From Arenibacter sp. F26102 (GTDB taxonomy: Bacteria; Bacteroidota; Bacteroidia; Flavobacteriales; Flavobacteriaceae), in assembly GCF_023015865.1 (NCBI RefSeq), contig NZ_JALKBC010000006.1:310001-374000 (forward strand): 64,000 nt of DNA, given 5' to 3'. A program made the translations under genes and the position numbers. Shown here piece after piece: positions 1 through 64,000 of the stretch (position 1 is the stretch's first letter; each line of letters begins with the position of its first letter). The notes under the pieces are model-generated. The model did no database searches and was not told the DNA's origin. It saw only the letters and a list, made by a program, of their open reading frames with translations.

Positions 1-619
1 CCAAGATGATGTGGTCATAGCACCTTTTACTACCGTTCAAAAACGTATTTTAGCCATCGATTATTTAAACCAAATAATGGCGTCGGCAGTAAGTGAAGAC
101 GATGCACCGGAAGCAGTAACACAAGTTTCTGAAATTTTGCGTACGCAACACAAATTAACCGCTAATGAAGATGATGATTTTACAGTACGTTCTATGGAAG
201 AATTGATCTCAACATTTAGTTCTACCAGTGAAATGTTGACCATACTTTTGGTAGCCGTAGCGGGAATTTCTTTATTGATCGGAGGTATTGGCATCATGAA
301 CATAATGTATGTATCCGTAAAAGAACGCACCAAAGAAATTGGGCTGCGTATGGCCGTTGGCGGAAAGGGATCGGATATTTTAATGCAGTTTTTGATCGAA
401 GCCATTTTAATAAGTATCACCGGTGGAATTCTTGGTGTGACCTTAGGCTTAGGATCCACTATTTTTATTGAGAAATTTTTACATTGGCCTACAAGTGTGG
501 CCCTATATTCAATCATAATATCGTTTGCCGTTTGTGCCGTCACCGGTATATTCTTTGGCTGGTACCCGGCAAGAAAGGCTGCAGCTCTAGACCCGATTAC
601 TGCATTGCGATATGAATAA
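1..619 (+). CDS. MacB/FtsX-type ABC transporter permease, C-terminal part
   Basis: Seen: the frame is open from base 2, so the gene begins before the window; about 205 residues remain. They contain the end of a periplasmic MacB core domain and then an FtsX domain with three hydrophobic segments (near SEMLTILLVAVAGISLLIGG, a middle helix after the GLRMAVGGKGSDILMQFLIE stretch, and a last helix before GWYPARKAAALDPITALRYE). This last motif is the usual C-terminus of MacB-like permeases. Known: such permeases work with a LolD/MacB ATPase to move peptides, antibiotics or lipoproteins in a mechanotransmission cycle. Context: a LytS-type kinase starts 12 bases after the stop, so the transporter probably belongs to one operon with the two-component pair, an arrangement seen for envelope-stress or peptide-sensing modules. 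The substrate is unknown. Confidence 0.9.
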   Translation, partial: QDDVVIAPFTTVQKRILAIDYLNQIMASAVSEDDAPEAVTQVSEILRTQHKLTANEDDDFTVRSMEELISTFSSTSEMLTILLVAVAGISLLIGGIGIMNIMYVSVKERTKEIGLRMAVGGKGSDILMQFLIEAILISITGGILGVTLGLGSTIFIEKFLHWPTSVALYSIIISFAVCAVTGIFFGWYPARKAAALDPITALRYE

Positions 620-631
620 GAAATAAAGCAG

Positions 632-1669
632 ATGAAAGTAAATAGAAAAAAGAATTTAATCCCTTTACTCCACCTTTTAACATGGGCGATATTAATAGGT
701 CTACCCTATTTGCTTTCGGTGGGACAAGATCAGGAACAAATCTTTCATCGGACCTTGATACACTCATGGATTCCCCTGTGCTTTTATGCCGCTATTTTTT
801 ACTTCAATTATCTTTATCTTATAGACAAATTTCTTTTTAATAATAAAACTTTACCGTTCATATTGATAAATATTGGGGTAGTTGCCTTTTTCGTTTTAAC
901 CAACCATGAACTTAAAGGCTTTCTAATGGACCAGCTCATCCTTGATCGTACAAACAAAAAAGGGCCTCCAAAAAATTTATTTTTTTATGTAGACATGATC
1001 GCATCTATGGTGCCCATTGTGTTTTCCGTAGCCCTAAAAACCACAGAACGCTGGTACAAATCCGAGAACGAACGCAAAGAGGCGCAGACTATAAAATTGG
1101 AAGCAGAGATACAGCATTTAAAATATCAATTGCAGCCACATTTTTTCTTTAACTCCCTGAACAACATTTATGCCTTGGTGGATAGTTCCCCCACTACTGC
1201 AAAAAAGACAATCCACAGTTTAGGCAAATTAATGCGGTACCTGTTGTACGATACGGAAACCGAAAAAGTAGCGCTACAAAAGGAAATTGATTTTATGACG
1301 CAGTATATAGAACTTATGAAACTAAGGTTTTCCGATAAGATTACTATATCGTATTCCTTTCCCACTGTTCCACAAAATATTAAAGTAGTACCGCTATTAT
1401 TTATTACCTTGGTAGAGAACGCCTTTAAACATGGTATACCTGCAAGTAGTGAGGCCTCATTATCATTTAATATGGAAATAACGGATACCTTTCTTGTCTT
1501 TACAGCAAAGAACCAAAATCTGCCCAAAAGCGATTCGGATAAGAGTGGTTCTGGCATTGGGTTGGAAAACTTAAGAAAAAGACTGCAACTGTTATATCCA
1601 AATAGCCATAGCTTTGTTTATCAAGTCAAGGACGAAATCTTTACCGCTGTGTTAACACTTGAAATCTAA
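632..1669 (+). CDS. LytS/YpdA-type sensor histidine kinase
   Basis: Seen: 345 aa with about four hydrophobic helices in the first 135 residues, a short coiled linker, then a His_kinase (PF06580-like) domain. The H-box reads LQPHFFFNSLNNIYALVD, and the N-box LVENAFKHG plus GSGIGLENLRKRLQLLYP form the ATP-binding half. No extracellular sensor domain is visible, so sensing is probably through the membrane region. Known: this family phosphorylates LytTR regulators. Context: the response regulator gene follows 5 bases after the stop and the ABC permease precedes it, so the three genes are likely one transcription unit. This is the first of three such pairs in the window. Signal and targets cannot be read from sequence. 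Confidence 0.93.
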   Translation: MKVNRKKNLIPLLHLLTWAILIGLPYLLSVGQDQEQIFHRTLIHSWIPLCFYAAIFYFNYLYLIDKFLFNNKTLPFILINIGVVAFFVLTNHELKGFLMDQLILDRTNKKGPPKNLFFYVDMIASMVPIVFSVALKTTERWYKSENERKEAQTIKLEAEIQHLKYQLQPHFFFNSLNNIYALVDSSPTTAKKTIHSLGKLMRYLLYDTETEKVALQKEIDFMTQYIELMKLRFSDKITISYSFPTVPQNIKVVPLLFITLVENAFKHGIPASSEASLSFNMEITDTFLVFTAKNQNLPKSDSDKSGSGIGLENLRKRLQLLYPNSHSFVYQVKDEIFTAVLTLEI

Positions 1670-1674
1670 TTTAA

Positions 1675-2406
1675 ATGAACTCTAATAAAATAAGCTGTAT
1701 TGTTGTAGACGATGAACCCATGGCATTGCAACTGATAGAGGGGTACGTTCAAAAAACTCCGTTCCTAGAACTCAAAACTAAATGCGACAGTGCTATAGAG
1801 GCTTTAAGATACCTGGAAAACGAGAAAGTTGACCTACTTTTTTTGGATATACAAATGCCAGATCTTACGGGGATTGGATTGTCCAAACTAATTCCCAAAA
1901 GCACCCGTGTCATCTTTACAACAGCGTTTAGTGAGTATGCCCTTGAAGGCTATAAGGTGGAAGCCTTGGACTACTTGTTAAAGCCGTTCGACTATGAGGA
2001 GTTTTTGATCGCTGCTACCAAGGCCAAGGAGTGGTTTGCCTTGGTGAAGGGTAGCGCTAAGGAAGCTACTTCTGCCGACAAAAAGTTCCTCTTCGTTAAA
2101 TCCGAATACAAGCAATTGAAGATCAATCTGGATGAGGTGCTATATTTTGAAGGTTTGAAGGATTATATCAAAATTTGGCTTAAAGGACAGCCTAAGGCCA
2201 TTTTGACCTTAATGAATCTCAAAAGCTTGGAGGAAGAGCTGCCTAAAGATAAATTTATGCGCGTACATCGTTCTTTTATCGTTTCCTTACAAGCCATTGA
2301 TGTTATAGAGCGCAGTCAGATCATAATCGGGAACCAACGCATTACGGTTTCGGAAAATTATAAGCCAGAATTTTTGAACTATATTTCCAGAAATAGCTTG
2401 GATTGA
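1675..2406 (+). CDS. LytTR-family response regulator
   Basis: Seen: 243 aa. An N-terminal receiver domain (about 1-120) has the acidic pair in VVDDEP and the predicted phosphoacceptor Asp58 in LLFLDIQMP, followed by TTAFSEYALEGY and LKPF (the conserved Lys). A C-terminal LytTR DNA-binding domain (about 140-240) shows FVKSEYKQLKINLDEVLYFE and FMRVHRSFIVSL. Known: the pair with the upstream LytS kinase controls transcription by binding direct repeats. Context: last gene of the plus-strand unit; a strong hairpin about 130 bases downstream ends it against the convergent minus-strand genes. Targets unknown; the adjacent ABC transporter is a reasonable candidate. Confidence 0.94.
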   Translation: MNSNKISCIVVDDEPMALQLIEGYVQKTPFLELKTKCDSAIEALRYLENEKVDLLFLDIQMPDLTGIGLSKLIPKSTRVIFTTAFSEYALEGYKVEALDYLLKPFDYEEFLIAATKAKEWFALVKGSAKEATSADKKFLFVKSEYKQLKINLDEVLYFEGLKDYIKIWLKGQPKAILTLMNLKSLEEELPKDKFMRVHRSFIVSLQAIDVIERSQIIIGNQRITVSENYKPEFLNYISRNSLD

Positions 2407-2533
2407 TTTTTTTTACTTTGAAATATATCCGTACGGATGTAATCCCACCTCCAAGTTCACCAAAGAACAACATTTAGGCTCCGGGCTTGTGTCCCAAGAC
2501 CCCTTGAAGGAACCAAACTTACGACCACGGTAT

Positions 2534-2571
2534 AAAACATAAACCCCGCCAAAAGGCGGGGTTTATGTTTT
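2534..2571. terminator. Bidirectional intrinsic terminator
   Basis: Seen: a perfect 17-bp stem (AAAACATAAACCCCGCC at 2534-2550 and its exact complement at 2555-2571) around an AAAA loop. The A-rich and T-rich outer stem supplies a U-tract in both directions. It lies between the convergent LytTR gene (stop 2406) and outer-membrane-protein gene (stop 2615), which fits a shared terminator. Confidence 0.9.
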
Positions 2572-2614
2572 ATTGCAATTCAATGCCCTGTACAAACTTC
2601 ATAGTAACCTAGTC

Positions 2615-3862
2615 TTAATCGGTCTTACGTGCTTTAAACCACAAGTCCTCCAAGCTTAAATTAAGTGTTAGCACATGGTAATTTTCCTTTACCAATATAT
2701 TTTCTATTAATCCTGTGGAACCATAGGAATAGGATAAATTGAGCATGGAATTATTCCCTCGGCCAATAGGTAAACCTATACCCGCGGTAAAATTATATCC
2801 TTCTATTTTTTCGTCGTTAATGGACAAATACCCAGTGTCATAGTTGAAACCAGTTCTATAGCGAATACGCTGGTTAAATTTATAACTGGCGGCATTTTTT
2901 ACAAATTCCAAACCAACCGCATAGATATCCTGATCAACGTATGTCCCTATATTCTCGGACTGTTCCGTATCACTCCAGTAATTCTTTTTATAATCGGCAT
3001 TTAGGGTAAAGGATTTTAGAAAGTTCGTGCTAAGCCCAACCCCCAGTTCCAATGGCATATTGAAATCGGCTACAGTATCACTTTCATCTTCTTCCACCTC
3101 TATTTCAACCCCGTCCAGACTTTTAGTTACGGAACGCCTTACATTACCCTTTAGACTAGTTGGAAGTAGCACCGTACTTCCAATGGTGATTTTATTTGTG
3201 AGGTCATATTGCAGTCCAAGACCAGCACGGAAACCACTGTAATTGGTATCCTCCGTGGAGATCAGGGCACTACTGTAAACCTGAAAGGATTCTTCCTCCT
3301 CAATTTTTCCAAATAATATGGAAAAACTGGCTCCAAACCTCAAATTATCGGTAATACCATACCCCAGGTTAAATTTTAGATCGCTCATTCCCCCAAGTCC
3401 ATTGACATTACTTTCAAATGATTCTTCGGTGCCTTCTATATTGGTTTTTACTCCTACCAAGGTATAACCCACATCGGTATAAGGAACTAGGGCAATACCT
3501 GCTCCAAGTTTGTCCGCTACCCGGAAGGCAAGGGCCAAATTAGAAAAGTTGAACGTGGTTCTGGCTTCGTCGTTTATCCTATTGCTATAATTGTTGTATT
3601 TCCCCCTTATACCGACATCATAAAAAAATGAGTTTTTGGGGGTCAGGGCAAAATTGGCAGGATTTAAATTGTTTATTTCCGTATCCGATTTCAATGCTAT
3701 CCCGGAATACCCCATCCCATTGGTCCGCCCAATACTGGTCTGGTTTATTGCTCCAAGACCATATAGGGAATAGGGGGAACTTGTGAGCGCCTCGGATTGG
3801 CCCAAAACAGGAATTGCGGATAAAAGCGTTAGAAATAGGGCTAATAAAGGTAATTTATTCAT
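2615..3862 (-). CDS. Outer membrane beta-barrel protein (FadL/OmpP1-like), function unknown
   Basis: Seen: 415 aa from Met at 3862 (MNKLPLLALFLTLLSAIPVLGQ, a type I signal peptide). The longer frame up to 3880 adds six residues before the signal and is less likely. The mature part has alternating amphipathic strands, many aromatic and Gly residues, and phrases such as SPYSLYGLGAINQTS, NNLNPANFA and LGAGIALVPYTDVGY that resemble Bacteroidota outer-membrane transport proteins of the FadL/OmpP1 type. Context: its start overlaps by 8 bases the stop of the upstream DUF4270 lipoprotein gene, so the two are translated from one message. Known: FadL-like barrels import hydrophobic compounds; here the cargo is unknown and the assignment rests on fold-like features, not on a diagnostic motif. 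Confidence 0.75.
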   Translation of the reverse strand: MNKLPLLALFLTLLSAIPVLGQSEALTSSPYSLYGLGAINQTSIGRTNGMGYSGIALKSDTEINNLNPANFALTPKNSFFYDVGIRGKYNNYSNRINDEARTTFNFSNLALAFRVADKLGAGIALVPYTDVGYTLVGVKTNIEGTEESFESNVNGLGGMSDLKFNLGYGITDNLRFGASFSILFGKIEEEESFQVYSSALISTEDTNYSGFRAGLGLQYDLTNKITIGSTVLLPTSLKGNVRRSVTKSLDGVEIEVEEDESDTVADFNMPLELGVGLSTNFLKSFTLNADYKKNYWSDTEQSENIGTYVDQDIYAVGLEFVKNAASYKFNQRIRYRTGFNYDTGYLSINDEKIEGYNFTAGIGLPIGRGNNSMLNLSYSYGSTGLIENILVKENYHVLTLNLSLEDLWFKARKTD

Positions 3863-5174
3863 CTTCGTCATATATTGCATAGGTAAGTTCCAATTTTACA
3901 CCTTCGTCAGCACCCTCTTTTCCCATTAAAACGAAACGGTCTACTGTGCTGTTGTAATTCTCTGGCAATAGAATTATTGCATACTCGGCATCCCTGTCTG
4001 TGGTCAATATTCCTTCTATATAGGTAGTCAGGGGTATTTCATAATAAATGTCATTGAATTCTTGGTTATCGAGGTTTAAAGTAGCCTGTACAGCGGCACC
4101 ATCCGTTCCTAATAATTGATTCGTTATATTATTGTTCGTATCCACTATATAAACTGATAGGTTATCCCTTAAGGCCAGTTCATCACTATATGATCCCAAT
4201 ACCGGTTTAATTTTAAGAACCGCATTCAACAAGGTACCCTGTCCCTCAATATCAAACAGCGTTTTTAGATTCGAAAATTCTATCTTCGTCGTGTATCCAA
4301 TACCGGATTGTACAAAACTTTGATTATCCGAATCGGAACTATTAATAACAACTTCCTTATCTGTAAGTGTTGTTAGATATTCATTGGTTTCAACAACGGA
4401 CATCTTGTTAAAGAATGGAATAGGACTACTGCTCGTGTTTATTGCAAAATCTATTGCATACTGCACCCGACTATTCTCTTCGGAAATACTATAATACATC
4501 CTCATTACACTGGTAGAATAATCGAACCCTACTATGGACCCATCGTCGTCCTCACCCGGCTGAAATGTAATCCCTGGAAAGTAATTCTTAAATTCCTCCG
4601 TGTTTGTAATATCCTTTTGTTGTAGCTGCTCAAAAATACCTTGCCCTAAATCGTCGCTCAATTTTATATATAAGGAATCTGTTTCCAAGGGTCTTGGGGT
4701 ATAAGTTATGGACCCCAAATCATCCTCTGAATAGGCAACCTCACTGGTATTGTAGAAATTGCTCCCATCTTCTGGATATAATATTTCACTTAACTCCTTA
4801 ATATGGATGGTATTGCTTTTAAGGGTGTCATTGTAGTAGTAATCGTCATATTTCAGAAAGAAAGCTATACTGTCATATTCGGCCTCTGAATCAATAGTAT
4901 AGCTATAAGGTAACAGTTCCGCATAACTTGAACTCTTTACAGTCCCAAAAACAGGGTCTACATATCTACCTATAAGCATGCGGGTGGCTTGTGACGTTAC
5001 AAGACTATCAAACTTCATGGTATAAGTTTCCACGTTCATAGTATCTATTTGTACTACCCGTATATTACTGTTGGTAAATGTCCCTCCAGCCACAAAATCC
5101 GAATCATTAATAGTATCGTCACTACATGAAACCATTAATGTCAGCACAGCTATAAGTCCAAGGAATTTTTTCAT
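3855..5174 (-). CDS. DUF4270 family lipoprotein
   Basis: Seen: I place the start at 5174, giving 439 aa beginning MKKFLGLIAVLTLMVSC, a clear lipoprotein signal with Cys17. The open frame runs on to 5318, but that extension has no signal-like start and covers the promoter region. After the Cys come acidic residues, then a long domain with VAGGTFTNSNIRVVQIDT, MLIGRYVDPVFGTVKSSSYA and a C-terminal LLPENYNSTVDRFVLMGKEG. This pattern matches the Bacteroidota family DUF4270. Known: function unresolved; often a surface or periplasmic lipoprotein. Context: 8-base overlap with the outer-membrane barrel gene; divergent from the kelch gene at 5395. A TAnnTTTG element lies 19 bases upstream. Confidence 0.85.
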   Translation of the reverse strand: MKKFLGLIAVLTLMVSCSDDTINDSDFVAGGTFTNSNIRVVQIDTMNVETYTMKFDSLVTSQATRMLIGRYVDPVFGTVKSSSYAELLPYSYTIDSEAEYDSIAFFLKYDDYYYNDTLKSNTIHIKELSEILYPEDGSNFYNTSEVAYSEDDLGSITYTPRPLETDSLYIKLSDDLGQGIFEQLQQKDITNTEEFKNYFPGITFQPGEDDDGSIVGFDYSTSVMRMYYSISEENSRVQYAIDFAINTSSSPIPFFNKMSVVETNEYLTTLTDKEVVINSSDSDNQSFVQSGIGYTTKIEFSNLKTLFDIEGQGTLLNAVLKIKPVLGSYSDELALRDNLSVYIVDTNNNITNQLLGTDGAAVQATLNLDNQEFNDIYYEIPLTTYIEGILTTDRDAEYAIILLPENYNSTVDRFVLMGKEGADEGVKLELTYAIYDEDE

Positions 5175-5192
5175 TCGTTCATAATTTGATAA

Positions 5193-5200
5193 CAAAAGTA
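5193..5200 (-). promoter_or_regulatory. Candidate -7 element (TAnnTTTG) for the DUF4270 operon
   Basis: Seen: the minus strand reads TACTTTTG here, an exact match to the Bacteroidota -7 consensus TAnnTTTG, with the chosen start codon at 5174 about 19 bases downstream. No well-spaced TTG -33 element was found, so the call rests on the -7 match and position. It also argues for the 5174 start over 5318. Confidence 0.4.
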
Positions 5201-5371
5201 AATGCGTTTCCCTAGCTCGGAAACCCCAATAGACCAATCCACTAACTTTTAAGACCAAATAGGCAATTTTAACTATTAAATGGGCTCTACCATTGGTAGA
5301 TAAAAAAGACGTTTTCATATGTTAAATAGGTGACTTTATCTATTTAAGTTTCAAACCCGAGGCTCGGCATC

Positions 5372-5379
5372 TAATTTTG
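5372..5379 (+). promoter_or_regulatory. Candidate -7 element (TAnnTTTG) for the kelch operon
   Basis: Seen: TAATTTTG, an exact match to TAnnTTTG, 15 bases before the ATG at 5395. It would give a very short leader. No clear -33 TTG. Together with the element at 5193-5200 it makes the 5175-5394 spacer a divergent promoter region. Confidence 0.4.
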
Positions 5380-5394
5380 GAAAAAAAATAACTA

Positions 5395-6405
5395 ATGAAA
5401 TACATTTATAACATGAAGGAAAAAGTAAACCACATTAAAATGTTAACGATGGCTAGCTTAACACTTTGCTTAATGGCCAGTTGCTCTAGTGACGATGATG
5501 AAGATCTGGGGAACTGGACAGACAAATCTGTATTTGATGGGAGTCCACGTAGTGGTAGCGCCTACTTCACTATTGGAAACATAGGATATAGTGGTACAGG
5601 TTATGATGGAGAAGATTACCTATCCTCCTTTTGGGCCTACAATATGGATGATGATTATTGGTCCCAAAAAGCAGATTTCCCAGGAACAGCAAGGAATGCA
5701 GCTGCAGGTTTTACCATAAGTGGCAAGGGATATATAGGATCTGGTTATGATGGTCTGGATGAACTGTCGGATTTTTATTCCTACGACCCAAGCACCAATT
5801 TATGGACAGCAATTGCAACCTTCCCATCTACCCCAAGGAGAAGTGCCTTGGCATTTGGAATAAATGGCTATGGTTATTTCGGTACCGGTTTTGACGGTGA
5901 CAACGATAGGAAGGATTTTTGGAAATACGACCCATCTACCGATAGCTGGTCCGAGCTTGTAGGCTTTGGTGGTGACAAAAGAAGGGCAGCAACTACCTTT
6001 ACTATAAATGATATTGTATATATGGGAACAGGCGTTGCCAATGGTGTTTATTTACTAGACTTTTGGGCTTTTGATCCTGCAACAGAAAGTTGGACCCAAT
6101 TATTGGATCTTGACGAGGAAGATGATTACTCCATTGCTAGAAGCAATGCAGTAGGTTTCACCTTAAATGACTATGGCTATATAGCCACCGGAACCTCCGG
6201 GGGTACCTTACGAACTATTTGGGAATATGACCCTAGTTCCGATACCTGGGAAGCCAAAACAGATTTTGAAAGAACATCCAGACAGGATGCAGTAGTATTC
6301 TCCAATAACGTAAGGACGTTTATTGGCTTAGGCCGTACAGGAAGTTTATATTTGGATGATTTGGAGGAATTTTTCCCTTATGACGAATACGACGACGAAG
6401 ACTAG
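5395..6405 (+). CDS. Kelch-repeat (beta-propeller) lipoprotein
   Basis: Seen: 336 aa. A lipoprotein signal ends at the Cys of LTLCLMASC; an internal Met at 5413 (MKEKVNHIK) would give a more usual signal length and is an equally good start. The mature protein has about six kelch-type blades with repeating units such as WAYNMDDDYW, YSYDPSTNLW, WKYDPSTDSW, WAFDPATESW and WEYDPSSDTW, each preceded by GYxGTG-like turns. Known: kelch propellers bind ligands or glycans, or act as mutarotases in sialate metabolism; no catalytic motif is evident here. Context: first gene of a plus-strand run kelch, DUF4907, LytS kinase, LytTR regulator, and divergent from the DUF4270 operon, a neighbourhood I recognise as recurrent in Flavobacteriaceae. 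Confidence 0.88.
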   Translation: MKYIYNMKEKVNHIKMLTMASLTLCLMASCSSDDDEDLGNWTDKSVFDGSPRSGSAYFTIGNIGYSGTGYDGEDYLSSFWAYNMDDDYWSQKADFPGTARNAAAGFTISGKGYIGSGYDGLDELSDFYSYDPSTNLWTAIATFPSTPRRSALAFGINGYGYFGTGFDGDNDRKDFWKYDPSTDSWSELVGFGGDKRRAATTFTINDIVYMGTGVANGVYLLDFWAFDPATESWTQLLDLDEEDDYSIARSNAVGFTLNDYGYIATGTSGGTLRTIWEYDPSSDTWEAKTDFERTSRQDAVVFSNNVRTFIGLGRTGSLYLDDLEEFFPYDEYDDED

Positions 6406-6482
6406 TAATTTTGATTTAAAGTGTTAGAATTAGCAATGGAGCTATGCCTAATGGTATGGCTCCTTTTAAATTTAAAAAAATA

Positions 6483-6827
6483 ATGAAAAGGACTTTAATA
6501 GCATATATTTCGATAGCAGTTGTTTCCGGATTTCTGTTTTTGGGTTTTTCAAATTACAAAACCGGTTCAAAAGAAAGTAAATTGCAGCTCCAATCCGAAA
6601 TATTGAAGTTGGAAAATGGCTATGGATATCAAATAAAATTAGACAATAAATTGATTATCCGCCAGGAGTTCATTCCCATTCTCCAAGGAAAAAAACCCTT
6701 CACAACCTCCCAGGATGCCAAACGTACCGCCGAAAGGATTATCTATAAATTACAAAAAAGGGAGAGTCCAATTTTAACAATCCCCGAATTGCGGGAATTG
6801 AAGATTCCGGAATTTAACCTAAATTAG
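6483..6827 (+). CDS. DUF4907-like small exported protein
   Basis: Seen: 114 aa from Met 6483 (MKRTLIAYISIAVVSGFLFLG), with one N-terminal hydrophobic segment serving as signal or anchor. The open frame from 6444 adds 13 non-signal residues and is disfavoured. The core contains YGYQIKLDNKLIIRQEFIP and a following GKKPFTTSQDAKRTAERI segment, which match my memory of DUF4907. Known: family of unknown function restricted to Bacteroidota. Context: 77 bases after the kelch gene and 8 bases before the kinase, so probably cotranscribed and possibly a partner of the kelch propeller. Confidence 0.78.
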   Translation: MKRTLIAYISIAVVSGFLFLGFSNYKTGSKESKLQLQSEILKLENGYGYQIKLDNKLIIRQEFIPILQGKKPFTTSQDAKRTAERIIYKLQKRESPILTIPELRELKIPEFNLN

Positions 6828-6835
6828 AGAAATGC

Positions 6836-7897
6836 ATGGTTCTAGATAAGAAAAATATTCCGCAATGGCTTGTGCACGCCTTTTTATGGCTTACGCTATT
6901 CGGCTTACTCTCTTATCCTTTTTTGTCTGGATCCGGGTCCCTACCGTATAATCTGCTGGCAAAATTACTGGTGGCCATGGCACTCTTCTATCTTAATTAC
7001 TATTACCTGGTACCAAAATTATTGCTCAAAGACCGTATGTGGAACTATATTGTGCTGTCGGTTTTACTGCTATTGGCAATAGGCTTTTTTGCAAATATTG
7101 CTTTCCCTCCATCACCTCCAGATAACTTTCCACGACGCGCCGTTCGTATGCATCCACCTGGCGAGGATGGTCCTGGGGCATTCAGGTTTTTTTTGATGAC
7201 TACAGTTATATTCGCCGTGCCTTATATTTTCGGCACCATGCTAAAGGTTTATACGGAATGGCAGAAAAACGAAGACCTTCGGAAATTGGTAGAAAAAGAA
7301 AAAATTCAGTCAGAACTTCAATTTTTAAAGACCCAATTAAACCCCCATTTTCTTTTTAATTCCCTAAATACAATCTATTCACTATCTGTAAAACAATCCC
7401 CCGACACCTCAGAGGCGGTTATCAACCTATCTGAACTTATGCGGTATATGCTCTACGAAGCTGACAGAAAATTGGTACCCCTGGACAAAGAAGTGGAATA
7501 CATAAAAAGTTATGTGGCATTGCAACGTTTACGACTATCCAACAGCGAGGAAGTAACCCTAAAAATATCTGGCGAGGAAAGAGGGAAACTTGTACCGCCA
7601 CTTTTATTTATATCCTTTATTGAAAACGCATTTAAATATGGTACCGATTACAATGGAAAATCCTTTATTAAAATAAACCTTTCCGTAAACCATGAGTCCA
7701 TACATCTACAGGTGATCAACATCATAGGGTCTTTTAAGGCTGAAACCAATAGTAGTGGAGTGGGCCTTGAAAACGTAAAAAACAGATTGAACTATTTGTA
7801 CCCGAATTCCCATGAATTGTTAATTGTTGACGACGGAAAGACCTACGAGGTTAATTTAACCCTAAAATTAAAAAACTATGAATTGCATAATCATTGA
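6836..7897 (+). CDS. LytS/YpdA-type sensor histidine kinase (second pair)
   Basis: Seen: 353 aa. Four hydrophobic helices lie in the first ~145 residues; a Pro-rich loop (PPSPPDNFPRRAVRMHPPGE) sits between helices 3 and 4. The kinase domain carries the H-box LNPHFLFNSLNTIYSLSV, the N-box FIENAFKYG and the G-box SSGVGLENVKNRLNYLYP. Known: PF06580 family, partner of LytTR regulators. Context: starts 8 bases after the DUF4907 gene and overlaps the regulator gene by 20 bases, indicating translational coupling. The Pro-rich loop with adjacent His and Arg resembles the PPRQAGPPPHMRPR loop of the kinase at 48382, suggesting these two are closer paralogues than the one at 632. Confidence 0.93.
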   Translation: MVLDKKNIPQWLVHAFLWLTLFGLLSYPFLSGSGSLPYNLLAKLLVAMALFYLNYYYLVPKLLLKDRMWNYIVLSVLLLLAIGFFANIAFPPSPPDNFPRRAVRMHPPGEDGPGAFRFFLMTTVIFAVPYIFGTMLKVYTEWQKNEDLRKLVEKEKIQSELQFLKTQLNPHFLFNSLNTIYSLSVKQSPDTSEAVINLSELMRYMLYEADRKLVPLDKEVEYIKSYVALQRLRLSNSEEVTLKISGEERGKLVPPLLFISFIENAFKYGTDYNGKSFIKINLSVNHESIHLQVINIIGSFKAETNSSGVGLENVKNRLNYLYPNSHELLIVDDGKTYEVNLTLKLKNYELHNH

Positions 7898-8603
7898 TGA
7901 TGAGCCTTTGGCAATAGATGTTTTGACAGACTATTGCAAAAAAATAGACTTTACGGAGGTAGTAGGGACTTTTACCAATCCTTTGGATGCCATTACAGTT
8001 ATTAAGGAAAAAAAGGTCGACTTAATTTTTTGCGACATAGAAATGCCCCAAATCAGCGGTTTGGAATTTATAAGCGCCCTGGAGAACAGGCCCCTATTTA
8101 TTTTCACTACAGCTTATGCACATTACGCCGTTGAGGGATTTGAACTTAACGCAGTCGATTACCTGGTTAAGCCAATCCCTTACCATAGATTTATAAAGGC
8201 CGTTTCCAGAACAAAGGAGATTTTGACACAAAAGGAAGTACCCACAACTGCTAATATTTTTCCTTCAAATGGAGGGCACAACGATTCACAGAAATTCATT
8301 TTTGTAAAATCCGAACATGAAAATATTAAAATAGATCTGGATGAAATTGAATACATTCAAGGACTTAAGGATTATCTTAAAATCCATATTAAAGGTACCA
8401 ACAAGACAATCTTGACCCTTCTAAGCTTTAAGGACCTTTTGGACAAGCTTCCCCAAAATCAATTTATACGGGTTCATAAATCTTTCGTGGTCAACGTTAA
8501 TGTTATTAAGACCATACAAAGGAATCGAATTGTGATCAATGACACCCGAATCCCAATAGGAGAAAGTCATAAGACCCAATTCTTTTCTTTTCTGGGCTTG
8601 TAA
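7878..8603 (+). CDS. LytTR-family response regulator (second pair)
   Basis: Seen: 241 aa. Receiver domain with IIDDEP and predicted phosphoacceptor Asp53 in LIFCDIEMP, then TTAYAHYAVEGFELNAVDYL and the conserved Lys in LVKPI. LytTR domain with FVKSEHENIKIDLDEIEYIQ and FIRVHKSFVVNV. Context: its start lies inside the end of the kinase gene (20-base overlap); it is the last gene before the convergent GH20 gene of PUL A, 52 bases away. Likely targets are the kelch/DUF4907/DUF4270 genes by proximity; control of PUL A is not excluded but that locus has its own sigma/anti-sigma pair. Confidence 0.94.
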   Translation: MNCIIIDDEPLAIDVLTDYCKKIDFTEVVGTFTNPLDAITVIKEKKVDLIFCDIEMPQISGLEFISALENRPLFIFTTAYAHYAVEGFELNAVDYLVKPIPYHRFIKAVSRTKEILTQKEVPTTANIFPSNGGHNDSQKFIFVKSEHENIKIDLDEIEYIQGLKDYLKIHIKGTNKTILTLLSFKDLLDKLPQNQFIRVHKSFVVNVNVIKTIQRNRIVINDTRIPIGESHKTQFFSFLGL

Positions 8604-8655
8604 TATAGATTGGTCATTGGCCTAATAAAAGCATCTTTTAAAAACCAATTATGAA

Positions 8656-10956
8656 TTAATGGGCCATGACCCCGGCATCAAGAGGTTTCAATGGTTCACC
8701 TTGAACGGCATATTGAACGTTGATCATTCGTGGATTTTGACTAGGCTTATAACGTATATTAATAGGATGCCATCCTTTTTTAAGGGCCACCTTTCCGTAA
8801 CGTTTTCGGGGTCCATGATAGCCACCATTGTCCACAACCAATTTATCCCCAACATACAGTAGATCGCCACCATCGGACCGGGTTTCAAATTCGTATATAG
8901 CATCTTTTTCAGCCTTAAAGAATCCTTGGTATATCATGGAAAAATTTGTTTGATCTTTAAATTCTCCCAACTCAATCACCTCTACACTCGACCAGTTAGC
9001 AGTGCCAGGTACAGAAATATCTTCAACCTTTTTAAATTTGCCCTTGGTAATCCATCTTTTTAACCCAATATTTTGGGGGTTTACAGCCAAGGCTGGAGTA
9101 TATGCTACCTTTACCACCTTGGTAGCTTTTAAATCGTTGAATATCCCACCTCTATACGCGCGTGCTTTAATATCCACAGTATCCTTTACCATAAAGGGGG
9201 AAGTGTATTTAAGCGAGTTACTATTGGGTATACTTCCGTCCGTTGTATAATATACATCTACCCCCTCTAACGGATAAGCCAAGCTTAATTTCACCAAAGT
9301 ACTATCCACGACTGCAATTTCCCTTTCCAGACCTTCAACGGCAGGTATGTAATAATGTACATCCAAGGCATCCAAACGATCATATTGCTTTTCTACCCGT
9401 TTATTGAAGGATTCAAAATCTTTATCGCCCTTGGCTGCCCATCCAGTTTCCGATACTGCCAACAATCTGGGAAAAGCCTGGTATTGCAATCTTTTAAAAC
9501 TAGGAATCCACTCGGACCAAAGGTTTGCCTGTATCCCTAAAATATGTTCGGATTGGGCTGGTGTAAAATTTTCTGGCACAGGTTCATACCCATATACTTT
9601 TTCCAGTTTATTTCCCTCGTTTAAATAGTCAAAATAATAGGCCGCGGTGGTGGTTACCACAATATCATTTCCGTTATCGGCAGCTATTTGAGGTGCGTTT
9701 GGAGCCCAATTCCTCCACCACATCATAGAGGCATCTTTGGTCAGTCCGCCGCGGACAATCTCGTCCCAACCCATAAGCTGTTTTCCTTTAGACTGCAAGT
9801 ACTGCTCTATATCCCTATTGAAATGCGACTGCAGCTCATGTTCGTCCTTTAATCCATTTTCCTTTATGGACTTCTGACAATGCGGACATTGTTCCCACGA
9901 TTTAATATTAACCTCATCCCCACCAATGTGTACATATTTGGATGGAAAAAGGTCTACCACTTCTGTCAATATGTTTTTCATAAATTCATAGGTGGTTTCC
10001 TTTCCCAAACATGCCGGATAAGTAAATACGGTATCCCAGCCAGATTCTTCGTTACAGGACAGGAAGGGATAATTATCGATTGCCGATTTAAAATGGCCGG
10101 GCATATCAATTTCTGGAATAACGGTAATACAGCGATCTTCCGCATAAGCCACAATTTCCTTTATTTGTTCTTGGGTATAAAACCCACCATACATTTGCTT
10201 ACCATCGATCTCCTTAAAATTGGATTCATCAATTTTGTACAATTCGTTTTCCACAGCCCTTGTATTGCATATGCTATCTTGATTATTCGGAATTCTCCAA
10301 GCCCCCTTTTCTGTGAGTAATGGATATTTTTTAATTTCCACTCGCCATCCTTGGTCATCGGTCAAATGCATATGATAGGTATTTAACTTATACAAGGCCA
10401 TATAATCCAAAAAGGCCTTCACTTCATCCATTTTAAAAAAATGCCGGCTAAAATCCATATGCATTCCCCTCCATTCAAAGCGGGGTTCGTCTTCAATAAC
10501 AATACAGGGCACAAACCAAGCTGCATTTATCACCTCCGTACTTTCTATTTCAGTGGGCAATAATTGTCTAATGGTTTGAACCGCATTAAAAAATCCGCTT
10601 TCATCCGTTGCCTTAATTTGAATTAGATCTGGGTCAATTTCCAATTTATAGGCTCCTTTCTTTAGTCCTTCCACTGATGCAAAAACAACGCCTTTCCCTG
10701 GTTTTTCGAGTGAGATTTTTAACCCATACCCTGCGGCTGTTTTAAACATTCCCGCAAGATAATTTGCTGCCTTTCGCTGGGTTTCATCCTCAAGGTTGAT
10801 CCTTGTATTGGCAACAAACTCAAACGAACTTTCCTTTAATTGCATAAGGACCGGCTTGGGAACCAAAGAGATATCCTCTTCTTTAAAAGTAGGCTTGGTA
10901 TTAGAGCAGGAAGCTAAAAAAACAGCTATCAATATTAAGGTAATATAATTTTTCAT
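8656..10956 (-). CDS. GH20 beta-N-acetylhexosaminidase, lipoprotein, with C-terminal PA14-like domain
   Basis: Seen: 766 aa. Lipoprotein signal ending VFLASC (Cys17). An N-terminal GH20b-like domain (about 30-155) precedes the GH20 barrel (about 160-510), with FEWRGMHMDFSRHFF, HMHLTDDQGWRVEIKKYP, IPEIDMPGH and the catalytic Asp347-Glu348 pair in YVHIGGDEVN. After a chitobiase-type C-terminal segment (VDVYYTTDGSIPNS) comes a PA14/GLEYA-like region (FSMIYQGFFKAEKDAIYEFE, SDGGDLLYVGDKLVVDNGG). Known: substrate-assisted hydrolysis of terminal GlcNAc or GalNAc. Context: last gene of PUL A; the PA14-like part probably binds sugar. Anchoring to the membrane suggests surface or periplasmic trimming. 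Confidence 0.94.
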   Translation of the reverse strand: MKNYITLILIAVFLASCSNTKPTFKEEDISLVPKPVLMQLKESSFEFVANTRINLEDETQRKAANYLAGMFKTAAGYGLKISLEKPGKGVVFASVEGLKKGAYKLEIDPDLIQIKATDESGFFNAVQTIRQLLPTEIESTEVINAAWFVPCIVIEDEPRFEWRGMHMDFSRHFFKMDEVKAFLDYMALYKLNTYHMHLTDDQGWRVEIKKYPLLTEKGAWRIPNNQDSICNTRAVENELYKIDESNFKEIDGKQMYGGFYTQEQIKEIVAYAEDRCITVIPEIDMPGHFKSAIDNYPFLSCNEESGWDTVFTYPACLGKETTYEFMKNILTEVVDLFPSKYVHIGGDEVNIKSWEQCPHCQKSIKENGLKDEHELQSHFNRDIEQYLQSKGKQLMGWDEIVRGGLTKDASMMWWRNWAPNAPQIAADNGNDIVVTTTAAYYFDYLNEGNKLEKVYGYEPVPENFTPAQSEHILGIQANLWSEWIPSFKRLQYQAFPRLLAVSETGWAAKGDKDFESFNKRVEKQYDRLDALDVHYYIPAVEGLEREIAVVDSTLVKLSLAYPLEGVDVYYTTDGSIPNSNSLKYTSPFMVKDTVDIKARAYRGGIFNDLKATKVVKVAYTPALAVNPQNIGLKRWITKGKFKKVEDISVPGTANWSSVEVIELGEFKDQTNFSMIYQGFFKAEKDAIYEFETRSDGGDLLYVGDKLVVDNGGYHGPRKRYGKVALKKGWHPINIRYKPSQNPRMINVQYAVQGEPLKPLDAGVMAH

Positions 10957-11034
10957 TTCTTTTAATTTATTTAATCCATCAATTCCGTTCGCCCGACCAA
11001 TCTACGCCGTGTTTCCCGGTGATTATAGCTATAT

Positions 11035-12351
11035 CTATCTAATATTGAGTTTTATGATACCATCTATCTCGGTATCGAAATCTTCTCCCGGGTAGAGAAA
11101 AACACCTTCTTTAACTTGCTTGAACTTAATTTTGGACGCACCATCAAAGGAAGTGGCAGAACTAATTTTCTCCTTCAATTCCGGAATAAAAATGTACGGC
11201 TCTTGGGTAGGACTTAGTACATGCACATATAGCATCTTATCCTTTTGTGTAATGGTACCCCAATTTTGTGGCTTAATAACATTACCTCTAGATCCGTAAA
11301 TACTTTCTCCATATTTTTCTGTCCATTCCCCAACCTCTTTTAGGGTTTCTACAAATTCTGACTGAATTTCACCATTGGGCATGGGGCCCACGTTCAACAA
11401 TAAGTTTCCATTCCTTCCTGCCGCATTCACCAAAAAGTGAATAAGCTGTTTTGTAGTTTTGAATTTTTTGTCGTTTAAATTAAATCCCCAAGATTTTGCC
11501 ATTGTAGCACAGGATTCCAAAGGCAGCTTACTTACTTCAACTCCATCACTATATCCTCCTTTATTCTCTCCTGGCAGGTCGCGTTCAAAGGTCTGGATAT
11601 CTTCCCCTGGTATAGGCTGAAGGTGATGGTTGTTGGCTATCAAGGTAGTTGGACTCAATTCATGGATCAGGGAATAGATTTCATTATAGTGCCAATTGGC
11701 TTTTTTTCTGTCCCAATGCCCGTCAAACCAAATAACACCTATTTCCCCATAATTGGTAAGCAACTCGGTCAACTGCGATTTCATAAACTCTATATAACTA
11801 TCCCAATCCGTATCCACTGGATACCCATCCACTATTTTCTTTCCAAAACCATAATCTTCCCTTGCCCAATCCAATAGGGAATAGTAAAAATTTAATTGGA
11901 TACCTTCTTTTTTACATTCCGCTGCCAATTCCTTTAGGGGATCTTTTCCATAACGGGTAGCGTCCACAATATTATAAGGCGAGGCGTCCGTATCGAACAT
12001 ACTAAAACTATCATGGTGCCTAGTGGTGATAGTAATATATTTCATTCCTGCCGCCTTGGCTATTTGCACCCATTCTTTCGCATCAAAATCCTGGGGATTA
12101 AAGAATTTCGTTAGCTTCTGATAGGTCTTATAGGGTATTTTTTGTTGATACATTACCCATTCCCCATCTCCCAAAACACTATAAATCCCCCAGTGTATAA
12201 ACATCCCAAACTTCATATCCTGAAATGCCTCACGGTGTTCCAAATTTTCCTGTGTAGGAATGTACTCCGGCATTGGATAGGAATACTGTTGTGCCTTCCC
12301 CAACATTGCCACCAAACTAAACACACATATTGCTATTGTCCTTTTCATCAT
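11035..12351 (-). CDS. GH29 alpha-L-fucosidase
   Basis: Seen: 438 aa with a type I signal peptide (MMKRTIAICVFSLVAMLGKA; Met at 12348 is an equivalent start). The GH29 barrel shows FGMFIHWGIYS (about 48-58), TTRHHDSFSMFD (about 109-120), the predicted nucleophile Asp210 in GVIWFDGHWD, and GRNGNLLLNVGPMPNGE. A short beta-sandwich domain closes the protein. Known: retaining fucosidase, periplasmic. Context: between GH92 and GH20 in PUL A, 35 bases downstream of GH92. It belongs to a different branch from the second GH29 at 27395, which has YNDG in place of WFDG, so the two probably cleave different fucose linkages. Confidence 0.94.
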   Translation of the reverse strand: MMKRTIAICVFSLVAMLGKAQQYSYPMPEYIPTQENLEHREAFQDMKFGMFIHWGIYSVLGDGEWVMYQQKIPYKTYQKLTKFFNPQDFDAKEWVQIAKAAGMKYITITTRHHDSFSMFDTDASPYNIVDATRYGKDPLKELAAECKKEGIQLNFYYSLLDWAREDYGFGKKIVDGYPVDTDWDSYIEFMKSQLTELLTNYGEIGVIWFDGHWDRKKANWHYNEIYSLIHELSPTTLIANNHHLQPIPGEDIQTFERDLPGENKGGYSDGVEVSKLPLESCATMAKSWGFNLNDKKFKTTKQLIHFLVNAAGRNGNLLLNVGPMPNGEIQSEFVETLKEVGEWTEKYGESIYGSRGNVIKPQNWGTITQKDKMLYVHVLSPTQEPYIFIPELKEKISSATSFDGASKIKFKQVKEGVFLYPGEDFDTEIDGIIKLNIR

Positions 12352-12386
12352 AACGTACTACTTATTAAAATTTACTTTTTATGTTC

Positions 12387-14723
12387 TTAATTTATTGATT
12401 GTATAACCGGTTCAGGTCCCATTTCCATTTCCAGAACCCCACCTTCGATTATTTCCTGATGGCTAATCCAAAACCTGTTCAAGGGCTTACCATTTAGGGT
12501 CATATCCTGTATGTAGATGTTTTCCTTGGAGTTGTAGTTGGCTAAGATTTTAAATTTCTTGCCAGGATAATATTCAGGATCCAGTTGTATTTCAATTTCA
12601 TTGAAAACGGGACTGGTTATCTGGTACTTGTTATCTCCCGGGGAAATGGGATGAATGCCTATTGAAGCCAGGACGTACCAGGCCGACATTTGTCCCACAT
12701 CCTCGTTCCCACACAGGCCGTAGGCACCCGTTCCATAGGCGTCGTTACATATCTTCCTGGTCCATTTTTGGGTCAGGTGGGGTACGCCGGCCGTATTAAG
12801 CATAAAGGGCACATGGTGCACCGGTTCGTTGGGATGGTTGTAATAATCATTCCATAAAAAATCCTCAGGGGTATTCTCAAAGAAGGATATAAGCTCATTC
12901 CTAAAGGCCTCTTCCCCTCCCATCAAGGTCTTTAAGCCATCAATATCATGGGGAACAAACCAACCTTGTTGAAAGGGATTGCTCTCTATACAGCCCTGCC
13001 CATGTACCGTTTTGCCCTTCCATTCCAACCAGTTGCCTGTACTATCCTTTGCCCGGAACCAATTTACTTCATCGTTCCATATGTTGCCGTAATTTTTACT
13101 TTTTGCAAGGTATTCCCGGGCTATTTCCGTTTTTCCCAAAGAATTGGCCATAGTGCCAAGAGCCCAATCGGAATAGGCATATTCCAAGGTTTTGGAAATA
13201 TTGCCATGTGTATATCCCAACTCTCCATTTCCAGTATTATCCACCGTATTTTTTGAATAGGCAAAAGCCTTTTCAATATCATACTTGCGAATTCCTTTTT
13301 CATAGGCATCAACAATAACTGAGACCGCAGGGTTCCCCAACATACATCCCGAATAGGAATTAAGCATTTCCCAACGCGGCAAGTATTCCCTGCCGCTCAG
13401 CTCCGCCATTTGTAGTAATGAATTAATTTCATCATTCACCAGGTTAGGGTTGATAATTGTCTGCAGAGGAAATTGCGACCTAAAAACATCCCAGCCGCTA
13501 AAAATAGTCCTGTATGTAAAATCGGAGGTTTGGTGAATTTTTTTATCGGCACCAATATAGTTCCCGTTCACATCCGAAAACGTTCTGGGATCTATCATGG
13601 TGTGGTATAGCGCGGTATAAAAAATAGTTTTTTCATCCTCAGTCCCGCCTGAAACCACAACATTCTTAATAGCCTTGTTCCAACTATTCCTTGCCTCCTC
13701 CCGTGTCCTATCAAAATCCCAATGATCAATATCATGCTCCAAGTTTTCCTTGGCACCTTCCACACTTACAAATGAGATGCCGCTCTTTACCAAAACTTCC
13801 TCCCCTTCGTTGGTGCTAAAATTTGAATAGAAACCTAAATGCTTTCCCTGCATCTCCTCTTTGGACGGGAATATTTCAGCATTTTTTACCGCCAATTGGT
13901 AATCATCCTGTCTGATCCATCGCATTTTTCTGGGTACGTCCGGAATATCGGCACTCCAGATACCATAATCTTTAAGGGGTTTGCTAAACTGACAATAGAA
14001 GTATACCGTATAATCCGCATTACCTGCACCGGCACCCCAACCCCCACCTTCGGGCGGACATTTCATCCAACCCTCAATGGTATTTTCGTTTACTACCTTT
14101 ATATATTGTTCCGTTGAAGTCCCGCCCACTCTACGTGATAAATCTATTTGAATCCTGGAATTATTGTTTTCAGGATAGGTAAACCGAATAATTCCCGCCC
14201 TAGGTGCGGCAGTCAGCTCTGCTCTAATTTTATGATCATCGAGGGTTACCGCATAATATCCGGCCTTGGTCACCTCGGTATCATGGGAATAACGGGAACG
14301 ATATCCTCCCTCAGGATTTTCCGGAACCCCTCTATTGGTCTGTAGTTTTCCAGTTGTTGGGGTAACCAAAAAATTACCTAGGTCACCAAACCAGCCCACC
14401 CCGCTCATATGTGTAAAACTAAATCCCTCCATAGTCTTGTGTTCATAGGAATAGCCAGATCCGTTATCACCTCCCGTAAACGTGTCCGGACTAAGCTGTA
14501 CCAATCCAAAAGGTGTAGCGGCACCAGGAAATGTTTTACCAAACCCGTGGGCATCCTTGGACTTTTTCCCATAGGTGATTGCCCCAATAATGGGGTCGAT
14601 ATAGTCTACAGGTTCCGGCCCTGAGGGTTTACTTTCCTTGGAGGAGGAACAAGAAAACACGGAGATGACCAACATGGCAACGCCAATATTTCTCAGTACC
14701 AATTTTATCTTTTTCGTTTTCAT
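12387..14723 (-). CDS. GH92 alpha-mannosidase-type glycosidase, lipoprotein
   Basis: Seen: 778 aa. Lipoprotein signal ending VISVFSC. The N-terminal sandwich has FGLVQLSPDTFTGGDNGSGY and FSFTHMSGVGWFGDLGNF; the (alpha/alpha)6 domain has FSGWDVFRSQFPL, NPFQQGWFVPHDI and the signature CGNEDVGQMSAWYVLASIG near residues 671-689. These are hallmarks of GH92, Ca2+-dependent exo-alpha-mannosidases acting by inversion. The family usually has GNDD where this protein has GNED. Known members trim alpha-1,2/1,3/1,4/1,6-mannose from N-glycans and related structures. Context: in PUL A beside GH20, GH29 and GH95, it is the only mannose-directed enzyme and is a main reason to consider a glycoprotein glycan substrate. 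Confidence 0.93.
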   Translation of the reverse strand: MKTKKIKLVLRNIGVAMLVISVFSCSSSKESKPSGPEPVDYIDPIIGAITYGKKSKDAHGFGKTFPGAATPFGLVQLSPDTFTGGDNGSGYSYEHKTMEGFSFTHMSGVGWFGDLGNFLVTPTTGKLQTNRGVPENPEGGYRSRYSHDTEVTKAGYYAVTLDDHKIRAELTAAPRAGIIRFTYPENNNSRIQIDLSRRVGGTSTEQYIKVVNENTIEGWMKCPPEGGGWGAGAGNADYTVYFYCQFSKPLKDYGIWSADIPDVPRKMRWIRQDDYQLAVKNAEIFPSKEEMQGKHLGFYSNFSTNEGEEVLVKSGISFVSVEGAKENLEHDIDHWDFDRTREEARNSWNKAIKNVVVSGGTEDEKTIFYTALYHTMIDPRTFSDVNGNYIGADKKIHQTSDFTYRTIFSGWDVFRSQFPLQTIINPNLVNDEINSLLQMAELSGREYLPRWEMLNSYSGCMLGNPAVSVIVDAYEKGIRKYDIEKAFAYSKNTVDNTGNGELGYTHGNISKTLEYAYSDWALGTMANSLGKTEIAREYLAKSKNYGNIWNDEVNWFRAKDSTGNWLEWKGKTVHGQGCIESNPFQQGWFVPHDIDGLKTLMGGEEAFRNELISFFENTPEDFLWNDYYNHPNEPVHHVPFMLNTAGVPHLTQKWTRKICNDAYGTGAYGLCGNEDVGQMSAWYVLASIGIHPISPGDNKYQITSPVFNEIEIQLDPEYYPGKKFKILANYNSKENIYIQDMTLNGKPLNRFWISHQEIIEGGVLEMEMGPEPVIQSIN

Positions 14724-14761
14724 ATAGCCAGTATCTTTTTATTATAGTACATGGGATGGTA

Positions 14762-16228
14762 TTATTTACCTACTTTAAATATATCTACAGGGACGTCATT
14801 GGCCTGCAATTTGCCATCAGTCGTTCTTCCATTTTCCACTATTTCCTTTAATTCATTGGTCAGCTTCTTGACCACCCTTGGATGTTGGGCATAAACATTA
14901 TAGGTTTCTCCTTCATCTTTTTTCATATTGTATAGTTGTATTTCGGGAAGTCCCATTTCCCTCGCTTTGCGATCATTGGGAGCTGTCCAACCTCCTGAGC
15001 CCGGGGTTAGCTCCAATTTCCATTTTCTATTTCTTATGGAAAACTTACCGTTTATGGAATGGTGCACCACATACCTATAGTCGCTTTTGGCCCTTTTATT
15101 GTTAAGCAAGGGAAGGATACTGTAAGAATCCTCAGCCGTCTCTCCTGGGAGAGCCGCTCCTATTATTTCCGCGCAAGTAGCCATTAAACTGGTAAGGCAT
15201 ATTAACTCGTCGTTGGTTGAATTTGCTTCAATTTTTCCTGGCCATTTCACTATAAAGGGAACTCTATGGCCTCCTTCCCAAATATCCGATTTTGACCCTC
15301 TAAACTGTGCACTGGGAAAGTGTCCATATTCCTTTTCCAATTTTTGGCCCTTGGCCACAGGATAAGAGCAACCGTTATCGCTGGTAAAGAAAACAAGCGT
15401 ATTTTCTGCGATTCCGTTTTCCTCTAGGGCTTTCATGACACGGCCCACAACATCATCGGTCTCCATAACAAAATCAGCATAGGCTCCCATACCACTTTTT
15501 CCCTGCCATTCTTCCGAGGGAACTACGGGACTATGGGGGGAATTAAGGGCCAGATATAGAAAGAAAGGCTCCTTTTCTGTAGCTTCCTCCGCTATGTAAC
15601 GGGTAGCATGATCCCCGAGGAACTGCAACATCCTAATGGGCGGCATGTGGTCTATAACCTTGTCATCTTTTATTACGGTTTCCATAGTAGCAGAATGGTG
15701 AAACCCAATATAGGATTCAAAACCCCTGGTAATGGGGCCATCAGGAACTGTGGCACCTATGGGGGCATTAAGTGGTTTTTTACCTTCATACAGCTCATAA
15801 GCCTCGCCATTTTCGTCCTCAAAATTAAATCCAAGATGCCATTTCCCCATCGCTGCGGTACGGTAACCCTTTTGCTTTAACATAGCAGGGACGGTAAGCC
15901 GTTGATCTGCTATTAAAGGTTCATGTTCATCTCCTCCTCGCAATACGCCTTCCTGTAATCTAGAGCGCCATGCGTAGCGGCCGGTTAGAACACCATATCG
16001 TGAAGGGGTACACACCGAAGAGCCGGAATGGGCGTCTGTAAAGACCATTCCTCCGGAAGCTATTCTGTCTATTTGTGGGGTGGGAATCTTTCCCTTTTCC
16101 CTATTTAAGGCCTGTACGTCCCCATACCCCAAGTCATCGCAAATAATATAAACGATATTAGGTCTTTCCTGTGCCGATACGGATGCCATTATCAGCACAA
16201 ATAGGATATATAATTTTGAAAATTTCAT
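14762..16228 (-). CDS. Family S1 sulfatase (formylglycine type)
   Basis: Seen: 488 aa. Type I signal peptide ending ASVSAQ. Metal-binding Asp pair in IICDDLGYGD (31-32) and the C-x-P-S-R formylglycine motif at Cys73 (SVCTPSRYGVLTGRYAWRSR). Further down are GKWHLGFN, SPHSPVVPSEEW, FFTSDNGCSYP and the substrate-side HHSINGKFSIRNRKWKLELT. The TGRYAWR-type active-site context is shared with the sulfatase at 19131, so the two are probably the same S1 subfamily (the S1_15-like type from memory, unverified). Known: hydrolyses sulfate esters after Cys-to-formylglycine conversion by a maturase encoded elsewhere. Context: 5 bases downstream of the GH20 gene in PUL A. Confidence 0.93.
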   Translation of the reverse strand: MKFSKLYILFVLIMASVSAQERPNIVYIICDDLGYGDVQALNREKGKIPTPQIDRIASGGMVFTDAHSGSSVCTPSRYGVLTGRYAWRSRLQEGVLRGGDEHEPLIADQRLTVPAMLKQKGYRTAAMGKWHLGFNFEDENGEAYELYEGKKPLNAPIGATVPDGPITRGFESYIGFHHSATMETVIKDDKVIDHMPPIRMLQFLGDHATRYIAEEATEKEPFFLYLALNSPHSPVVPSEEWQGKSGMGAYADFVMETDDVVGRVMKALEENGIAENTLVFFTSDNGCSYPVAKGQKLEKEYGHFPSAQFRGSKSDIWEGGHRVPFIVKWPGKIEANSTNDELICLTSLMATCAEIIGAALPGETAEDSYSILPLLNNKRAKSDYRYVVHHSINGKFSIRNRKWKLELTPGSGGWTAPNDRKAREMGLPEIQLYNMKKDEGETYNVYAQHPRVVKKLTNELKEIVENGRTTDGKLQANDVPVDIFKVGK

Positions 16229-16233
16229 GTTTT

Positions 16234-18087
16234 TTATTTTAACCTAATTTCTGTTAGGCTCCCCAATAGTGTTCCTTCCTTATTAAACAGTCCAGCTTTA
16301 ACAAGGGTTTTGGGGGGCGCTATAAAATGGCCCTCGTACTTAATGGAAGCCGTTGTGGGGTCTTCCCCTCCCGTGGTATAATATATCTCATACCCAACTG
16401 TTTCCGTACTTAAATACACATAGGCCTCACTTTTTAATTCATCATGGGCATACGAAGCATACACCGTGAACATACTTTTGGCATAATTTACCTGTTCCCG
16501 TTCCAGTCTTTTAAAGTGGGAATCTTCCAGGGCAGTTTGAAATCGCTCCCAATCCTTAACATTGGGGTCGCTCCATGACACCTCTGCACTGGCCAGTGCC
16601 CGGGGGTATAACATATATTCACAATGTTCCTGGGTGGGCGTAAATTCGCCCCACAAACAGACTTCATTACCAAGAACCCTATTTACCTCTTCGGGCGTCA
16701 ATTCGGCCGGAATGGGCTCATGAGCGTATACTTTAGACAAAGGCAATACCACTTTAGGACCTTCAGGCTCCATTGAGGTAGGCCCTTGAACCTGACTGAT
16801 ATACATATGTTTATAAGACGTCATTATGGTAGGATAACCATTTTGAGGTGCTGTAATCTGAGGGTTGTGCCCTCCTCTTCTCCATGCCATAATGGTTGCT
16901 CCAGGAGCGCCCTGCCCACTTAAAATCTCATCCCAACCAATCATGGTCTTATTTTGGGCCTTCACGATTTTATGCACCTTTTGTATAAAATAACTCTGTA
17001 GTTCCTCTTCGTCCTTTAAGTTGTTTTCTGTTTTTACCCCTTGGCAATACGGACATTTTTTCCAATTGGATTTATTGCATTCGTCACCTCCAATATGCAG
17101 GTATTTTGATGGGAACAGTGCCGCAACCTCCTCTATTACCCCTTCCAAAAATTCGTAAGTACTGTCTTTACCCGCGCAGACCGCATTATCGGGTGCCTTT
17201 CCCCCTACAGCAACTTCAAAATTGGCATCGGATTCATCATAGCAAAACAAGTGCGGATAAGATGCTACCAAGGCCTTGCTATGACCCGGTACATCTATTT
17301 CCGGGATAATCTCCACATTGCGCACTTTTGCGTAAGCAATTACTTCCTTAATGTCTTCTTGAGTGTAAAAACCACCAACCGTTTTGGGTTCTTCGGCGGT
17401 TGCCTTTTCGCGCTGCCACCAGCTTACCCCGGTCCTATCGGCACGCCATGCTCCTTTTTCAGTAAGGTTTGGGTACTTTTTTATCTCGATACGCCAACCT
17501 TGGTCATCGGTCAGATGCCAATGGAACTTGTTCACCTTATAGGAGGAAAGAACATCTATATGTTTTAGGATAAATTCTTTAGGTTGAAAATGTCTGGAAA
17601 CGTCCAACATAATGCCCCGCCAACCAAATCTAGGGTTGTCTTTGACCGTCATACCCGGCACTTTTACCGTTCCGGTATTTTCCAAAGGAAAGGTCTGGCG
17701 CAAGGTCTGAAATCCATTAAAAAGTCCTCCGTAATCTTTGGCCGTTACCACAATGGATTCTGGTTGCACCTCAAGCAAATAGCCCTCATCCCTTACCGAC
17801 AGCCTTTTATCCAATATAAACAAAATATGTTTTTCCCCCACCTCAGGGTTTCTGTAAGAATAGGTAAGGTTAAGCCCTAGGTCATTATGGAATTTTTCAG
17901 CTAAATAAGGAATGAAAACCCCACGAAACTTTTTGGGCACCACCACTTTGGTATTCTTGTCCAGAACAAAAGCATCCTCTGAGTAGGAAACCAACTCGGG
18001 CTGTGGAATAAAAGTGTTTTGAAAATCTTGGGCATTTCCTGCTACGGACAGTACAATGGCTAATATTATAAAAGTTAGTTTTTTCAT
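16234..18087 (-). CDS. GH20 beta-N-acetylhexosaminidase
   Basis: Seen: 617 aa with type I signal MKKLTFIILAIVLSVAGNAQ. An N-terminal GH20b domain (about 25-150) precedes the barrel with FGWRGIMLDVSRHFQ, FHWHLTDDQGWRIEIKKYP, IPEIDVPGHSKAL and the catalytic Asp335-Glu336 in YLHIGGDECN, followed by a CPYCQ segment. A chitobiase-type tail (GYEIYYTTGGEDPTTASIKY) closes it. It lacks the PA14-like extension of the GH20 at 8656 and is soluble rather than lipidated. Known: exo-release of GlcNAc/GalNAc. Context: packed between the SGNH hydrolase (2-base gap) and a sulfatase (5-base gap), so tightly cotranscribed in PUL A. Confidence 0.94.
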   Translation of the reverse strand: MKKLTFIILAIVLSVAGNAQDFQNTFIPQPELVSYSEDAFVLDKNTKVVVPKKFRGVFIPYLAEKFHNDLGLNLTYSYRNPEVGEKHILFILDKRLSVRDEGYLLEVQPESIVVTAKDYGGLFNGFQTLRQTFPLENTGTVKVPGMTVKDNPRFGWRGIMLDVSRHFQPKEFILKHIDVLSSYKVNKFHWHLTDDQGWRIEIKKYPNLTEKGAWRADRTGVSWWQREKATAEEPKTVGGFYTQEDIKEVIAYAKVRNVEIIPEIDVPGHSKALVASYPHLFCYDESDANFEVAVGGKAPDNAVCAGKDSTYEFLEGVIEEVAALFPSKYLHIGGDECNKSNWKKCPYCQGVKTENNLKDEEELQSYFIQKVHKIVKAQNKTMIGWDEILSGQGAPGATIMAWRRGGHNPQITAPQNGYPTIMTSYKHMYISQVQGPTSMEPEGPKVVLPLSKVYAHEPIPAELTPEEVNRVLGNEVCLWGEFTPTQEHCEYMLYPRALASAEVSWSDPNVKDWERFQTALEDSHFKRLEREQVNYAKSMFTVYASYAHDELKSEAYVYLSTETVGYEIYYTTGGEDPTTASIKYEGHFIAPPKTLVKAGLFNKEGTLLGSLTEIRLK

Positions 18088-18089
18088 GT

Positions 18090-18878
18090 TTATAAATTTT
18101 CGGCAATTACTTTGGCGACTTGTTTTCCTTGTTCGGTTTTTCCTAAATCATTATAGTGCACATTGGCAGGTTCTATAAACCATTCCTTGGAATGAGGTTG
18201 GGTAAAGGCATACAGATCGTTAATTTGAATAGACGGATAATTTGCCAAAACCTCTAAAGCTACTTTGTTATATTTTACACTATCTCCAGCAAATCTTCCT
18301 GCAGCCCCTTCCTCTGGAACGGCAGTGGTTGTTGCAAAAATCAACTGTGCTTTTGGATATTCCTTCATAAGATATTTACAAATTTCATGAAGGTTTTCCT
18401 TGTAATTTTCTATACTATTTACTTGCTTTCCGTTTTCCTTATCCAATTTGCCGTGCTTTACATATTTTAGATCATGTAAGCCAATGTTAAAGTGGATAAC
18501 ATCCCAATCGAAATCCCAACCACCTTTTAAATAAGGCTGAAACATGGTCGTTTTCATTTTTTCCATAAATGGAATAAACTTGTTACTCGATTGTCCATTT
18601 TTATGAAACCTAAATACATTAGCTTTTCCATCCAACTCGTTTCTCACAGTTGGGGTGTACCCAATTGAAATGGAATCTCCATAAATTAATACATTAGGCA
18701 ATTTTTTGTTTGGATGAACATACTCAAATGCTTTTCCTTTATTGGCTAATTTATTCCAGGCTTCACGTGCTACTTCTTCATCATATTTACTTCCAAAAAG
18801 GTTTAAGGAAGCACATGAAGACGCCCCCATATAAATGGTAGTGGCTCCTAAATATTTCACAAAATGTCTTCTGTTCAT
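18090..18878 (-). CDS. SGNH/GDSL hydrolase, probable carbohydrate esterase
   Basis: Seen: 262 aa. The start MNRRHFVKYLGATTIYMGASSC combines a twin-arginine-like RRxF with a lipobox Cys, so Tat export as a lipoprotein is plausible. Block I is YGDSISIGYTP with predicted nucleophile Ser69; a middle block reads FNIGLHDLKY; the C-terminal block is EPANVHYNDLG with His241. The Asp usually three residues before that His (DxxH) is Ala238 here, so the triad may use another acid or act as a dyad. Known: SGNH enzymes in PULs often remove O-acetyl groups. Context: first gene after a 252-base gap in PUL A and 2 bases upstream of GH20, so it may begin a sub-transcript. Substrate unknown. Confidence 0.87.
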   Translation of the reverse strand: MNRRHFVKYLGATTIYMGASSCASLNLFGSKYDEEVAREAWNKLANKGKAFEYVHPNKKLPNVLIYGDSISIGYTPTVRNELDGKANVFRFHKNGQSSNKFIPFMEKMKTTMFQPYLKGGWDFDWDVIHFNIGLHDLKYVKHGKLDKENGKQVNSIENYKENLHEICKYLMKEYPKAQLIFATTTAVPEEGAAGRFAGDSVKYNKVALEVLANYPSIQINDLYAFTQPHSKEWFIEPANVHYNDLGKTEQGKQVAKVIAENL

Positions 18879-18898
18879 AAATTGCTTTTATAGTAACA

Positions 18899-18939
18899 GT
18901 TAAGGTCTTAAACAACTTGGCATCCAAGGAGGCCTTAAC
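18899..18939. other. Nested inverted repeat in the SGNH upstream gap
   Basis: Seen: outer arms GTTAAGG (18899-18905) and CCTTAAC (18933-18939) enclose a second hairpin CTTGG-CAT-CCAAG (18916-18928). It lies in the 252-base gap between a sulfatase stop (19131) and the SGNH start (18878), the widest gap within the downstream half of PUL A. It lacks a U-tract, so it may be a processing site, operator or weak terminator rather than a standard terminator. Confidence 0.4.
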
Positions 18940-19130
18940 CTCTTTATCATTTATCTTTCACTCTTAATAGAGGTGTAATTTGCAGCTGAAAAATGTAATA
19001 CTTTTGTACTCCTCATGCTATGGCATTAGAATCTTAGGATGGCTGATCACTTTTTTAGAAAACGGTAAGTATACCTCCTACACTACCAAAACCTGTTTAT
19101 ACTATTTTTTTTTTCATGCTCTTATTAAGA

Positions 19131-20708
19131 CTATAATCCAATTTCCTCTAGTTTTCCCAATTGTGCCCATGAGGGAGCCTCATCGTTTTCCAGCTTTACT
19201 CCTTCGGTACTTCTGCCATCATTAATAATTTTTAGCAAATCCATTTTAAATTCTTTTATAATTTCTGGATGTTCTGCTTGTAAATTATATTTTTCGCCAA
19301 CATCATTTTTAATATTGTACAGCTGAACTGTGGGAAGGGTATCGTAAACTGATTTTTTAATATTGATATTTGGATAACTCCAACCGCCAGAACCCGCACA
19401 AAAGATTGCTTTCCAGTCGCCTTTTCTAAATGCGAATTCACCACGGACAGAATGATGGATTATACTTTCCCGTTTTGGGGCATCGCTGCTTAAATTGGTT
19501 GTTGATAAGTGGCTAAAGCTGTCTTCAGCATAATTATCGGCTAAATCGGCACCCAAAACATCTACAACGGTTGCAAAAAAGTCTGTAGTACAAACTAACT
19601 GATCAGATTTTGAGGGCTTAATTTTATTTTTCCAGGCCATAATATACGGTACGCGGTGTCCGCCTTCAAAAATATCGGACTTAAAACCTCTATAATCGTA
19701 ACTTGGGTTGTGCCCTTTAGATTTTAATTGTTTAAAGTTTGCCGCTGGAGAACAACCGTTATCGCTGGTAAATACGATTAAAGTATTTTCCGAAATTCCG
19801 TTTGCTTCCAAGGCTTTAGTTACTTCACCCACAACCCGATCGACCATAATTACAAAATCGGCATAAGGATTATCCAACTTACTTTTTCCTTGAAATTCTT
19901 TAGTTGGCAGTATTGGTGTATGTGGTGCCGGAAGTGGCATATACACAAAGAACGGCTTCTTTTGATTTGCGTTTTTGTTAATGTAACTTACTGTGCGTTT
20001 TGTAATTTCAGGTAAGGCCTGTTCGTGGGTAAAATCATCCGCCGTTAAGCCTTCACGCCAAGTTCCTTGTCCACTTTTACCTTTGGTAATTCGAGTAGGT
20101 ACACTGGTAGGCAAATCGTTTTCAACCCAAACGTATGGTGGCATATCCAAAGAGCCACAAAAACCATAGCTGTAGTCGAAACCATGGGTGTTTGGTCCGT
20201 TTTTGATAGGTTTGGTAAAATCTACTTCTGGTCTAGCTTTTAGATTGTCGATATCGAGAGAGTCGGTTTGTGTTATGGACCAATCCCAACCCAAATGCCA
20301 TTTTCCTATAAAGGCAGTATTATAGCCATTGTCTTTTAGGAAATCGGCCACTGTAATGCGGTTTGGTTTTATCAAGGATTTGGAATAGCCGCTTACTACA
20401 CCTTGCTTAAGGCGTGTTCTCCAGTTATAGCGTCCTGTTAAAATACTGTATCGTGTTGGTGTACAAACAGCAGAACTGGTGTGTGCATCGGTGTACATTA
20501 CACCATTTAAAGCCAACTCATCAATGAATGGCGTTTGTATTTTAGAGTTATTGTTGTAGATAGACACATCCCCATAGCCCAAATCATCAGCTAGAATATA
20601 AATGATATTAGGTTTGGAGGTTTCCTCGTTTTTATTGCAAGAAACCAGCACCGTAAAAAGCACGGCTAAAATTAGTATTGGATTTCTTAATATTTCGACT
20701 ACTGACAT
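19131..20708 (-). CDS. Family S1 sulfatase (formylglycine type), lipoprotein
   Basis: Seen: 525 aa. Lipoprotein signal ending FTVLVSC (Cys24). Asp pair in ILADDLGYGD, formylglycine motif C-T-P-T-R at Cys82 (SAVCTPTRYSILTGRYNWRT), then GKWHLGWDW, PAPHTPILPTKEF, VFTSDNGCSPA and HHSVRGEFAFRKGDWKAIF. The active-site context and the HHSxxGxFxxRxxxWK segment match the sulfatase at 14762, so these are likely same-subfamily paralogues with different fine specificity. Known: sulfate ester hydrolysis; Thr in place of Ser at the fourth motif position is tolerated. Context: 25 bases downstream of the sulfatase at 20734, followed by a 252-base gap. Confidence 0.93.
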   Translation of the reverse strand: MSVVEILRNPILILAVLFTVLVSCNKNEETSKPNIIYILADDLGYGDVSIYNNNSKIQTPFIDELALNGVMYTDAHTSSAVCTPTRYSILTGRYNWRTRLKQGVVSGYSKSLIKPNRITVADFLKDNGYNTAFIGKWHLGWDWSITQTDSLDIDNLKARPEVDFTKPIKNGPNTHGFDYSYGFCGSLDMPPYVWVENDLPTSVPTRITKGKSGQGTWREGLTADDFTHEQALPEITKRTVSYINKNANQKKPFFVYMPLPAPHTPILPTKEFQGKSKLDNPYADFVIMVDRVVGEVTKALEANGISENTLIVFTSDNGCSPAANFKQLKSKGHNPSYDYRGFKSDIFEGGHRVPYIMAWKNKIKPSKSDQLVCTTDFFATVVDVLGADLADNYAEDSFSHLSTTNLSSDAPKRESIIHHSVRGEFAFRKGDWKAIFCAGSGGWSYPNINIKKSVYDTLPTVQLYNIKNDVGEKYNLQAEHPEIIKEFKMDLLKIINDGRSTEGVKLENDEAPSWAQLGKLEEIGL

Positions 20709-20733
20709 TATTTAAACTTTGTTCTTAAATAGG

Positions 20734-22104
20734 TTAACGAATGTTTTCTTTTAAATCGGCTTCAAATTTTATCATCACTTTATGCAGTTTTTTTACAATT
20801 TTAGGATATTTTGATGCGAGATTAATACTCTCCGAAATATCATCTTTTAGGTTGTAAAGGGCAATTTCCTCGCCTACCACCCTAAGTTTCCAATCACCTT
20901 TTCTCACCGCCTCCAGCGTAGATTCCTTGTAATAAAAGAAACCTTCTTTTTTGTGGGGTGACTTTGCTTTTTCTTCTCCTGAAAGTAATGGCCACATATT
21001 TTTACCGTCAATTTTTTTTTCAGGTAAATCGGCGCCTGTTAAGTAGGCTATGGTTGGTAAAATATCTATTGTTGAAGCTACTTTATCTGTTACGGCACCT
21101 GCTTTGATCCGGCCTTTCCATTGGGCGATCATGGGAACCCGCATTCCGCCTTCGTAGGTTTCAAACTTATGCCCGCGTAAGGGCAAGGCACTACCTCCTT
21201 CACCATTATCCAATTTCCAAGGCCCGTTATCTGAAGTGAAAATGACCAAAGTATTATCATCAACTCCCAATGAAGCCAGTGTATTTAAAATTTCACCCAT
21301 GCTCCAATCTATCTCTTCAATAACATCTCCGTATAAACCTCGTGCACTTTTCCCTTTAAATTCAGGTGAGGCATACAATGGCACATGAGGCATAGTATGG
21401 GCGAGATACAAGAAAAATGGTTTGCTTTTATTCTCTTTAATAAACTTAACGGCTTCTTTGGTGTAGCGCTTTGTTAGCGTAGTCTGGTCTACTGGATACT
21501 CAATAACTTCATCTTGCTGCATTAAGGGCACTTTACGTCCGCGCCATTTTTTCTCACGAAGGCTATCCATGGTCATGCCTTCCCTAAACACGATGTTTTT
21601 TGAAACTTTGGACTTTGGGTTTACAGACATATCGTTACTAAACGGTATCCCATAATACATATCAAAACCTTGTGAAGTAGGCAAATACTGCTCTTGATCT
21701 CCCAAGTGCCATTTACCAATGCACGCCGTAGCATAATCCTTGGTCTTTAACATATCTGCAATGGTTACTTCTTCTTTGGACAAACCTCCAGGCAAATTTG
21801 GCCATAATACCACGGGCACACCGACCCTAGGTGGATAAGAGCCGGTTAAAAGTGCTGCCCGTGAGGGGGAACATACTGGTGAAGCGGCATAAAAATCGGT
21901 AAATTTTATACCGTTTTCAGCCATCTTATCAAGGTTTGGGGTTTTAATTAAGGGCGAACCAAAAACGCCCACGTCCTGATACCCTTGATCGTCCGTAAAG
22001 ACAATTATAATATTTGGTTCGGAATTTTTATTTTGGGCAACCAATGCTGTTTCACAGCTAATAAATGCCGTAATAATAATCACTATTAATTTTATACTTT
22101 GCAT
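20734..22104 (-). CDS. Family S1 sulfatase (formylglycine type)
   Basis: Seen: 456 aa. The N-terminus MQSIKLIVIIITAFISCETALVAQ can be read as a lipoprotein signal (Cys17) or a type I signal cut after VAQ. Asp pair in FTDDQGYQDVG, formylglycine motif at Cys78 (SPVCSPSRAALLTGSYPPRV), GKWHLGDQ, HTMPHVPLYASPEFKGKS, FTSDNGPW and the C-terminal VRKGDWKLRVVGEEIALYNL. The SYPPRVG context is typical of animal-like arylsulfatase/GALNS-type S1 subfamilies. Known: exo-sulfatase activity on terminal sugars is usual. Context: between GH95 (9-base gap) and the sulfatase at 19131 in PUL A. Confidence 0.93.
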   Translation of the reverse strand: MQSIKLIVIIITAFISCETALVAQNKNSEPNIIIVFTDDQGYQDVGVFGSPLIKTPNLDKMAENGIKFTDFYAASPVCSPSRAALLTGSYPPRVGVPVVLWPNLPGGLSKEEVTIADMLKTKDYATACIGKWHLGDQEQYLPTSQGFDMYYGIPFSNDMSVNPKSKVSKNIVFREGMTMDSLREKKWRGRKVPLMQQDEVIEYPVDQTTLTKRYTKEAVKFIKENKSKPFFLYLAHTMPHVPLYASPEFKGKSARGLYGDVIEEIDWSMGEILNTLASLGVDDNTLVIFTSDNGPWKLDNGEGGSALPLRGHKFETYEGGMRVPMIAQWKGRIKAGAVTDKVASTIDILPTIAYLTGADLPEKKIDGKNMWPLLSGEEKAKSPHKKEGFFYYKESTLEAVRKGDWKLRVVGEEIALYNLKDDISESINLASKYPKIVKKLHKVMIKFEADLKENIR

Positions 22105-22113
22105 TGTATTGTT

Positions 22114-24429
22114 CTATTTGTTGTTTAACAAACCGTCAAAATGATAGGTTCTTCCTGCCTCAGTTTCAAATTCAATAATTTTATCATTGTATTTTAAAAT
22201 ACACGGCAGGCCACTTTTTGAAAGTACCGAAACGCCAATCAATTGACCTTTTTCCCAAGAAAAAGACAATTCAAACCCACCTCTGGCTACAATACCTGAA
22301 ACACTTCCTTCTGGCAGGGCCGTAGGTAAGGCCGGCAATAATTCAATTATATCTAAATGGCTTTGCAGAATCATTTCTAAAATACCTGAGGCGCCTCCAA
22401 AATTTCCATCAATTTGAAATGGTGGATGTGCGTCAAACAGGTTGGGGTACGAGCCTCCTCCTTCTTTACCATCTGCTCTTTCGGCAGGACTGAGCAGTTT
22501 ATGCACTAGCTTGTAGGCATGGTCGCCATCTCTAAATCGCGACCAAAAATTAATTTTCCAGGCCAAACTCCAGCCTGTGCCATTATCTCCTCGGTATTCC
22601 AAGGATTGCTTTGCTGCCTTCATTAAATCTGGCGTGTCCTCATAATTAATTTCATTCCCTGGGTGAACCGCCCAAAGATGAGAAACATGACGGTGATGAT
22701 TTTCCGGATCATCCTTGTCTTCCAACCATTCCTGTAATTGTCCATGCTTTCCTATCTGGTTTGGAGCAATTTTAGCTATCATTGACCCCAAGGTTGAAGC
22801 AAATTCCTGATCTGTATTTAATATTTTTGAAGATTCAATAATATTTTTAAACAATGCCCTGATCAACTGATGATCCATGGTAGGGCCTGCAACCAAACCC
22901 CCAATTTCCGGTGAGTTTGATGGTGAACTAATCAAATAACCGGTATTGGGGTCTTCGTATAAAAACTGACTGTAAAACAAGGCCGCACTTCGCATTAAGG
23001 GGTACTTCTCCTGTAAAAAGCCTTTATCTTGGGTGTATAGAAAATGTTCCCAAATGTGGGTGCTTAACCAAGCTGCGCCACCCAACCAAATACCGTGGTG
23101 CGATGCGTTCACCGGAGCTGCACCACGCCAAATATCAATATTGTGGTGTGCAATCCAACCCTCCGCATTATAGTGTGCTTTGGCGACTTTGGCTCCCGTT
23201 ATAGAAAGGTCTTCGATTAAATCGAACAAGGGTTCGTGGCATTCACTTAAATTGTACATTTCTACCGGCCAGTAGTTCATTTCCAAATTAATGTTCGTGG
23301 TATAACTACTAAACCAAGGTGGTGTTAATTTATCGTTCCAAATACCTTGAAGTGTTGCTGGCTTTGATCCTGGGCGACTACTGGAAATGGTTAAATAACG
23401 TGCGTATTCTACATACAAGGCAACCAGTTGCGGATCGTTTTGATCGCTACTGAAATCGGAAATACGTTGATCTGTCGGATTTTTGGATTTTCCATTATCC
23501 CCAAAACTAATGTCAAATCGGTTGTATAAGGATTGATAATCTGCTACATGTTTAGCTTTTACAGCATCGTAACTTAAGTCTAATACTTTGGCCAGTATTT
23601 CAGGTGCTAGTTTTTCAGGCTCCCCGGAAACGTCTTCAAAATCAATATAATTTGTGGCTGCAGTCAAATAAATGGTAGCACTGGAAGCTTCGGTAATTGT
23701 AAGTTTCCCTCCTCCAGTTTTAATGGTACCGTTTGTTTCAACCCTTAGCGTAGCGACCCCTCTTAAAGCGCCATTTTTAACCTTTACTTCCAGGGTTTGA
23801 TTAGCACCATTGGTCTTCACCGCCTTATCTTCATGAATAGCATCTAACCACAAATCGAAATCAAGGGCTTTGGCTTTACTGGAAGTTAAGTTTACAGCAA
23901 TAATATTATCTGGAAAACTGGACAGTACTTCACGTTTATATTCTACACCCTCAACGGTATAGGATACCGAACCAATGGCATTATTTAAATTGAGTTCGCG
24001 CTTATAATTGGAGTAGTTATCATGGTTTTTGAAATCGATATAAATATCGCCAAACGGTTGATAATGCACTTGCTGTAAGGGTTCGCTCATAAACTCTTGC
24101 TGTGCCAATTTCTGGGCCTGCATTTGTTTACCTTGTGAGAGCAATTGCCGTATTTCATTTAAATAATCTCCGGCATCTTCGTTGGAATAATCATGGGGTT
24201 GTCCACGCCAAAGCGTTTCTTCATTAAATTGAATATGCTCTTGTGAAACACCTCCATAGATCATGGCTCCAAGACTACCGTTGCCCACTGGCAAAGCTTC
24301 AGTCCATTTTTCTGCGGGTTCATTGTACTGAAGTTTATACACCTCTTTTTGTTCCACAGCTTCGCTCGGGTTTCCACAGAAGGAAAGCATTAAACCAAGT
24401 AAGAATATGAATGCTATATGTATCTTCAT
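22114..24429 (-). CDS. GH95 alpha-L-fucosidase/galactosidase, lipoprotein
   Basis: Seen: 771 aa from Met 24429 (MKIHIAFIFLLGLMLSFC, lipobox Cys18); the six extra residues up to 24447 lack signal character. The N-terminal domain has ALPVGNGSLGAMIYGG and FNEETLWRGQPHDYS. The helical catalytic domain has TLQGIWNDKLTPPWFSSYTT then NINLEMNYWP (the paired Asn), HHRHVSHLWAVHPG and FQIDGNFGGASG with the predicted catalytic Asp. Known: GH95 is an inverting family, mostly alpha-1,2-L-fucosidases, with some alpha-L-galactosidases. Context: PUL A, 20 bases after the sulfatase stop at 24450; with two GH29 enzymes it makes fucose the most heavily targeted sugar in the locus. Confidence 0.93.
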   Translation of the reverse strand: MKIHIAFIFLLGLMLSFCGNPSEAVEQKEVYKLQYNEPAEKWTEALPVGNGSLGAMIYGGVSQEHIQFNEETLWRGQPHDYSNEDAGDYLNEIRQLLSQGKQMQAQKLAQQEFMSEPLQQVHYQPFGDIYIDFKNHDNYSNYKRELNLNNAIGSVSYTVEGVEYKREVLSSFPDNIIAVNLTSSKAKALDFDLWLDAIHEDKAVKTNGANQTLEVKVKNGALRGVATLRVETNGTIKTGGGKLTITEASSATIYLTAATNYIDFEDVSGEPEKLAPEILAKVLDLSYDAVKAKHVADYQSLYNRFDISFGDNGKSKNPTDQRISDFSSDQNDPQLVALYVEYARYLTISSSRPGSKPATLQGIWNDKLTPPWFSSYTTNINLEMNYWPVEMYNLSECHEPLFDLIEDLSITGAKVAKAHYNAEGWIAHHNIDIWRGAAPVNASHHGIWLGGAAWLSTHIWEHFLYTQDKGFLQEKYPLMRSAALFYSQFLYEDPNTGYLISSPSNSPEIGGLVAGPTMDHQLIRALFKNIIESSKILNTDQEFASTLGSMIAKIAPNQIGKHGQLQEWLEDKDDPENHHRHVSHLWAVHPGNEINYEDTPDLMKAAKQSLEYRGDNGTGWSLAWKINFWSRFRDGDHAYKLVHKLLSPAERADGKEGGGSYPNLFDAHPPFQIDGNFGGASGILEMILQSHLDIIELLPALPTALPEGSVSGIVARGGFELSFSWEKGQLIGVSVLSKSGLPCILKYNDKIIEFETEAGRTYHFDGLLNNK

Positions 24430-24449
24430 TTTATAATATTTTGTCACTA

Positions 24450-25778
24450 CTAATTCTTTGGAGTTGAATAAACATTTTCAGACCAGGCTTCTAATTTTTT
24501 TAGCATGGTTTTAACCAAATCTGGATGCTCGCTTGCTACATTATTGTTTTCACCTAAGTCTTTATTTAAATCATACAATAATGCTTCCGCATCATTATTT
24601 TGCAGAATGAGTTTCCAATCTCCTTGTCGCATAGCTTTTCTTCCTGAATATCCCCAAAACAAATCTCTCTCCGGCAAAGGTTTGCCTTGGAAAAGATTAT
24701 CCTTTATGCTGATTCCATCCAAATCTTCAGGAGTTTCAGCTCCAACAACATCCATAATTGTAGGAAATAGATCCATAGTTAAAATGGTTTCGTCGTTAAC
24801 TTGATTTGGCCGAATGGTTCCTGGGTACCAAGCCATGGCAGAAACACGGTGCCCTCCTTCCCATAAGGTGGATTTGTATCCTCTTAAACCGCCATTGCTA
24901 CCCACTCTACTTGATGCGCCGTTATCTGAACAAAAGAATACCATGGTATTCTCATCAATATTAAGTTCTTTAAGGGTTTTCATCACTTCTCCAATACCTT
25001 CATCCATAACCTCCACCATTTCCTTATAAATGTTGTTAAGCTCTTCCTTGGACTTTTTATTTATTTGATTGGCCTCGTTCTTCCAACCTACATTACGTTC
25101 TGCTGGGGATTTACGCCCTTGAAATGGGCCGTGGGGCGCTTCATGCGGAATGTAAAGTAAAAAAGGTTCGTCTTTATGACGTTTAATAAAATCTACGGAA
25201 TGTTTAGTGATCAAGTCTGTAGAATAGCCTTTTTCGTTTTTAATCTTATCGCCTTCCCACCAATCTTCATAACCTTCCTGATCTATATGTGAATGGTAGT
25301 CCACATTACCGGAAACGTAACCAATATACTCATCGAAACCTTGATTAATGGGGTTAAATTCGGTTTTGTAACCAACGTGCCATTTACCAAACATACCGGT
25401 AACATAACCCGCTCCCTTAATGGCCTCAGCAAACGTTTTTTCGCTAGTGGCCAAACCTTTATCTCTATGGTGCTTAGCTGTTACCACGCCGTCTATACCA
25501 ACACGTTGTTGGTATTTGCCTGTTAAAATTGCCGCTCTTGTTGGGCTACAAACCGGTCCGTTAGCATGAAAATCTGTAAATCTGATACCTTCCAAAGCCA
25601 TTTTATCCAGGTTGGGCGTATTGATCATCGTGCTTCCATAGCATGATAAATCGCCGTACCCCATATCATCGGCCATAATAATGATGATATTTGGTTTTCC
25701 TGCTTTTTGAGCTGAACAACTTAATGTTATCACTGCTAAAAGGAAAGTGCCAAGAAGTCTATTAAATTTTTTGGTCAT
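24450..25778 (-). CDS. Family S1 sulfatase (formylglycine type)
   Basis: Seen: 442 aa. Signal MTKKFNRLLGTFLLAVITLS followed by CSAQ, read as a lipobox (Cys21) or type I site. Asp pair in IMADDMGYGD, formylglycine motif C-S-P-T-R at Cys77 (GPVCSPTRAAILTGKYQQRV), GKWHVGYK, PHEAPHGPFQGRKSP, FFCSDNGASSRVGS and RQGDWKLILQNNDAEALLYD. The KYQQRVGID context is close to but distinct from the GSYPPRVG sulfatase at 20734. Known: sulfate ester hydrolysis in the periplasm or at the surface. Context: 20 bases upstream of GH95 and 15 bases downstream of the sulfatase at 25794, so part of the contiguous PUL A message. Confidence 0.93.
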   Translation of the reverse strand: MTKKFNRLLGTFLLAVITLSCSAQKAGKPNIIIIMADDMGYGDLSCYGSTMINTPNLDKMALEGIRFTDFHANGPVCSPTRAAILTGKYQQRVGIDGVVTAKHHRDKGLATSEKTFAEAIKGAGYVTGMFGKWHVGYKTEFNPINQGFDEYIGYVSGNVDYHSHIDQEGYEDWWEGDKIKNEKGYSTDLITKHSVDFIKRHKDEPFLLYIPHEAPHGPFQGRKSPAERNVGWKNEANQINKKSKEELNNIYKEMVEVMDEGIGEVMKTLKELNIDENTMVFFCSDNGASSRVGSNGGLRGYKSTLWEGGHRVSAMAWYPGTIRPNQVNDETILTMDLFPTIMDVVGAETPEDLDGISIKDNLFQGKPLPERDLFWGYSGRKAMRQGDWKLILQNNDAEALLYDLNKDLGENNNVASEHPDLVKTMLKKLEAWSENVYSTPKN

Positions 25779-25793
25779 AATCTATTTCTTAAA

Positions 25794-27383
25794 TCAACCT
25801 TTCCAATGCTTTTCAATAATTTCCAGTATTTCTGGATTATCGGCATCTGTATCCCCAAGCATTTTACGCTGTTTCAAAATTTCAGCTTTCATTTCGGAAA
25901 TAATATCCTGATATTCCGAATCGGAATATGCATTATGGAGTTCTTTGGGATCCTTTTCCAAATCGAAAAATTCCCAATATTTATCCGGTTGTTCTTCTTT
26001 GGTGTATTCATTTACCTTGAGTCCATTTCCATAATAGAAGGCAAGCTTGTAGCGTTCTCCCCTAATTCCGAAATGGCCTGGGCGATCTTTGCTATGGTCC
26101 CAGTACCTGTAGTAGCCATGCTTACGCCAATCTGCAGGGGTATTTCCTTTTAAATTTTCGCGAAAACTATGCCCTTGCATGGTTTCCGGATACTGTATCC
26201 CGGCATAATCCGCAAACAGGGCCGAGAAATCGGCATTTTCTATGATATCCGCATTTCGTGTCCCGCCGGGAATCTCTTTTGGGTATCTTATGACAAAAGG
26301 CATATGAATGGATTCCTCATAGATCAACCGCTTGTCGAACCAGCCGTGTTCCCCTAAGAAATAACCCTGATCTGCCGTATAAATGACTATGGTGTTTTCC
26401 GCCAATCCAGATTTTTCCAAATAATCCAACAACCTTCCTATATTATCATCTATGGCAGCTCCGCAGCGCATAAAATCCTTTACAAATTTCTGATAGGTCT
26501 TCATTCTTGCCTCATCTGCGCTAAGACCTTCTACCGAGAAAGGCAATTCCGGATAGGCCATATAATCCTTTCTCAATTCCGGATCGGCAGTGGCAGCCAA
26601 ATAGCGCTTTTGTAGGTTGTCTATAGATTGACCTTTGAAGACCCGCCCGGTAGTTTCCGCTCCTTGATCATAAAAAGAATCCGGAACTGGAATTTCCTCA
26701 TCGCGATATAGATGACTAAAACGCTCAGGGTAATCATAGGGTTCGTGTGTCGCCTTAAAATGGCACATGGCCATAAAGGGTTTGGATTTGTCCCTGTTTT
26801 CTATCCACTCCATGGTTTTATCGGCTATGATATCGGTACTGAAACCTTCCACTACTTTACCTCCACCGTAGTAGTCTTCCCAATTGTCCGCTGTTTTCAA
26901 TCTCGGGTTCCAATAATCCCCTTGCCCTGGCAATACGGCATAATAATCAAATCCAGCCGGTTCTTGTTTTAAATGCCATTTTCCGATAACGGAGGTGGCA
27001 TAACCGCCATTTTGCATCTCCTTCGCAATATTATTGTGGTTTGGGGACAAGCCAGCACCCAAAGTGGTAACACCATTAATGTGGCTGTATTGCCCTGTAA
27101 GGATCGTTGCCCTACTTGGGGTACAAATGGAATTGGAGACTAAACAATTCTCCAAAACGCAACCTTCGGCCGCCAACCGCTTTATATTGGGATTATGCAC
27201 ATAGTCCTTAAGAATGCCCCCATAAATCCCCCAAGCCTGGGCGGTATGATCATCGGACATAATAAAAAGAATATTGGGTCTTTCGGCGCTGACCACAGTT
27301 TCTAATTTGGTTTTATCCTTACAACCGGTATTGGCCATAAGCATTACTGCTATTAGAAGTACAAAAAAGCTCTTATTTTTCAT
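25794..27383 (-). CDS. Family S1 sulfatase, possibly GlcNAc-6-sulfatase-like, lipoprotein
   Basis: Seen: 529 aa. Lipoprotein signal ending MANTGC (Cys21). Asp pair in IMSDDHTAQAWG, formylglycine motif at Cys87 (SICTPSRATILTGQYSHING), GKWHLKQEPAGFDYY, CHFKATHEPYDYP, YTADQGYFLGEHGWFDKR and FGIRGERYKLAFYYGNG. The DDHTAQAWG, SHINGV and DQGYFLGEHGWFDKR features are those of sulfatases acting on GlcNAc-6-sulfate and relatives (S1_7/S1_11 region of the family, from memory). Known: such enzymes desulfate mucin or glycosaminoglycan GlcNAc before GH20 can act. Context: PUL A contains two GH20 genes, consistent with that order of attack. Specificity is inference. Confidence 0.92.
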   Translation of the reverse strand: MKNKSFFVLLIAVMLMANTGCKDKTKLETVVSAERPNILFIMSDDHTAQAWGIYGGILKDYVHNPNIKRLAAEGCVLENCLVSNSICTPSRATILTGQYSHINGVTTLGAGLSPNHNNIAKEMQNGGYATSVIGKWHLKQEPAGFDYYAVLPGQGDYWNPRLKTADNWEDYYGGGKVVEGFSTDIIADKTMEWIENRDKSKPFMAMCHFKATHEPYDYPERFSHLYRDEEIPVPDSFYDQGAETTGRVFKGQSIDNLQKRYLAATADPELRKDYMAYPELPFSVEGLSADEARMKTYQKFVKDFMRCGAAIDDNIGRLLDYLEKSGLAENTIVIYTADQGYFLGEHGWFDKRLIYEESIHMPFVIRYPKEIPGGTRNADIIENADFSALFADYAGIQYPETMQGHSFRENLKGNTPADWRKHGYYRYWDHSKDRPGHFGIRGERYKLAFYYGNGLKVNEYTKEEQPDKYWEFFDLEKDPKELHNAYSDSEYQDIISEMKAEILKQRKMLGDTDADNPEILEIIEKHWKG

Positions 27384-27394
27384 GGTGTTTTATT

Positions 27395-29020
27395 TTAGAA
27401 CTCAATATTCTTAAAATTTGCCTTCAAAACCAAGGGATAACTACTTCCATTTACTGCTGGCATGGTTATACTCAAATTTTCCTTAGTATGCTTAAAAGTT
27501 ATCTTTCTATCATCGTATAACTGCGTTAAGCTTTTAAGATTTCCTGGGTTGACTTCACTGGATTTTCCTAAAGATGGAATAACAAATTCACCTTTTGACG
27601 GGTTCATGACAATAATGTAAAAATCATCACCTTTAGTGGTGTAGCGCACCTCGTCTGCAGCAAAAAGTGGTGTTGCTGTTGTACGTTGATTGAAATGTTC
27701 ACCTTGCTTTTGAGCTTCAACGGCATTTCTAAGCTCTCCGTCAACGGTTTCTACATGCTCGCCACGAACGCTTTTGCCATCGCCAAAGACTTTCCATGGG
27801 CGCGTACCATAAATAGCCTCACCATTAATTTTTAGCCAATCGCCCACTATATTAACGCTCTTTTTAATTTCGTGCGGAATGGTTCCATCAGGGTTCAATT
27901 CCATGCTTAAAAGTAGGTTTCCGTTTTTACTAACGGCCTCGATTAGCATTTCCAAAATGGTGCGTGCATTATGGGTTAAATGGCGGTCCTTTTTATAAAA
28001 CCAATCGGTAAACGTTATTTCTGATTGCCAAGGATATTCTCGTAAAGTATTACTTCCTCCGGATTCCACTTCGTTAACCGTACCTTTTGCTTCCCTTTTC
28101 AAAAGCATTACGGCATCTATAGTTCCGTTTTTCTTTAGGCTATTGTTATAAAGTTTACGGGTAACTTCCTTACCATAATCCCCGTAAGTGAAGTTAAAAC
28201 CATCGTTATATAACAAATCCGGCGTGTAATTTGTAACCAGTTCGATATGGCGTTTTAACCAGTTTTTCTTGATGTCTTCTATAATTTCTGGCGTGCGATC
28301 TTCTGGTGCGGGACCGTATAAATCTTTAGGATCCAAACCTTCCCACCATTTACCAATTCCATCCGCTTTGGTTAAGTGGCCATCATAAGGCACACCGGCT
28401 TTTTCCCCTTCTTTATCTGAACCAAAAGCGGGTTTCCACCAGTTTAAAAAACGATCGTCGTGACTGGTAACCCCAAATTTTAAACCAGCTTTACGGGTGG
28501 CAGCTTCAAACTCGCCGATAATGTCTTTTTCAGGCCCTACGTTTACTGAATTCCAAGGGTGGTGTGAAGATTGGAACAAATCGAAATGATCGTGATGGTT
28601 GGCCAATGCCACTATATATTTGGCGCCGTTTTCTTTTGAAAAATTAATAAGTGCCTCCGCATCAAAGTTTTCGGCCTTCCATTGGTTAATGACGTCTTTA
28701 TATCCGAACTCTGACGGGTGTCCGTAGGTTTGTAAATGATAGGGATTGGCCATCTTTCCAAACTTCTGTCGCCCCACATCTTTCATATACATATGCCGGG
28801 CATACCAGCCACCACCTTGTTCCGGTACACTTTGCGGACCCCAATGGAACCAGATTCCGAACTTAGCATCCCTAAACCACTCCGGACAACTGTATTGTTC
28901 CGCCAATTGGTCCCAACTTAATTCCTTTTCACTTTCCTGAGCCAAACCAAAAGACGATACACAGCATATTACGATAAATAGCTTTAGACGTGTATTCAAT
29001 CTATCAATATGTAATTTCAT
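27395..29020 (-). CDS. GH29 alpha-L-fucosidase (second type)
   Basis: Seen: 541 aa with type I signal ending VSSFGLAQ. GH29 features: WFRDAKFGIWFHWGPQSVPE (48-67), ALANHHDHFDLFQS (about 138-151), the predicted nucleophile Asp273 in DLLYNDGFNFTYG, and KNGNLLLSMELNPDGTIP. A C-terminal sandwich domain ends GSSYPLVLKAN. It is about 100 residues longer than the GH29 at 11035 and has a Trp-rich insert (FLNWWKPAFGSD). Known: retaining exo-fucosidase; long-form GH29 enzymes often prefer alpha-1,3/1,4 branched fucose, but this is not established for this protein. Context: between sulfatases at 29034 (13-base gap) and 25794 in PUL A. Confidence 0.92.
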   Translation of the reverse strand: MKLHIDRLNTRLKLFIVICCVSSFGLAQESEKELSWDQLAEQYSCPEWFRDAKFGIWFHWGPQSVPEQGGGWYARHMYMKDVGRQKFGKMANPYHLQTYGHPSEFGYKDVINQWKAENFDAEALINFSKENGAKYIVALANHHDHFDLFQSSHHPWNSVNVGPEKDIIGEFEAATRKAGLKFGVTSHDDRFLNWWKPAFGSDKEGEKAGVPYDGHLTKADGIGKWWEGLDPKDLYGPAPEDRTPEIIEDIKKNWLKRHIELVTNYTPDLLYNDGFNFTYGDYGKEVTRKLYNNSLKKNGTIDAVMLLKREAKGTVNEVESGGSNTLREYPWQSEITFTDWFYKKDRHLTHNARTILEMLIEAVSKNGNLLLSMELNPDGTIPHEIKKSVNIVGDWLKINGEAIYGTRPWKVFGDGKSVRGEHVETVDGELRNAVEAQKQGEHFNQRTTATPLFAADEVRYTTKGDDFYIIVMNPSKGEFVIPSLGKSSEVNPGNLKSLTQLYDDRKITFKHTKENLSITMPAVNGSSYPLVLKANFKNIEF

Positions 29021-29033
29021 AATACTTATACCC

Positions 29034-30560
29034 TTATTTATTTGTAACTACCCCTTCATACAGCCCGAACATATCCTTGTTTAGGTCCGCCGTATCCCCA
29101 GTTTCTTTGATCAATGATTTTAGGGACAACTTTAGATCTTCATAGATTCCGTTCACTTCTTTATCACCCAGTAAATTGCTCATTTCCCAGGGGTCATTTT
29201 TAAGGTTGAACAGTTGTTCGGTAAGCATTCCGTCCTTACTACTAACTATTAGTTTATAATCTCCCTTGCGTACTGCCCTGTGTGCCCCTCGCTCTTTAGG
29301 CTTTTTATCTCCCGGCCAGGCATTGTAGGCAAAATGCATTACCTCCCTAACCGCCTCCTGTTGTCCTAAGATTACAGGAGTTAGATCCTTGGTCTCTACA
29401 GAAGCCGGTATTGCCAAGTCCGTAAGTCCACATAAGGTGGGGAAGACGTCGTGCAAGTATGCAAAAGCTGCCTTCTTTTCATTTTTGGGAATCCCAGGTC
29501 CGCTGAAGATCAAAGGGACCTTTACACTGTGTTCATAAACACTTTGCTTTCCCAAAAGGCCGTGTTGACCTACGGCCAAGCCGTTATCTCCTGAAAAAAC
29601 GATAATGGTATTCTCTGCCTCCCCAGATTTTTCCAAGGCTTCCAACACCCGGACAATTTGTGCATCAGTGGCCGAGATCATGGCGTAATAATCAGAAATA
29701 TGTTGTTTTATTTCTTTCTCAGTTCTTGGAAAAGCAGCCAATTTCTCATCCCTTATTTTCATATCCGCAATTGGGAAGGGATGGCCGTCCATAAAGTTTT
29801 TGGGCAATTTGATTTTTTCTGGTGGATATAGATCATGAAATTCCTGTGGCGCCGTCCGCGGGTCATGTGGCGCGGTAAAGGATACGTACATTAGAAACGG
29901 ATTGTCTTTCTCGCGATTTTCTAAATAATCAATTGCAGCATCGGCAAACAGTTCACTGGAAAATTTTTCCTTATCGGCATAAGGTTGGGACCATCCGGAA
30001 CTCGTATCAAAATCTTTTACATTGGTGCCAAAATGCTTTGTCATGCCTCCCAAATAAATAGACTTTCCCTTTTCAAATCCGCGTTCTACCCAATCTTTAC
30101 CATTGTGTTGTTTGCCAGTGGCAAAAGTGGCATATCCGTTGGATCTAAAATATTCGGGGAAGGTAAGTTTATCAGATTTGCCCCTTAGGCTATCAGGAAC
30201 AGAAAATTGCGCGTATACGTTGGGCTCTATGTTAAAATAGTGGCGTCCTGTCATAAGCATGGCCCTACTTGGCGAACAGACTGCCCCATGGGGCGCTCCC
30301 AAAATATAGGCATTGGTAAAGGTGGTACCGGTCGCTATCAAACCATCCAATCCAGGGGTGAGCACCTCATCCATCCCCAAGGCGCCTAGGGTACCATACC
30401 TTTGGTCATCTGTAAAAAGAAATAATATATTGGGCTTTTCTGTCTTAACCGGAGAAACCTTTCTACATCCTATTGCCAAAATAGCCGTTGCCACAAGGAG
30501 GTATTTCCATAAAGGTAGATCGCTAATTCGATGGCCTGTGGTTTTTTTTAACATATTCAT
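29034..30560 (-). CDS. Family S1 sulfatase (formylglycine type), lipoprotein
   Basis: Seen: 508 aa. Lipoprotein signal with a long n-region ending AILAIGC (Cys32). Asp pair in LFTDDQRYGTLGALG, formylglycine motif at Cys95 (GAVCSPSRAMLMTGRHYFNI), GKQHNGKDWVERGF, SFTAPHDPRTAPQEF, FSGDNGLAVGQHGLLGKQSV and RAVRKGDYKLIVSS. The RYGTLGALG and GQHGLLGKQSVYEHS features place it with iduronate-2-sulfatase/choline-sulfatase-like S1 branches, different from the other PUL A sulfatases. Context: first gene after the attenuator hairpin that follows susD; its start is about 110 bases below that hairpin. Specificity unknown. Confidence 0.92.
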   Translation of the reverse strand: MNMLKKTTGHRISDLPLWKYLLVATAILAIGCRKVSPVKTEKPNILFLFTDDQRYGTLGALGMDEVLTPGLDGLIATGTTFTNAYILGAPHGAVCSPSRAMLMTGRHYFNIEPNVYAQFSVPDSLRGKSDKLTFPEYFRSNGYATFATGKQHNGKDWVERGFEKGKSIYLGGMTKHFGTNVKDFDTSSGWSQPYADKEKFSSELFADAAIDYLENREKDNPFLMYVSFTAPHDPRTAPQEFHDLYPPEKIKLPKNFMDGHPFPIADMKIRDEKLAAFPRTEKEIKQHISDYYAMISATDAQIVRVLEALEKSGEAENTIIVFSGDNGLAVGQHGLLGKQSVYEHSVKVPLIFSGPGIPKNEKKAAFAYLHDVFPTLCGLTDLAIPASVETKDLTPVILGQQEAVREVMHFAYNAWPGDKKPKERGAHRAVRKGDYKLIVSSKDGMLTEQLFNLKNDPWEMSNLLGDKEVNGIYEDLKLSLKSLIKETGDTADLNKDMFGLYEGVVTNK

Positions 30561-30670
30561 TAATTTTTTATATCCAAGTCCTTAGATGCCAAAACTTTTA
30601 CCCATTCCGATATTCGACTAATACTAATATCAATTATTGCCTGATTAATTTACTTAATTAAAAGATTAAA

Positions 30671-30695
30671 AAAAGGGAGGAACTACCTCCCTTTT
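30671..30695 (-). terminator. Intergenic attenuator/terminator after susD (PUL A)
   Basis: Seen on the minus strand: a perfect 10-bp stem (AAAAGGGAGG, loop TAGTT, CCTCCCTTTT) followed by more T residues. It is 73 bases past the SusD stop and upstream of the first sulfatase. An intrinsic terminator at this place would give high susC/susD transcript and lower read-through into the enzyme genes, as reported for other Bacteroidota PULs. Confidence 0.85.
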
Positions 30696-30767
30696 AAATC
30701 TAACTAAACTAACTAGGAGGAACATCTCCCCTATTCTTTAAAGGCTTATTACCAGTTACTACTACAA

Positions 30768-32444
30768 TTACCAGCCTGGGTTTTGCGTAAGGTCAGGGTT
30801 AAGTGTCAATTCATCTATTGGTATCGGGAACAAATAATGTTTTGGGTCTTCAAAAGTTCCTCCATTAGGCAAGGAGTTAGGATATGCCAAGATATAACCT
30901 TCGTTATCCAAGACAACATCAGCACCAACTTCCACCTCAGGATATAAGTCCTGATCAAACAATACCCCTCTAATTGGCTTGGTAAACAAGTCTCCTGCTT
31001 TCCAACGTATAATGTCATCATATCTAAAGTTCTCCATAGCCAATTCTACACGTCTTTCCCTTCTAATTTCATCTAGCGCAACGTCAATGCTAGGAAAGTC
31101 AGAATCAACATCTTTAACCATAGTTCCTAGAATCATTGGTGGCATATTCACTCTAGCCCTCAATAAATTTATTGATATATCCAAGTCCGCTTGCGATAAA
31201 ATCCCCAACTCATAAGCAGTCTCTGCATAATTGAGTAAAACTTCGCCATACCTCATCATTATAGCATCAATGTAGCAGTTTTCACGCAAGTTAAATTGTT
31301 CTGGATTAAGATCCCAGTGTTTTTCTATCACGTAACCCGTTCTACTAATTTGCATGGAATGGAAAGTTGATTGACTAGAACCTGGTATAGTAGGTACTCC
31401 TCCATAAAGCAAGTTTGAGTTAGGAGCAGCGACAGTTGCACTTAACCTAGGATCCCTATTATCAAATTCTGTTGACCAACCACCAGAGCCATCATAGATG
31501 GTACTTTGTGAGATAGGTTTTCCTTCAGCATCCAAAAATGAATCGACCAATGATTTGGTAGCGGCATCAAGAGCACTATTTATATCCAATTGATATTGCA
31601 CAGATGAAGTTACCAGGTCCGGCTCATAATCCTTTATCAATATAACCTCAGGACTCGATGTCTTATCTACTTGGGAAAATAGCGTTCTAAAATCTTGTTC
31701 TAAGGAGTACTCACCATTTTCTATCAACTCCTTGGAAGCATTATAAGATTCCTGCAAAAATGGCTTTGGATCTCCAGTCCCATGATATTTCATGTGGGTT
31801 CCTTCATATAAAAATATTCTGGATTTTAATGCCAAGGCTATATTTCTATTAATTCTGCTATTGGGTGAAGTATTATCAGGTAAATGCGTTATGGCATAAT
31901 CAATATTGGCAAGGATAGAATCCATTACCAATTTTCTCGGATCCCTGTCTTCATACAGTTCGGGAGAGTCCACGTTCAGTTCTGATGCCAACCATTTAAA
32001 GTCCCCAAATCGCTTTGCTTTCTGAAAGTAGTGATATACCTTAAAAAATTTGGCTTCTGCTATTAAAGGGTTCAACTGTTCGGCGGGTATATCCGAACCT
32101 TTGGAGTTGTCCAACAATATGTTTAGGTTACGAATCTGGCCATAACCGTATTCATTGTCCGACTCTGGTAGAATATATTCACCGGCCGTTATTTCATCAT
32201 ACTGATCTGGGGCCTGATTATCACTTTGTCTATCGCCATATACTATTGGGCTTGGAAAATAAATTGAACTATGACCAGTAAAAACAGTATAGAACGAGTT
32301 TAAGTATAGTTTAAAATCATCCGTAGATGTCCAAAAAGTATCATTGGTCAATTGCGTTTTTGGAGCCGTATCAAAAAAATCGTCATTACAACCAACCAAA
32401 GCAATTAAGGTTAGTACTAAAAAGTATATTTTATTATTTTTCAT
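30768..32444 (-). CDS. SusD/RagB-type surface glycan-binding lipoprotein (PUL A)
   Basis: Seen: 558 aa. Lipoprotein signal ending LIALVGC followed by NDDFFDTAPKTQLTNDTFWT, the usual SusD start. TPR-like helices include ILLDNSKGSDIPAEQLNPLI and AEAKFFKVYHYFQKAKRFGD; the C-terminal part has DEIRRERRVELAMENFRYDD, the conserved SusD motif, and FPIPIDELTLNPDLTQNPGW at the end. Known: SusD sits as a lid on the SusC barrel at the cell surface and captures oligosaccharides. Context: 19 bases downstream of susC and followed by the attenuator, so the pair forms the high-expression core of PUL A. Substrate is inferred only from the enzymes. Confidence 0.95.
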   Translation of the reverse strand: MKNNKIYFLVLTLIALVGCNDDFFDTAPKTQLTNDTFWTSTDDFKLYLNSFYTVFTGHSSIYFPSPIVYGDRQSDNQAPDQYDEITAGEYILPESDNEYGYGQIRNLNILLDNSKGSDIPAEQLNPLIAEAKFFKVYHYFQKAKRFGDFKWLASELNVDSPELYEDRDPRKLVMDSILANIDYAITHLPDNTSPNSRINRNIALALKSRIFLYEGTHMKYHGTGDPKPFLQESYNASKELIENGEYSLEQDFRTLFSQVDKTSSPEVILIKDYEPDLVTSSVQYQLDINSALDAATKSLVDSFLDAEGKPISQSTIYDGSGGWSTEFDNRDPRLSATVAAPNSNLLYGGVPTIPGSSQSTFHSMQISRTGYVIEKHWDLNPEQFNLRENCYIDAIMMRYGEVLLNYAETAYELGILSQADLDISINLLRARVNMPPMILGTMVKDVDSDFPSIDVALDEIRRERRVELAMENFRYDDIIRWKAGDLFTKPIRGVLFDQDLYPEVEVGADVVLDNEGYILAYPNSLPNGGTFEDPKHYLFPIPIDELTLNPDLTQNPGW

Positions 32445-32463
32445 TATCCTATGTTTTTTTTGA

Positions 32464-35400
32464 TTAAAGAGAAACTTGTATCCCTACTGCAACAGATTTT
32501 CTGTTGGGATATATTTTACCGTTGGTACTTCTTAAATCTCCAAGCGTTTCAGGATCCATCAACCCATATAAGTTATCCTTTGTCCATAGGTTTTGACCGG
32601 ACAAATAAATTCTAAAACTGTGCAAGTTTGCCTTTTCCACAACATTTTCAGGAAAAGTATAGCCTATGGTAATGTTCTTGAGACGTAGAAAGGCCCCACT
32701 TTCAAGAAATCTTGACTGTGTTTGAACATTGTAAGCACTATTTCTACGATAGATTGGTAGTTTGGCATCCGGGTTATCCAGGGACCAGCTGTTTTCCAAT
32801 GCCCAATGGTTTCCGGTGGAATTCACATTATTGCCTTGGGCAGAGTGCCCAAAATATGCTACATTTTGATTTTGCATGGCAATATCCTTTTCTCCTACTC
32901 CCCTAAAGAACATATTGAAGTCTATCCCTTTATACTCCAAGGTGGTCGTAAATCCATAATTATAACGGGGTGTTGCGTTACCGATAATGGTTTTGTCACC
33001 TGGATCATCCAAGGTATTGGAACCACTACTAATTTCCCCATCGCCATTTAAATCCCTATAATATGTATCCCCGGGATCGTCCCCAGCGTTTGCATTAAGC
33101 GTGGAGTGATCTGGAGCAGCATCAATTTCTTCTTGGGATTGGAATATACCTACAGTCTCATACCCCCATATTTCACCAAGAATTTGACCTTCATAAAGGA
33201 AGTTGTTGTTGTTTAAATTGGGAAGTCTACCAGATGGATTAAGTTCATACTCCGTAATCTCGGATTTGCTATCGGATAAATAACCTTTTATACCATAGGT
33301 CAACCCATTCTTGAGTTTTTGTCTCCAACCAAGCTCCAATTCAAAGCCATTGGTTTCCAATGTAGCTCCATTGGTCCTAGGGGCAGATGTTCCCAATGGT
33401 GCTGGCAATGCTTCCCCAGCTACTATCATATCACTTGTTACACGCTTATATATATCAAGGGACATGTTGAACTTATTTTTAAACATTCCCAGATCCACAC
33501 CAAAATTGGTGGTTGTAGCTGTTTCCCAAGTTAGTGTATTGGACACAATACCCGCAGGCAAGATGTTTAAAGGCTCCACTCCATCGATCAAATAATTTAA
33601 TGTTCCGTTTCTGGTGGTCAACAAGGGGCGAAAATCATCTGCCGGCACATCCTGATTACCTAAACTACCATAAGAAGCCCTAAACTTTAAATTACTAATA
33701 ACGGGCACGCTAGTAAAGAAGGATTCTCTGCTCACTACCCAACCAACAGATGCCGATGGAAAGAAACCAAATCTATTGGCCTTAGGAAATACGTCCGAAC
33801 CATCGTAACGGGCATTTACCTCCAAAAAGTACTTCTCGTCGAAGTTATAATTAAATCGACCAAAACCTCCCCTAATTGCCGTGAAGGTATTGGAATCCCC
33901 AACAAAATCCTCCCCAGTTATATTTTCCACAGAAAGGATATCATCTTTGATCAGTCCAAAACCTATTGCCTCAATTTCCAAAAATTCTGTGCTGGTCTGA
34001 TTGTATCCAGCAAGTAATTTGAAGTTGTGCTTTTGGTTGATGTCAAAATCATATGTTGCATAAATATCTACCACATCCTGTGTGCTTACCCTAGACCTCC
34101 TTTGGATATAATCGTTTGCCGATGTCAAGTAATTTACTGTTTCTGGAGTGTTGTCCGTAACAAACTCTATTTGCTGTCTGTTGTTCTCCAATTGAGCGGC
34201 TAAATTTTGATGGCTATAGTTAGCATTGATTACCATGCCCTTGAACGGTTTTATGGCAAAATCGGCCGATAAATTGGTTTCTTGGGTTTCGGTAATTGTC
34301 CTGCCCCCAAAACGCTGATAGGCCAATGCGTGGTTCATAGGAAGACCGGCTCCTTGGGGAAAACCTTCAGGTGTCTCCACCAATTGCCAAGGTTTTGATC
34401 TATCCAGGGCATGCCAGTATGTTCCTATTCCGTAAGCATGAGGCTCGTCATAACCGGTTTTATTGTATCCTGCCCTAAATCCGGCAGTTAGCCAATCATT
34501 TACATCAAAAGTATATTTGAACAAGGTGTTGTATCTTTTTTTCTCATCAGGGTTTACTCTCCACTGACCCTCATCCTTCACATAGGAAAGCGACCCATAA
34601 TATGTGGATCTGGACCCCCCGCCTGAAAGGGAAAGGTTGGTGGTGTTACGTACCGCAAAATCAGCATAAGCTTCTTTATAGATATCGGCGTTTCCAGCAG
34701 TCTGATAATTGCCATTGGGCAATAGGTAATAAGACGGATTGTTTATAGGGTCATCTATATAATCCTGCATATATTGTATATGCTCATCATTGTATAAAGC
34801 CGATTGCCCATTATTCGTTCTGGCCAAATTAGCGGCGTTGGCCGATTCCACAGAATTTAGAGGATCGGGCGTAATAGTCATATCAGAAAAAGTCGTATTA
34901 TGGGAAAACTTAATCTTTGTTGGCGTATCCAATCTCCCATTCTTAGTGGTGACAAGAATAACCCCAAATGCCCCTCTAGCCCCATATATGGCTGCTGAAG
35001 CCGCATCTTTAAGAACCGTTACGCTCGCTATATCGGAAGGACTAAAGTCATTTAATGTTTCGTAAGGAATACCATCTACCAAGATTAAGGGACTTCCACC
35101 ATTTAAGGATTCAAAACCACGAATATTGAAATCGGGCGTTGCATTGGGGGAACCATCGGCTATATTAATGTTAAGGTTAGGTATTGCTCCTTGTAGACTA
35201 GTGGCAATATCAGGAGTAGCCCTATCTTCAAATACCTCTTCACCTATTTGCGAAACTGCACCGGTAACATTGGCTCTTTTTTGGGTTCCATACCCCACAA
35301 CTACTACCTCATCCAAACCGGCAGCGCTTTCTTCCAATGTTATATTCAATATGGACTGGCCGGCCAACGACACCTCTTTGGTTAAAAAACCCAGATATGA

Positions 35401-35976
35401 CACCACCAGTGTGGCATTTTGAGCTTTAACGGAAATTAAGAAATTGCCATCAAAATCAGTTTGTGTTCCATTGCTAGTACCCTTTTCTACAATACTGGCA
35501 CCTGGTAAAGGCACCCCATCGGAATCCATTATGGTACCAGAAACCTGAAATTGATCCACTTTGGGTTTTACATTTCCTTGGGCACTTGGTTTCAGCAAAT
35601 CCCCTATGGTTTTATTTACCTTAAGAACCACTTGTTTATCTATAACCTTATAATTGATTTTGGTTTTGGAAAACAAGGTCCTTAAAATCTTTTCAATATT
35701 TTGTTCCTTTACTTGAATGTCAACTTTCCTGTTTAAATCGAGCTCTCCCTTACTATAAAAGAATTTAAATTCAGAAACCGATTCTATTTCATTTATCACC
35801 TCCAAAACCGAGGCTTTGCTCATATCAAGAGTGATCTTGGTTTTTTGGGCATAGCCCATTCCCGCCTGTAACTGCAGGATAGTTGTGAATAAAAGTAAGA
35901 GTGATAGTTTCATCTTTAAATCGAATTTTGGAAATAAATACTTCCAACCTTCAGGAGTGTTCCTTGGTTTTTTCAT
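32464..35976 (-). CDS. SusC/RagA-type TonB-dependent transporter with N-terminal STN signalling domain (PUL A)
   Basis: Seen: 1170 aa. A cytoplasmic-side extension (MKKPRNTPEGWKYLFPKFDL) precedes the signal peptide, common in this subfamily; Met22 is an alternative start. Then an STN domain (about 47-120, ITLDMSKASVLEVINEIES), a carboxypeptidase-regulatory-like domain (about 143-217, GVPLPGASIVEKGTSNGTQT), the SusC box LDEVVVVGYGTQKRANVTGA, a plug with ASAAIYGARGAFGVILVTTK, and a long beta-barrel ending SVAVGIQVSL. Known: STN domains contact FecR anti-sigma factors, so substrate uptake can switch on transcription. Context: directly downstream of the fecR and ECF sigma genes, which supports such a loop. 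Imports oligosaccharides across the outer membrane with SusD. Confidence 0.96.
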   Translation of the reverse strand: MKKPRNTPEGWKYLFPKFDLKMKLSLLLLFTTILQLQAGMGYAQKTKITLDMSKASVLEVINEIESVSEFKFFYSKGELDLNRKVDIQVKEQNIEKILRTLFSKTKINYKVIDKQVVLKVNKTIGDLLKPSAQGNVKPKVDQFQVSGTIMDSDGVPLPGASIVEKGTSNGTQTDFDGNFLISVKAQNATLVVSYLGFLTKEVSLAGQSILNITLEESAAGLDEVVVVGYGTQKRANVTGAVSQIGEEVFEDRATPDIATSLQGAIPNLNINIADGSPNATPDFNIRGFESLNGGSPLILVDGIPYETLNDFSPSDIASVTVLKDAASAAIYGARGAFGVILVTTKNGRLDTPTKIKFSHNTTFSDMTITPDPLNSVESANAANLARTNNGQSALYNDEHIQYMQDYIDDPINNPSYYLLPNGNYQTAGNADIYKEAYADFAVRNTTNLSLSGGGSRSTYYGSLSYVKDEGQWRVNPDEKKRYNTLFKYTFDVNDWLTAGFRAGYNKTGYDEPHAYGIGTYWHALDRSKPWQLVETPEGFPQGAGLPMNHALAYQRFGGRTITETQETNLSADFAIKPFKGMVINANYSHQNLAAQLENNRQQIEFVTDNTPETVNYLTSANDYIQRRSRVSTQDVVDIYATYDFDINQKHNFKLLAGYNQTSTEFLEIEAIGFGLIKDDILSVENITGEDFVGDSNTFTAIRGGFGRFNYNFDEKYFLEVNARYDGSDVFPKANRFGFFPSASVGWVVSRESFFTSVPVISNLKFRASYGSLGNQDVPADDFRPLLTTRNGTLNYLIDGVEPLNILPAGIVSNTLTWETATTTNFGVDLGMFKNKFNMSLDIYKRVTSDMIVAGEALPAPLGTSAPRTNGATLETNGFELELGWRQKLKNGLTYGIKGYLSDSKSEITEYELNPSGRLPNLNNNNFLYEGQILGEIWGYETVGIFQSQEEIDAAPDHSTLNANAGDDPGDTYYRDLNGDGEISSGSNTLDDPGDKTIIGNATPRYNYGFTTTLEYKGIDFNMFFRGVGEKDIAMQNQNVAYFGHSAQGNNVNSTGNHWALENSWSLDNPDAKLPIYRRNSAYNVQTQSRFLESGAFLRLKNITIGYTFPENVVEKANLHSFRIYLSGQNLWTKDNLYGLMDPETLGDLRSTNGKIYPNRKSVAVGIQVSL

Positions 35977-36023
35977 AATTTTGATTTGATTTTAGTTATT
36001 AAGCGACTTTGATCATTTTACAG

Positions 36024-36051
36024 ATCGGAAGGTGCTCCAACACTTTCCGAT
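36024..36051. terminator. Hairpin between fecR and susC
   Basis: Seen: arms ATCGGAAGGTG (36024-36034) and CACTTTCCGAT (36041-36051), pairing with one G-T wobble. The T-run follows it on the plus strand, where no gene ends; on the minus strand the flank is not U-rich. It lies in the 160-base spacer between the fecR stop and susC start, so it may be a weak terminator or a structured leader of susC. Confidence 0.45.
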
Positions 36052-36136
36052 TTTTTTTATTCCCTTTTCGAAATTTCATAGGCAACTTTTTTTAGTTTTT
36101 CCAGGATTCATATTTGGTTAATTTTGCACAATTACA

Positions 36137-37345
36137 TTATTTCACTTGCCGCTTCTCCGTAATGGTTATTTTGCTCCCTTCAACAGAATAGCTAAAAGCG
36201 GTATGTTCTTGACAAATTTGCAATATTTGATCCAGGGATTCCTTCCCGAAGGTCCCGGTGAATTTTTTGCCGTTCAAAGCTTCGTACCGGTTATCGATTT
36301 CCACATTGAAATGGCGCTCCAATTCCTTGACCATCAAATAAAATGGATCATCTTCGAACAGCAACTTGCCATCCTTCCAGGATATATACTTTTCAACATT
36401 CACCTCAGCCACATCAATCACATTATTCTCATAAACGGCCCGCTCACCAGGTTGGATCATAATATGTTCGCCTGCCCTATCGCCATTAACCATAGTTACA
36501 TCTACACTACCTTCAATCAATACTGTGGAGGTATTATTTTCGTTTTTATAACTGGAAACATTGAACTCCGTACCGTGAACTCTGGTATTCATATCATGGG
36601 TCATGACCGTAAATGGCCTAGCCTTATCCTTTTCCACAGAGAAATAGGCTTCCCCATCCAAATAAACATCCCTGGGTGTATCTTTTAAAAAATTGACGGG
36701 ATACCGCAGTTTGGAGCCCGAATTTAAAAACACATGGGTCCCATCGGACAGTAAGAGTTCAAATTTCTTACCATAGGGAACAGCAAGTTCATTGTACTCC
36801 AACTTCTTGGTATCTTCATTTTTATCCTCATAATGCAGCACATTTTGCTCTTGCCTCACCACTACATTACCATTAGCGTTGGCAACCACATTTGAAGAGG
36901 TATCGTCCAAAACCTTAATTGTACCATCCTGTAACTGCAAAGTTATCTGGGGGGTATTGTCAATAGGAAATTTTTCTGACGAACTAAACGCGCCGGCTAG
37001 ATAAAGGCCAATACTGCTTACAAAAAGCCCTAAAAACACTGCCGCCACACTAAAGTATCTCCGATTTTTAGCCTTACCCTGTAATTTTATTTCGTTTACC
37101 GTATCCCTTCTGTTCTCAATAATATTCCTCCACATGGCATCGAAATCCTGACTGGACAACTTATCCTCATCATAATTCATCAACATCACCAATCTTTTGG
37201 CTTTGTCCACTTCTTCCTTTTTATTGGGGTAATCTGCCAACCAATTTTCCCAGAACATATTGGTCATGGCGTCAGGGTCCAATACCCATCTAAGGAAATA
37301 TTCGTCCGTAATAAAATCTTCTATGTCGTAATTCTTGTATTTCAT
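36137..37345 (-). CDS. FecR-type anti-sigma factor
   Basis: Seen: 402 aa. A cytoplasmic N-terminus (about 1-90) has the FecR_N-like LRWVLDPDAMTNMFWENWLA; one membrane helix follows (about 97-117, FSVAAVFLGLFVSSIGLYLA). The periplasmic FecR domain shows LAVPYGKKFELLLSDGTHVF, LNSGSKLRYPVNF, DVYLDGEAYFSVEKD and HGTEFNVSSY. The C-terminal DUF4974-like part (about 325-400) has LLFEDDPFYLMVKELERHFN and FTGTFGKESLDQIL. Known: holds an ECF sigma factor inactive until the STN domain of its partner SusC signals. Context: between the sigma gene and the STN-bearing SusC, the standard transenvelope order. Confidence 0.95.
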   Translation of the reverse strand: MKYKNYDIEDFITDEYFLRWVLDPDAMTNMFWENWLADYPNKKEEVDKAKRLVMLMNYDEDKLSSQDFDAMWRNIIENRRDTVNEIKLQGKAKNRRYFSVAAVFLGLFVSSIGLYLAGAFSSSEKFPIDNTPQITLQLQDGTIKVLDDTSSNVVANANGNVVVRQEQNVLHYEDKNEDTKKLEYNELAVPYGKKFELLLSDGTHVFLNSGSKLRYPVNFLKDTPRDVYLDGEAYFSVEKDKARPFTVMTHDMNTRVHGTEFNVSSYKNENNTSTVLIEGSVDVTMVNGDRAGEHIMIQPGERAVYENNVIDVAEVNVEKYISWKDGKLLFEDDPFYLMVKELERHFNVEIDNRYEALNGKKFTGTFGKESLDQILQICQEHTAFSYSVEGSKITITEKRQVK

Positions 37346-37546
37346 TTTCCTCGAAAAAACAAAGCAAATTCCAGTGCTTTATTATATAGAGGGAGTAGTT
37401 GTTGTTTTTACTTAAAAAAAACTTAATTTTTTTTAAGAACAATTCACCGTTCCCATCAAAAATACCTGTAAAGTACTGAGAACACTACCCTTATATGGGT
37501 TTCTACAAATTCTACAAAAAGTTAAAAAAAAGTGAAGAAGCAACTA

Positions 37547-38257
37547 CTAACCAAAACCGTGAAGGAAAATAAAGATCGTTAAAAAAACGTCTCCCAAGTG
37601 CTGTCTAAGAAGTTTTATGGTATGGGCCATTAGATTGTAAACCCCCTTTTTATCCATATCCATGATTTCGGAAATCTCCTCATAACCCAGGTTCCCGTAA
37701 TACTTTAGGTGAATAATTTCCTGTTGTTTGCCAGTAAGCTTTTTTAGGGATTTAGTCAATATCTTACGCTCATGATCTAAGCGTTGTTTTTCGATCAAAT
37801 TAATCTCAGATGAAGGAGTAGCCTCCCTAACCATTTCCAATTTTATGGCGGAAACAAACCGATTTCTTTGTTTGGAGGCACCGGCAATCAATTTTCTTCT
37901 AAGGCACTTAAACAAATAGGCCTTGATAGATCGGACAGAGCTTAATCTATGTTTTGTATCCCAAAGTTCCACGAATAGGTCTTGAATGCAATCTTTGACC
38001 AATTCATTGTCTTTCACCAGTTTCATTCCATAGCCGTACAATCTATCCGCATTTAAACTATACATTGAAGCAAATGCAGCTTCATCTCCCCTCTGGAAAT
38101 CTTGCCAGAGTTGTAAATCCGAAACTTCGATACTAGAACGGTTGGCTTCTGAAATCAAGGAATCCTTGATTTCGGTTTGCGAATTCGTACTATGTACAAT
38201 ATTGGATTTCAAATTATGAATGGGGGATTTAAGTAGGTTGCAATCTAGAGAAAACAC
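37547..38257 (-). CDS. ECF sigma-70 factor
   Basis: Seen: 236 aa; region 2 begins near LWQDFQRGDEAAFASMYSLN and includes DCIQDLFVELWD and SIKAYLFKCLRRKLI; region 4 shows LTGKQQEIIHLKYYGNLGYE then EISEIMDMDKKGVYNLM. The first ~45 residues before region 2 are not conserved-looking, so the true start may be later, but no in-frame ATG exists before residue 65. Known: FecR-controlled ECF sigma factors in Bacteroidota drive single SusC/D loci. Context: 201 bases upstream of fecR, first gene of PUL A. The last residues are hydrophobic (FLTIFIFLHGFG), which is odd for a sigma factor. Confidence 0.93.
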   Translation of the reverse strand: MFSLDCNLLKSPIHNLKSNIVHSTNSQTEIKDSLISEANRSSIEVSDLQLWQDFQRGDEAAFASMYSLNADRLYGYGMKLVKDNELVKDCIQDLFVELWDTKHRLSSVRSIKAYLFKCLRRKLIAGASKQRNRFVSAIKLEMVREATPSSEINLIEKQRLDHERKILTKSLKKLTGKQQEIIHLKYYGNLGYEEISEIMDMDKKGVYNLMAHTIKLLRQHLGDVFLTIFIFLHGFG

Positions 38258-38496
38258 ATAAATTAACCTAAAAACAACGACTATTTAACATTTAAGTCTG
38301 AATATCAGCTATTTACTCCCACAACTTTAATGACCCTGTCTATATAATTTAAAACAATCCCAAATTTGACTCTCCAATTAAAACCCATTTCTTCCTGATC
38401 AGGGGGTTACATGCTAAAACAAACTATGGTTACCGAATTCCATCAATTGCACCAAGCTCAAATTAACCACCCCAAAGTGGCTACTATGAAGTATTA

Positions 38497-39261
38497 TTAT
38501 AAATTTTCTTCAGGATACCCCAGCTCCCGTCGTAATTTTAAGCCCATGACCTGGGTCCTATTCCTTAATTTTTTGGCCTGCGTCAAAAGGTTTTCCGTTT
38601 GTATCAATCTATCTACCAACGCGTTCTGATATTCCTTTGTATTAAGTAACGTGTAATAATTGGACACTCTTCCAAAGTCCCTAAGGTTATTGAACTTAGT
38701 GTTTTCCCGTGGAAGTATATCAACCAAGGCAAGGTGTTTTTCCAATACTGGCTGCAAGTGATTGATCACAATGTCGTTGATCTTTGAATCTGTAATCTTA
38801 AATTCCGTAATTTCAGTGGGATAATTGGCTATAAGGGTTTTTAAGGAATCGCTTTCAATAATCTCAAATTTTGAGGTACTGATAACAGAATTTAAGGCCC
38901 CGTCCAGCAAGACCATTGGAGCATAATTAATGTGTACTATAGTATCCTTGGCACCGGGTGTAATTTGTTCTGGAGCCAGGCCAATGTAGTTTATAGTAGC
39001 CTCCAATCTGTTAACATTACCAGAATACTTAACAATGCCGTTATTAAGAACTTTCAAATTTGTGTTCAATTCTTCATATAGGCTATGATAGATTTTCATC
39101 TCCACTATCCTGTTTTTCCTAATCTCATTTAGATCATTGATTTTCCAAGCGATCAGGATACCAATAACGATCAGCAATATTTCCCCAAAAGCGTATAATA
39201 AATAACTTTTAAGTTTTCCTGAGAATATTAAGGTACGTCGGATTTTAGCAAATAGGCGCAT
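38497..39261 (-). CDS. DUF6090-like membrane protein
   Basis: Seen: 254 aa. The N-terminus MRLFAKIRRTLIFSGKLKSY is followed by one membrane helix (about 20-40, LLYAFGEILLIVIGILIAWK) and the NDLNEIRKNRIVEMKIYHSL segment I associate with DUF6090. The rest is a mostly helical extracytoplasmic domain of unknown role; C-terminal helices are rich in Lys/Arg. Known: family is abundant in marine Flavobacteriaceae, often next to unrelated genes; function unknown. Context: last gene of the YHYH/SCO cluster, 5 bases after the SCO1-type gene, so cotranscribed with it. Confidence 0.82.
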   Translation of the reverse strand: MRLFAKIRRTLIFSGKLKSYLLYAFGEILLIVIGILIAWKINDLNEIRKNRIVEMKIYHSLYEELNTNLKVLNNGIVKYSGNVNRLEATINYIGLAPEQITPGAKDTIVHINYAPMVLLDGALNSVISTSKFEIIESDSLKTLIANYPTEITEFKITDSKINDIVINHLQPVLEKHLALVDILPRENTKFNNLRDFGRVSNYYTLLNTKEYQNALVDRLIQTENLLTQAKKLRNRTQVMGLKLRRELGYPEENL

Positions 39262-39266
39262 ATCAA

Positions 39267-39959
39267 TTACTCCAATTTTAAAGCTTTGATATCTGTAATT
39301 AGTTGGGCTATGGAAGCTCTGTTCAATCCATTATAAATACCTCGAATATGTTTGTTTTTATCTACCAACAAGAAGTTTTCGGTATGCAAAAAATCATTTA
39401 TATCCTTTGGCACCCCCAAATCATTCTCTACAAAATATTGATTTCTTCCCAGATTGTAAATTTCCGTTTTGTCCCCCGTAACCAAATGCCATTTATTATC
39501 CAAAACACCATTTTTTTCGGCATAGTTTTTTAACACTGATACAGAATCTATAGATGGGGTTACCGAATGTGATAGCAACAATACCTCCGGATCATCCTTA
39601 AACGCCTCCTGCACTTGTACCATATTCCCGGTCATCTTTAAACATATGCCGGGACAGGTGGTAAAGAAGAAATCCGCTATATAGATTTTGTCATCAAATG
39701 TCTTTTGAGAAACAGTATCCCCAAGTTGATCTACCAATTTAAAATCAGGGATTTTATGAAAATTCTTCTCTTCTATACTATTGGGTACTAACCAATGTGG
39801 CGTAAAGGATTCATCGTTATAGTAGGGGAGGTATTCTACCCTACTGGTCTCCACGACTTCAACGGTCTCCTTTTTTACTTGATTCTTGCAACTACTAACA
39901 AGTGCTAACAAACCAACCAACACCAACCCCTTAATCTTATTCCCTAACAACAACTTCAT
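39267..39959 (-). CDS. SCO1/SenC/PrrC-type copper/thiol lipoprotein
   Basis: Seen: I place the start at 39959 (MKLLLGNKIKGLVLVGLLAL then VSSC), giving 230 aa with a lipoprotein signal; the open frame to 40076 adds 39 residues without signal character. The thioredoxin-like fold has IPDFKLVDQLGDTVSQKTF, the CxxxC motif Cys102/Cys106 in FFTTCPGICLKM, LLLSHSVTPSIDSV, WHLVTGDK and His192 in DFLHTENFLLVDK, the usual third copper ligand. Known: SCO proteins deliver Cu(I) or reduce thiols, classically for the CuA site of cytochrome oxidase. Context: no oxidase genes are near; it overlaps the MORN-repeat gene by 23 bases and sits with three YHYH proteins, suggesting a separate role in that cluster. 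Confidence 0.92.
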   Translation of the reverse strand: MKLLLGNKIKGLVLVGLLALVSSCKNQVKKETVEVVETSRVEYLPYYNDESFTPHWLVPNSIEEKNFHKIPDFKLVDQLGDTVSQKTFDDKIYIADFFFTTCPGICLKMTGNMVQVQEAFKDDPEVLLLSHSVTPSIDSVSVLKNYAEKNGVLDNKWHLVTGDKTEIYNLGRNQYFVENDLGVPKDINDFLHTENFLLVDKNKHIRGIYNGLNRASIAQLITDIKALKLE

Positions 39960-40536
39960 CTTCCAATTTATAACATGAATTAGCCCTGAGCATTCCAAAA
40001 ATGCGTCCGTTTTTAGCCTCATAATTAACATATAATTTCCCATTGGGCAGCCAGGCCTTTTGCAACCCTTCCTCATTACCCTTCAGCAATTGCCTAACTT
40101 TGGACAATTGACCGGTAGCGTACCATTGTTTTTCCTCGCCCTGCTTTAAGCCATTAACGTAATGGGATTCTTCCGCCAGCACCCCATTTTCCCACCAGCT
40201 TTTATACACTCCTACCAATTTGTTTTCATAATAGGTAGATTCTACCCTAAGCACTCCATTTTCCGACCATCTTCTTGCCACACCTTCCCTTTTACCATTT
40301 ATAAACCCTAGTCTTTCGGCCAAGGTATCATTGGCATGAAATTTCACCGAATAGCCATTGTATGGCTGGTTTTTATAATACCACTTGCCTTCAATTTGGT
40401 TAAGGACCAAATCCTGTTTGGATACCTCAACGTTGTCGATTACAACAGCTTTCTCCATCTCGCTTTTTACACTAGTGGCTTCTTTGCAATTTATGAGGGA
40501 TAAGGCCGAAACAATTAATAGGACTACTAGTCGCAT
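39937..40536 (-). CDS. MORN-repeat (YwqK-like) lipoprotein 1
   Basis: Seen: 199 aa. Lipoprotein signal MRLVVLLIVSALSLINC. After WYYKNQPYNGYSVKFHANDT come about five MORN-type units, for example GVARRWSENGVLRVESTYYE, GVYKSWWENGVLAEESHYVN and GLQKAWLPNGKLYVNYEAKN, then an end segment ANSCYKLEDEVVVRE. It is paralogous to the protein at 41813 (see SCYxL and the GxQKAW unit in both). Known: MORN repeats mediate binding or scaffolding; the YwqK-family antitoxin label used by databases is based only on the repeats. Context: 9 bases after the first YHYH gene and overlapping the SCO1-type gene by 23 bases. Confidence 0.85.
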   Translation of the reverse strand: MRLVVLLIVSALSLINCKEATSVKSEMEKAVVIDNVEVSKQDLVLNQIEGKWYYKNQPYNGYSVKFHANDTLAERLGFINGKREGVARRWSENGVLRVESTYYENKLVGVYKSWWENGVLAEESHYVNGLKQGEEKQWYATGQLSKVRQLLKGNEEGLQKAWLPNGKLYVNYEAKNGRIFGMLRANSCYKLEDEVVVRE

Positions 40537-40545
40537 AATATTTTT

Positions 40546-41310
40546 TTAGTATCCCTGATATGGACCGGCAAAAGCCAAATAAGATCCTGTTGTTGAATAC
40601 AGTTCATTGATGATGTGATAGTGGTACTCCTCTTCGCCATCCGTATATTGGGTAGCCGTAGTATGTCCGCCCGAAGCATCCAAATCTGTTGGGTAGGTCC
40701 CTGTGGAAGTACATTTTCTTCCATAAAGAAAAACCCCGTCCAATAAGATCCCAACTAAATTGGAATCATCATCGGTAAAAGCTTTGGGCTCCAAGTGGTA
40801 ATGGTAAACACCAGGGCCTATATGGGCACCCGTCCAATCCAAACTAGCCGCTGCTTGGTTTAATGGGCCGCCTCCTTCCTGATCATTAAAAATGGAGGCC
40901 CCACTTACGGCAATGCCAATAGTATTCAGTTGAGTGGATACTGTACTTCCGGTTAAAGCTGGGGTTGCATCCACCACAATCGTAGTAGCGTTGTTGTTAC
41001 TGGACATGATGCTTGGCGTTCTATCTACATCAGGTTCCTCCTTATAAAGAGAATTCCCTTCTCCCCAATAAACCGTTTCATGGTCCGGCAAACCGGTAGT
41101 TTCTATTACCACATTGGATCCGTCCAAATAAATAGTGGTGGCGTCTGAATTAAAAGCTGAAAATGCAGCATGCAATTCGGTTACAACAGTTTCTTCACTA
41201 TCTTCATCAGAAGCACTATCCGCACTACAGGCAATTAGAGTAGTTAATAGCAAGGCCAAGGCCATTGCTATTGCAGTGATATTTTTATTCACTTTTACAT
41301 CTTTTTTCAT
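40546..41310 (-). CDS. YHYH-domain lipoprotein 1
   Basis: Seen: 254 aa. Lipoprotein signal ending LTTLIAC, followed by an acidic linker (SADSASDEDSEE) like surface-export signals of Bacteroidota lipoproteins. Two YHYH-type motifs: VYHYHLEPKAF and EEYHYHIINELYS. Between them lie NLVGILLDGVFLYGRK and DASGGHTTATQYTDG. Earlier is TTGLPDHETVYWG, also found in the protein at 43114. Known: Pfam YHYH domain, function unknown; paired His-rich motifs invite a metal-binding role, which is inference. Context: 9 bases before MORN protein 1 and followed by the SCO1-type gene. Confidence 0.88.
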   Translation of the reverse strand: MKKDVKVNKNITAIAMALALLLTTLIACSADSASDEDSEETVVTELHAAFSAFNSDATTIYLDGSNVVIETTGLPDHETVYWGEGNSLYKEEPDVDRTPSIMSSNNNATTIVVDATPALTGSTVSTQLNTIGIAVSGASIFNDQEGGGPLNQAAASLDWTGAHIGPGVYHYHLEPKAFTDDDSNLVGILLDGVFLYGRKCTSTGTYPTDLDASGGHTTATQYTDGEEEYHYHIINELYSTTGSYLAFAGPYQGY

Positions 41311-41483
41311 ATCCTTAAATTTTGAGAGTTTTACGTTGTTACTTTTGTTTATTCTGTGTGTATGCTATGACAAATCTCGTAAATCAGGCAACATCAAATT
41401 GCTGAAATCCATGACCTGCCCAATCTTTTAAGTCAATAATGGATATGGATCTGCAAACCAATTTTTAGCCCAATGACTTTCAG

Positions 41484-41624
41484 CTATTTTACGGGCTTAA
41501 TCATTTTATAAATAACCAACACAGCCAATACAATTACAATACATGAAACAACAAAGGCCCACCAGAGATTGGGTTCATTACCCGAAATTCTGAATAGGCC
41601 CCATATGTTTTTCAATAATTCCAT
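41484..41624 (-). CDS. Small single-pass membrane protein (46 aa)
   Basis: Seen: ATG at 41624, stop at 41484, 46 codons. The protein begins MELLKNIWGLFRISGNEPNL, continues with a hydrophobic helix (WWAFVVSCIVIVLAVLVIYK) and ends MIKPVK: short cytosolic or external N-terminus, one membrane helix, positive C-terminus. Amino-acid use is natural for a membrane miniprotein and no longer frame competes. No family recognised. Context: in the 500-base gap between MORN protein 2 and YHYH protein 1, same strand as both. Evidence is the reading frame and its hydrophobic pattern only. Confidence 0.6.
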   Translation of the reverse strand: MELLKNIWGLFRISGNEPNLWWAFVVSCIVIVLAVLVIYKMIKPVK

Positions 41625-41676
41625 AGTATTTTATTGGATTTTCAGATTTATTTTCGGTTCTACAATTTTCGAAAAC

Positions 41677-41739
41677 GTCCGTGATATACCATTTTTCACC
41701 TTAAAGACTACCCTTCAATTATGGTATATAACTACGGAC
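41677..41739. repeat. Imperfect long inverted repeat upstream of the 46-aa gene
   Basis: Seen: GTCCGTGATATACCA (41677-41691) and TGGTATATAACTACGGAC (41722-41739) share GTCCGT and TATACCA blocks in inverted order, with a 30-base interval. It sits between the MORN gene stop (41813) and the 46-aa start (41624). It could be an operator or a loose terminator; no family is recognised. Confidence 0.35.
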
Positions 41740-41812
41740 AGGGTCCATGTCTATTAAAAACCATATTCCTCAATACAGAATTATGTGCTTAGGCTTTAAA
41801 GTTGGTTCCTTT

Positions 41813-42490
41813 TTATAGCGTCTCGTCGCCATTGGACGATTTAATTACTTCCTCATTGGCAAGGCCATAACAGGAAACTGATTTTTGCAACCCATAGCGC
41901 ACCCCGTTTTTGACCACAAAGTTTCTAAACAAACTTCCATTTTTACGCCATGCCTTCTGCATCCCAACTTGACGATCATCCTTATAATTATATTCGTAAT
42001 ATGGTTCTCCATTGGAATACCAGCTCTTTTGAACACCTTCTTTTTTTTGATTATAGTAATTATATTCAAACTTCAGATTTCCAGTATCCTCCCAATACCC
42101 ATATTGTTTCCCTATCGCTTTATTAGCCCTATACTGTCTTACTTCATACGGCTTACCATTTTCATAAAAACTTCTATACTTACCATGAAGCATGCCGTTT
42201 AAAACGGAGCTATACGTTTTAAGGTTATAACCCTTTAAAACCTTAAATACAATTCCTGAATACTCCTTATTATCCAAATAATAAATACCATTTACATACG
42301 AAACCCTTGGATCCTTAAAGTCGACCGTATCCGTTGGAATGTCACTGGTATTCACGGAATAATCCAATTCCTTTTTAATAATTTTTGTGCTGGATTCTTG
42401 ATCCACACAGTTACTTAGAAACAAGACCATTACACAACAAACTACACTTCTTGTATATACATGGACAAAAAGGCCATATTTAACCATCAT
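41813..42490 (-). CDS. MORN-repeat (YwqK-like) lipoprotein 2
   Basis: Seen: 225 aa. Signal-like N-terminus MMVKYGLFVHVYTRSVVCCV, then MVLFLSNC, the best lipobox. MORN-type units include GKYRSFYENGKPYEVRQYRA, KQYGYWEDTGNLKFEYNYYN, GVQKSWYSNGEPYYEYNYKD and GMQKAWRKNGSLFRNFVVKN, and the end segment SVSCYGLANEEVIK. Clearly paralogous to the protein at 39937, including the C-terminal Ser-Cys-Tyr. Known: repeats of this type are structural; no enzymatic motif. Context: 19 bases after the C-type-lectin-fold gene, likely cotranscribed with it and YHYH protein 2. Confidence 0.85.
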   Translation of the reverse strand: MMVKYGLFVHVYTRSVVCCVMVLFLSNCVDQESSTKIIKKELDYSVNTSDIPTDTVDFKDPRVSYVNGIYYLDNKEYSGIVFKVLKGYNLKTYSSVLNGMLHGKYRSFYENGKPYEVRQYRANKAIGKQYGYWEDTGNLKFEYNYYNQKKEGVQKSWYSNGEPYYEYNYKDDRQVGMQKAWRKNGSLFRNFVVKNGVRYGLQKSVSCYGLANEEVIKSSNGDETL

Positions 42491-42509
42491 AGTTCACCAT
42501 TTTGTTAAC

Positions 42510-43079
42510 CTAGTCATATTCAATAACAAAATAGAGTTGGTTTTTGTTTCCATCCAAATCCGTCCATTTACCAGCACTATTTATAGGTGTCGTTTCCAAA
42601 CCAATACACAAAGCATCCTGGTCCCCATTATTATCAGGTTCATTGCCCCAATTGTTATATAATCCGTTAACGGCACTACCATCTACTCCCCCACTCCAAA
42701 AAGCAACTCCTGTTTCTTCATTGTCCCAATTCCAGACCCAGGATCCTTCTTCAGCTAAATCGTTACCTCCCAACCAAACCGCTGCATATCCAAATTCATT
42801 GTTGGTTTCGTCCAAAACGATACCCGCTTTAGTTGTAAGTTCAAGAAAAACAGCATTTTGTTCTTCTTCACTATTTATCTCTGATATATAACCTCCCCGC
42901 GCTACCGCAAATGAAACAGCATCCGTCCAAGTTTTATTTTCCTTTACAATTTCGTAAGATGTCTCATCAAAACTAAAGGCATAAATACTGGAACCCTCAA
43001 CACTTTCCTCTTCCATTTCGGCGGTCTTACCGCAAGAAACAATGGCTAAAAGCGAGGTATATAGGATTATTTTTCTCAT
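42510..43079 (-). CDS. C-type-lectin-fold lipoprotein
   Basis: Seen: start placed at 43079 (MRKIILYTSLLAIVSC, lipobox Cys16), 189 aa; the frame to 43109 adds ten residues without need. The mature part has the C-type-lectin layout: SYEIVKENKTWTDAVSFAVA, GGYISEINSEEEQNAVF, AAVWLGGNDLAEEGSWVWNW, FWSGGVDGS, LYNNWGNEPDNNGDQDALCI and GKWTDLDGN. The WGNEPDN and WTDLDGN stretches match the usual calcium/sugar-binding loops (EPN/WND-like). Known: such domains bind glycans or proteins. Context: between YHYH protein 2 (34-base gap) and MORN protein 2. Its ligand is unknown. Confidence 0.85.
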   Translation of the reverse strand: MRKIILYTSLLAIVSCGKTAEMEEESVEGSSIYAFSFDETSYEIVKENKTWTDAVSFAVARGGYISEINSEEEQNAVFLELTTKAGIVLDETNNEFGYAAVWLGGNDLAEEGSWVWNWDNEETGVAFWSGGVDGSAVNGLYNNWGNEPDNNGDQDALCIGLETTPINSAGKWTDLDGNKNQLYFVIEYD

Positions 43080-43113
43080 TTTGGCTTGATAAGTTTTACG
43101 CATCACCATGATT

Positions 43114-43896
43114 TTATTCGAAAAATGTGCCTTTGGTACCGTAATAAGCCCCTGATTTAATTACATACAGACCCGATGTTGAATACACGTCATTACTGGT
43201 GTGATAATGGTATATAGCATCAGAAAAATCCGCGGTCACACCAATATGCCCACCATTGTCATCAAGATTGTCGGGATACGCCCCATCCTTGTCCTTACGT
43301 CCATAAATTGGAAATCCATCCCTTAAAAAGCCTATAAGATTAGCGTCATCAACGGTAAGATATGTCCCCTCACTGTGGTAGTGATAGTCCTCTCTTGGTC
43401 CCGGGTGGGCACCTGATGCATCGAAAGTTCCCCATGCATTTTCTTCTAGCATGCCCCCACCTTCATAATCATTGTAAATAGGCACTCCATTGAGAGCCAT
43501 TCCAACAGGACCCAATTCGGTTTCCTCTTTATAGCTGGCTTCTTGAGGCTTTGTTGGAATTGTCATCACGTAATTAAAAGTCGTCATGCTCGTATTCATG
43601 TTGGCATGATTGGTTCCTGGAAAATCTTCATACATTTCGTGGCCAACGCCCCAGTACGGTGTTTTGTGATCTGGCAATCCTGTACTACTCACCTGAATGC
43701 TATTATCGCTCACCTGTACACTAACCCCTTCTGTATAATCATTCCTATAATTGGCCTGTACAACAGTCGTAATATCAACAGAGCCCTCGCTAGCTGTGTC
43801 CTCGTCTGTACTATCTACATTAGTGCTGCTGCATGCCATAAATAGAATTAAAATCAGACTGGCCGTGGGTATTAGGTAATAAAGTATTCTTTTCAT
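43114..43896 (-). CDS. YHYH-domain lipoprotein 2
   Basis: Seen: 260 aa. Lipoprotein signal ending LFMAC, then an acidic linker (SSTNVDSTDEDTASE). Motifs: STGLPDHKTPYWGVGHEMYE, PVGMALNGVPIYNDYEGGG, DYHYHSEGTYLTVDDANLIG, GFPIYGRKDKDGAYPDNLDD, GGHIGVTADFSDAIYHYHTS. It aligns along most of its length with YHYH protein 1. Known: domain of unknown function. Context: followed by the lectin-fold gene; preceded by a 566-base gap that holds only a gene fragment. Confidence 0.88.
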   Translation of the reverse strand: MKRILYYLIPTASLILILFMACSSTNVDSTDEDTASEGSVDITTVVQANYRNDYTEGVSVQVSDNSIQVSSTGLPDHKTPYWGVGHEMYEDFPGTNHANMNTSMTTFNYVMTIPTKPQEASYKEETELGPVGMALNGVPIYNDYEGGGMLEENAWGTFDASGAHPGPREDYHYHSEGTYLTVDDANLIGFLRDGFPIYGRKDKDGAYPDNLDDNGGHIGVTADFSDAIYHYHTSNDVYSTSGLYVIKSGAYYGTKGTFFE

Positions 43897-44116
43897 TTTA
43901 TAAGTTTAAAAATTCTTATTCTTCAGAAATTGAATGGGAAAAATTTGTTCTTCCATTTTGAGTTCAAATTTAAAGATATCCATGATGCCAAATTCATGAA
44001 ATCAATAAATGGCCCTATCCTTTAAACGAATGGTAGGTTTTGTCCGGGGAAGAAATTTTGACGACCTGAAATATGGCTATATTTAAACCCCAGATACATT
44101 CCTAATGATATAAATA

Positions 44117-44350
44117 CTAATCTACGGTATACCTTAACAGTGCCAGATTAACCAAAATAACATTGGTACTCCATATAAAAGTGGCGTCATATGCACTGTC
44201 AGCGAATACCTCTGTAAAATTGGAATATGAGGCTTTATTGTTCACCCCAATTTCATCATTTGTGTAAGTCGTTGCATTTGGCCAAACGGAATCATCGAAA
44301 GCCTCCGTTTCCCAGCCATCATCAGAGTTGTCCTCCTCTGTTGTTTGCAT
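44117..44350 (-). pseudogene. Gene fragment: C-terminal piece of an exported protein
   Basis: Seen: an open frame of 77 codons whose sequence (DDGWETEAFDDSVWPNATTY ... DATFIWSTNVILVNLALLRY) reads like the last part of a secreted jelly-roll domain, not like a complete protein. It has no signal peptide, and a stop codon lies two codons before the first ATG. No homologous continuation was found in the other frames up to the DUF3500 stop at 44463. I read it as a remnant of a deleted neighbour in the YHYH cluster. It could instead be a small real ORF. Confidence 0.4.
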
Positions 44351-44462
44351 TTTTCATATAAAAGCTGCAAATGCCATAGTAAATTATATCTCAATGGAAC
44401 TTCGTCCCCATATAGACTTTTCCTATTCTCCTCAGCCCAATTTAAAATACCATGCGTTCTCT

Positions 44463-45800
44463 TTAAAGGCTTTGTAGATGGGCAAGGTTCTCTTGCCAAT
44501 ATGCATCAGAGTTAGTAAATTTATAATCAAATTTTACTTCACTAAACTTGTGGTGATCTGCCATAGCATAATGCTCTAAAAGTGTTTTTGGTCCATCTTG
44601 GTTGATCAAGTAAGCAAAGATGCCGTAATCTCCTCCGTCATCCGTTGCTGGATTGTTGGGTATACGGGTTATGGTATGTACATGATTGTAGTCCGCAATA
44701 GTACCAGAATTGGCCCCTGTTGAGCCTTCGGTGTTGAATTCCGCCCATAAATACGGATTATAAATTCTGTAATAGAACTCAGAGGTAGCAGTTGGTGAAG
44801 AATTTGTATCGTTTATCCACACCAAGTAGGTGTCATCTATATTTTCCATAATATCCGTCCACCAAACATCCGCAAAATTGTCGGTAAGATTATACACATA
44901 TTCTTTCATTAAGAGAATGAGGTTGGCTTGTGCTGTGGAAGACATTTCAGAATATTTAAGCCCAGTTGCGAAACCCGAATAATCATAATCTCCCCTGTAC
45001 GGATCTGGATCACCATTCATATCCGCCGGACCAACTTCCAAAGAATGTGATGAACTAGTTGTCACTGCCGCTGAAATCTCATCGGTATCAAGACTATTAT
45101 AAAGCGTTATAGCCAAATCGCGTTCATCCGAAAAAATATCGAAATTCTCACCGTTCCAAGTATCCGAGGCTGGCTCACCCCCTAAGAATGCAGGAACCAT
45201 GGAAACATTGTCCCCGTCCACTAAAAAGTTGATCACACAGTGGTGTCCATCCAATTGAAAACCCCACGATCCACTGGTCTCTGGATCACCGAACATATCT
45301 ATTGAGTAGAAATCCGGATCCCAAACCGAACTCATTACATTGTTCAGCCACCCTTCTGAAAGTTCTGTAATTTCATAGACTTTTTGATATCCTCCCGTAC
45401 TCAAAAACAATTGTAAAATATTTTTAAAAGCCGTCAACTGTTCATTGGACAGGTCACCATAGGTTATACCATCCCTATTTCCATTATTGGCTGGAGTATT
45501 GTGCCATAGATAAAAACGTTCATCATCCAAACATACTGAACCCTCTTCCTGTAGACTGGTGGAGAGGGAGTTTCTAAAATCAACCATGGCGAGGCGCATA
45601 GTCTCAATTTCGGTATTGGTAGATTGTGCTGCGTCTTCTGTACTACAGTCCAAAGCAAAAGTGTCGTCGGTGCTGTCGTCATTGGTAGTATCATCCTTGG
45701 TGCTTTCCGTTGTGGAACTGTCATCGCTACATTGCACGAAAGTGGTGGTCAAAGCAAATAACAATAAAAACAGTGAGAGGTATTTGGTAATCGTTTTCAT
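44463..45800 (-). CDS. DUF3500 family lipoprotein
   Basis: Seen: 445 aa. Lipoprotein signal ending TTTFVQC and a long Ser/Thr/Asp linker (SDDSSTTESTKDDTTNDDST). The domain has DDERFYLWHNTPANNGNRDG, GWLNNVMSSVWDPDFYSIDM, GSWGFQLDGHHCVINFLVDG, MVPAFLGGEPASDTW, FYYRIYNPYLWAEFNTEGST and YNHVHTITRIPNNPATDDGG. The QLDGHH and HVHTITR elements are those I associate with DUF3500. Known: function unknown; the conserved His residues suggest a metal or catalytic site. Context: within the YHYH cluster, downstream of the membrane-anchored protein at 46097. Confidence 0.88.
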   Translation of the reverse strand: MKTITKYLSLFLLLFALTTTFVQCSDDSSTTESTKDDTTNDDSTDDTFALDCSTEDAAQSTNTEIETMRLAMVDFRNSLSTSLQEEGSVCLDDERFYLWHNTPANNGNRDGITYGDLSNEQLTAFKNILQLFLSTGGYQKVYEITELSEGWLNNVMSSVWDPDFYSIDMFGDPETSGSWGFQLDGHHCVINFLVDGDNVSMVPAFLGGEPASDTWNGENFDIFSDERDLAITLYNSLDTDEISAAVTTSSSHSLEVGPADMNGDPDPYRGDYDYSGFATGLKYSEMSSTAQANLILLMKEYVYNLTDNFADVWWTDIMENIDDTYLVWINDTNSSPTATSEFYYRIYNPYLWAEFNTEGSTGANSGTIADYNHVHTITRIPNNPATDDGGDYGIFAYLINQDGPKTLLEHYAMADHHKFSEVKFDYKFTNSDAYWQENLAHLQSL

Positions 45801-46096
45801 ATATTTGAAATTAGAGTTGATTATAAATTGAAATTAATTTAGACCGGCAGTCATTGAATACTTTTATTTCATTGACAAACCCTTTAAAATTTTGTTCATT
45901 CTGCCATGGCACAGGTATTTTCATTTTTTATTACGTTTTAGGCAAAAGCATCACCGTACTTCCAAAAATGAGCTATGACAATAATCCGCAAGTAGCTTGC
46001 ATTGAAATTCCTGTTATCCGCGTTCATTTTATTGGCTATGAAGCCGAGTAGTTATTATTTCCTAAAATCTCCGCTAGTCGTACCCAAAAATTCAAA
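45801..46096. other. Intergenic spacer, no gene recognised
   Basis: Seen: 296 bases between the DUF3500 start and the stop of the 46097 gene. No open frame of convincing character, hairpin or TAnnTTTG element stood out. It is wide enough to hold a promoter for the DUF3500 gene. Confidence 0.4.
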
Positions 46097-46759
46097 TCAT
46101 CGAACTATGGTAAGAGGCACTTCTTTAGATTTATTGGACCTATTAAATAAATGGCCTACCCCCAACACTATCAAGCCCAAAACCAAAATCGCTGCTACAC
46201 CCAATACAATGACCCCTATACTGGACGAAAAAAAACTAGCCTCATTTTTGCCTACTTCCACGAATTGATTTCCATCTACCGCCAATGAGAGGGTGTGATC
46301 ATTGGCATTATTCAAAACAAAACGTTCTTTGTTAAATCCCTCCTTTAAAAGGATTAAGGCGCTTTGATTTTGGTGGATGTCCTTAAAAATAGTATTTGTA
46401 AGCAACACCGAATTTATATCTGAGGGAATATCAAAGACTTCGTAAACCACCATGGTTTCATGACCAAGTTTTACCGCCCCATTCCCGAAAGAAATATCCT
46501 CTCCACTATTGAAACTGATATGAAGGTTGTTTTTAATATGCTCCAACACCATTTGCTGAAACTCCTCTGGAGATTGATAAGGTGTTTCAGAAAAATGGGT
46601 TCGTATTTCCTGTTGAAAAGCGGTTAACGATGCGCTTATCTGTAATACCCAACTGTTATTCCCCTTTTCGACCAGCATAGTGGTGGAAACATTGGGATTG
46701 TGGGCAAAACTTGCCATTGAAAACCCCAAAGCGAAAAGCACTAACATGTATTTTTTCAT
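46097..46759 (-). CDS. Exported, C-terminally membrane-anchored protein of unknown function
   Basis: Seen: 220 aa. Type I signal MKKYMLVLFALGFSMASFA followed by HNPNVSTTMLVEKGNNSWVL, a beta-rich extracytoplasmic domain, and a C-terminal membrane helix (about 178-202, SSSIGVIVLGVAAILVLGLI) with a basic tail. The start resembles Bacteroidota DUF6702-like proteins and the N-terminal region of HupE-type metal-related proteins, but I cannot assign a family firmly. Context: between YHYH protein 3 (98-base gap) and DUF3500 in the YHYH cluster. Sig-domain-helix topology fits an inner-membrane partner for the lipoproteins around it. Confidence 0.7.
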   Translation of the reverse strand: MKKYMLVLFALGFSMASFAHNPNVSTTMLVEKGNNSWVLQISASLTAFQQEIRTHFSETPYQSPEEFQQMVLEHIKNNLHISFNSGEDISFGNGAVKLGHETMVVYEVFDIPSDINSVLLTNTIFKDIHQNQSALILLKEGFNKERFVLNNANDHTLSLAVDGNQFVEVGKNEASFFSSSIGVIVLGVAAILVLGLIVLGVGHLFNRSNKSKEVPLTIVR

Positions 46760-46857
46760 CTGTTTATATTTTTTTGTTTAAAAAATCTATTGGAATAAGC
46801 CATATCTCGCTCCTACTGGCATACCAATCTGGTCAAGACTCTTTTTTAGCATTATTT

Positions 46858-47865
46858 TCAATTGACGTAAGCTCCCTTTAAACCATTTATAAAATTATTA
46901 TTGCCGGCTGCGTCTACATGATAATGATATCCTCTAGTGTTATCCGTATGCCCCCTTAATTCATCCAAGCCTGAAGGACTATCGCCATTGGCATCTTCCA
47001 AAGCATAAATTCCAATTCCGTCCAAGGCGTAACCGATCAAAGTTGCATGCCCATCGTCTTGGGCTATTTGTGTCCCGAATCCTGTAGCTGCATGGTAGTG
47101 GTAACCCTGATGTACATTAATATGTCCACCAGCATCATCAAAAGGAGCAAGGGTGTATGCCCCAAGTATATTATCCACAGGTGCCGGAGCAGAAAATTCA
47201 ATCCCGTTCAAAGCTACTCCACGAGTCGAAGGTGCAGTATTGCCTGCTCCCGGAGGCCCTCCTCCAGCGGTAGTAAATAAAGTTGGACTCGCCTGTATTA
47301 CCGGCGTTACTGGTATTACCCAGGTCTGACTTAAGTCAGTAATATAAGAAGGAAGGCATTCTACGCAGAAGTTCTCATATTCGGCGCCCACATTTGGGTT
47401 GGCAGCATTCTCACAATCTTCTTCCGTATCGGTTACATATATATCTCCATTGGTATCATATAATAGCCAATTGGTATCGTTGTAAAATGTCGCCAAATTT
47501 TCAACAAAGGCACCATCCACATCATAAACTTCCCCGCCTTCCAGCCATATGCCACCTGCCTCTGCATCGTCGGCAATATTGTCCGGACACCAAGGTCCCA
47601 TATCGTGATCTGCGGCCAAACTGGAGGTAACAATTTGATAGCAATCCGTTTCGGTGCCATCTGAAAGTGTACAAGGAATAGTTGTAATCGTAACCGATCC
47701 ATCTGCCGTATAAAAGTAGGATGGTTCAACATTTACAACAGCGGTATCATCCACTGTATCACCATCATCCGTGCCATCCGTAGTACCCCCACTATCATTG
47801 CTACAGCTGAGGCATGACATGAGGAGCGCGGTACCTACAATTAAATATGAAAATTTATTCGACAT
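46858..47865 (-). CDS. YHYH-domain lipoprotein 3
   Basis: Seen: 335 aa, the longest of the three. Lipoprotein signal ending LMSCLSC, then NDSGGTTDGTDDGDTVDDTA. An insert absent from the other two contains MGPWCPDNIADDAEAGGIWL and a Cys-bearing segment (DCENAANPNVGAEYENFCVE). The YHYH part has RGVALNGIEFSAPAP, GGHINVHQGYHYHAATGFGT, TLIGYALDGIGIYALED, ELRGHTDNTRGYHYHVDAAG and KGAYVN at the end. Known: unknown function. Four Cys in the insert and two His clusters give many potential metal ligands (inference). Context: 35 bases after the EF-hand gene. Confidence 0.9.
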   Translation of the reverse strand: MSNKFSYLIVGTALLMSCLSCSNDSGGTTDGTDDGDTVDDTAVVNVEPSYFYTADGSVTITTIPCTLSDGTETDCYQIVTSSLAADHDMGPWCPDNIADDAEAGGIWLEGGEVYDVDGAFVENLATFYNDTNWLLYDTNGDIYVTDTEEDCENAANPNVGAEYENFCVECLPSYITDLSQTWVIPVTPVIQASPTLFTTAGGGPPGAGNTAPSTRGVALNGIEFSAPAPVDNILGAYTLAPFDDAGGHINVHQGYHYHAATGFGTQIAQDDGHATLIGYALDGIGIYALEDANGDSPSGLDELRGHTDNTRGYHYHVDAAGNNNFINGLKGAYVN

Positions 47866-47900
47866 AGTTTCAGTTTTATAATTACACTTAAGTTCTTTAC

Positions 47901-48191
47901 CTAATCACGTTTACGTCCTTTTGGTTTTGGTGCTTTCTCCAACTCCTCTTTAGAGATGTAACCATCCTCATCCGTATCTATCTTGGCGAAATCATCTTTG
48001 ATAGGACCTTTTAATTCTTCTTTGGATAATTTCCCATCCTCATCCTTGTCCATTTCCTTAAAAATTTCATCTACGGATGGAGGCTCTTTTTGTCCTTTCC
48101 CGCCTTGAGACTGTTGTGCACTAAGGTTAGCGCTAAAAAATAAGGTTACCATTGCGGTTAACACTGCCGATTTTACTATCATTTTTTTCAT
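47901..48191 (-). CDS. Exported EF-hand protein
   Basis: Seen: start placed at 48191 (MKKMIVKSAVLTAMVTLFFS then ANLSAQ, type I signal), 96 aa. Two complete EF-hand loops: DKDEDGKLSKEE and DTDEDGYISKEE, each with Asp/Asp/Asp/Glu calcium-ligand spacing, and a basic tail (KAPKPKGRKRD). Known: calcium-binding pair of loops; in exported bacterial proteins usually a sensor or structural calcium module. Context: first gene of the YHYH cluster in transcription direction and divergent from the LytS/LytTR pair at 48382 (190-base shared upstream region), which suggests it marks the promoter of the cluster. Confidence 0.9.
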   Translation of the reverse strand: MKKMIVKSAVLTAMVTLFFSANLSAQQSQGGKGQKEPPSVDEIFKEMDKDEDGKLSKEELKGPIKDDFAKIDTDEDGYISKEELEKAPKPKGRKRD

Positions 48192-48381
48192 AGTTATTGT
48201 TTTTAAATTCATTCTTTGGACTACAAAGATGGCCCATGGTTGAATACCAAATGGCTTCTTTCAGTGAACCTACACAGGTTTTAAGCGAATTAAGTGATAG
48301 CTCCGGTGAACTTCAAATTATGAAGGGCTTGGATAGCCTATTTTTACATTGTGATGAAAATTAATTCCTTTAATTTGTACC

Positions 48382-49413
48382 ATGGACAGAACAAAACGAT
48401 TTCTTTTTCACACGGTATTATGGCTAGCCGTTTGGCTCATGGCCTGGTTGCTTATGACAGATGATGCGCTCTTTGCCAAAAAGAACGCACCCTCTTTTCT
48501 TCTGCAAATTGTGGTCATTGCCGTTCTGATCTATTACACGGCGCCCGCACTTTTGTTCAAAAAAAAATATGTACCCTTTATATTGATCTCCTTGGCCCTG
48601 ATCGTTTTCTGCGCAGCAATGATTTCTGATCATTTTGTAGAACTGATTTCAGGTCAACCACCTCGCCAGGCAGGTCCACCACCTCACATGCGCCCCAGGG
48701 TACCGCCCCAATTTCTGATCCACTTTTTGATATTGTCCATTGCCTATGTACTGGCCACTTTTGTGGAAACATTTTTGTTTGCACAAAAGAAGGAAGAAGA
48801 AAATATTAGGAACAAAAATGAAAATTTACAGACTGAACTAAAACTACTGAAATCGCAGATCAACCCACATTTTTTGTTCAATTCCCTAAACAATATTTAT
48901 GCGCTTTCGGTTACCAATTCGGACAAGACCCAGCAGGGGATCAGTACCCTTTCCAACATGTTGCGCTATGTTTTGTACGAATGTGAACAAGCTTATGTTC
49001 CATTAGGCAAGGAGGTCGATTATATAAAGGACTATTTGGCCATGTACGTCTTAAAAAGCAGTAAAACCTATCCCATACAAACGAAATTTCAAATAAATAA
49101 TGATGTTGTACAGGTAGCCCCCATGCTTTTCATTCCCTTTGTTGAAAATGCTCTAAAACACGGTAATCTAGAAAAGATAACGGATGCTTTTTTAAAAATA
49201 AGTATCATTTCCGACGACAAAAACATCGATTTTGAAATTGAAAACAGCATCCCTAAGGAATCGATGCAAAAAGACAAAATTGGAGGAATAGGCCTGGAAA
49301 ACGTAAAGAAAAGATTGGAAATACTATATCCTAAAAAGCATACTTTAAAGATCCAAAAAGAATTAACTACTTTTAAGGTTCAACTACACATAGATCTGAA
49401 TGGGGACCATTAA
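48382..49413 (+). CDS. LytS/YpdA-type sensor histidine kinase (third pair)
   Basis: Seen: 343 aa. Four hydrophobic helices in the first ~135 residues, with a Pro/Arg/His-rich loop (GQPPRQAGPPPHMRPRVPPQ) between helices 3 and 4 that could bind metal or an anionic ligand. The kinase domain has the H-box INPHFLFNSLNNIYALSV, the N-box FVENALKHG and GGIGLENVKKRLEILYP. Known: PF06580 family. Context: overlaps the regulator gene by 14 bases and diverges from the EF-hand/YHYH cluster, making that cluster its likely target. Confidence 0.93.
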   Translation: MDRTKRFLFHTVLWLAVWLMAWLLMTDDALFAKKNAPSFLLQIVVIAVLIYYTAPALLFKKKYVPFILISLALIVFCAAMISDHFVELISGQPPRQAGPPPHMRPRVPPQFLIHFLILSIAYVLATFVETFLFAQKKEEENIRNKNENLQTELKLLKSQINPHFLFNSLNNIYALSVTNSDKTQQGISTLSNMLRYVLYECEQAYVPLGKEVDYIKDYLAMYVLKSSKTYPIQTKFQINNDVVQVAPMLFIPFVENALKHGNLEKITDAFLKISIISDDKNIDFEIENSIPKESMQKDKIGGIGLENVKKRLEILYPKKHTLKIQKELTTFKVQLHIDLNGDH

Positions 49414-50077
49414 ATGTTTAATCGTAGACGATGAGGAGTTGGCACGAAGCCTCCTCAAAACCTATGTTGCAAAAGTGAATTTTTTGGAATTGGTGGCCGA
49501 TTTCGAAAATCCCTTGGACGCCATAAAGGTGCTTAAGGAACAAAAAATAGATCTACTGCTGCTGGACATACAAATGCCCGAAATTAAAGGTACAGAGTTT
49601 GCAAAAATGATTTCACCCGATACCCAGGTCATCTTTACAACTGCATACTCGGAATACGCCTTGGAAGGCTTTGAACTAAATGCCATAGATTATCTCTTAA
49701 AGCCCATAACTTTTGAACGCTTTCTAAAGGCTGTCAACAAAATTAAAACGGACACTGAACAAGATACTTCAGAGGATACAATAATCGTTAAATCGGGCTA
49801 TGACCTGCATAAAATAAAGTTCGATTCCATTCTTTACATTGAGAGCGATAGCGAATATGTCATTTATCACACCCTGCAAGGAAAGATCATGAGCAACCAG
49901 AGCCTTACAGCTTTGGAAAAAAGACTGCCAAAGGAATTGTTCATGAGGGTACACAGGTCCTATATCGTTAATAAGAAAAAAGTGAGTGCCCTGAAGGGGA
50001 AGGATGTGTTTATTGAAAAAGTGGCCATTCCAGTTAGCGCCAGCTATTTCGATTCGGTAAAAAGCAACCTGTTTTAG
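49400..50077 (+). CDS. LytTR-family response regulator (third pair)
   Basis: Seen: 225 aa. Receiver with LIVDDEE and predicted phosphoacceptor Asp56 in LLLLDIQMPEIKG, TTAYSEYALEGFELNAIDYL and the conserved Lys in LLKPI. The LytTR domain has IIVKSGYDLHKIKFDSILYI and LFMRVHRSYIVNKKKV. Its linker is shorter than in the other two regulators. Context: start codon inside the kinase gene; convergent with the GH30 gene of PUL B, whose stop is 24 bases away. No clear terminator separates them. Confidence 0.94.
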   Translation: MGTIKCLIVDDEELARSLLKTYVAKVNFLELVADFENPLDAIKVLKEQKIDLLLLDIQMPEIKGTEFAKMISPDTQVIFTTAYSEYALEGFELNAIDYLLKPITFERFLKAVNKIKTDTEQDTSEDTIIVKSGYDLHKIKFDSILYIESDSEYVIYHTLQGKIMSNQSLTALEKRLPKELFMRVHRSYIVNKKKVSALKGKDVFIEKVAIPVSASYFDSVKSNLF

Positions 50078-50101
50078 CTATCCAACCTTATATCCTTGTA
50101 T

Positions 50102-51697
50102 TCATTCCTCGGCATCAAAAACCATGGTTGTCACCGATTTTCCAAGTACCCCGATCGAGTTCTTTTTTGAAAAGCCCTTGTCCATTTTGCGTAGGTTAAA
50201 GGATTCGTTGGTTATATAGCTATTCATCCTAGTTTCTGCAGGATATGCCATATTCAGCCTTAAATCGATGGCCTTTTCCCTTTGGTTTACTACCACAACC
50301 ACTATACTCTTATCCTGATTTTTATAGGCTGATATCAAAACCCCATCCTTTAAGTTGTCCTCCTCATTGATACCTTTGTAGTCAACAAAAACCCTTTTTG
50401 CACCTGGCCTAACGAATCTAGAGTAATTGCCCAAGGCCCATAGCAATTTGGAGTCGAAATAATTGCCGTCCTCAGTGTCCTTGTCCACATAAATAAGTCC
50501 GTCCTTAAAATCGTATGGACTCATGGCCAACCACCAATGCCAGGCACTCGCATTGGCAATGGTTAGATCGGCATGGATAAGACGGGCCACATAAAGTGCC
50601 GTCTGCATGCCCAAATCCCGACCTTTTCCCTTTATTTCCTCATTGTTCTCCAAAATGCAGTATTCGCTCATCCAATACTCCAATGAAGGATATTTTAGCA
50701 ATTTTTCCGCCATTCGCTGTCTTTCACTTTTAAGTTTTTGAATATCCCAAGTTGTAAAATAACTATGTGCTGCAACCTTTGGGGCCACCGATTTTAAATT
50801 GGCTAAATAGTTGGGACTCTCTGGACTAAAAAAAGTTTCAATTTGGTTGCTTCTGTTATTATGCTTTTCTTTTTCCCCTGTTAAATAGCCTATAGCCCCG
50901 GCCTCCGTAAGCTCTATTTTGGTATCTATTTTCTGCTGGATAAAAACGGAATCGATTACCTTGGTGGCATCTGCCAATTCGTTATTGTTCCAAGGCGAAC
51001 CTTCCTGCCCGCCTTTCCATTCCCACTGGGGCTCATTGAACGGACTTATGTAATCAAAATCAATGGATAGGCTATCCCTAAAATGGTGAACAAAATTGGC
51101 CAAGAACACCCCATAATCAACATACTTATCCTTGGATAAATTAGCCGCCAATCCGTCCTCGGAATGCGCCTTATTGTTCTTGGTCATTTGTATGGGCGGA
51201 CTGTTCACAAAAGCTATGAATTCTTCTACATCTCGTTCTTTTGCCGCCTGTAGAAACCATTGTTGTCCTGCTTGCTTTCGCCAATCATATCTCCCATTGT
51301 CCTGTAAAAAGCCTTCCGCCCTTCTCCAAGGATCCTTTATCCCACTTTCGCTGCCTTGGGCTGCACTACCTGCACCAATATTAAAGCGCCAGGCCGATAG
51401 CCCAATTCCTTTTGGGGATCCATTTGTATGGTTTTCCAGACTAAACAACCAATCGGCCATTTGTTGTTTTTTATTATCTGGCCATAGGCCCGTATACTGC
51501 GCCGCCCATGCATCGGAAGCTGCGAAATTGTGAATGGTCTGATATTCCTTATCAATTGAAATATCTACCTTGACTACATCATTCCTTTGCGAAAAAGAAA
51601 AATGGCACACAAGTACAGCAAAGGCTAAAATGATATTAAATTCGGCTTTAAAATATTTAAGGGATTGATCAGCCGTTAATAATTTACTTCTATTCAT
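50102..51697 (-). CDS. GH30 family glycoside hydrolase
   Basis: Seen: 531 aa. A longish n-region then signal peptide ending HFSFSQ. The (beta/alpha)8 domain has IGLSAWRFNIGAGSAAQGSE, PWRRAEGFLQDNGRYDW, FVNSPPIQMTKN, the predicted acid/base Glu222 in FDYISPFNEPQWEW and the predicted nucleophile Glu345 in LEYWMSEYCIL, then ASAWHWWLAMSPYDFKDGLI. A side beta-sandwich follows. Known: GH30 is a retaining family that includes beta-1,6-glucanase, beta-1,6-galactanase, xylanase and exo-enzymes; I cannot choose between these. Context: last gene of PUL B, and its only glycoside hydrolase, with three sulfatases upstream. Confidence 0.9.
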   Translation of the reverse strand: MNRSKLLTADQSLKYFKAEFNIILAFAVLVCHFSFSQRNDVVKVDISIDKEYQTIHNFAASDAWAAQYTGLWPDNKKQQMADWLFSLENHTNGSPKGIGLSAWRFNIGAGSAAQGSESGIKDPWRRAEGFLQDNGRYDWRKQAGQQWFLQAAKERDVEEFIAFVNSPPIQMTKNNKAHSEDGLAANLSKDKYVDYGVFLANFVHHFRDSLSIDFDYISPFNEPQWEWKGGQEGSPWNNNELADATKVIDSVFIQQKIDTKIELTEAGAIGYLTGEKEKHNNRSNQIETFFSPESPNYLANLKSVAPKVAAHSYFTTWDIQKLKSERQRMAEKLLKYPSLEYWMSEYCILENNEEIKGKGRDLGMQTALYVARLIHADLTIANASAWHWWLAMSPYDFKDGLIYVDKDTEDGNYFDSKLLWALGNYSRFVRPGAKRVFVDYKGINEEDNLKDGVLISAYKNQDKSIVVVVVNQREKAIDLRLNMAYPAETRMNSYITNESFNLRKMDKGFSKKNSIGVLGKSVTTMVFDAEE

Positions 51698-51714
51698 AAT
51701 GCCTCTCTAACCGT

Positions 51715-53142
51715 TTATTTAAATTGAAATTCCTTGGAAGGCGTTCTACTATTATTTAATTGCACTATGAGTTCTTTGGCCTTTTTGGGGAAGTCCTTAA
51801 TAACATTCCTAGTTTCACTGGGATCTTCCTCCAAGTTATAGAGCTCATAATCTCCCGCTTCGTTTACGTTATACCTAATTAATTTCCAAATTCCAGCCAA
51901 TAAGGCTTGTCTGCCTCCGCGTTCATGGAATTCCCAATACAAGTAATCATGTTCCTTTTGGTTCTTTTTACCAAGTAGCGTCGGCAAAAAGGATATACCA
52001 TCTATTTCCGATTCCACTTTTATATCCAAAAGATCGGCAATGGTAGGCAGGACGTCCCAAAAGGCAGAAATATGGTCCGATTTTGTGTTTTTTTCAATTT
52101 TATTAGGCCAACTCGCTATCATAGGCACACGAATTCCACCCTCGTATAAATCGCGTTTGTAACCCCTGTAAATAGCATTGCTATCAAAGTAATCCGGGTC
52201 CGCACCACCTTCCTTATGTGGTCCGTTATCCGAAGTAAATATAATAATGGTATTGTCTCTTAATCCAAGACTTTCTATCTTCTGCATGATCTCCCCAACT
52301 TGGTCGTCCAATACATTTATCATTGCTGCAAAAGCAGCATGGGGAAATTCTTGAGATCCATAGGGGCCTTTTCTATATTTGGGTCCATCATCAACTCCCT
52401 TGTATGGACTTTCCGGCTCCAAAGTACCCTTATATTTATCCATATAGGTGCTAGGTGCCGCAAGTTCTGCGTGAGGCAATATAGAGGGATAGTATAGAAA
52501 AAAGGGACTGTCTTTATTTTCATCGATAAAGTCAAGCGCTTTTTTATGGATCAAATTGGGGGCATATTCGCCAGTAGCTTTCCCCTTGTTCCCTTTCAAA
52601 ACAGCTTTTTCACCATCGTCCCATAAAAAATAGGGGTAGTAATTATGCGCCAAAGATTGATTGATAAAGCCGTAAAAATGGTCAAATCCTTGATTTAAGG
52701 GGTCTCCTTCAGTCGTAACATATCCCATACCCCACTTCCCAAAGGCCCCTGTGGTATATCCTTTTTCTTTTAAAACCTCTGCCATTGTTACACTTTCGGA
52801 AGGCAAAGGCACAGGCTTATTCCCCCTAATTGGTGTATGCCCAGTATGCTGCCCCGTCATCAATGCGGATCGGGAAGGAGCACAGACCGTTGACCCGGAA
52901 TAATGATGGGTAAAAATCATACCTTGTTCTGCCAGCTTATCAATGTTCGGTGTTGAAAATTTCTTTTGGCCAAAACAACTTAAATCACCATACCCCAGAT
53001 CATCGGCAAGGATGTAAATGATGTTGGGCTTTTGCAAATCGCGTACTATTTTATGTGTGTCCTGAGCTCTGCCTACGAAGGCCAACAATGGGATAAAAAA
53101 CAGGAGTGGTATTTTTTTTCTGATGGTTCTTAATCGATTCAT
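51715..53142 (-). CDS. Family S1 sulfatase (formylglycine type)
   Basis: Seen: 475 aa. Type I signal ending LLAFVGRAQ. Asp pair in ILADDLGYGDLS, formylglycine motif at Cys87 (STVCAPSRSALMTGQHTGHT), PIRGNKPVPLPSE, GKWGMGYVTTEGDPLNQG, PSILPHAELAAPS, FTSDNGPHKEGGADPDYFDS and YLYWEFHERGGRQALLAGIW. Nearly the same architecture as the sulfatase at 55254; the two are close paralogues, of the kind I associate with subfamily S1_16 (unverified). Known: members remove sulfate from galactose or fucose residues of algal and host glycans. Context: 17 bases upstream of the GH30 gene, and the first gene after the hairpin and decayed sulfatase end at 53313-53533. Confidence 0.93.
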   Translation of the reverse strand: MNRLRTIRKKIPLLFFIPLLAFVGRAQDTHKIVRDLQKPNIIYILADDLGYGDLSCFGQKKFSTPNIDKLAEQGMIFTHHYSGSTVCAPSRSALMTGQHTGHTPIRGNKPVPLPSESVTMAEVLKEKGYTTGAFGKWGMGYVTTEGDPLNQGFDHFYGFINQSLAHNYYPYFLWDDGEKAVLKGNKGKATGEYAPNLIHKKALDFIDENKDSPFFLYYPSILPHAELAAPSTYMDKYKGTLEPESPYKGVDDGPKYRKGPYGSQEFPHAAFAAMINVLDDQVGEIMQKIESLGLRDNTIIIFTSDNGPHKEGGADPDYFDSNAIYRGYKRDLYEGGIRVPMIASWPNKIEKNTKSDHISAFWDVLPTIADLLDIKVESEIDGISFLPTLLGKKNQKEHDYLYWEFHERGGRQALLAGIWKLIRYNVNEAGDYELYNLEEDPSETRNVIKDFPKKAKELIVQLNNSRTPSKEFQFK

Positions 53143-53312
53143 CTTTTATGGATTTAATTTGATCATTGAATAATTAGTTTTCAGAAGTAATATACAATGA
53201 CAATTAATCATTGTGAATTCTTTTGGAATATTAATTTAACGTTTGTTCCCATGTGCTGGCCCAACTAATTGCTTGTAACAAAAAATGGCCATGGTAAATT
53301 ATATAAAACATA

Positions 53313-53340
53313 AAGGGGCCTCCAAACACAGAAGTCCCTT
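53313..53340 (-). terminator. Probable terminator downstream of the 53541 sulfatase
   Basis: Seen on the minus strand: AAGGGACTTC, loop, then GGAGGCCCCTT, pairing with one mismatch and one wobble, followed by the T-rich flank TATGTTTTATATAATT. It is preceded by TAGTTAGTTT, as is the susD-distal hairpin of PUL A, and starts with the same AAAAGGGA. Confidence 0.55.
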
Positions 53341-53389
53341 TTGCAATTAAAAAACTAACTACCAACAATTTTTATTCTGTATTAAAACA

Positions 53390-53533
53390 AGTGCCTTTAT
53401 CTAAGGTAAACACCTTTGAAGGCGTATCGGCTTCTCCAAAAAATAATTCTTAACTCGGCTACTACCTCCGGATAATCTATTGCAGGATTATTCTCTTCGC
53501 CCAAGTAGGTATCAAGTAAAGCCAACATTCTAT
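53390..53533 (-). pseudogene. Decayed 3' end of a sulfatase gene (duplicate of the 55254 tail)
   Basis: Seen: about 125 bases align with 55270-55400, the end of the sulfatase at 55254, at roughly five identical bases in six (hand count). Shared blocks include TACTACCTCCGGATAATCT and TTCTCTTCGCCCAAGT. Translated on the minus strand it begins YLGEENNPAIDYPEVVAE, against LGEENDLAKDYPEVVAE in the intact protein, then a one-base indel destroys the frame. It lies directly behind the stop of the 53541 sulfatase. It therefore marks a former sulfatase copy that was deleted or replaced. The rest of 53143-53540 holds only the terminator above. Confidence 0.85.
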
Positions 53534-53540
53534 ACCTATT

Positions 53541-55145
53541 TTATCTTTTTGCCGTATTTGACACTTTTAGTATACTACCTTTGTCGTTGAAAAAACCGTT
53601 GTGCAAATCTCCCTCACAGGCCGCTAACAGTTTCCTTTTAAGTTCCTCCCTCTTTTTTGGACGTTGTTCGGATAAATCTCTTTCTTCCCTAAAATCGTCC
53701 GGCAAATAAAACAGTTCAAATACTTCCTTTTCGAGATCGGTCCTAATTTTCCAACCTTCATGAGTAATTAGTGTTGGCCCGGTATAAGAGGAATAAACCA
53801 CAAATTCATGTTCTTTACCTTTACTTTGGTTTATCAATGCATCATAGAATGATATACCATCTGTATTAAAAGGCCGCAAAAAACCTGTGGTTTCCGCAAT
53901 GGTCACCAATAAATCGTAGTTCGCAATAAGTCGGTCACTGGTTCTTCCAGCTTCAATTTTAGCAGGCCATCGAACAATCAGGGGAACTTGAATACCTCCC
54001 TGTAGATTACTTCGTTTCATCCCAGCACGACCCCCATTTCCATCGAAAACATCGCCAGATAAATCACTATAATATTTATGCTCCACATTATCAAAACGTT
54101 CGCCGGACATTATGTTGGCATATGGCTTTTCAATGCGTCCTTCTTGAGCATAGTAGATTTCATGTCCGTTGTCCGCCGTAAATATGACCATGGTGTTATC
54201 ATCAATCTTAAGCTCTTTTAATTTATTCATGATCTGCCCAACGTTGTCGTCCAACATTTTAACCATAGATGCGTATTCCTTTTCAATAGGGGTCAACCGT
54301 TTATCGTCTACAAAGTCAGGATGTATTTTAGGAATGGCAACTGGGCCGTGAGGCAATTGTGTCGGAAAGTAAAGAAGGAAGGGATTATCTTTATTGGCAT
54401 CCATAAAATCGAGAGCCTTATCCATAAACAGGTTCTGCGAATAGTGTTTTTTACCGTCCTTATTATTTCGTTCCTTATAATTCTCTGGAGTTTCGGGTTC
54501 CCCGGATTTGCCGGCGTTTGAGAGGGTATTCCCTTCTATATTGACCAAATTTCCATTTTCGAAAAGAAATGGAGGATAGAATCCATGTGCCCGAACATGA
54601 TCAAGATATCCATAATAAGACCCCCAACCATGACGCTCCATTTGTTGGTGAGTTGTAGAGAAACCCCATTCCAATTTCCCAATTTGAGTAGTCGTATACT
54701 CCGCTTCTTTAGCCACTTGCCCAAGAAATACATTTTCTTCAGGTATCGGTGATAATTCCGATTCTATAGACCTGCCAATTTCCTTGTGATTAAACCCTTG
54801 CGTACTTATTTTTTTGTACATGCCCCCTGGGGTGATCTCAAACTTCACAGCATGGCAATCATGAAGCCCTGTAATTAACGATGCCCGAGCTGGGGCACAT
54901 AGCATGTTAGAAAAGGCATTTGTAAAGCGTAACCCTTCTTTTGCAAGTTGGTCAATGTTGGGCGTTTTTATAATACTTTGGCCTTCATGTCCCAACAAAC
55001 CAATTCCCAGATCATCGGCATAGATTAGAATGATATTTGGCTTTGAATTTTTTACTCTTTTTGTTACCACAGAATTTTGCTTGCAACCAGGAAAGAGGCT
55101 CAATAAACCAAGTATTGCAAAAAATGAAAAAAGTTTTCTATGCAT
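53541..55145 (-). CDS. Family S1 sulfatase with atypical C-A-P-A-R motif, lipoprotein
   Basis: Seen: 534 aa. Lipoprotein signal ending LSLFPGC (Cys21). Asp pair in IYADDLGIGLLGHEG; the active-site Cys83 lies in NMLCAPARASLITGLHDCHA, with Ala in place of the usual Ser at the fourth position of C-x-P-S-R. Also GKLEWGFSTTHQQMERHGWG, PTQLPHGPVAIP, FTADNGHEIYYAQEGRIEKP and FVVYSSYTGPTLITHEGWKI. It is not a close paralogue of its two sulfatase neighbours. Known: the minimal maturation motif is C-x-P/A-x-R, so activity is likely retained. Context: PUL B, directly followed by the decayed sulfatase end. Confidence 0.92.
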   Translation of the reverse strand: MHRKLFSFFAILGLLSLFPGCKQNSVVTKRVKNSKPNIILIYADDLGIGLLGHEGQSIIKTPNIDQLAKEGLRFTNAFSNMLCAPARASLITGLHDCHAVKFEITPGGMYKKISTQGFNHKEIGRSIESELSPIPEENVFLGQVAKEAEYTTTQIGKLEWGFSTTHQQMERHGWGSYYGYLDHVRAHGFYPPFLFENGNLVNIEGNTLSNAGKSGEPETPENYKERNNKDGKKHYSQNLFMDKALDFMDANKDNPFLLYFPTQLPHGPVAIPKIHPDFVDDKRLTPIEKEYASMVKMLDDNVGQIMNKLKELKIDDNTMVIFTADNGHEIYYAQEGRIEKPYANIMSGERFDNVEHKYYSDLSGDVFDGNGGRAGMKRSNLQGGIQVPLIVRWPAKIEAGRTSDRLIANYDLLVTIAETTGFLRPFNTDGISFYDALINQSKGKEHEFVVYSSYTGPTLITHEGWKIRTDLEKEVFELFYLPDDFREERDLSEQRPKKREELKRKLLAACEGDLHNGFFNDKGSILKVSNTAKR

Positions 55146-55253
55146 TGTAGTTGTAATTCTTAATCTTTTCTACAGAAAAATTTCAAAGGAAAGCCGATAA
55201 CCAGTAAACACAACATTAAAAGAGTTCCACTACTTTCCCTCCCAAAACCTTAT

Positions 55254-56738
55254 TCAATTTTCTAAATAAGTACCTTGATCAAAGGTAAACACCTCGGAAG
55301 GCGTTCTGGCTTCTTCAAAAATATTTTTCATCTCGGCTACTACCTCCGGATAATCTTTTGCAAGATCATTCTCTTCGCCCAAGTCGGCATCAAGGTCATA
55401 AAGTTCTATTGGTGAATCTGTAGAACTGAACACATTGTACTTCACAGCCTTCCAATTACCTCTTCGGATAGCTTGTCTGCCACCTTTCTCATGAAATTCC
55501 CAATACAGATATTCATGTTGTTTTTGATTTTTTTCTTGTCCCAAAAGGGTGGGCAAAAAGGAAACACCGTCTAAAAAAGTGGGGACTTCCATATCTACAA
55601 TATTTGAAAAGGTGGGCCATACGTCCCAAAAAGCCGAAACATGATCGGTTCTGGTATTTGGCTGTACATGCCCTGGCCATTTTACAATTAGCGGAACACG
55701 TATACCTCCTTCATAAAGATCTCTCTTGGTTCCTTTAAAAGGACCGTTGCTATTGAAATAATCGGGATCGGCACCTCCTTCAGTATGGGGTCCATTGTCT
55801 GAAGTAAACATTACTATGGTATTATCCGCAATACCCAACTGTTCCAATTTGGACATAATTTCGCCAACTTGATTATCCAAAATATGGACCATGGACACAA
55901 AGGCGGCATGGGTTTCTTTTTGTGATTCGTAGGGTCCATTTCTGTATTCAGGTCCATCATCCACACCCTTATATGCTTTTTCAGGAGGAAATTTACCTCT
56001 GTATTTTTTTAGGATTTCCTCGGGTGCCGCCAATTCAGCATGTGGTATTATGGAAGCTACATAAAGAAAAAACGGATTATCTTTGTTGAATTCTATAAAA
56101 TCCAAGGTCTTTTCATGAATTAACTGTGGTGCATATACCCCTTTGTTCTTTCCTGAATTTTCCTCCAGTACCAAGGAATCCTTATTGGCCCACAAATGGC
56201 GCGGATAATAATTATGTCCCAAGCGTTGACAATTGTATCCAAAGAAAGTATCAAAACCTTGGTTTAAGGGATCTCCTTCAGAACCTGGGTAACCTAATCC
56301 CCATTTACCAAAGGCACCCGTAACATAGCCCGCTTTTTTCATGGCTTCTGCCATAGTAAAGGTATTGTCAGGTATTGGATATTGCCCCTCTGGCTGTATT
56401 TCCTTATTGCCACGCACAAAGGTATGACCGGTATGCATACCCGTCAACAATGCCGATCTGGAAGGCGCACATACAGTGCTACCAGAATAATGTTGGGTAA
56501 AAAGCATTCCCTCCCTGGCCAACTTATCTATATTAGGTGTTGTAAACTTCTGCTGCCCGTAGGCACTTAGATCGCCATACCCCAGATCATCGGCCAAGAT
56601 GTAAATAATATTGGGTTTAGCAATTATTTCTTGACCGCTATTTTTTTTGGATACGTCTGTTTGTCGCTCCTTGTTTTTACAAGAGAACAACCCAAAAATC
56701 AATAATAAAATAGTAACTAAATAAGAGAATTGTCTCAT
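55254..56738 (-). CDS. Family S1 sulfatase (formylglycine type), lipoprotein
   Basis: Seen: start placed at 56738 (MRQFSYLVTILLLIFGLFSC, lipobox Cys20), 494 aa. The open frame extends to 56771, but those codons lie inside the terminator hairpin. Asp pair in ILADDLGYGDLS, formylglycine motif at Cys90 (STVCAPSRSALLTGMHTGHT), FVRGNKEIQPEG, GKWGLGYPGSEGDPLNQG, SIIPHAELAAPEE, FTSDNGPHTEGGADPDYFNS and YLYWEFHEKGGRQAIRRGNW. Close paralogue of the sulfatase at 51715. Its 3' end is the parent-type sequence of the decayed copy at 53390-53533. Context: first enzyme gene after susD in PUL B. Confidence 0.93.
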   Translation of the reverse strand: MRQFSYLVTILLLIFGLFSCKNKERQTDVSKKNSGQEIIAKPNIIYILADDLGYGDLSAYGQQKFTTPNIDKLAREGMLFTQHYSGSTVCAPSRSALLTGMHTGHTFVRGNKEIQPEGQYPIPDNTFTMAEAMKKAGYVTGAFGKWGLGYPGSEGDPLNQGFDTFFGYNCQRLGHNYYPRHLWANKDSLVLEENSGKNKGVYAPQLIHEKTLDFIEFNKDNPFFLYVASIIPHAELAAPEEILKKYRGKFPPEKAYKGVDDGPEYRNGPYESQKETHAAFVSMVHILDNQVGEIMSKLEQLGIADNTIVMFTSDNGPHTEGGADPDYFNSNGPFKGTKRDLYEGGIRVPLIVKWPGHVQPNTRTDHVSAFWDVWPTFSNIVDMEVPTFLDGVSFLPTLLGQEKNQKQHEYLYWEFHEKGGRQAIRRGNWKAVKYNVFSSTDSPIELYDLDADLGEENDLAKDYPEVVAEMKNIFEEARTPSEVFTFDQGTYLEN

Positions 56739-56758
56739 AATAAGAATGGTATCAAAAA

Positions 56759-56791
56759 TTCCATGGGACAAAGAAAATTTGTCCCATGGAA
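56759..56791 (-). terminator. Intergenic attenuator/terminator after susD (PUL B)
   Basis: Seen: a perfect 14-bp stem (TTCCATGGGACAAA at 56759-56772 and its complement at 56778-56791) with a 5-base loop; on the minus strand the outer stem continues into TTTTTGAT. It sits 20 bases past the SusD stop and 21 bases before the sulfatase start codon at 56738, an attenuator position like that in PUL A. Confidence 0.88.
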
Positions 56792-56810
56792 GTAATTTTT
56801 TTTTATAACA

Positions 56811-58370
56811 TTATCTATATCCGTTATTTGTAGGATCCGACTCCAATAGATTTGGATTCAATTCCAACTGATTTTGTGGAATGGGCAACAAAACGTGATA
56901 CGGTTGTATGTTGGCACCTGGGTTATTCCAAGCTCTGTGTTGAACAGATTTAACTGTTTCCAACAATATACCCCAACGGATAAGGTCCATTCTACGATGA
57001 CCTTCTGCACTCAACTCAAACTTTCTTTCATCGTACATCGCTTCCCTAAACTGGGATTGCGACATTCCAGACCAAGGTTGATCCGGTTCAAAAGCGCGTT
57101 CCCTTACCTTGTTCACGTAAGCATATGCATTACCGGGACCATTAGCCTCATTTTCAGCTTCAGCTGCCATTAAATATACGTCAGCTAATCGAAATACGAT
57201 AAAGTTTTCGGGGTGATTTTCACGCAACGAATTTTCTTGGTCCAAATTCCAGTTTTTACGGAAATATGGGAAAGATAATTTCCACCCTAAATATTCAGTG
57301 ACAATGGTGGCATCATATCGTAAATCCCCATCTTGCCAATTTTCCCGTAATGAAAATTCCGGTAAAGGTACTGACCAACCATAACCGGTCATATCTTCAT
57401 TTCTTGTGCGCAAAAGGCCTTGAAATATATTAACCTTGGAACCGGAAACCCCGTCTACCACGGTATCTTTATTCCGATTTGCAGGTTCATCCCTAATACG
57501 AGGGTTGTAATCGTCTGTCCTGGTCGTATTCAGTGGACCTCCTAAATCTGCTTCAAAGTCTATAACGAATATAAGTTCGTTGTTGTATTGATTACTTGGA
57601 TCTGATTGATCGAAGACATCGGCATAGTTATCCAGAAGTGAATGTGCTTTTTGATCGATCACTATATCACATTCTGCCTTTGCCAATGCCCATTCCTTAT
57701 CAAAAAGATGATATTTCGCCTTAAGTGTTGCTGCTGCCCATTTTGTAGCCCTACCCAAACTACTGCCGGAATAGGAACTGGGCAACAAATCAAATGCCCG
57801 TGTCAAATCTATTTTCATGGCGCTTCTGATTTCCGCTTTTGGCGTTCTACCTAAAACCGATCTTTCCAAAACGGGCAGTTGCCCTGTGTAAAAAGGAACA
57901 TCTCCCCACAGATTGGTCAAGTGAAAATAGGCCAATGCCCTTAGAAAAAGCAATTCTCCCAGCCTCTGGCCCCTGGCTTCTTCTGACAAATTTTCGTTTC
58001 CTTCAATATTCGTTATAAATTCCGTAGTATTATTTACCACACGATACAACTGTATCCAGGTACCATTGCCATCGGAAGTGCCTTCTTGAATCAGGTAATT
58101 GTGAATAGCTCCATTAACATCCCTATTTGCGGCCTGAATATCTGCTCCACTGGTATAAAAATCGTCCAGCCCACGTTGGCGGTATAGGTTATTGTCGTGA
58201 TACAGCCTGTAGACACCATTAACAGCCAATTCAGCCTCCTTATCGTTGTTAAAAAAGGCATCTGGGGTAATCTGATCTCGTAAGTCTTCTTCCAGAAACT
58301 TGTCACATGAGCTCAAAACCAGTAGGCCCATAAGCACTACAAAAAATCTGTTCGTTATTATTGTTTTCAT
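56811..58370 (-). CDS. SusD/RagB-type surface glycan-binding lipoprotein (PUL B)
   Basis: Seen: 519 aa. Lipoprotein signal ending GLLVLSSC then DKFLEEDLRDQITPDAFFNN, the usual SusD opening. TPR-like segments include KEAELAVNGVYRLYHDNNLY and GELLFLRALAYFHLTNLWGD; the SusD motif is YDERKFELSAEGHRRMDLIR and the C-terminus reads LLPIPQNQLELNPNLLESDP. Known: substrate-capturing partner of SusC. Context: 11 bases after susC. Sequence similarity to the SusD of PUL A looks limited to the family motifs, consistent with a different glycan. Confidence 0.95.
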   Translation of the reverse strand: MKTIITNRFFVVLMGLLVLSSCDKFLEEDLRDQITPDAFFNNDKEAELAVNGVYRLYHDNNLYRQRGLDDFYTSGADIQAANRDVNGAIHNYLIQEGTSDGNGTWIQLYRVVNNTTEFITNIEGNENLSEEARGQRLGELLFLRALAYFHLTNLWGDVPFYTGQLPVLERSVLGRTPKAEIRSAMKIDLTRAFDLLPSSYSGSSLGRATKWAAATLKAKYHLFDKEWALAKAECDIVIDQKAHSLLDNYADVFDQSDPSNQYNNELIFVIDFEADLGGPLNTTRTDDYNPRIRDEPANRNKDTVVDGVSGSKVNIFQGLLRTRNEDMTGYGWSVPLPEFSLRENWQDGDLRYDATIVTEYLGWKLSFPYFRKNWNLDQENSLRENHPENFIVFRLADVYLMAAEAENEANGPGNAYAYVNKVRERAFEPDQPWSGMSQSQFREAMYDERKFELSAEGHRRMDLIRWGILLETVKSVQHRAWNNPGANIQPYHVLLPIPQNQLELNPNLLESDPTNNGYR

Positions 58371-58381
58371 ATCGGTTTTTA

Positions 58382-61300
58382 TTAGAATTGTAGTTTTACA
58401 CCTAGGGTTATTGTCTTAGCATAAGGATATTGCCCTGCTGCAAACCCTTGGGAAACAGAATTGAACCCACTTTGGTCGGTAAAGTTATTTACTTCAGGGT
58501 CTCCCAATGTAAAGTCTGACCAAAGTAAAAGATTTGTACCGGTAACATAAACATTCATTGTGCTGAATACATCGCCCAGCCCTTTTGCTTCCATAGGAAT
58601 ATTATAATTTAAGGTCATAGTTTTTAATCGTAGATAAGAGCCATCCTCAACATTCAAGCTACTATTGGGATTAAAGAGACTGTTTGATGGCCCTGCCCTA
58701 GGAATATCGGAAGTTTCGTTTACACCTTCAATCCAACGGTCCAATACAATGGGATCCACATTTTGTTCGCCCCTACCAAAATAGGCCGTTTGGCTACGAA
58801 TATTAAAAATTTCCGCACCATAGCTACCGTGAAAAAATACATCGAGAGACAGGTTTTTATAGGTAAAGGTATTTCTAAAACCTCCATAAAAATCCGGTAT
58901 CGGACTACCTAACACCTGAAAATCTTCATCATTGATATTAGTATCACCATTTACATCCTCATATCTTGGGCCTCCGATAAAGGAGCGCCCCGCCCTACCA
59001 TCTGCCGTAATCTCATCGGCAGTCTTATAGGTACCTAAGTATCTAGCCCCTACAAAAGTTGGCAGTGCCTCCCCAACGATCAACCTGGCTGAATTACCTC
59101 CTTGATTACCAGTAGATTGTAAGGAAATAAATTCTTGATCATCCAACTCCAATATCTCACTCTTGTTCGAGGATATGCTTAAATTGGACTCCCAGGTAAA
59201 GTTACTGTTCTGTACGTTGATGGTATTTAGACCAAATTCGAAGCCCCTGTTCTCTACAGATCCCAAATTCTGCAATTGGGTAGTTGAATTGGCTCCTACC
59301 TGACCAGATAGGGCTACGGATAATAGTAGGTCATCTGTTGTCTTTTTATAATAATCGGCTTCAAAAGAAATCCTATTGTTCAAAAATCCTAGCTCCAAAC
59401 CTATGTCCATTTGCTTGGTTGTCTCCCAGGTTAAACCACTACTGGGAACCTGTCCAACAAGTACTCCATTTACCTGAGAACCATTGAAGACAGTAGTTGT
59501 ATTGGCATAGGTGGCTATGGAATTGTAAGCGGCAACGCCTTGTTCCCCCACAATACCATAACTACCTCTAATTTTAAACCTATTTATTACATTGGAATCT
59601 ACCATGAACTCTTCCTCATCAACGTTCCAAGCTGCACCCACAGAAGGGAAAAAGGCATATTTATTACCTGTCTCAAATACAGAGGACCCATCATAACGTC
59701 CTACAAGGGTAAGCAAATATTTGCTTTTGTAACCATAGTTGACACGACCCAAGAAAGAAGTCAGGGTTCGTTGTCCATATCCCGAACCAACCAGTGCTGT
59801 TTCTGAATCACCCAATGCCAAGTTATTAAACGAAACTACGTCATTAGGAAAATTATCGGCTTCGGCAAACGTACTTTCGTTATTATCTTTCTGCCAGGTA
59901 AAACCTCCCAATATTTTTAAGGAATGGCTCCCCAAATCCACGTCATAATTTAAGGTATTCTCGTTCAATAAGCTCTTGGAAAAATTGGTGTTGATCCTAC
60001 CAAAACCACCATTAACACGTTCAGGCAAAATCCCTGGCAAGTAGTTGTTCTGCTTAACATAGTTTAACTGTGCACCAAAAGTAGATTTAAAAGAAAGGTT
60101 TTTTGCCAATTCATACTCAGCATATGCATTCGTAATAATTTGGGTAACCAAGTCGTGATCTACTCTATGTTGTATGTCCGCTTCCGGGTTTCGTTCCAGA
60201 CCGGCACTTATGGGATTTTCAAAAGAGAAACTTCCATCTTCAAGATAAACTGGTCTAATTGGTAATACGCTGGAAACAATATTGCCGTAATCTACTTTAC
60301 TGTTCTCTATTTTATAATGGGTTAAGTTTGTCCTAATCCCGGTCTTAAGCCTATCAGAAACCTTTACATCCACATTGGTTCTAAAATTTACCCTTTCCAA
60401 TCCAGAACCTCTTAGCAATCCCTTTTGATTAAAGTAATTTCCAGAAATAAAATAATTGGCATTTTCAGAATTCCCAGTAATGGATAGATCGGTATTGGAG
60501 ATAGAACCTGGTTGCTCTATTAAATCCAACCAATCGGTTGTCGTAGTATTTTCGGGGTTTAAAACCAATGGCAAGGAAGTGTCCGTAAATCCGAAACCGT
60601 CAGGTCCAGGTACAAACTGATAAGATTCATTTTTATAATCGATAAAATCCCGTCCGCCTAGAATATTGATTCGGTTGGCCGTTTCCTGAATACTTTGATA
60701 GTGATTGATGGCAATTACTGGTTTTCCAGGAGCCATTCCTTTACCATTCTTGGTCGTAATCAATATTACACCTGAGGCGCCCCTAGTTCCATATATGGAA
60801 AGAGCGGTAGCATCCTTTAAGATTTCAATAGAAGCAATGTCATTGACATTAATCGTATTAAGATTAAAACCGGTACCTGCAATAAAACCGTCTATTACAT
60901 ATAAAGGATCATTATTGCCATTAATAGAGCTATTACCCCTAATACGAATGGTAGACCCTGTTCCAGGTGTTCCATTGTTGGAAGTAACCTCTACTCCGGT
61001 AGCCCTACCCTGCAATGCCTGGTCTACCCTAGCCACTGGCTGGTTTTCCAATACATCAGATTTTATACTTGACACTGAAGACACCAAATCTTTTTTGGTA
61101 GAGGTACCATAACCTATGACAACCACCTCATCCAAAAGAGAAACGTCTTCCTGAAGCACTACATCAATAGTTGTGGACTTGCCCACCTGAACACTTTGAG
61201 CAATAAAGCCCAAATACCTAAATTCCAAAACAGAACCTTCCTCGGCCTTAATGGTGTAATTTCCATCAAAATCCGCAACAGCTCCTGTAGTAGTCCCCTT

Positions 61301-61429
61301 AACTAAGACATTTACTCCAGGTAAAGGCTGGCCAGATTCATCGGCAACCGTTCCGCTTATAATCTGCTGAGCTTGAAGCCCCACCATACTGAAAAACAGT
61401 AGTAATAATAAAATTCTTTTTAATTCCAT
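58382..61429 (-). CDS. SusC/RagA-type TonB-dependent transporter (PUL B)
   Basis: Seen: 1015 aa. Type I signal MELKRILLLLLFFSMVGLQA; a carboxypeptidase-regulatory-like domain (about 24-93, GQPLPGVNVLVKGTTTGAVA); the SusC box LLDEVVVIGYGTSTKKDLVS; a plug with GSTIRIRGNSSINGNNDPLY and IEILKDATALSIYGTRGASG; then a barrel ending KTITLGVKLQF. It lacks the STN domain present in the PUL A SusC, so it is not expected to signal through an anti-sigma factor. Known: TonB-powered uptake of oligosaccharides. Context: divergent from the sensor regulator at 61747 across a 317-base intergenic region, typical for regulator-linked PULs. Confidence 0.96.
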   Translation of the reverse strand: MELKRILLLLLFFSMVGLQAQQIISGTVADESGQPLPGVNVLVKGTTTGAVADFDGNYTIKAEEGSVLEFRYLGFIAQSVQVGKSTTIDVVLQEDVSLLDEVVVIGYGTSTKKDLVSSVSSIKSDVLENQPVARVDQALQGRATGVEVTSNNGTPGTGSTIRIRGNSSINGNNDPLYVIDGFIAGTGFNLNTINVNDIASIEILKDATALSIYGTRGASGVILITTKNGKGMAPGKPVIAINHYQSIQETANRINILGGRDFIDYKNESYQFVPGPDGFGFTDTSLPLVLNPENTTTTDWLDLIEQPGSISNTDLSITGNSENANYFISGNYFNQKGLLRGSGLERVNFRTNVDVKVSDRLKTGIRTNLTHYKIENSKVDYGNIVSSVLPIRPVYLEDGSFSFENPISAGLERNPEADIQHRVDHDLVTQIITNAYAEYELAKNLSFKSTFGAQLNYVKQNNYLPGILPERVNGGFGRINTNFSKSLLNENTLNYDVDLGSHSLKILGGFTWQKDNNESTFAEADNFPNDVVSFNNLALGDSETALVGSGYGQRTLTSFLGRVNYGYKSKYLLTLVGRYDGSSVFETGNKYAFFPSVGAAWNVDEEEFMVDSNVINRFKIRGSYGIVGEQGVAAYNSIATYANTTTVFNGSQVNGVLVGQVPSSGLTWETTKQMDIGLELGFLNNRISFEADYYKKTTDDLLLSVALSGQVGANSTTQLQNLGSVENRGFEFGLNTINVQNSNFTWESNLSISSNKSEILELDDQEFISLQSTGNQGGNSARLIVGEALPTFVGARYLGTYKTADEITADGRAGRSFIGGPRYEDVNGDTNINDEDFQVLGSPIPDFYGGFRNTFTYKNLSLDVFFHGSYGAEIFNIRSQTAYFGRGEQNVDPIVLDRWIEGVNETSDIPRAGPSNSLFNPNSSLNVEDGSYLRLKTMTLNYNIPMEAKGLGDVFSTMNVYVTGTNLLLWSDFTLGDPEVNNFTDQSGFNSVSQGFAAGQYPYAKTITLGVKLQF

Positions 61430-61746
61430 ATTGGTTTATGTTGGTTAATATTAAAACCGATTTTTCCACAACAATCGGCATTGTGTAAATATATAATGGC
61501 ATTTAAGACTAGAAATCCCAATTAGGTGCAATTATGTTGCATGCTCTTGTTTTAAAGGCTTAAATGGCCTAATTTGCAACATTATTACCCTAAAATATAG
61601 ACATAGTGTCCCCTTGTACTCATTAATAGACCCGTACATTTATTATCTATCGAATAAGACTTGTATAATCCAACATTGTCCTGGAGGACGGACCAAAACG
61701 TCATCTATATATGGCACGCAATATCTTAAGGCGCAATTTGAAATCC
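61430..61746. promoter_or_regulatory. Divergent regulatory region of PUL B
   Basis: Seen: 317 bases without a gene between susC (minus) and the sensor regulator (plus). It must hold promoters for both. An inverted repeat, ATGTTGCA (61534-61541) and TGCAACAT (61575-61582), separated by 33 bases, is the only regular element I see and may be a regulator-binding site. TAATTTG at 61570-61576 is a near match to TAnnTTTG. No small ORF is convincing. Confidence 0.5.
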
Positions 61747-64000
61747 ATGAAGACTTTAACGATTTACTTTTTTGTAATACTGTTTCATCTAGGCTGTTTG
61801 GCGCAAGAGAATAGAACCTACATTCATAAATTACATATAAATGGAATTCCCTTTAATAAGAAAACCAATGTTGTTTTTGAAGATCATTTGGGGTTTCTAT
61901 GGCTGGGAACGGATAGTGGACTTTATAGATATGATGGTCATACCCTAATAGAAAATCAATATGATGTTTTTGATGAACATTCGATCCCTAACAATAGCAT
62001 AAACTCTATACTGGAAGATGACCTTGGAAATTTATGGATAGGAAGTGAAAGCTACTTAATATTTTACGATAGAAGAACAAACAAGTTCAGAGGTTATTAC
62101 AAAAACAGTACCTCAAAAGTCTTAGGAAAATCTTCAAATGGCACTATTTGGGCCAACTTACGTAATACGGGGGTCGTAAAAATAATTCCCAATGAAAAGG
62201 CCGAGAACATTTTATTTCAAACGGAATTTAACTACAAACAAGAAAATAGCATTTGGGCCAACGAAAAACAAATCAATCATTTTGCCGAGGACAACTTTGG
62301 CCGACTATGGTTTGCCACGCCCAATGGGATACAGGTTTTTGGAAGAGACAATGAATTGATCAAAACCGGATTTTTAAAAAGCACAGATTTTCTAATCAAT
62401 ACCAAAAACAACACATTTATTGCAAGCACTAAAGAAGGATTATTTGTCCTAGGTTATGGCAAGGCGAATAATCAATTAAGAGTATTGGAAACTTACACCA
62501 ATTTTCCAGGCAACACATCCCTTTTACCTGAAATTATCACAATGGTCAAAGAAGAGGTAACCTCAACCCTATGGATCGGAACCCAGTCCGGCCTAATAAA
62601 AGGAATACGAAACAACAATGAATATACTTTCGACAAGATAAATAACTCCAACAATCAGTTTGCCAACAATGAAAGTAGAATCAACTCTTTGGCACTTGAT
62701 CGATATAACAACCTATGGATTGCCACGAACAAAGGAGTAAATAAGTATATTGGAAGAACTTCCATTTTCGAATATACCAGCATAGATGAGCATTTGAACA
62801 ATTTCTTCCCACAATCGTTTATGAAGGAGAATAGCCGAGAGGTTCTAATGACCATAAATGAAAAAGGTCTATACCGGTTTAATATAGCTTTAAACGCCAG
62901 CGAACTCCTACTGGCTACCAATGAAAATGTCACCGTCGTAAAGAAAGATTATGAAAATAAAGAACTCTTGATCGGGTTTGGCAAATCTCTCTTAAAATCC
63001 ATAAACTATAACAACAAAAACGAAACTTTCGAGGTAGATACCCTAAAACAGTTTACCAAGGGCATAAAGGACCTTATTCCTTTACATACAAATGAAATAT
63101 GGGTGGGCCTATGGGGCGGTGGAATCGACATTGTGAATACTGATGCAAATATTTCAGATTTTAAATTAAAAACTATTTCCCTACTAATGGGCAAGAATGT
63201 TTCGGTAATGCATTTAGACAAAATGCAAAATTTATGGATCGGCACAAGGGGAGATGGTCTTTTTAAAGTTGATCTAATCAATGAAGAAATAAAAACATAC
63301 AATCCTACTCTCAAGGGAGGCCTTTCTTCCAACGCCATACTTAGCCTTTTGGAAACAGGGCAAGGAAACATATGGATCGGAACAAGAGGCGGTGGACTAA
63401 ATTTTTACAACGCACAGGACAAAACCATAAAATCCTTTGGCAAAAATGAAGGCTTATTGTCATCAACCATTTCCAGTATTGAAATGGATATGACCGGGAA
63501 TTTATGGCTAAGTACCCATGGGGGAATTTCACGTTTCAATGTCATGGAGGAAAAATTCGTGAATTTCGGAATTGAGGATGGCCTTGCTGAAAGTCATTTC
63601 ATTTTTAATTCCCATGCCAATGCGGAGAATGGGACTCTCTATTTCGGCTGTCCTGGTGGATTTTATAGTGTTTACACAAAAAATTATCAGAAATCAAACC
63701 TTTTGCCAAATACTATAATCACCAAATTCAATATCCTTGGTAATAAAGCCGAAGAATCTAAATTAAAGCACTTACCGTCCGCATTAACCTCTAAGAGTAC
63801 CGGTTATAATTTGGAGCTGCCTTTTAACAATAACAACATTGCCATTGAATTCTCTACATTGGATCTTACCTCCCCCAATAAAAATGAATACGCCTATAAA
63901 TTGGAGGGCATTAATGATTTTTGGCACTACACCAAGGCTTCTAACCGTAATGCCAACTATAATGATCTACCCCCTGGGAAATACACATTTAAAGTAAAGA
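61747..64000 (+). CDS. Two-component regulator-type sensor (hybrid two-component system), N-terminal part
   Basis: Seen: open from ATG 61747 to the window end, 751 codons, no stop. Signal peptide MKTLTIYFFVILFHLGCLAQ, then repeated propeller units of the Reg_prop type: VFEDHLGFLWLGTDSGLYRY, ILEDDLGNLWIGSE, FAEDNFGRLWFATPNGIQVF, STLWIGTQSGLIKG, LALDRYNNLWIATNKGVNKY, MQNLWIGTRGDGLFKVD and GNIWIGTRGGGLNFYN. A Y_Y_Y-like domain starts near YAYKLEGINDFWHYTK. Known: this layout is the periplasmic half of PUL hybrid two-component sensors (HTCS), normally followed by kinase, receiver and AraC-type DNA-binding domains; those lie beyond the window, so a simpler sensor is possible. Context: divergent from susC of PUL B, so presumably its activator. 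Confidence 0.9.
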   Translation, partial: MKTLTIYFFVILFHLGCLAQENRTYIHKLHINGIPFNKKTNVVFEDHLGFLWLGTDSGLYRYDGHTLIENQYDVFDEHSIPNNSINSILEDDLGNLWIGSESYLIFYDRRTNKFRGYYKNSTSKVLGKSSNGTIWANLRNTGVVKIIPNEKAENILFQTEFNYKQENSIWANEKQINHFAEDNFGRLWFATPNGIQVFGRDNELIKTGFLKSTDFLINTKNNTFIASTKEGLFVLGYGKANNQLRVLETYTNFPGNTSLLPEIITMVKEEVTSTLWIGTQSGLIKGIRNNNEYTFDKINNSNNQFANNESRINSLALDRYNNLWIATNKGVNKYIGRTSIFEYTSIDEHLNNFFPQSFMKENSREVLMTINEKGLYRFNIALNASELLLATNENVTVVKKDYENKELLIGFGKSLLKSINYNNKNETFEVDTLKQFTKGIKDLIPLHTNEIWVGLWGGGIDIVNTDANISDFKLKTISLLMGKNVSVMHLDKMQNLWIGTRGDGLFKVDLINEEIKTYNPTLKGGLSSNAILSLLETGQGNIWIGTRGGGLNFYNAQDKTIKSFGKNEGLLSSTISSIEMDMTGNLWLSTHGGISRFNVMEEKFVNFGIEDGLAESHFIFNSHANAENGTLYFGCPGGFYSVYTKNYQKSNLLPNTIITKFNILGNKAEESKLKHLPSALTSKSTGYNLELPFNNNNIAIEFSTLDLTSPNKNEYAYKLEGINDFWHYTKASNRNANYNDLPPGKYTFKVK

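Follow-up and report, generated by a model that had tools for sequence, protein, structure and literature searches.

A conserved YHYH-MORN-SCO1 lipoprotein module of Bacteroidota, probably metal-handling and apparently under LytS/LytTR control

Between two polysaccharide loci in the window, the 64,000-nt stretch of Arenibacter DNA analysed here, positions 38497-48212 are filled by eleven minus-strand ORFs, nearly all of whose products are exported or lipid-anchored. Divergent from the first of them, on the plus strand, stand genes for a LytS-type sensor histidine kinase (48382-49413; Pfam His_kinase, with a hydrophobic N-terminal half and a Pro-rich loop by eye) and a LytTR response regulator (49400-50077; Pfam Response_reg and LytTR domains). 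Do these genes form one system, and if so, what does it handle and what switches it on? The first-pass annotation had described this arrangement, remarked on missing transporter, oxidase and CAZyme genes, and proposed a metal-handling module under LytTR control. The ORFs and Pfam matches bear out the arrangement, and no transporter, oxidase or CAZyme family has a Pfam match within the eleven genes; nor does the cluster hold a copper ATPase, an oxidase or a known copper regulator.

Reading away from the regulators, the cluster opens with a small EF-hand protein (47901-48191; a Pfam EF-hand pair forming two loops, signal-like N-terminus by eye), for which a lanmodulin-like identity was considered and rejected (27.7 bits, where 135 are required). 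It is followed by the YHYHc lipoprotein (46858-47865; Pfam 4.9e-10) and a DUF6702 protein with a probable mature N-terminal His (46097-46759; 5.2e-6, 27 bits against a cut-off of 24). The DUF6702 gene had gone unnamed on first reading and carries the best published metal evidence. Next come genes for lipoproteins with a DUF3500 domain (PF12006; 44463-45800; 3e-68), a YHYH domain (YHYHb, 43114-43896; 9.3e-18), a C-type lectin-like domain (42510-43109; Lectin_C 4.2e-5) and a MORN_2 match (MORNb, 41813-42490). The presumed YHYHa operon completes the cluster: the YHYHa lipoprotein with two D...H...YHYH motifs (40546-41310; 4.1e-8), a further MORN_2 lipoprotein with a conserved Cys near its C-terminus (MORNa, 39937-40536), a SCO1/SenC lipoprotein with CxxxC and a distal His (39267-39959; SCO1-SenC 1.4e-22) and a last protein with an N-terminal hydrophobic stretch by eye (38497-39261). 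The YHYH (PF14240) domain is above cut-off in all three proteins (33.9, 65.3 and 40.1 bits against 25), as is the SCO1 domain (80.5 against 22.8). Judging from the sequence, starts at 48191 for the EF-hand protein and at 39959 for SCO1 are more likely than the first listed ones; the latter was re-assigned by eye in an open frame that extends to 40076. The last protein had been called DUF6090, a name that does not hold: it has no DUF6090 match, only a weak unrelated Pfam match, and an orthologue reaches just E 0.17 and 12.1 bits, below the cut-off of 23.5. We label it DUF6090-like; an orthologue so labelled adjoins SCO1 in 8/9 loci of the genus.

Recurrent linkage, which the first reading had named as its support, is found: many genomes keep YHYH, MORN, SCO1, EF-hand and LytS/LytTR genes together, and the triad of YHYH, MORN and SCO1 lipoproteins recurs across Flavobacteriaceae and other Bacteroidota. 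In a family-level sample of 73 YHYHa/b genes in 68 loci fetched from Flavobacteriaceae, SCO1 is close to 59 of the 73. Specifically, a same-strand SCO1 gene lies within 1.2 kb of 36/40 YHYHa and 23/33 YHYHb genes, and MORNa within 300 bp of 33/40 and 19/33 respectively. A phylum-wide draw with the window YHYHa as query found SCO1 in 18 of the 19 loci fetched outside its own genome. Because that genome has just five SCO1 genes in 5.44 Mb, chance adjacency of SCO1 and YHYH should be rare. The linkage counts thus refute, for the core, the notion that unrelated surface genes merely happen to lie between two polysaccharide loci. A gene order that persists between genera and between families, common promoter repeats and the distribution of cotH described below also speak against such a chance neighbourhood, which we hold to be extremely improbable. 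In its favour, four inserted genes (MORNb, lectin, YHYHb and DUF3500) are absent from this position in other Arenibacter genomes.

Those four genes look accessory rather than core, against the earlier view of all eleven genes as one unit; for YHYHb this applies to the present genus. The MORNb label is absent from same-genus loci, at E 1e-10 none of the other fetched loci encodes a relative of the lectin-like protein, and DUF3500 was rejected as a core member, since by score no other of this type occurs in 17 other Arenibacter genomes. DUF3500 had also been listed as having no known function. By domain and fold match it resembles an ApmL-type dehydratase, with a putative activity of that kind: PDB entry 9x86, seen by its title (dehydratase ApmL) alone, is matched at 1.9e-11 by sequence and at 1.4e-15 by fold, the latter from a model of pLDDT 63.

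The residues kept by the core suggest what it might do. The Cys pair of CxxxC and the distal His are kept in 70/70 SCO1 proteins and the duplicated D-H-YHYH motif pair in 50/50 YHYHa proteins. All 60 MORNa proteins with scores of 150 or more have a Cys among their final 40 residues, in 48 of them as CY, so that the C-terminal MORN Cys pointed out on first reading is indeed conserved. The module thus probably handles a metal, copper or another, at the cell surface. The same residues admit a second assignment, which we regard as unlikely, in which the YHYH proteins are surface metal-dependent (Zn) hydrolases and SCO1, instead of being a copper chaperone, serves them and the MORN proteins as a thiol-disulfide reductase. 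The conserved MORN Cys fits a thiol partner, but a pure thiol reductase would have no need of the distal His that all 70 SCO1 proteins keep. On the YHYH side, the D, H and HxH present in all 50 YHYHa proteins agree with the Zn-dependent hydrolase predicted from three His and one Asp in the available part of PMC7824862, although that published assignment is itself a prediction. An AlphaFold model of YHYHa built from four sequences reached a pLDDT of 37.5, too low for a metal site to be read from it, and no credible YHYH relative was found among PDB structures. Two single-protein scans of viral contigs returned no YHYH relatives, and PHROGs gave one weak match and nothing stronger.

For metal handling, the DUF6702 family offers published binding: according to the available part of PMC12537917, another member binds Ni, Co and Cu, prefers Ni and was modelled with His1, His28 and His32. 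An Ala-His with a second His is conserved in 25 of 26 of the DUF6702 proteins compared here, taking the cleavage site by eye; the exception to the N-terminal His (locus L192) has a called start that lacks a signal. The window protein has His at mature positions 36, 55, 61 and 81 by hand count and none at 28 or 32, in simple unaligned numbering. DUF6702 accompanies mainly YHYHc (13/19 YHYHc genes). Of the metal-handling module first proposed, the conserved ligand residues and the published binding by another DUF6702 protein (PMC12537917) sustain the central idea, while the four seemingly accessory genes appear to lie outside its core.

Upstream of the EF-hand gene three LytTR-type direct repeats stand in exact 21-bp steps, about two helical turns (48258-48270, 48279-48291 and 48300-48312, plus strand). 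They read about TTCACTGAA/TTCACTTAA towards the target, and the two highest-scoring pairs of the whole window belong to this site (48258-48312). The motif was trained on same-genus loci and tested on 11 held-out loci of other genera, where best pair scores averaged 20.2 at a spacing of 21 bp and no more than 5.6 at any other spacing from 14 to 30, with strong pairs in 9/11. With a site defined as a pair score of at least 13 within 300 bp upstream, sites precede 16/18 EF-hand genes and 11/20 YHYHa genes in LytTR loci, only 2/267 unlabelled ORFs there, and 0/316 genes tested in loci with the ECF regulator discussed below. A conserved -7-like element, CATCTTTG (48224-48231, minus strand), presumably belongs to the promoter of the EF-hand operon; its distance to the proximal repeat is exactly 26 bp in the window, in 11/16 EF-hand promoters and in 8/10 cotH promoters measured. 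The YHYHa site (41426-41459, plus strand, repeats 21 bp apart, 115 bp upstream of the gene) is weaker than the EF-hand site, its score of 15.8 being equalled by an unrelated site at 20485, and widening the range to 420 bp still leaves 8/20 YHYHa upstream regions without a site at 13. At the LytS site two loci score low: L115 with 9.9, and L113 with 11.3 and a best spacing other than 21. No pair reaches 13 in L164, L167 and L214, which likewise carry LytS/LytTR or LytTR-like genes, and none reaches 14 in six LytTR-DUF3500 loci scanned. A metal-ligand motif in the LytS outer loop was considered and rejected, as no metal ligands are conserved there.

The same 21-bp repeats precede cotH, a kinase-like gene on another contig. 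In the same genus cotH is present in 10/10 genomes with the cluster vs 0/8 without it, with repeats upstream in all ten, and repeats are also found in three further genera where cotH stands apart; stray pairs of 15-17.5 occur away from cotH in 4/10 cotH stretches. From these promoter sequences, the module and the distant cotH gene appear to be switched on by the module's own LytS/LytTR pair. In the open-access literature searched, CotH kinase with Flavobacteri gave no match, and CotH with SCO1, EF-hand and Flavobacteri nothing relevant.

The tie between CotH and the cluster could also be read as the mark of a calcium-dependent surface matrix, in which EF-hand, CotH kinase, lectin and carbohydrate-binding proteins modify or organise a polysaccharide coat and metal is secondary. 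EF-hand loops do appear within 13/23 YHYHf and 3/31 YHYHc proteins, VTC and DUF4956 adjoin CotH in L215, the L185 cluster includes a Cthe_2159 carbohydrate-binding protein, and CotH, polyphosphate polymerase and DUF4956 adjoin Gram-positive Pel loci in the available part of PMC7112168. However, the most constant core is YHYH-MORN-SCO1, often with neither EF-hand nor CotH in the stretch examined, and an EF-hand gene lies within 6 kb of only 23/40 YHYHa and 7/33 YHYHb genes, which makes the matrix quite unlikely as the module's main role. VTC polyphosphate polymerase was separately rejected as a fixed partner; it was not found in the own genome.

LytTR control, as first proposed, is thus supported by repeats at the EF-hand, YHYHa and cotH promoters, but the module was found with two alternative regulators beside it, of which LytTR is one. 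Other lineages carry an ECF sigma/anti-sigma/Spy-like set in place of LytS/LytTR, and the 21-bp repeats are absent there. This set has a protein of ~105 aa without a Pfam match in the anti-sigma position, and its Spy-like protein gives weak LTXXQ and Metal_resist matches.

With modest confidence we favour a transition-metal module of the cell surface and periplasm, copper being the likeliest metal, under control of its own LytS/LytTR pair. What is shown is that gene linkage, residues and promoter repeats are conserved. Counting against this reading are the absence of a copper ATPase, an oxidase or a known copper regulator from the cluster, the Ni preference of the published DUF6702 protein, the lack of conserved metal ligands in the LytS outer loop, and the weak, missing and stray repeat pairs described above. 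LytS would sense an envelope signal, and LytTR would bind the 21-bp repeats and activate three units: EF-hand-YHYHc-DUF6702, YHYHa-MORN-SCO1-DUF6090-like, and cotH on the other contig. DUF6702 may then capture metal via its N-terminal His, and SCO1 may use CxxxC and His to reduce the metal or load it, perhaps via the conserved Cys of the MORN protein, onto YHYH lipoproteins, in whose duplicated D-H-YHYH motifs the metal would finally reside. Calcium binding would come from the EF-hand protein, CotH may phosphorylate a surface protein, and in other lineages the ECF set would fill the regulatory role of LytS/LytTR. A bolder proposal, tentative and doubtful as yet, makes YHYH-MORN-SCO1 a new cuproprotein assembly line across Bacteroidota, in which D-H-YHYH would be an undescribed copper site, possibly of a redox enzyme, metallated by SCO1, with its expression set by one of two interchangeable regulators, LytS/LytTR or the ECF sigma set.

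The linkage joins Pfam families whose part in the cell is barely known, if at all (YHYH, DUF6702 and a MORN_2 subfamily), into one conserved system, which comes with a residue-level metal hypothesis and a predicted, perhaps incomplete regulon that reaches a gene on another contig and can be tested experimentally. In a genome with five SCO1 genes, it also suggests that one class of SCO1 may have a client other than an oxidase. The open-access literature searched holds no description of a YHYH-MORN-SCO1 module, and YHYH is not mentioned with SCO1, SenC or MORN repeat among the open-access matches listed.

Several known systems resemble parts of the module. The SCO1/SenC copper chaperones of oxidase assembly belong to the same family and share CxxxC and His, but here SCO1 is regularly accompanied by YHYH and MORN lipoproteins, in a cluster with no oxidase or copper ATPase. 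The ECF sigma factor, anti-sigma-position protein and Spy-like protein of other lineages resemble, in gene arrangement, ECF sigma/anti-sigma/periplasmic sensor sets of the CnrYXH type; the window has no such set. AgrA/LytR-type regulons have a LytTR regulator and direct repeats 21 bp apart upstream of their targets, as here, whereas the present repeat reads about TTCACTGAA/TTCACTTAA towards the target, the targets are the module itself and the sensor pair lies within it. The DUF6702 metal sequesterase (PMC12537917), of a family found mainly in Bacteroidota according to the available part of that source, is likewise exported and has a probable mature N-terminal His. Its published neighbours there are an M1 peptidase and a HAD protein, and neither YHYH nor SCO1 is in the main text, whereas the family here accompanies mainly YHYHc. 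Finally, the YHYH domain of jumbo-phage tails, as described in the available part of PMC7824862, is the same Pfam domain with a His/Asp motif, but here cellular lipoproteins carry it next to SCO1, and the motif occurs twice.

The eleven minus-strand genes of the cluster (38497-48212) run, from the LytS side, in the order EF-hand, YHYHc (46858..47865), DUF6702, DUF3500, YHYHb (43114..43896), C-lectin, MORNb (41813..42490), YHYHa (40546..41310), MORNa (39937..40536), SCO1 and DUF6090-like, and the plus-strand LytS (48382-49413) and LytTR (49400-50077) genes diverge from the EF-hand gene. Judged by eye, SCO1 probably begins at 39959, so that its first bases fall inside the 3' end of MORNa. ORFs and family matches bear out the gene content that the first-pass annotation gave for this region; in its naming the content stood, but DUF6702 had been overlooked and the DUF6090 label falls below the cut-off. 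Polysaccharide loci lie on both flanks of the cluster (32464-38257 and 50102-53142), with an ECF sigma, FecR and SusC-like protein (by eye) on one side and GH30 and a sulfatase on the other; other sulfatase-like genes adjoin the cluster in several same-genus genomes (by eye).

The proposed linkage of YHYH with SCO1 recurs across the family and the phylum. YHYH (PF14240) occurs in at least 87 of the 299 Flavobacteriaceae genomes searched, and stretches were fetched around many, not all, of the matches listed: most of the first 20 were picked for several YHYH genes or one full-length YHYH, the remainder came mainly from short-type matches on the list, with some full-length YHYH and DUF3500 places added last. 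The presence of SCO1 or MORN was no criterion for choosing any stretch. With gene labels from profiles built from these same loci, a same-strand SCO1 is no more than 1.2 kb away from 36/40 YHYHa and 23/33 YHYHb genes, and MORNa is within 300 bp of 33/40 and 19/33, respectively, the 73 YHYHa/b genes being spread over 68 loci. YHYHc has DUF6702 within 6 kb in 13 of 19 cases, LytS/LytTR in 8/19 and SCO1 in 7/19; for the full-length type, YHYHf, SCO1 is that close in 8/23. When 395 Bacteroidota genomes were searched with the window YHYHa, 19 had matches, the own genome among them. Leaving the own genome aside, 19 of 22 matches were fetched with about 3.7 kb of sequence each, part of them again from Flavobacteriaceae and the rest from several further families within the class and phylum; 18 contain SCO1 and 14 a labelled MORNa; the ∼3.7-kb stretch L223 has no SCO1. 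The module is real and conserved, and it is undescribed in the open literature searched.

Within 8 kb of the 60 SCO1 genes in the fetched family loci, a LytS/LytTR pair accompanies 11, an ECF sigma plus an anti-sigma-like or Spy-like gene accompanies 23, 26 have neither, and none has both. In the genus, YHYH genes are present in 10/18 genomes and absent from 8/18, and in all ten a LytS/LytTR pair diverges from a cluster that includes YHYHa and SCO1. The usual order there is EF-hand, YHYHc, DUF6702, YHYHa, MORNa, SCO1, DUF6090-like; EF-hand and YHYHc are not labelled in L192, the DUF6090-like gene is absent from L188, and L187 and L188 lack a MORNa call. The interval between DUF6702 and YHYHa is variable, with four extra genes in the window and a second YHYH/DUF6702 pair in L184, and a 525-aa gene separates YHYHc from DUF6702 in L185 and L191, its L185 product being a Cthe_2159 carbohydrate-binding protein. 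In L186, L188, L190, L114 and L115 the opposite end of the cluster also has a LytS/LytTR pair nearby, distinct from the first.

We infer metal handling by the window proteins at the level of their families. The CxxxC cysteine pair and distal His of SCO1 are kept in 70/70 proteins, and two D...H...YHYH motifs are found in 50/50 YHYHa, 26/32 YHYHb, 29/31 YHYHc and 0/23 YHYHf; invariant columns of 32 aligned YHYH proteins include D158, H163, H170, H172, D191, D211 and H230. DUF6702 has Ala-His at the presumed signal cleavage in 25/26 proteins and a second His in 25/26. Binding of Ni, Co and Cu has been measured for a DUF6702 protein, with coordination via the N-terminal His proposed, and its authors describe this protein as a metal sequesterase that lacks oxidase and peroxidase activity (PMC12537917). 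For YHYH, one paper predicts a Zn site (PMC7824862), and another lists it with the carbohydrate-binding or host-recognition domains that phage structural proteins carry (PMC7029224). EF-hand loops occur inside 13/23 YHYHf (near the C-terminus) and 3/31 YHYHc proteins (near the N-terminus), as noted in L085, L087, L088, L108, L109 and L110.

In DUF3500, H186, H187, H373, H375, H410, H416 and H417 are invariant across 19 aligned rows (the window and 18 of 20 DUF3500 loci). By score, none of the other 17 genus genomes has a counterpart of the window-type protein (231.9 bits, 456-aa frame); their other DUF3500 matches score 282-334 bits. The model of the window protein (pLDDT 63) matches PDB 9x86, an entry whose title reads dehydratase ApmL of amipurimycin biosynthesis and which the sequence also hits, under the name Amc20. 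In six of the 20 loci (L005, L007, L008, L009, L010 and L020, around 7900-11300) the DUF3500 gene comes straight after a LytS-LytTR pair, possibly a second LytTR-linked system; these genes are 75-86% identical to the window's over the best segment and have no labelled YHYH neighbours. Relatives such as L015, L017 and L019 end in C-terminal tails rich in His, with as many as 12 among the final 30 residues, which suggests metal binding; the window protein is without such a tail.

The first-pass annotation also placed the module under LytTR control, and promoter repeats now make this a well-supported predicted regulon. The EF-hand/LytS intergenic region holds three repeats in exact 21-bp steps (48258, 48279, 48300). 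A matrix was trained on the ten same-genus regions, which contain 20 distinct sites, and then applied to 11 regions of other genera kept out of the training, where the best score for a pair of repeats averaged 20.2 at 21 bp versus at most 5.6 at other spacings of 14-30. Nine score at least 19.6, with L113 (11.3) and L115 (9.9) weak; each locus was shuffled 200 times with its dinucleotides kept, and the real score was equalled or exceeded by a single shuffle in L115 and by none in the 10 other loci. Across the 64-kb window the intergenic repeats give the two top-scoring pairs, and the next rank, at 15.8, is shared by the YHYHa site and an unrelated position, 20485. In 23 LytTR-type loci, which are related, so that counts are not independent trials, a pair scoring at least 13 lies within 300 bp upstream of 16/18 EF-hand and 11/20 YHYHa genes, 0/21 SCO1, 0/17 MORNa, 0/19 DUF6702 and 0/14 DUF6090-like genes, and 2/267 unlabelled ORFs, one of these being the CotH gene in L092. 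Within 420 bp the counts are 12/20 for YHYHa and 4/18 for YHYHc, three of the latter being the site by LytS. Two YHYHa matches (L123, L154) fall in a region shared with LytS. In 21 ECF-type loci the count of genes with such a pair upstream is zero in all classes (21 EF-hand, 25 YHYHa/b, 10 CotH, 35 ECF sigma and 225 unlabelled genes). A pair of 16.2 adjoins LytS in L210, which is not one of the 23, and none of 13 or more occurs in L164, L167 and L214.

The cotH gene, part of the cluster in many ECF-type loci, appears as a distant member of this predicted regulon. The own genome has one, on a contig other than the window's, with repeats centred 84 bp upstream of the called start (score 17.2; the runner-up within 20 kb scores 8.8). 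All 10 genus genomes with the cluster have cotH, and none of the 8 without the cluster does (Fisher 2.3e-5, ignoring phylogeny). In all ten, repeats scoring 14.6-21.5 precede cotH by 71-84 bp and are the top pair of their stretch in nine, with stray pairs of 15-17.5 elsewhere in 4/10 stretches. Among 24 loci scanned for cotH sites, the site is the best of its stretch in three other genera with cotH apart from the YHYH cluster (L207, L208 and L209; 21.5-23.8) and likewise in L154; the other 20 have none directly upstream, namely L155, L164 and L210 (cotH and LytS/LytTR in one locus), L211-L217, where LytS/LytTR adjoins cotH in L214, and ten ECF-type loci. Across the 299 family genomes, YHYH is among the matches listed in 24/27 with this CotH versus 63/272 without (p 1.5e-11, ignoring phylogeny), the three lacking it being G043, G228 and G258. 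Genes of about 250, 200 and 240 aa precede CotH in each of L211, L213 and L215; those of L215, inside an ECF-type YHYH-MORN-SCO1 cluster, encode a VTC domain protein, DUF4956 and DUF2490. A DUF6515 protein (L197:9418-10014) lies beside the own-genome cotH, and one similar by eye (L092:7465-8133) inside a YHYH cluster. One CotH match in an ECF-type cluster (G168:C1:3111138-3111857) has three in-frame stops and looks broken.

The geometry of these promoters is fixed. Read towards the target gene, CATCTTTG starts exactly 26 bp past the proximal repeat in 11/16 EF-hand promoters with repeats and at 47, one repeat step more, in L155; it is absent from those of L185, L092, L163 and L168. At cotH it lies at 26 bp in 8/10 promoters measured and is absent in L206 and L207, four further cotH promoters falling outside this count. 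Going by the consensus, we take CATCTTTG to be a -7-like element, and the repeats themselves resemble AgrA/LytTR sites.
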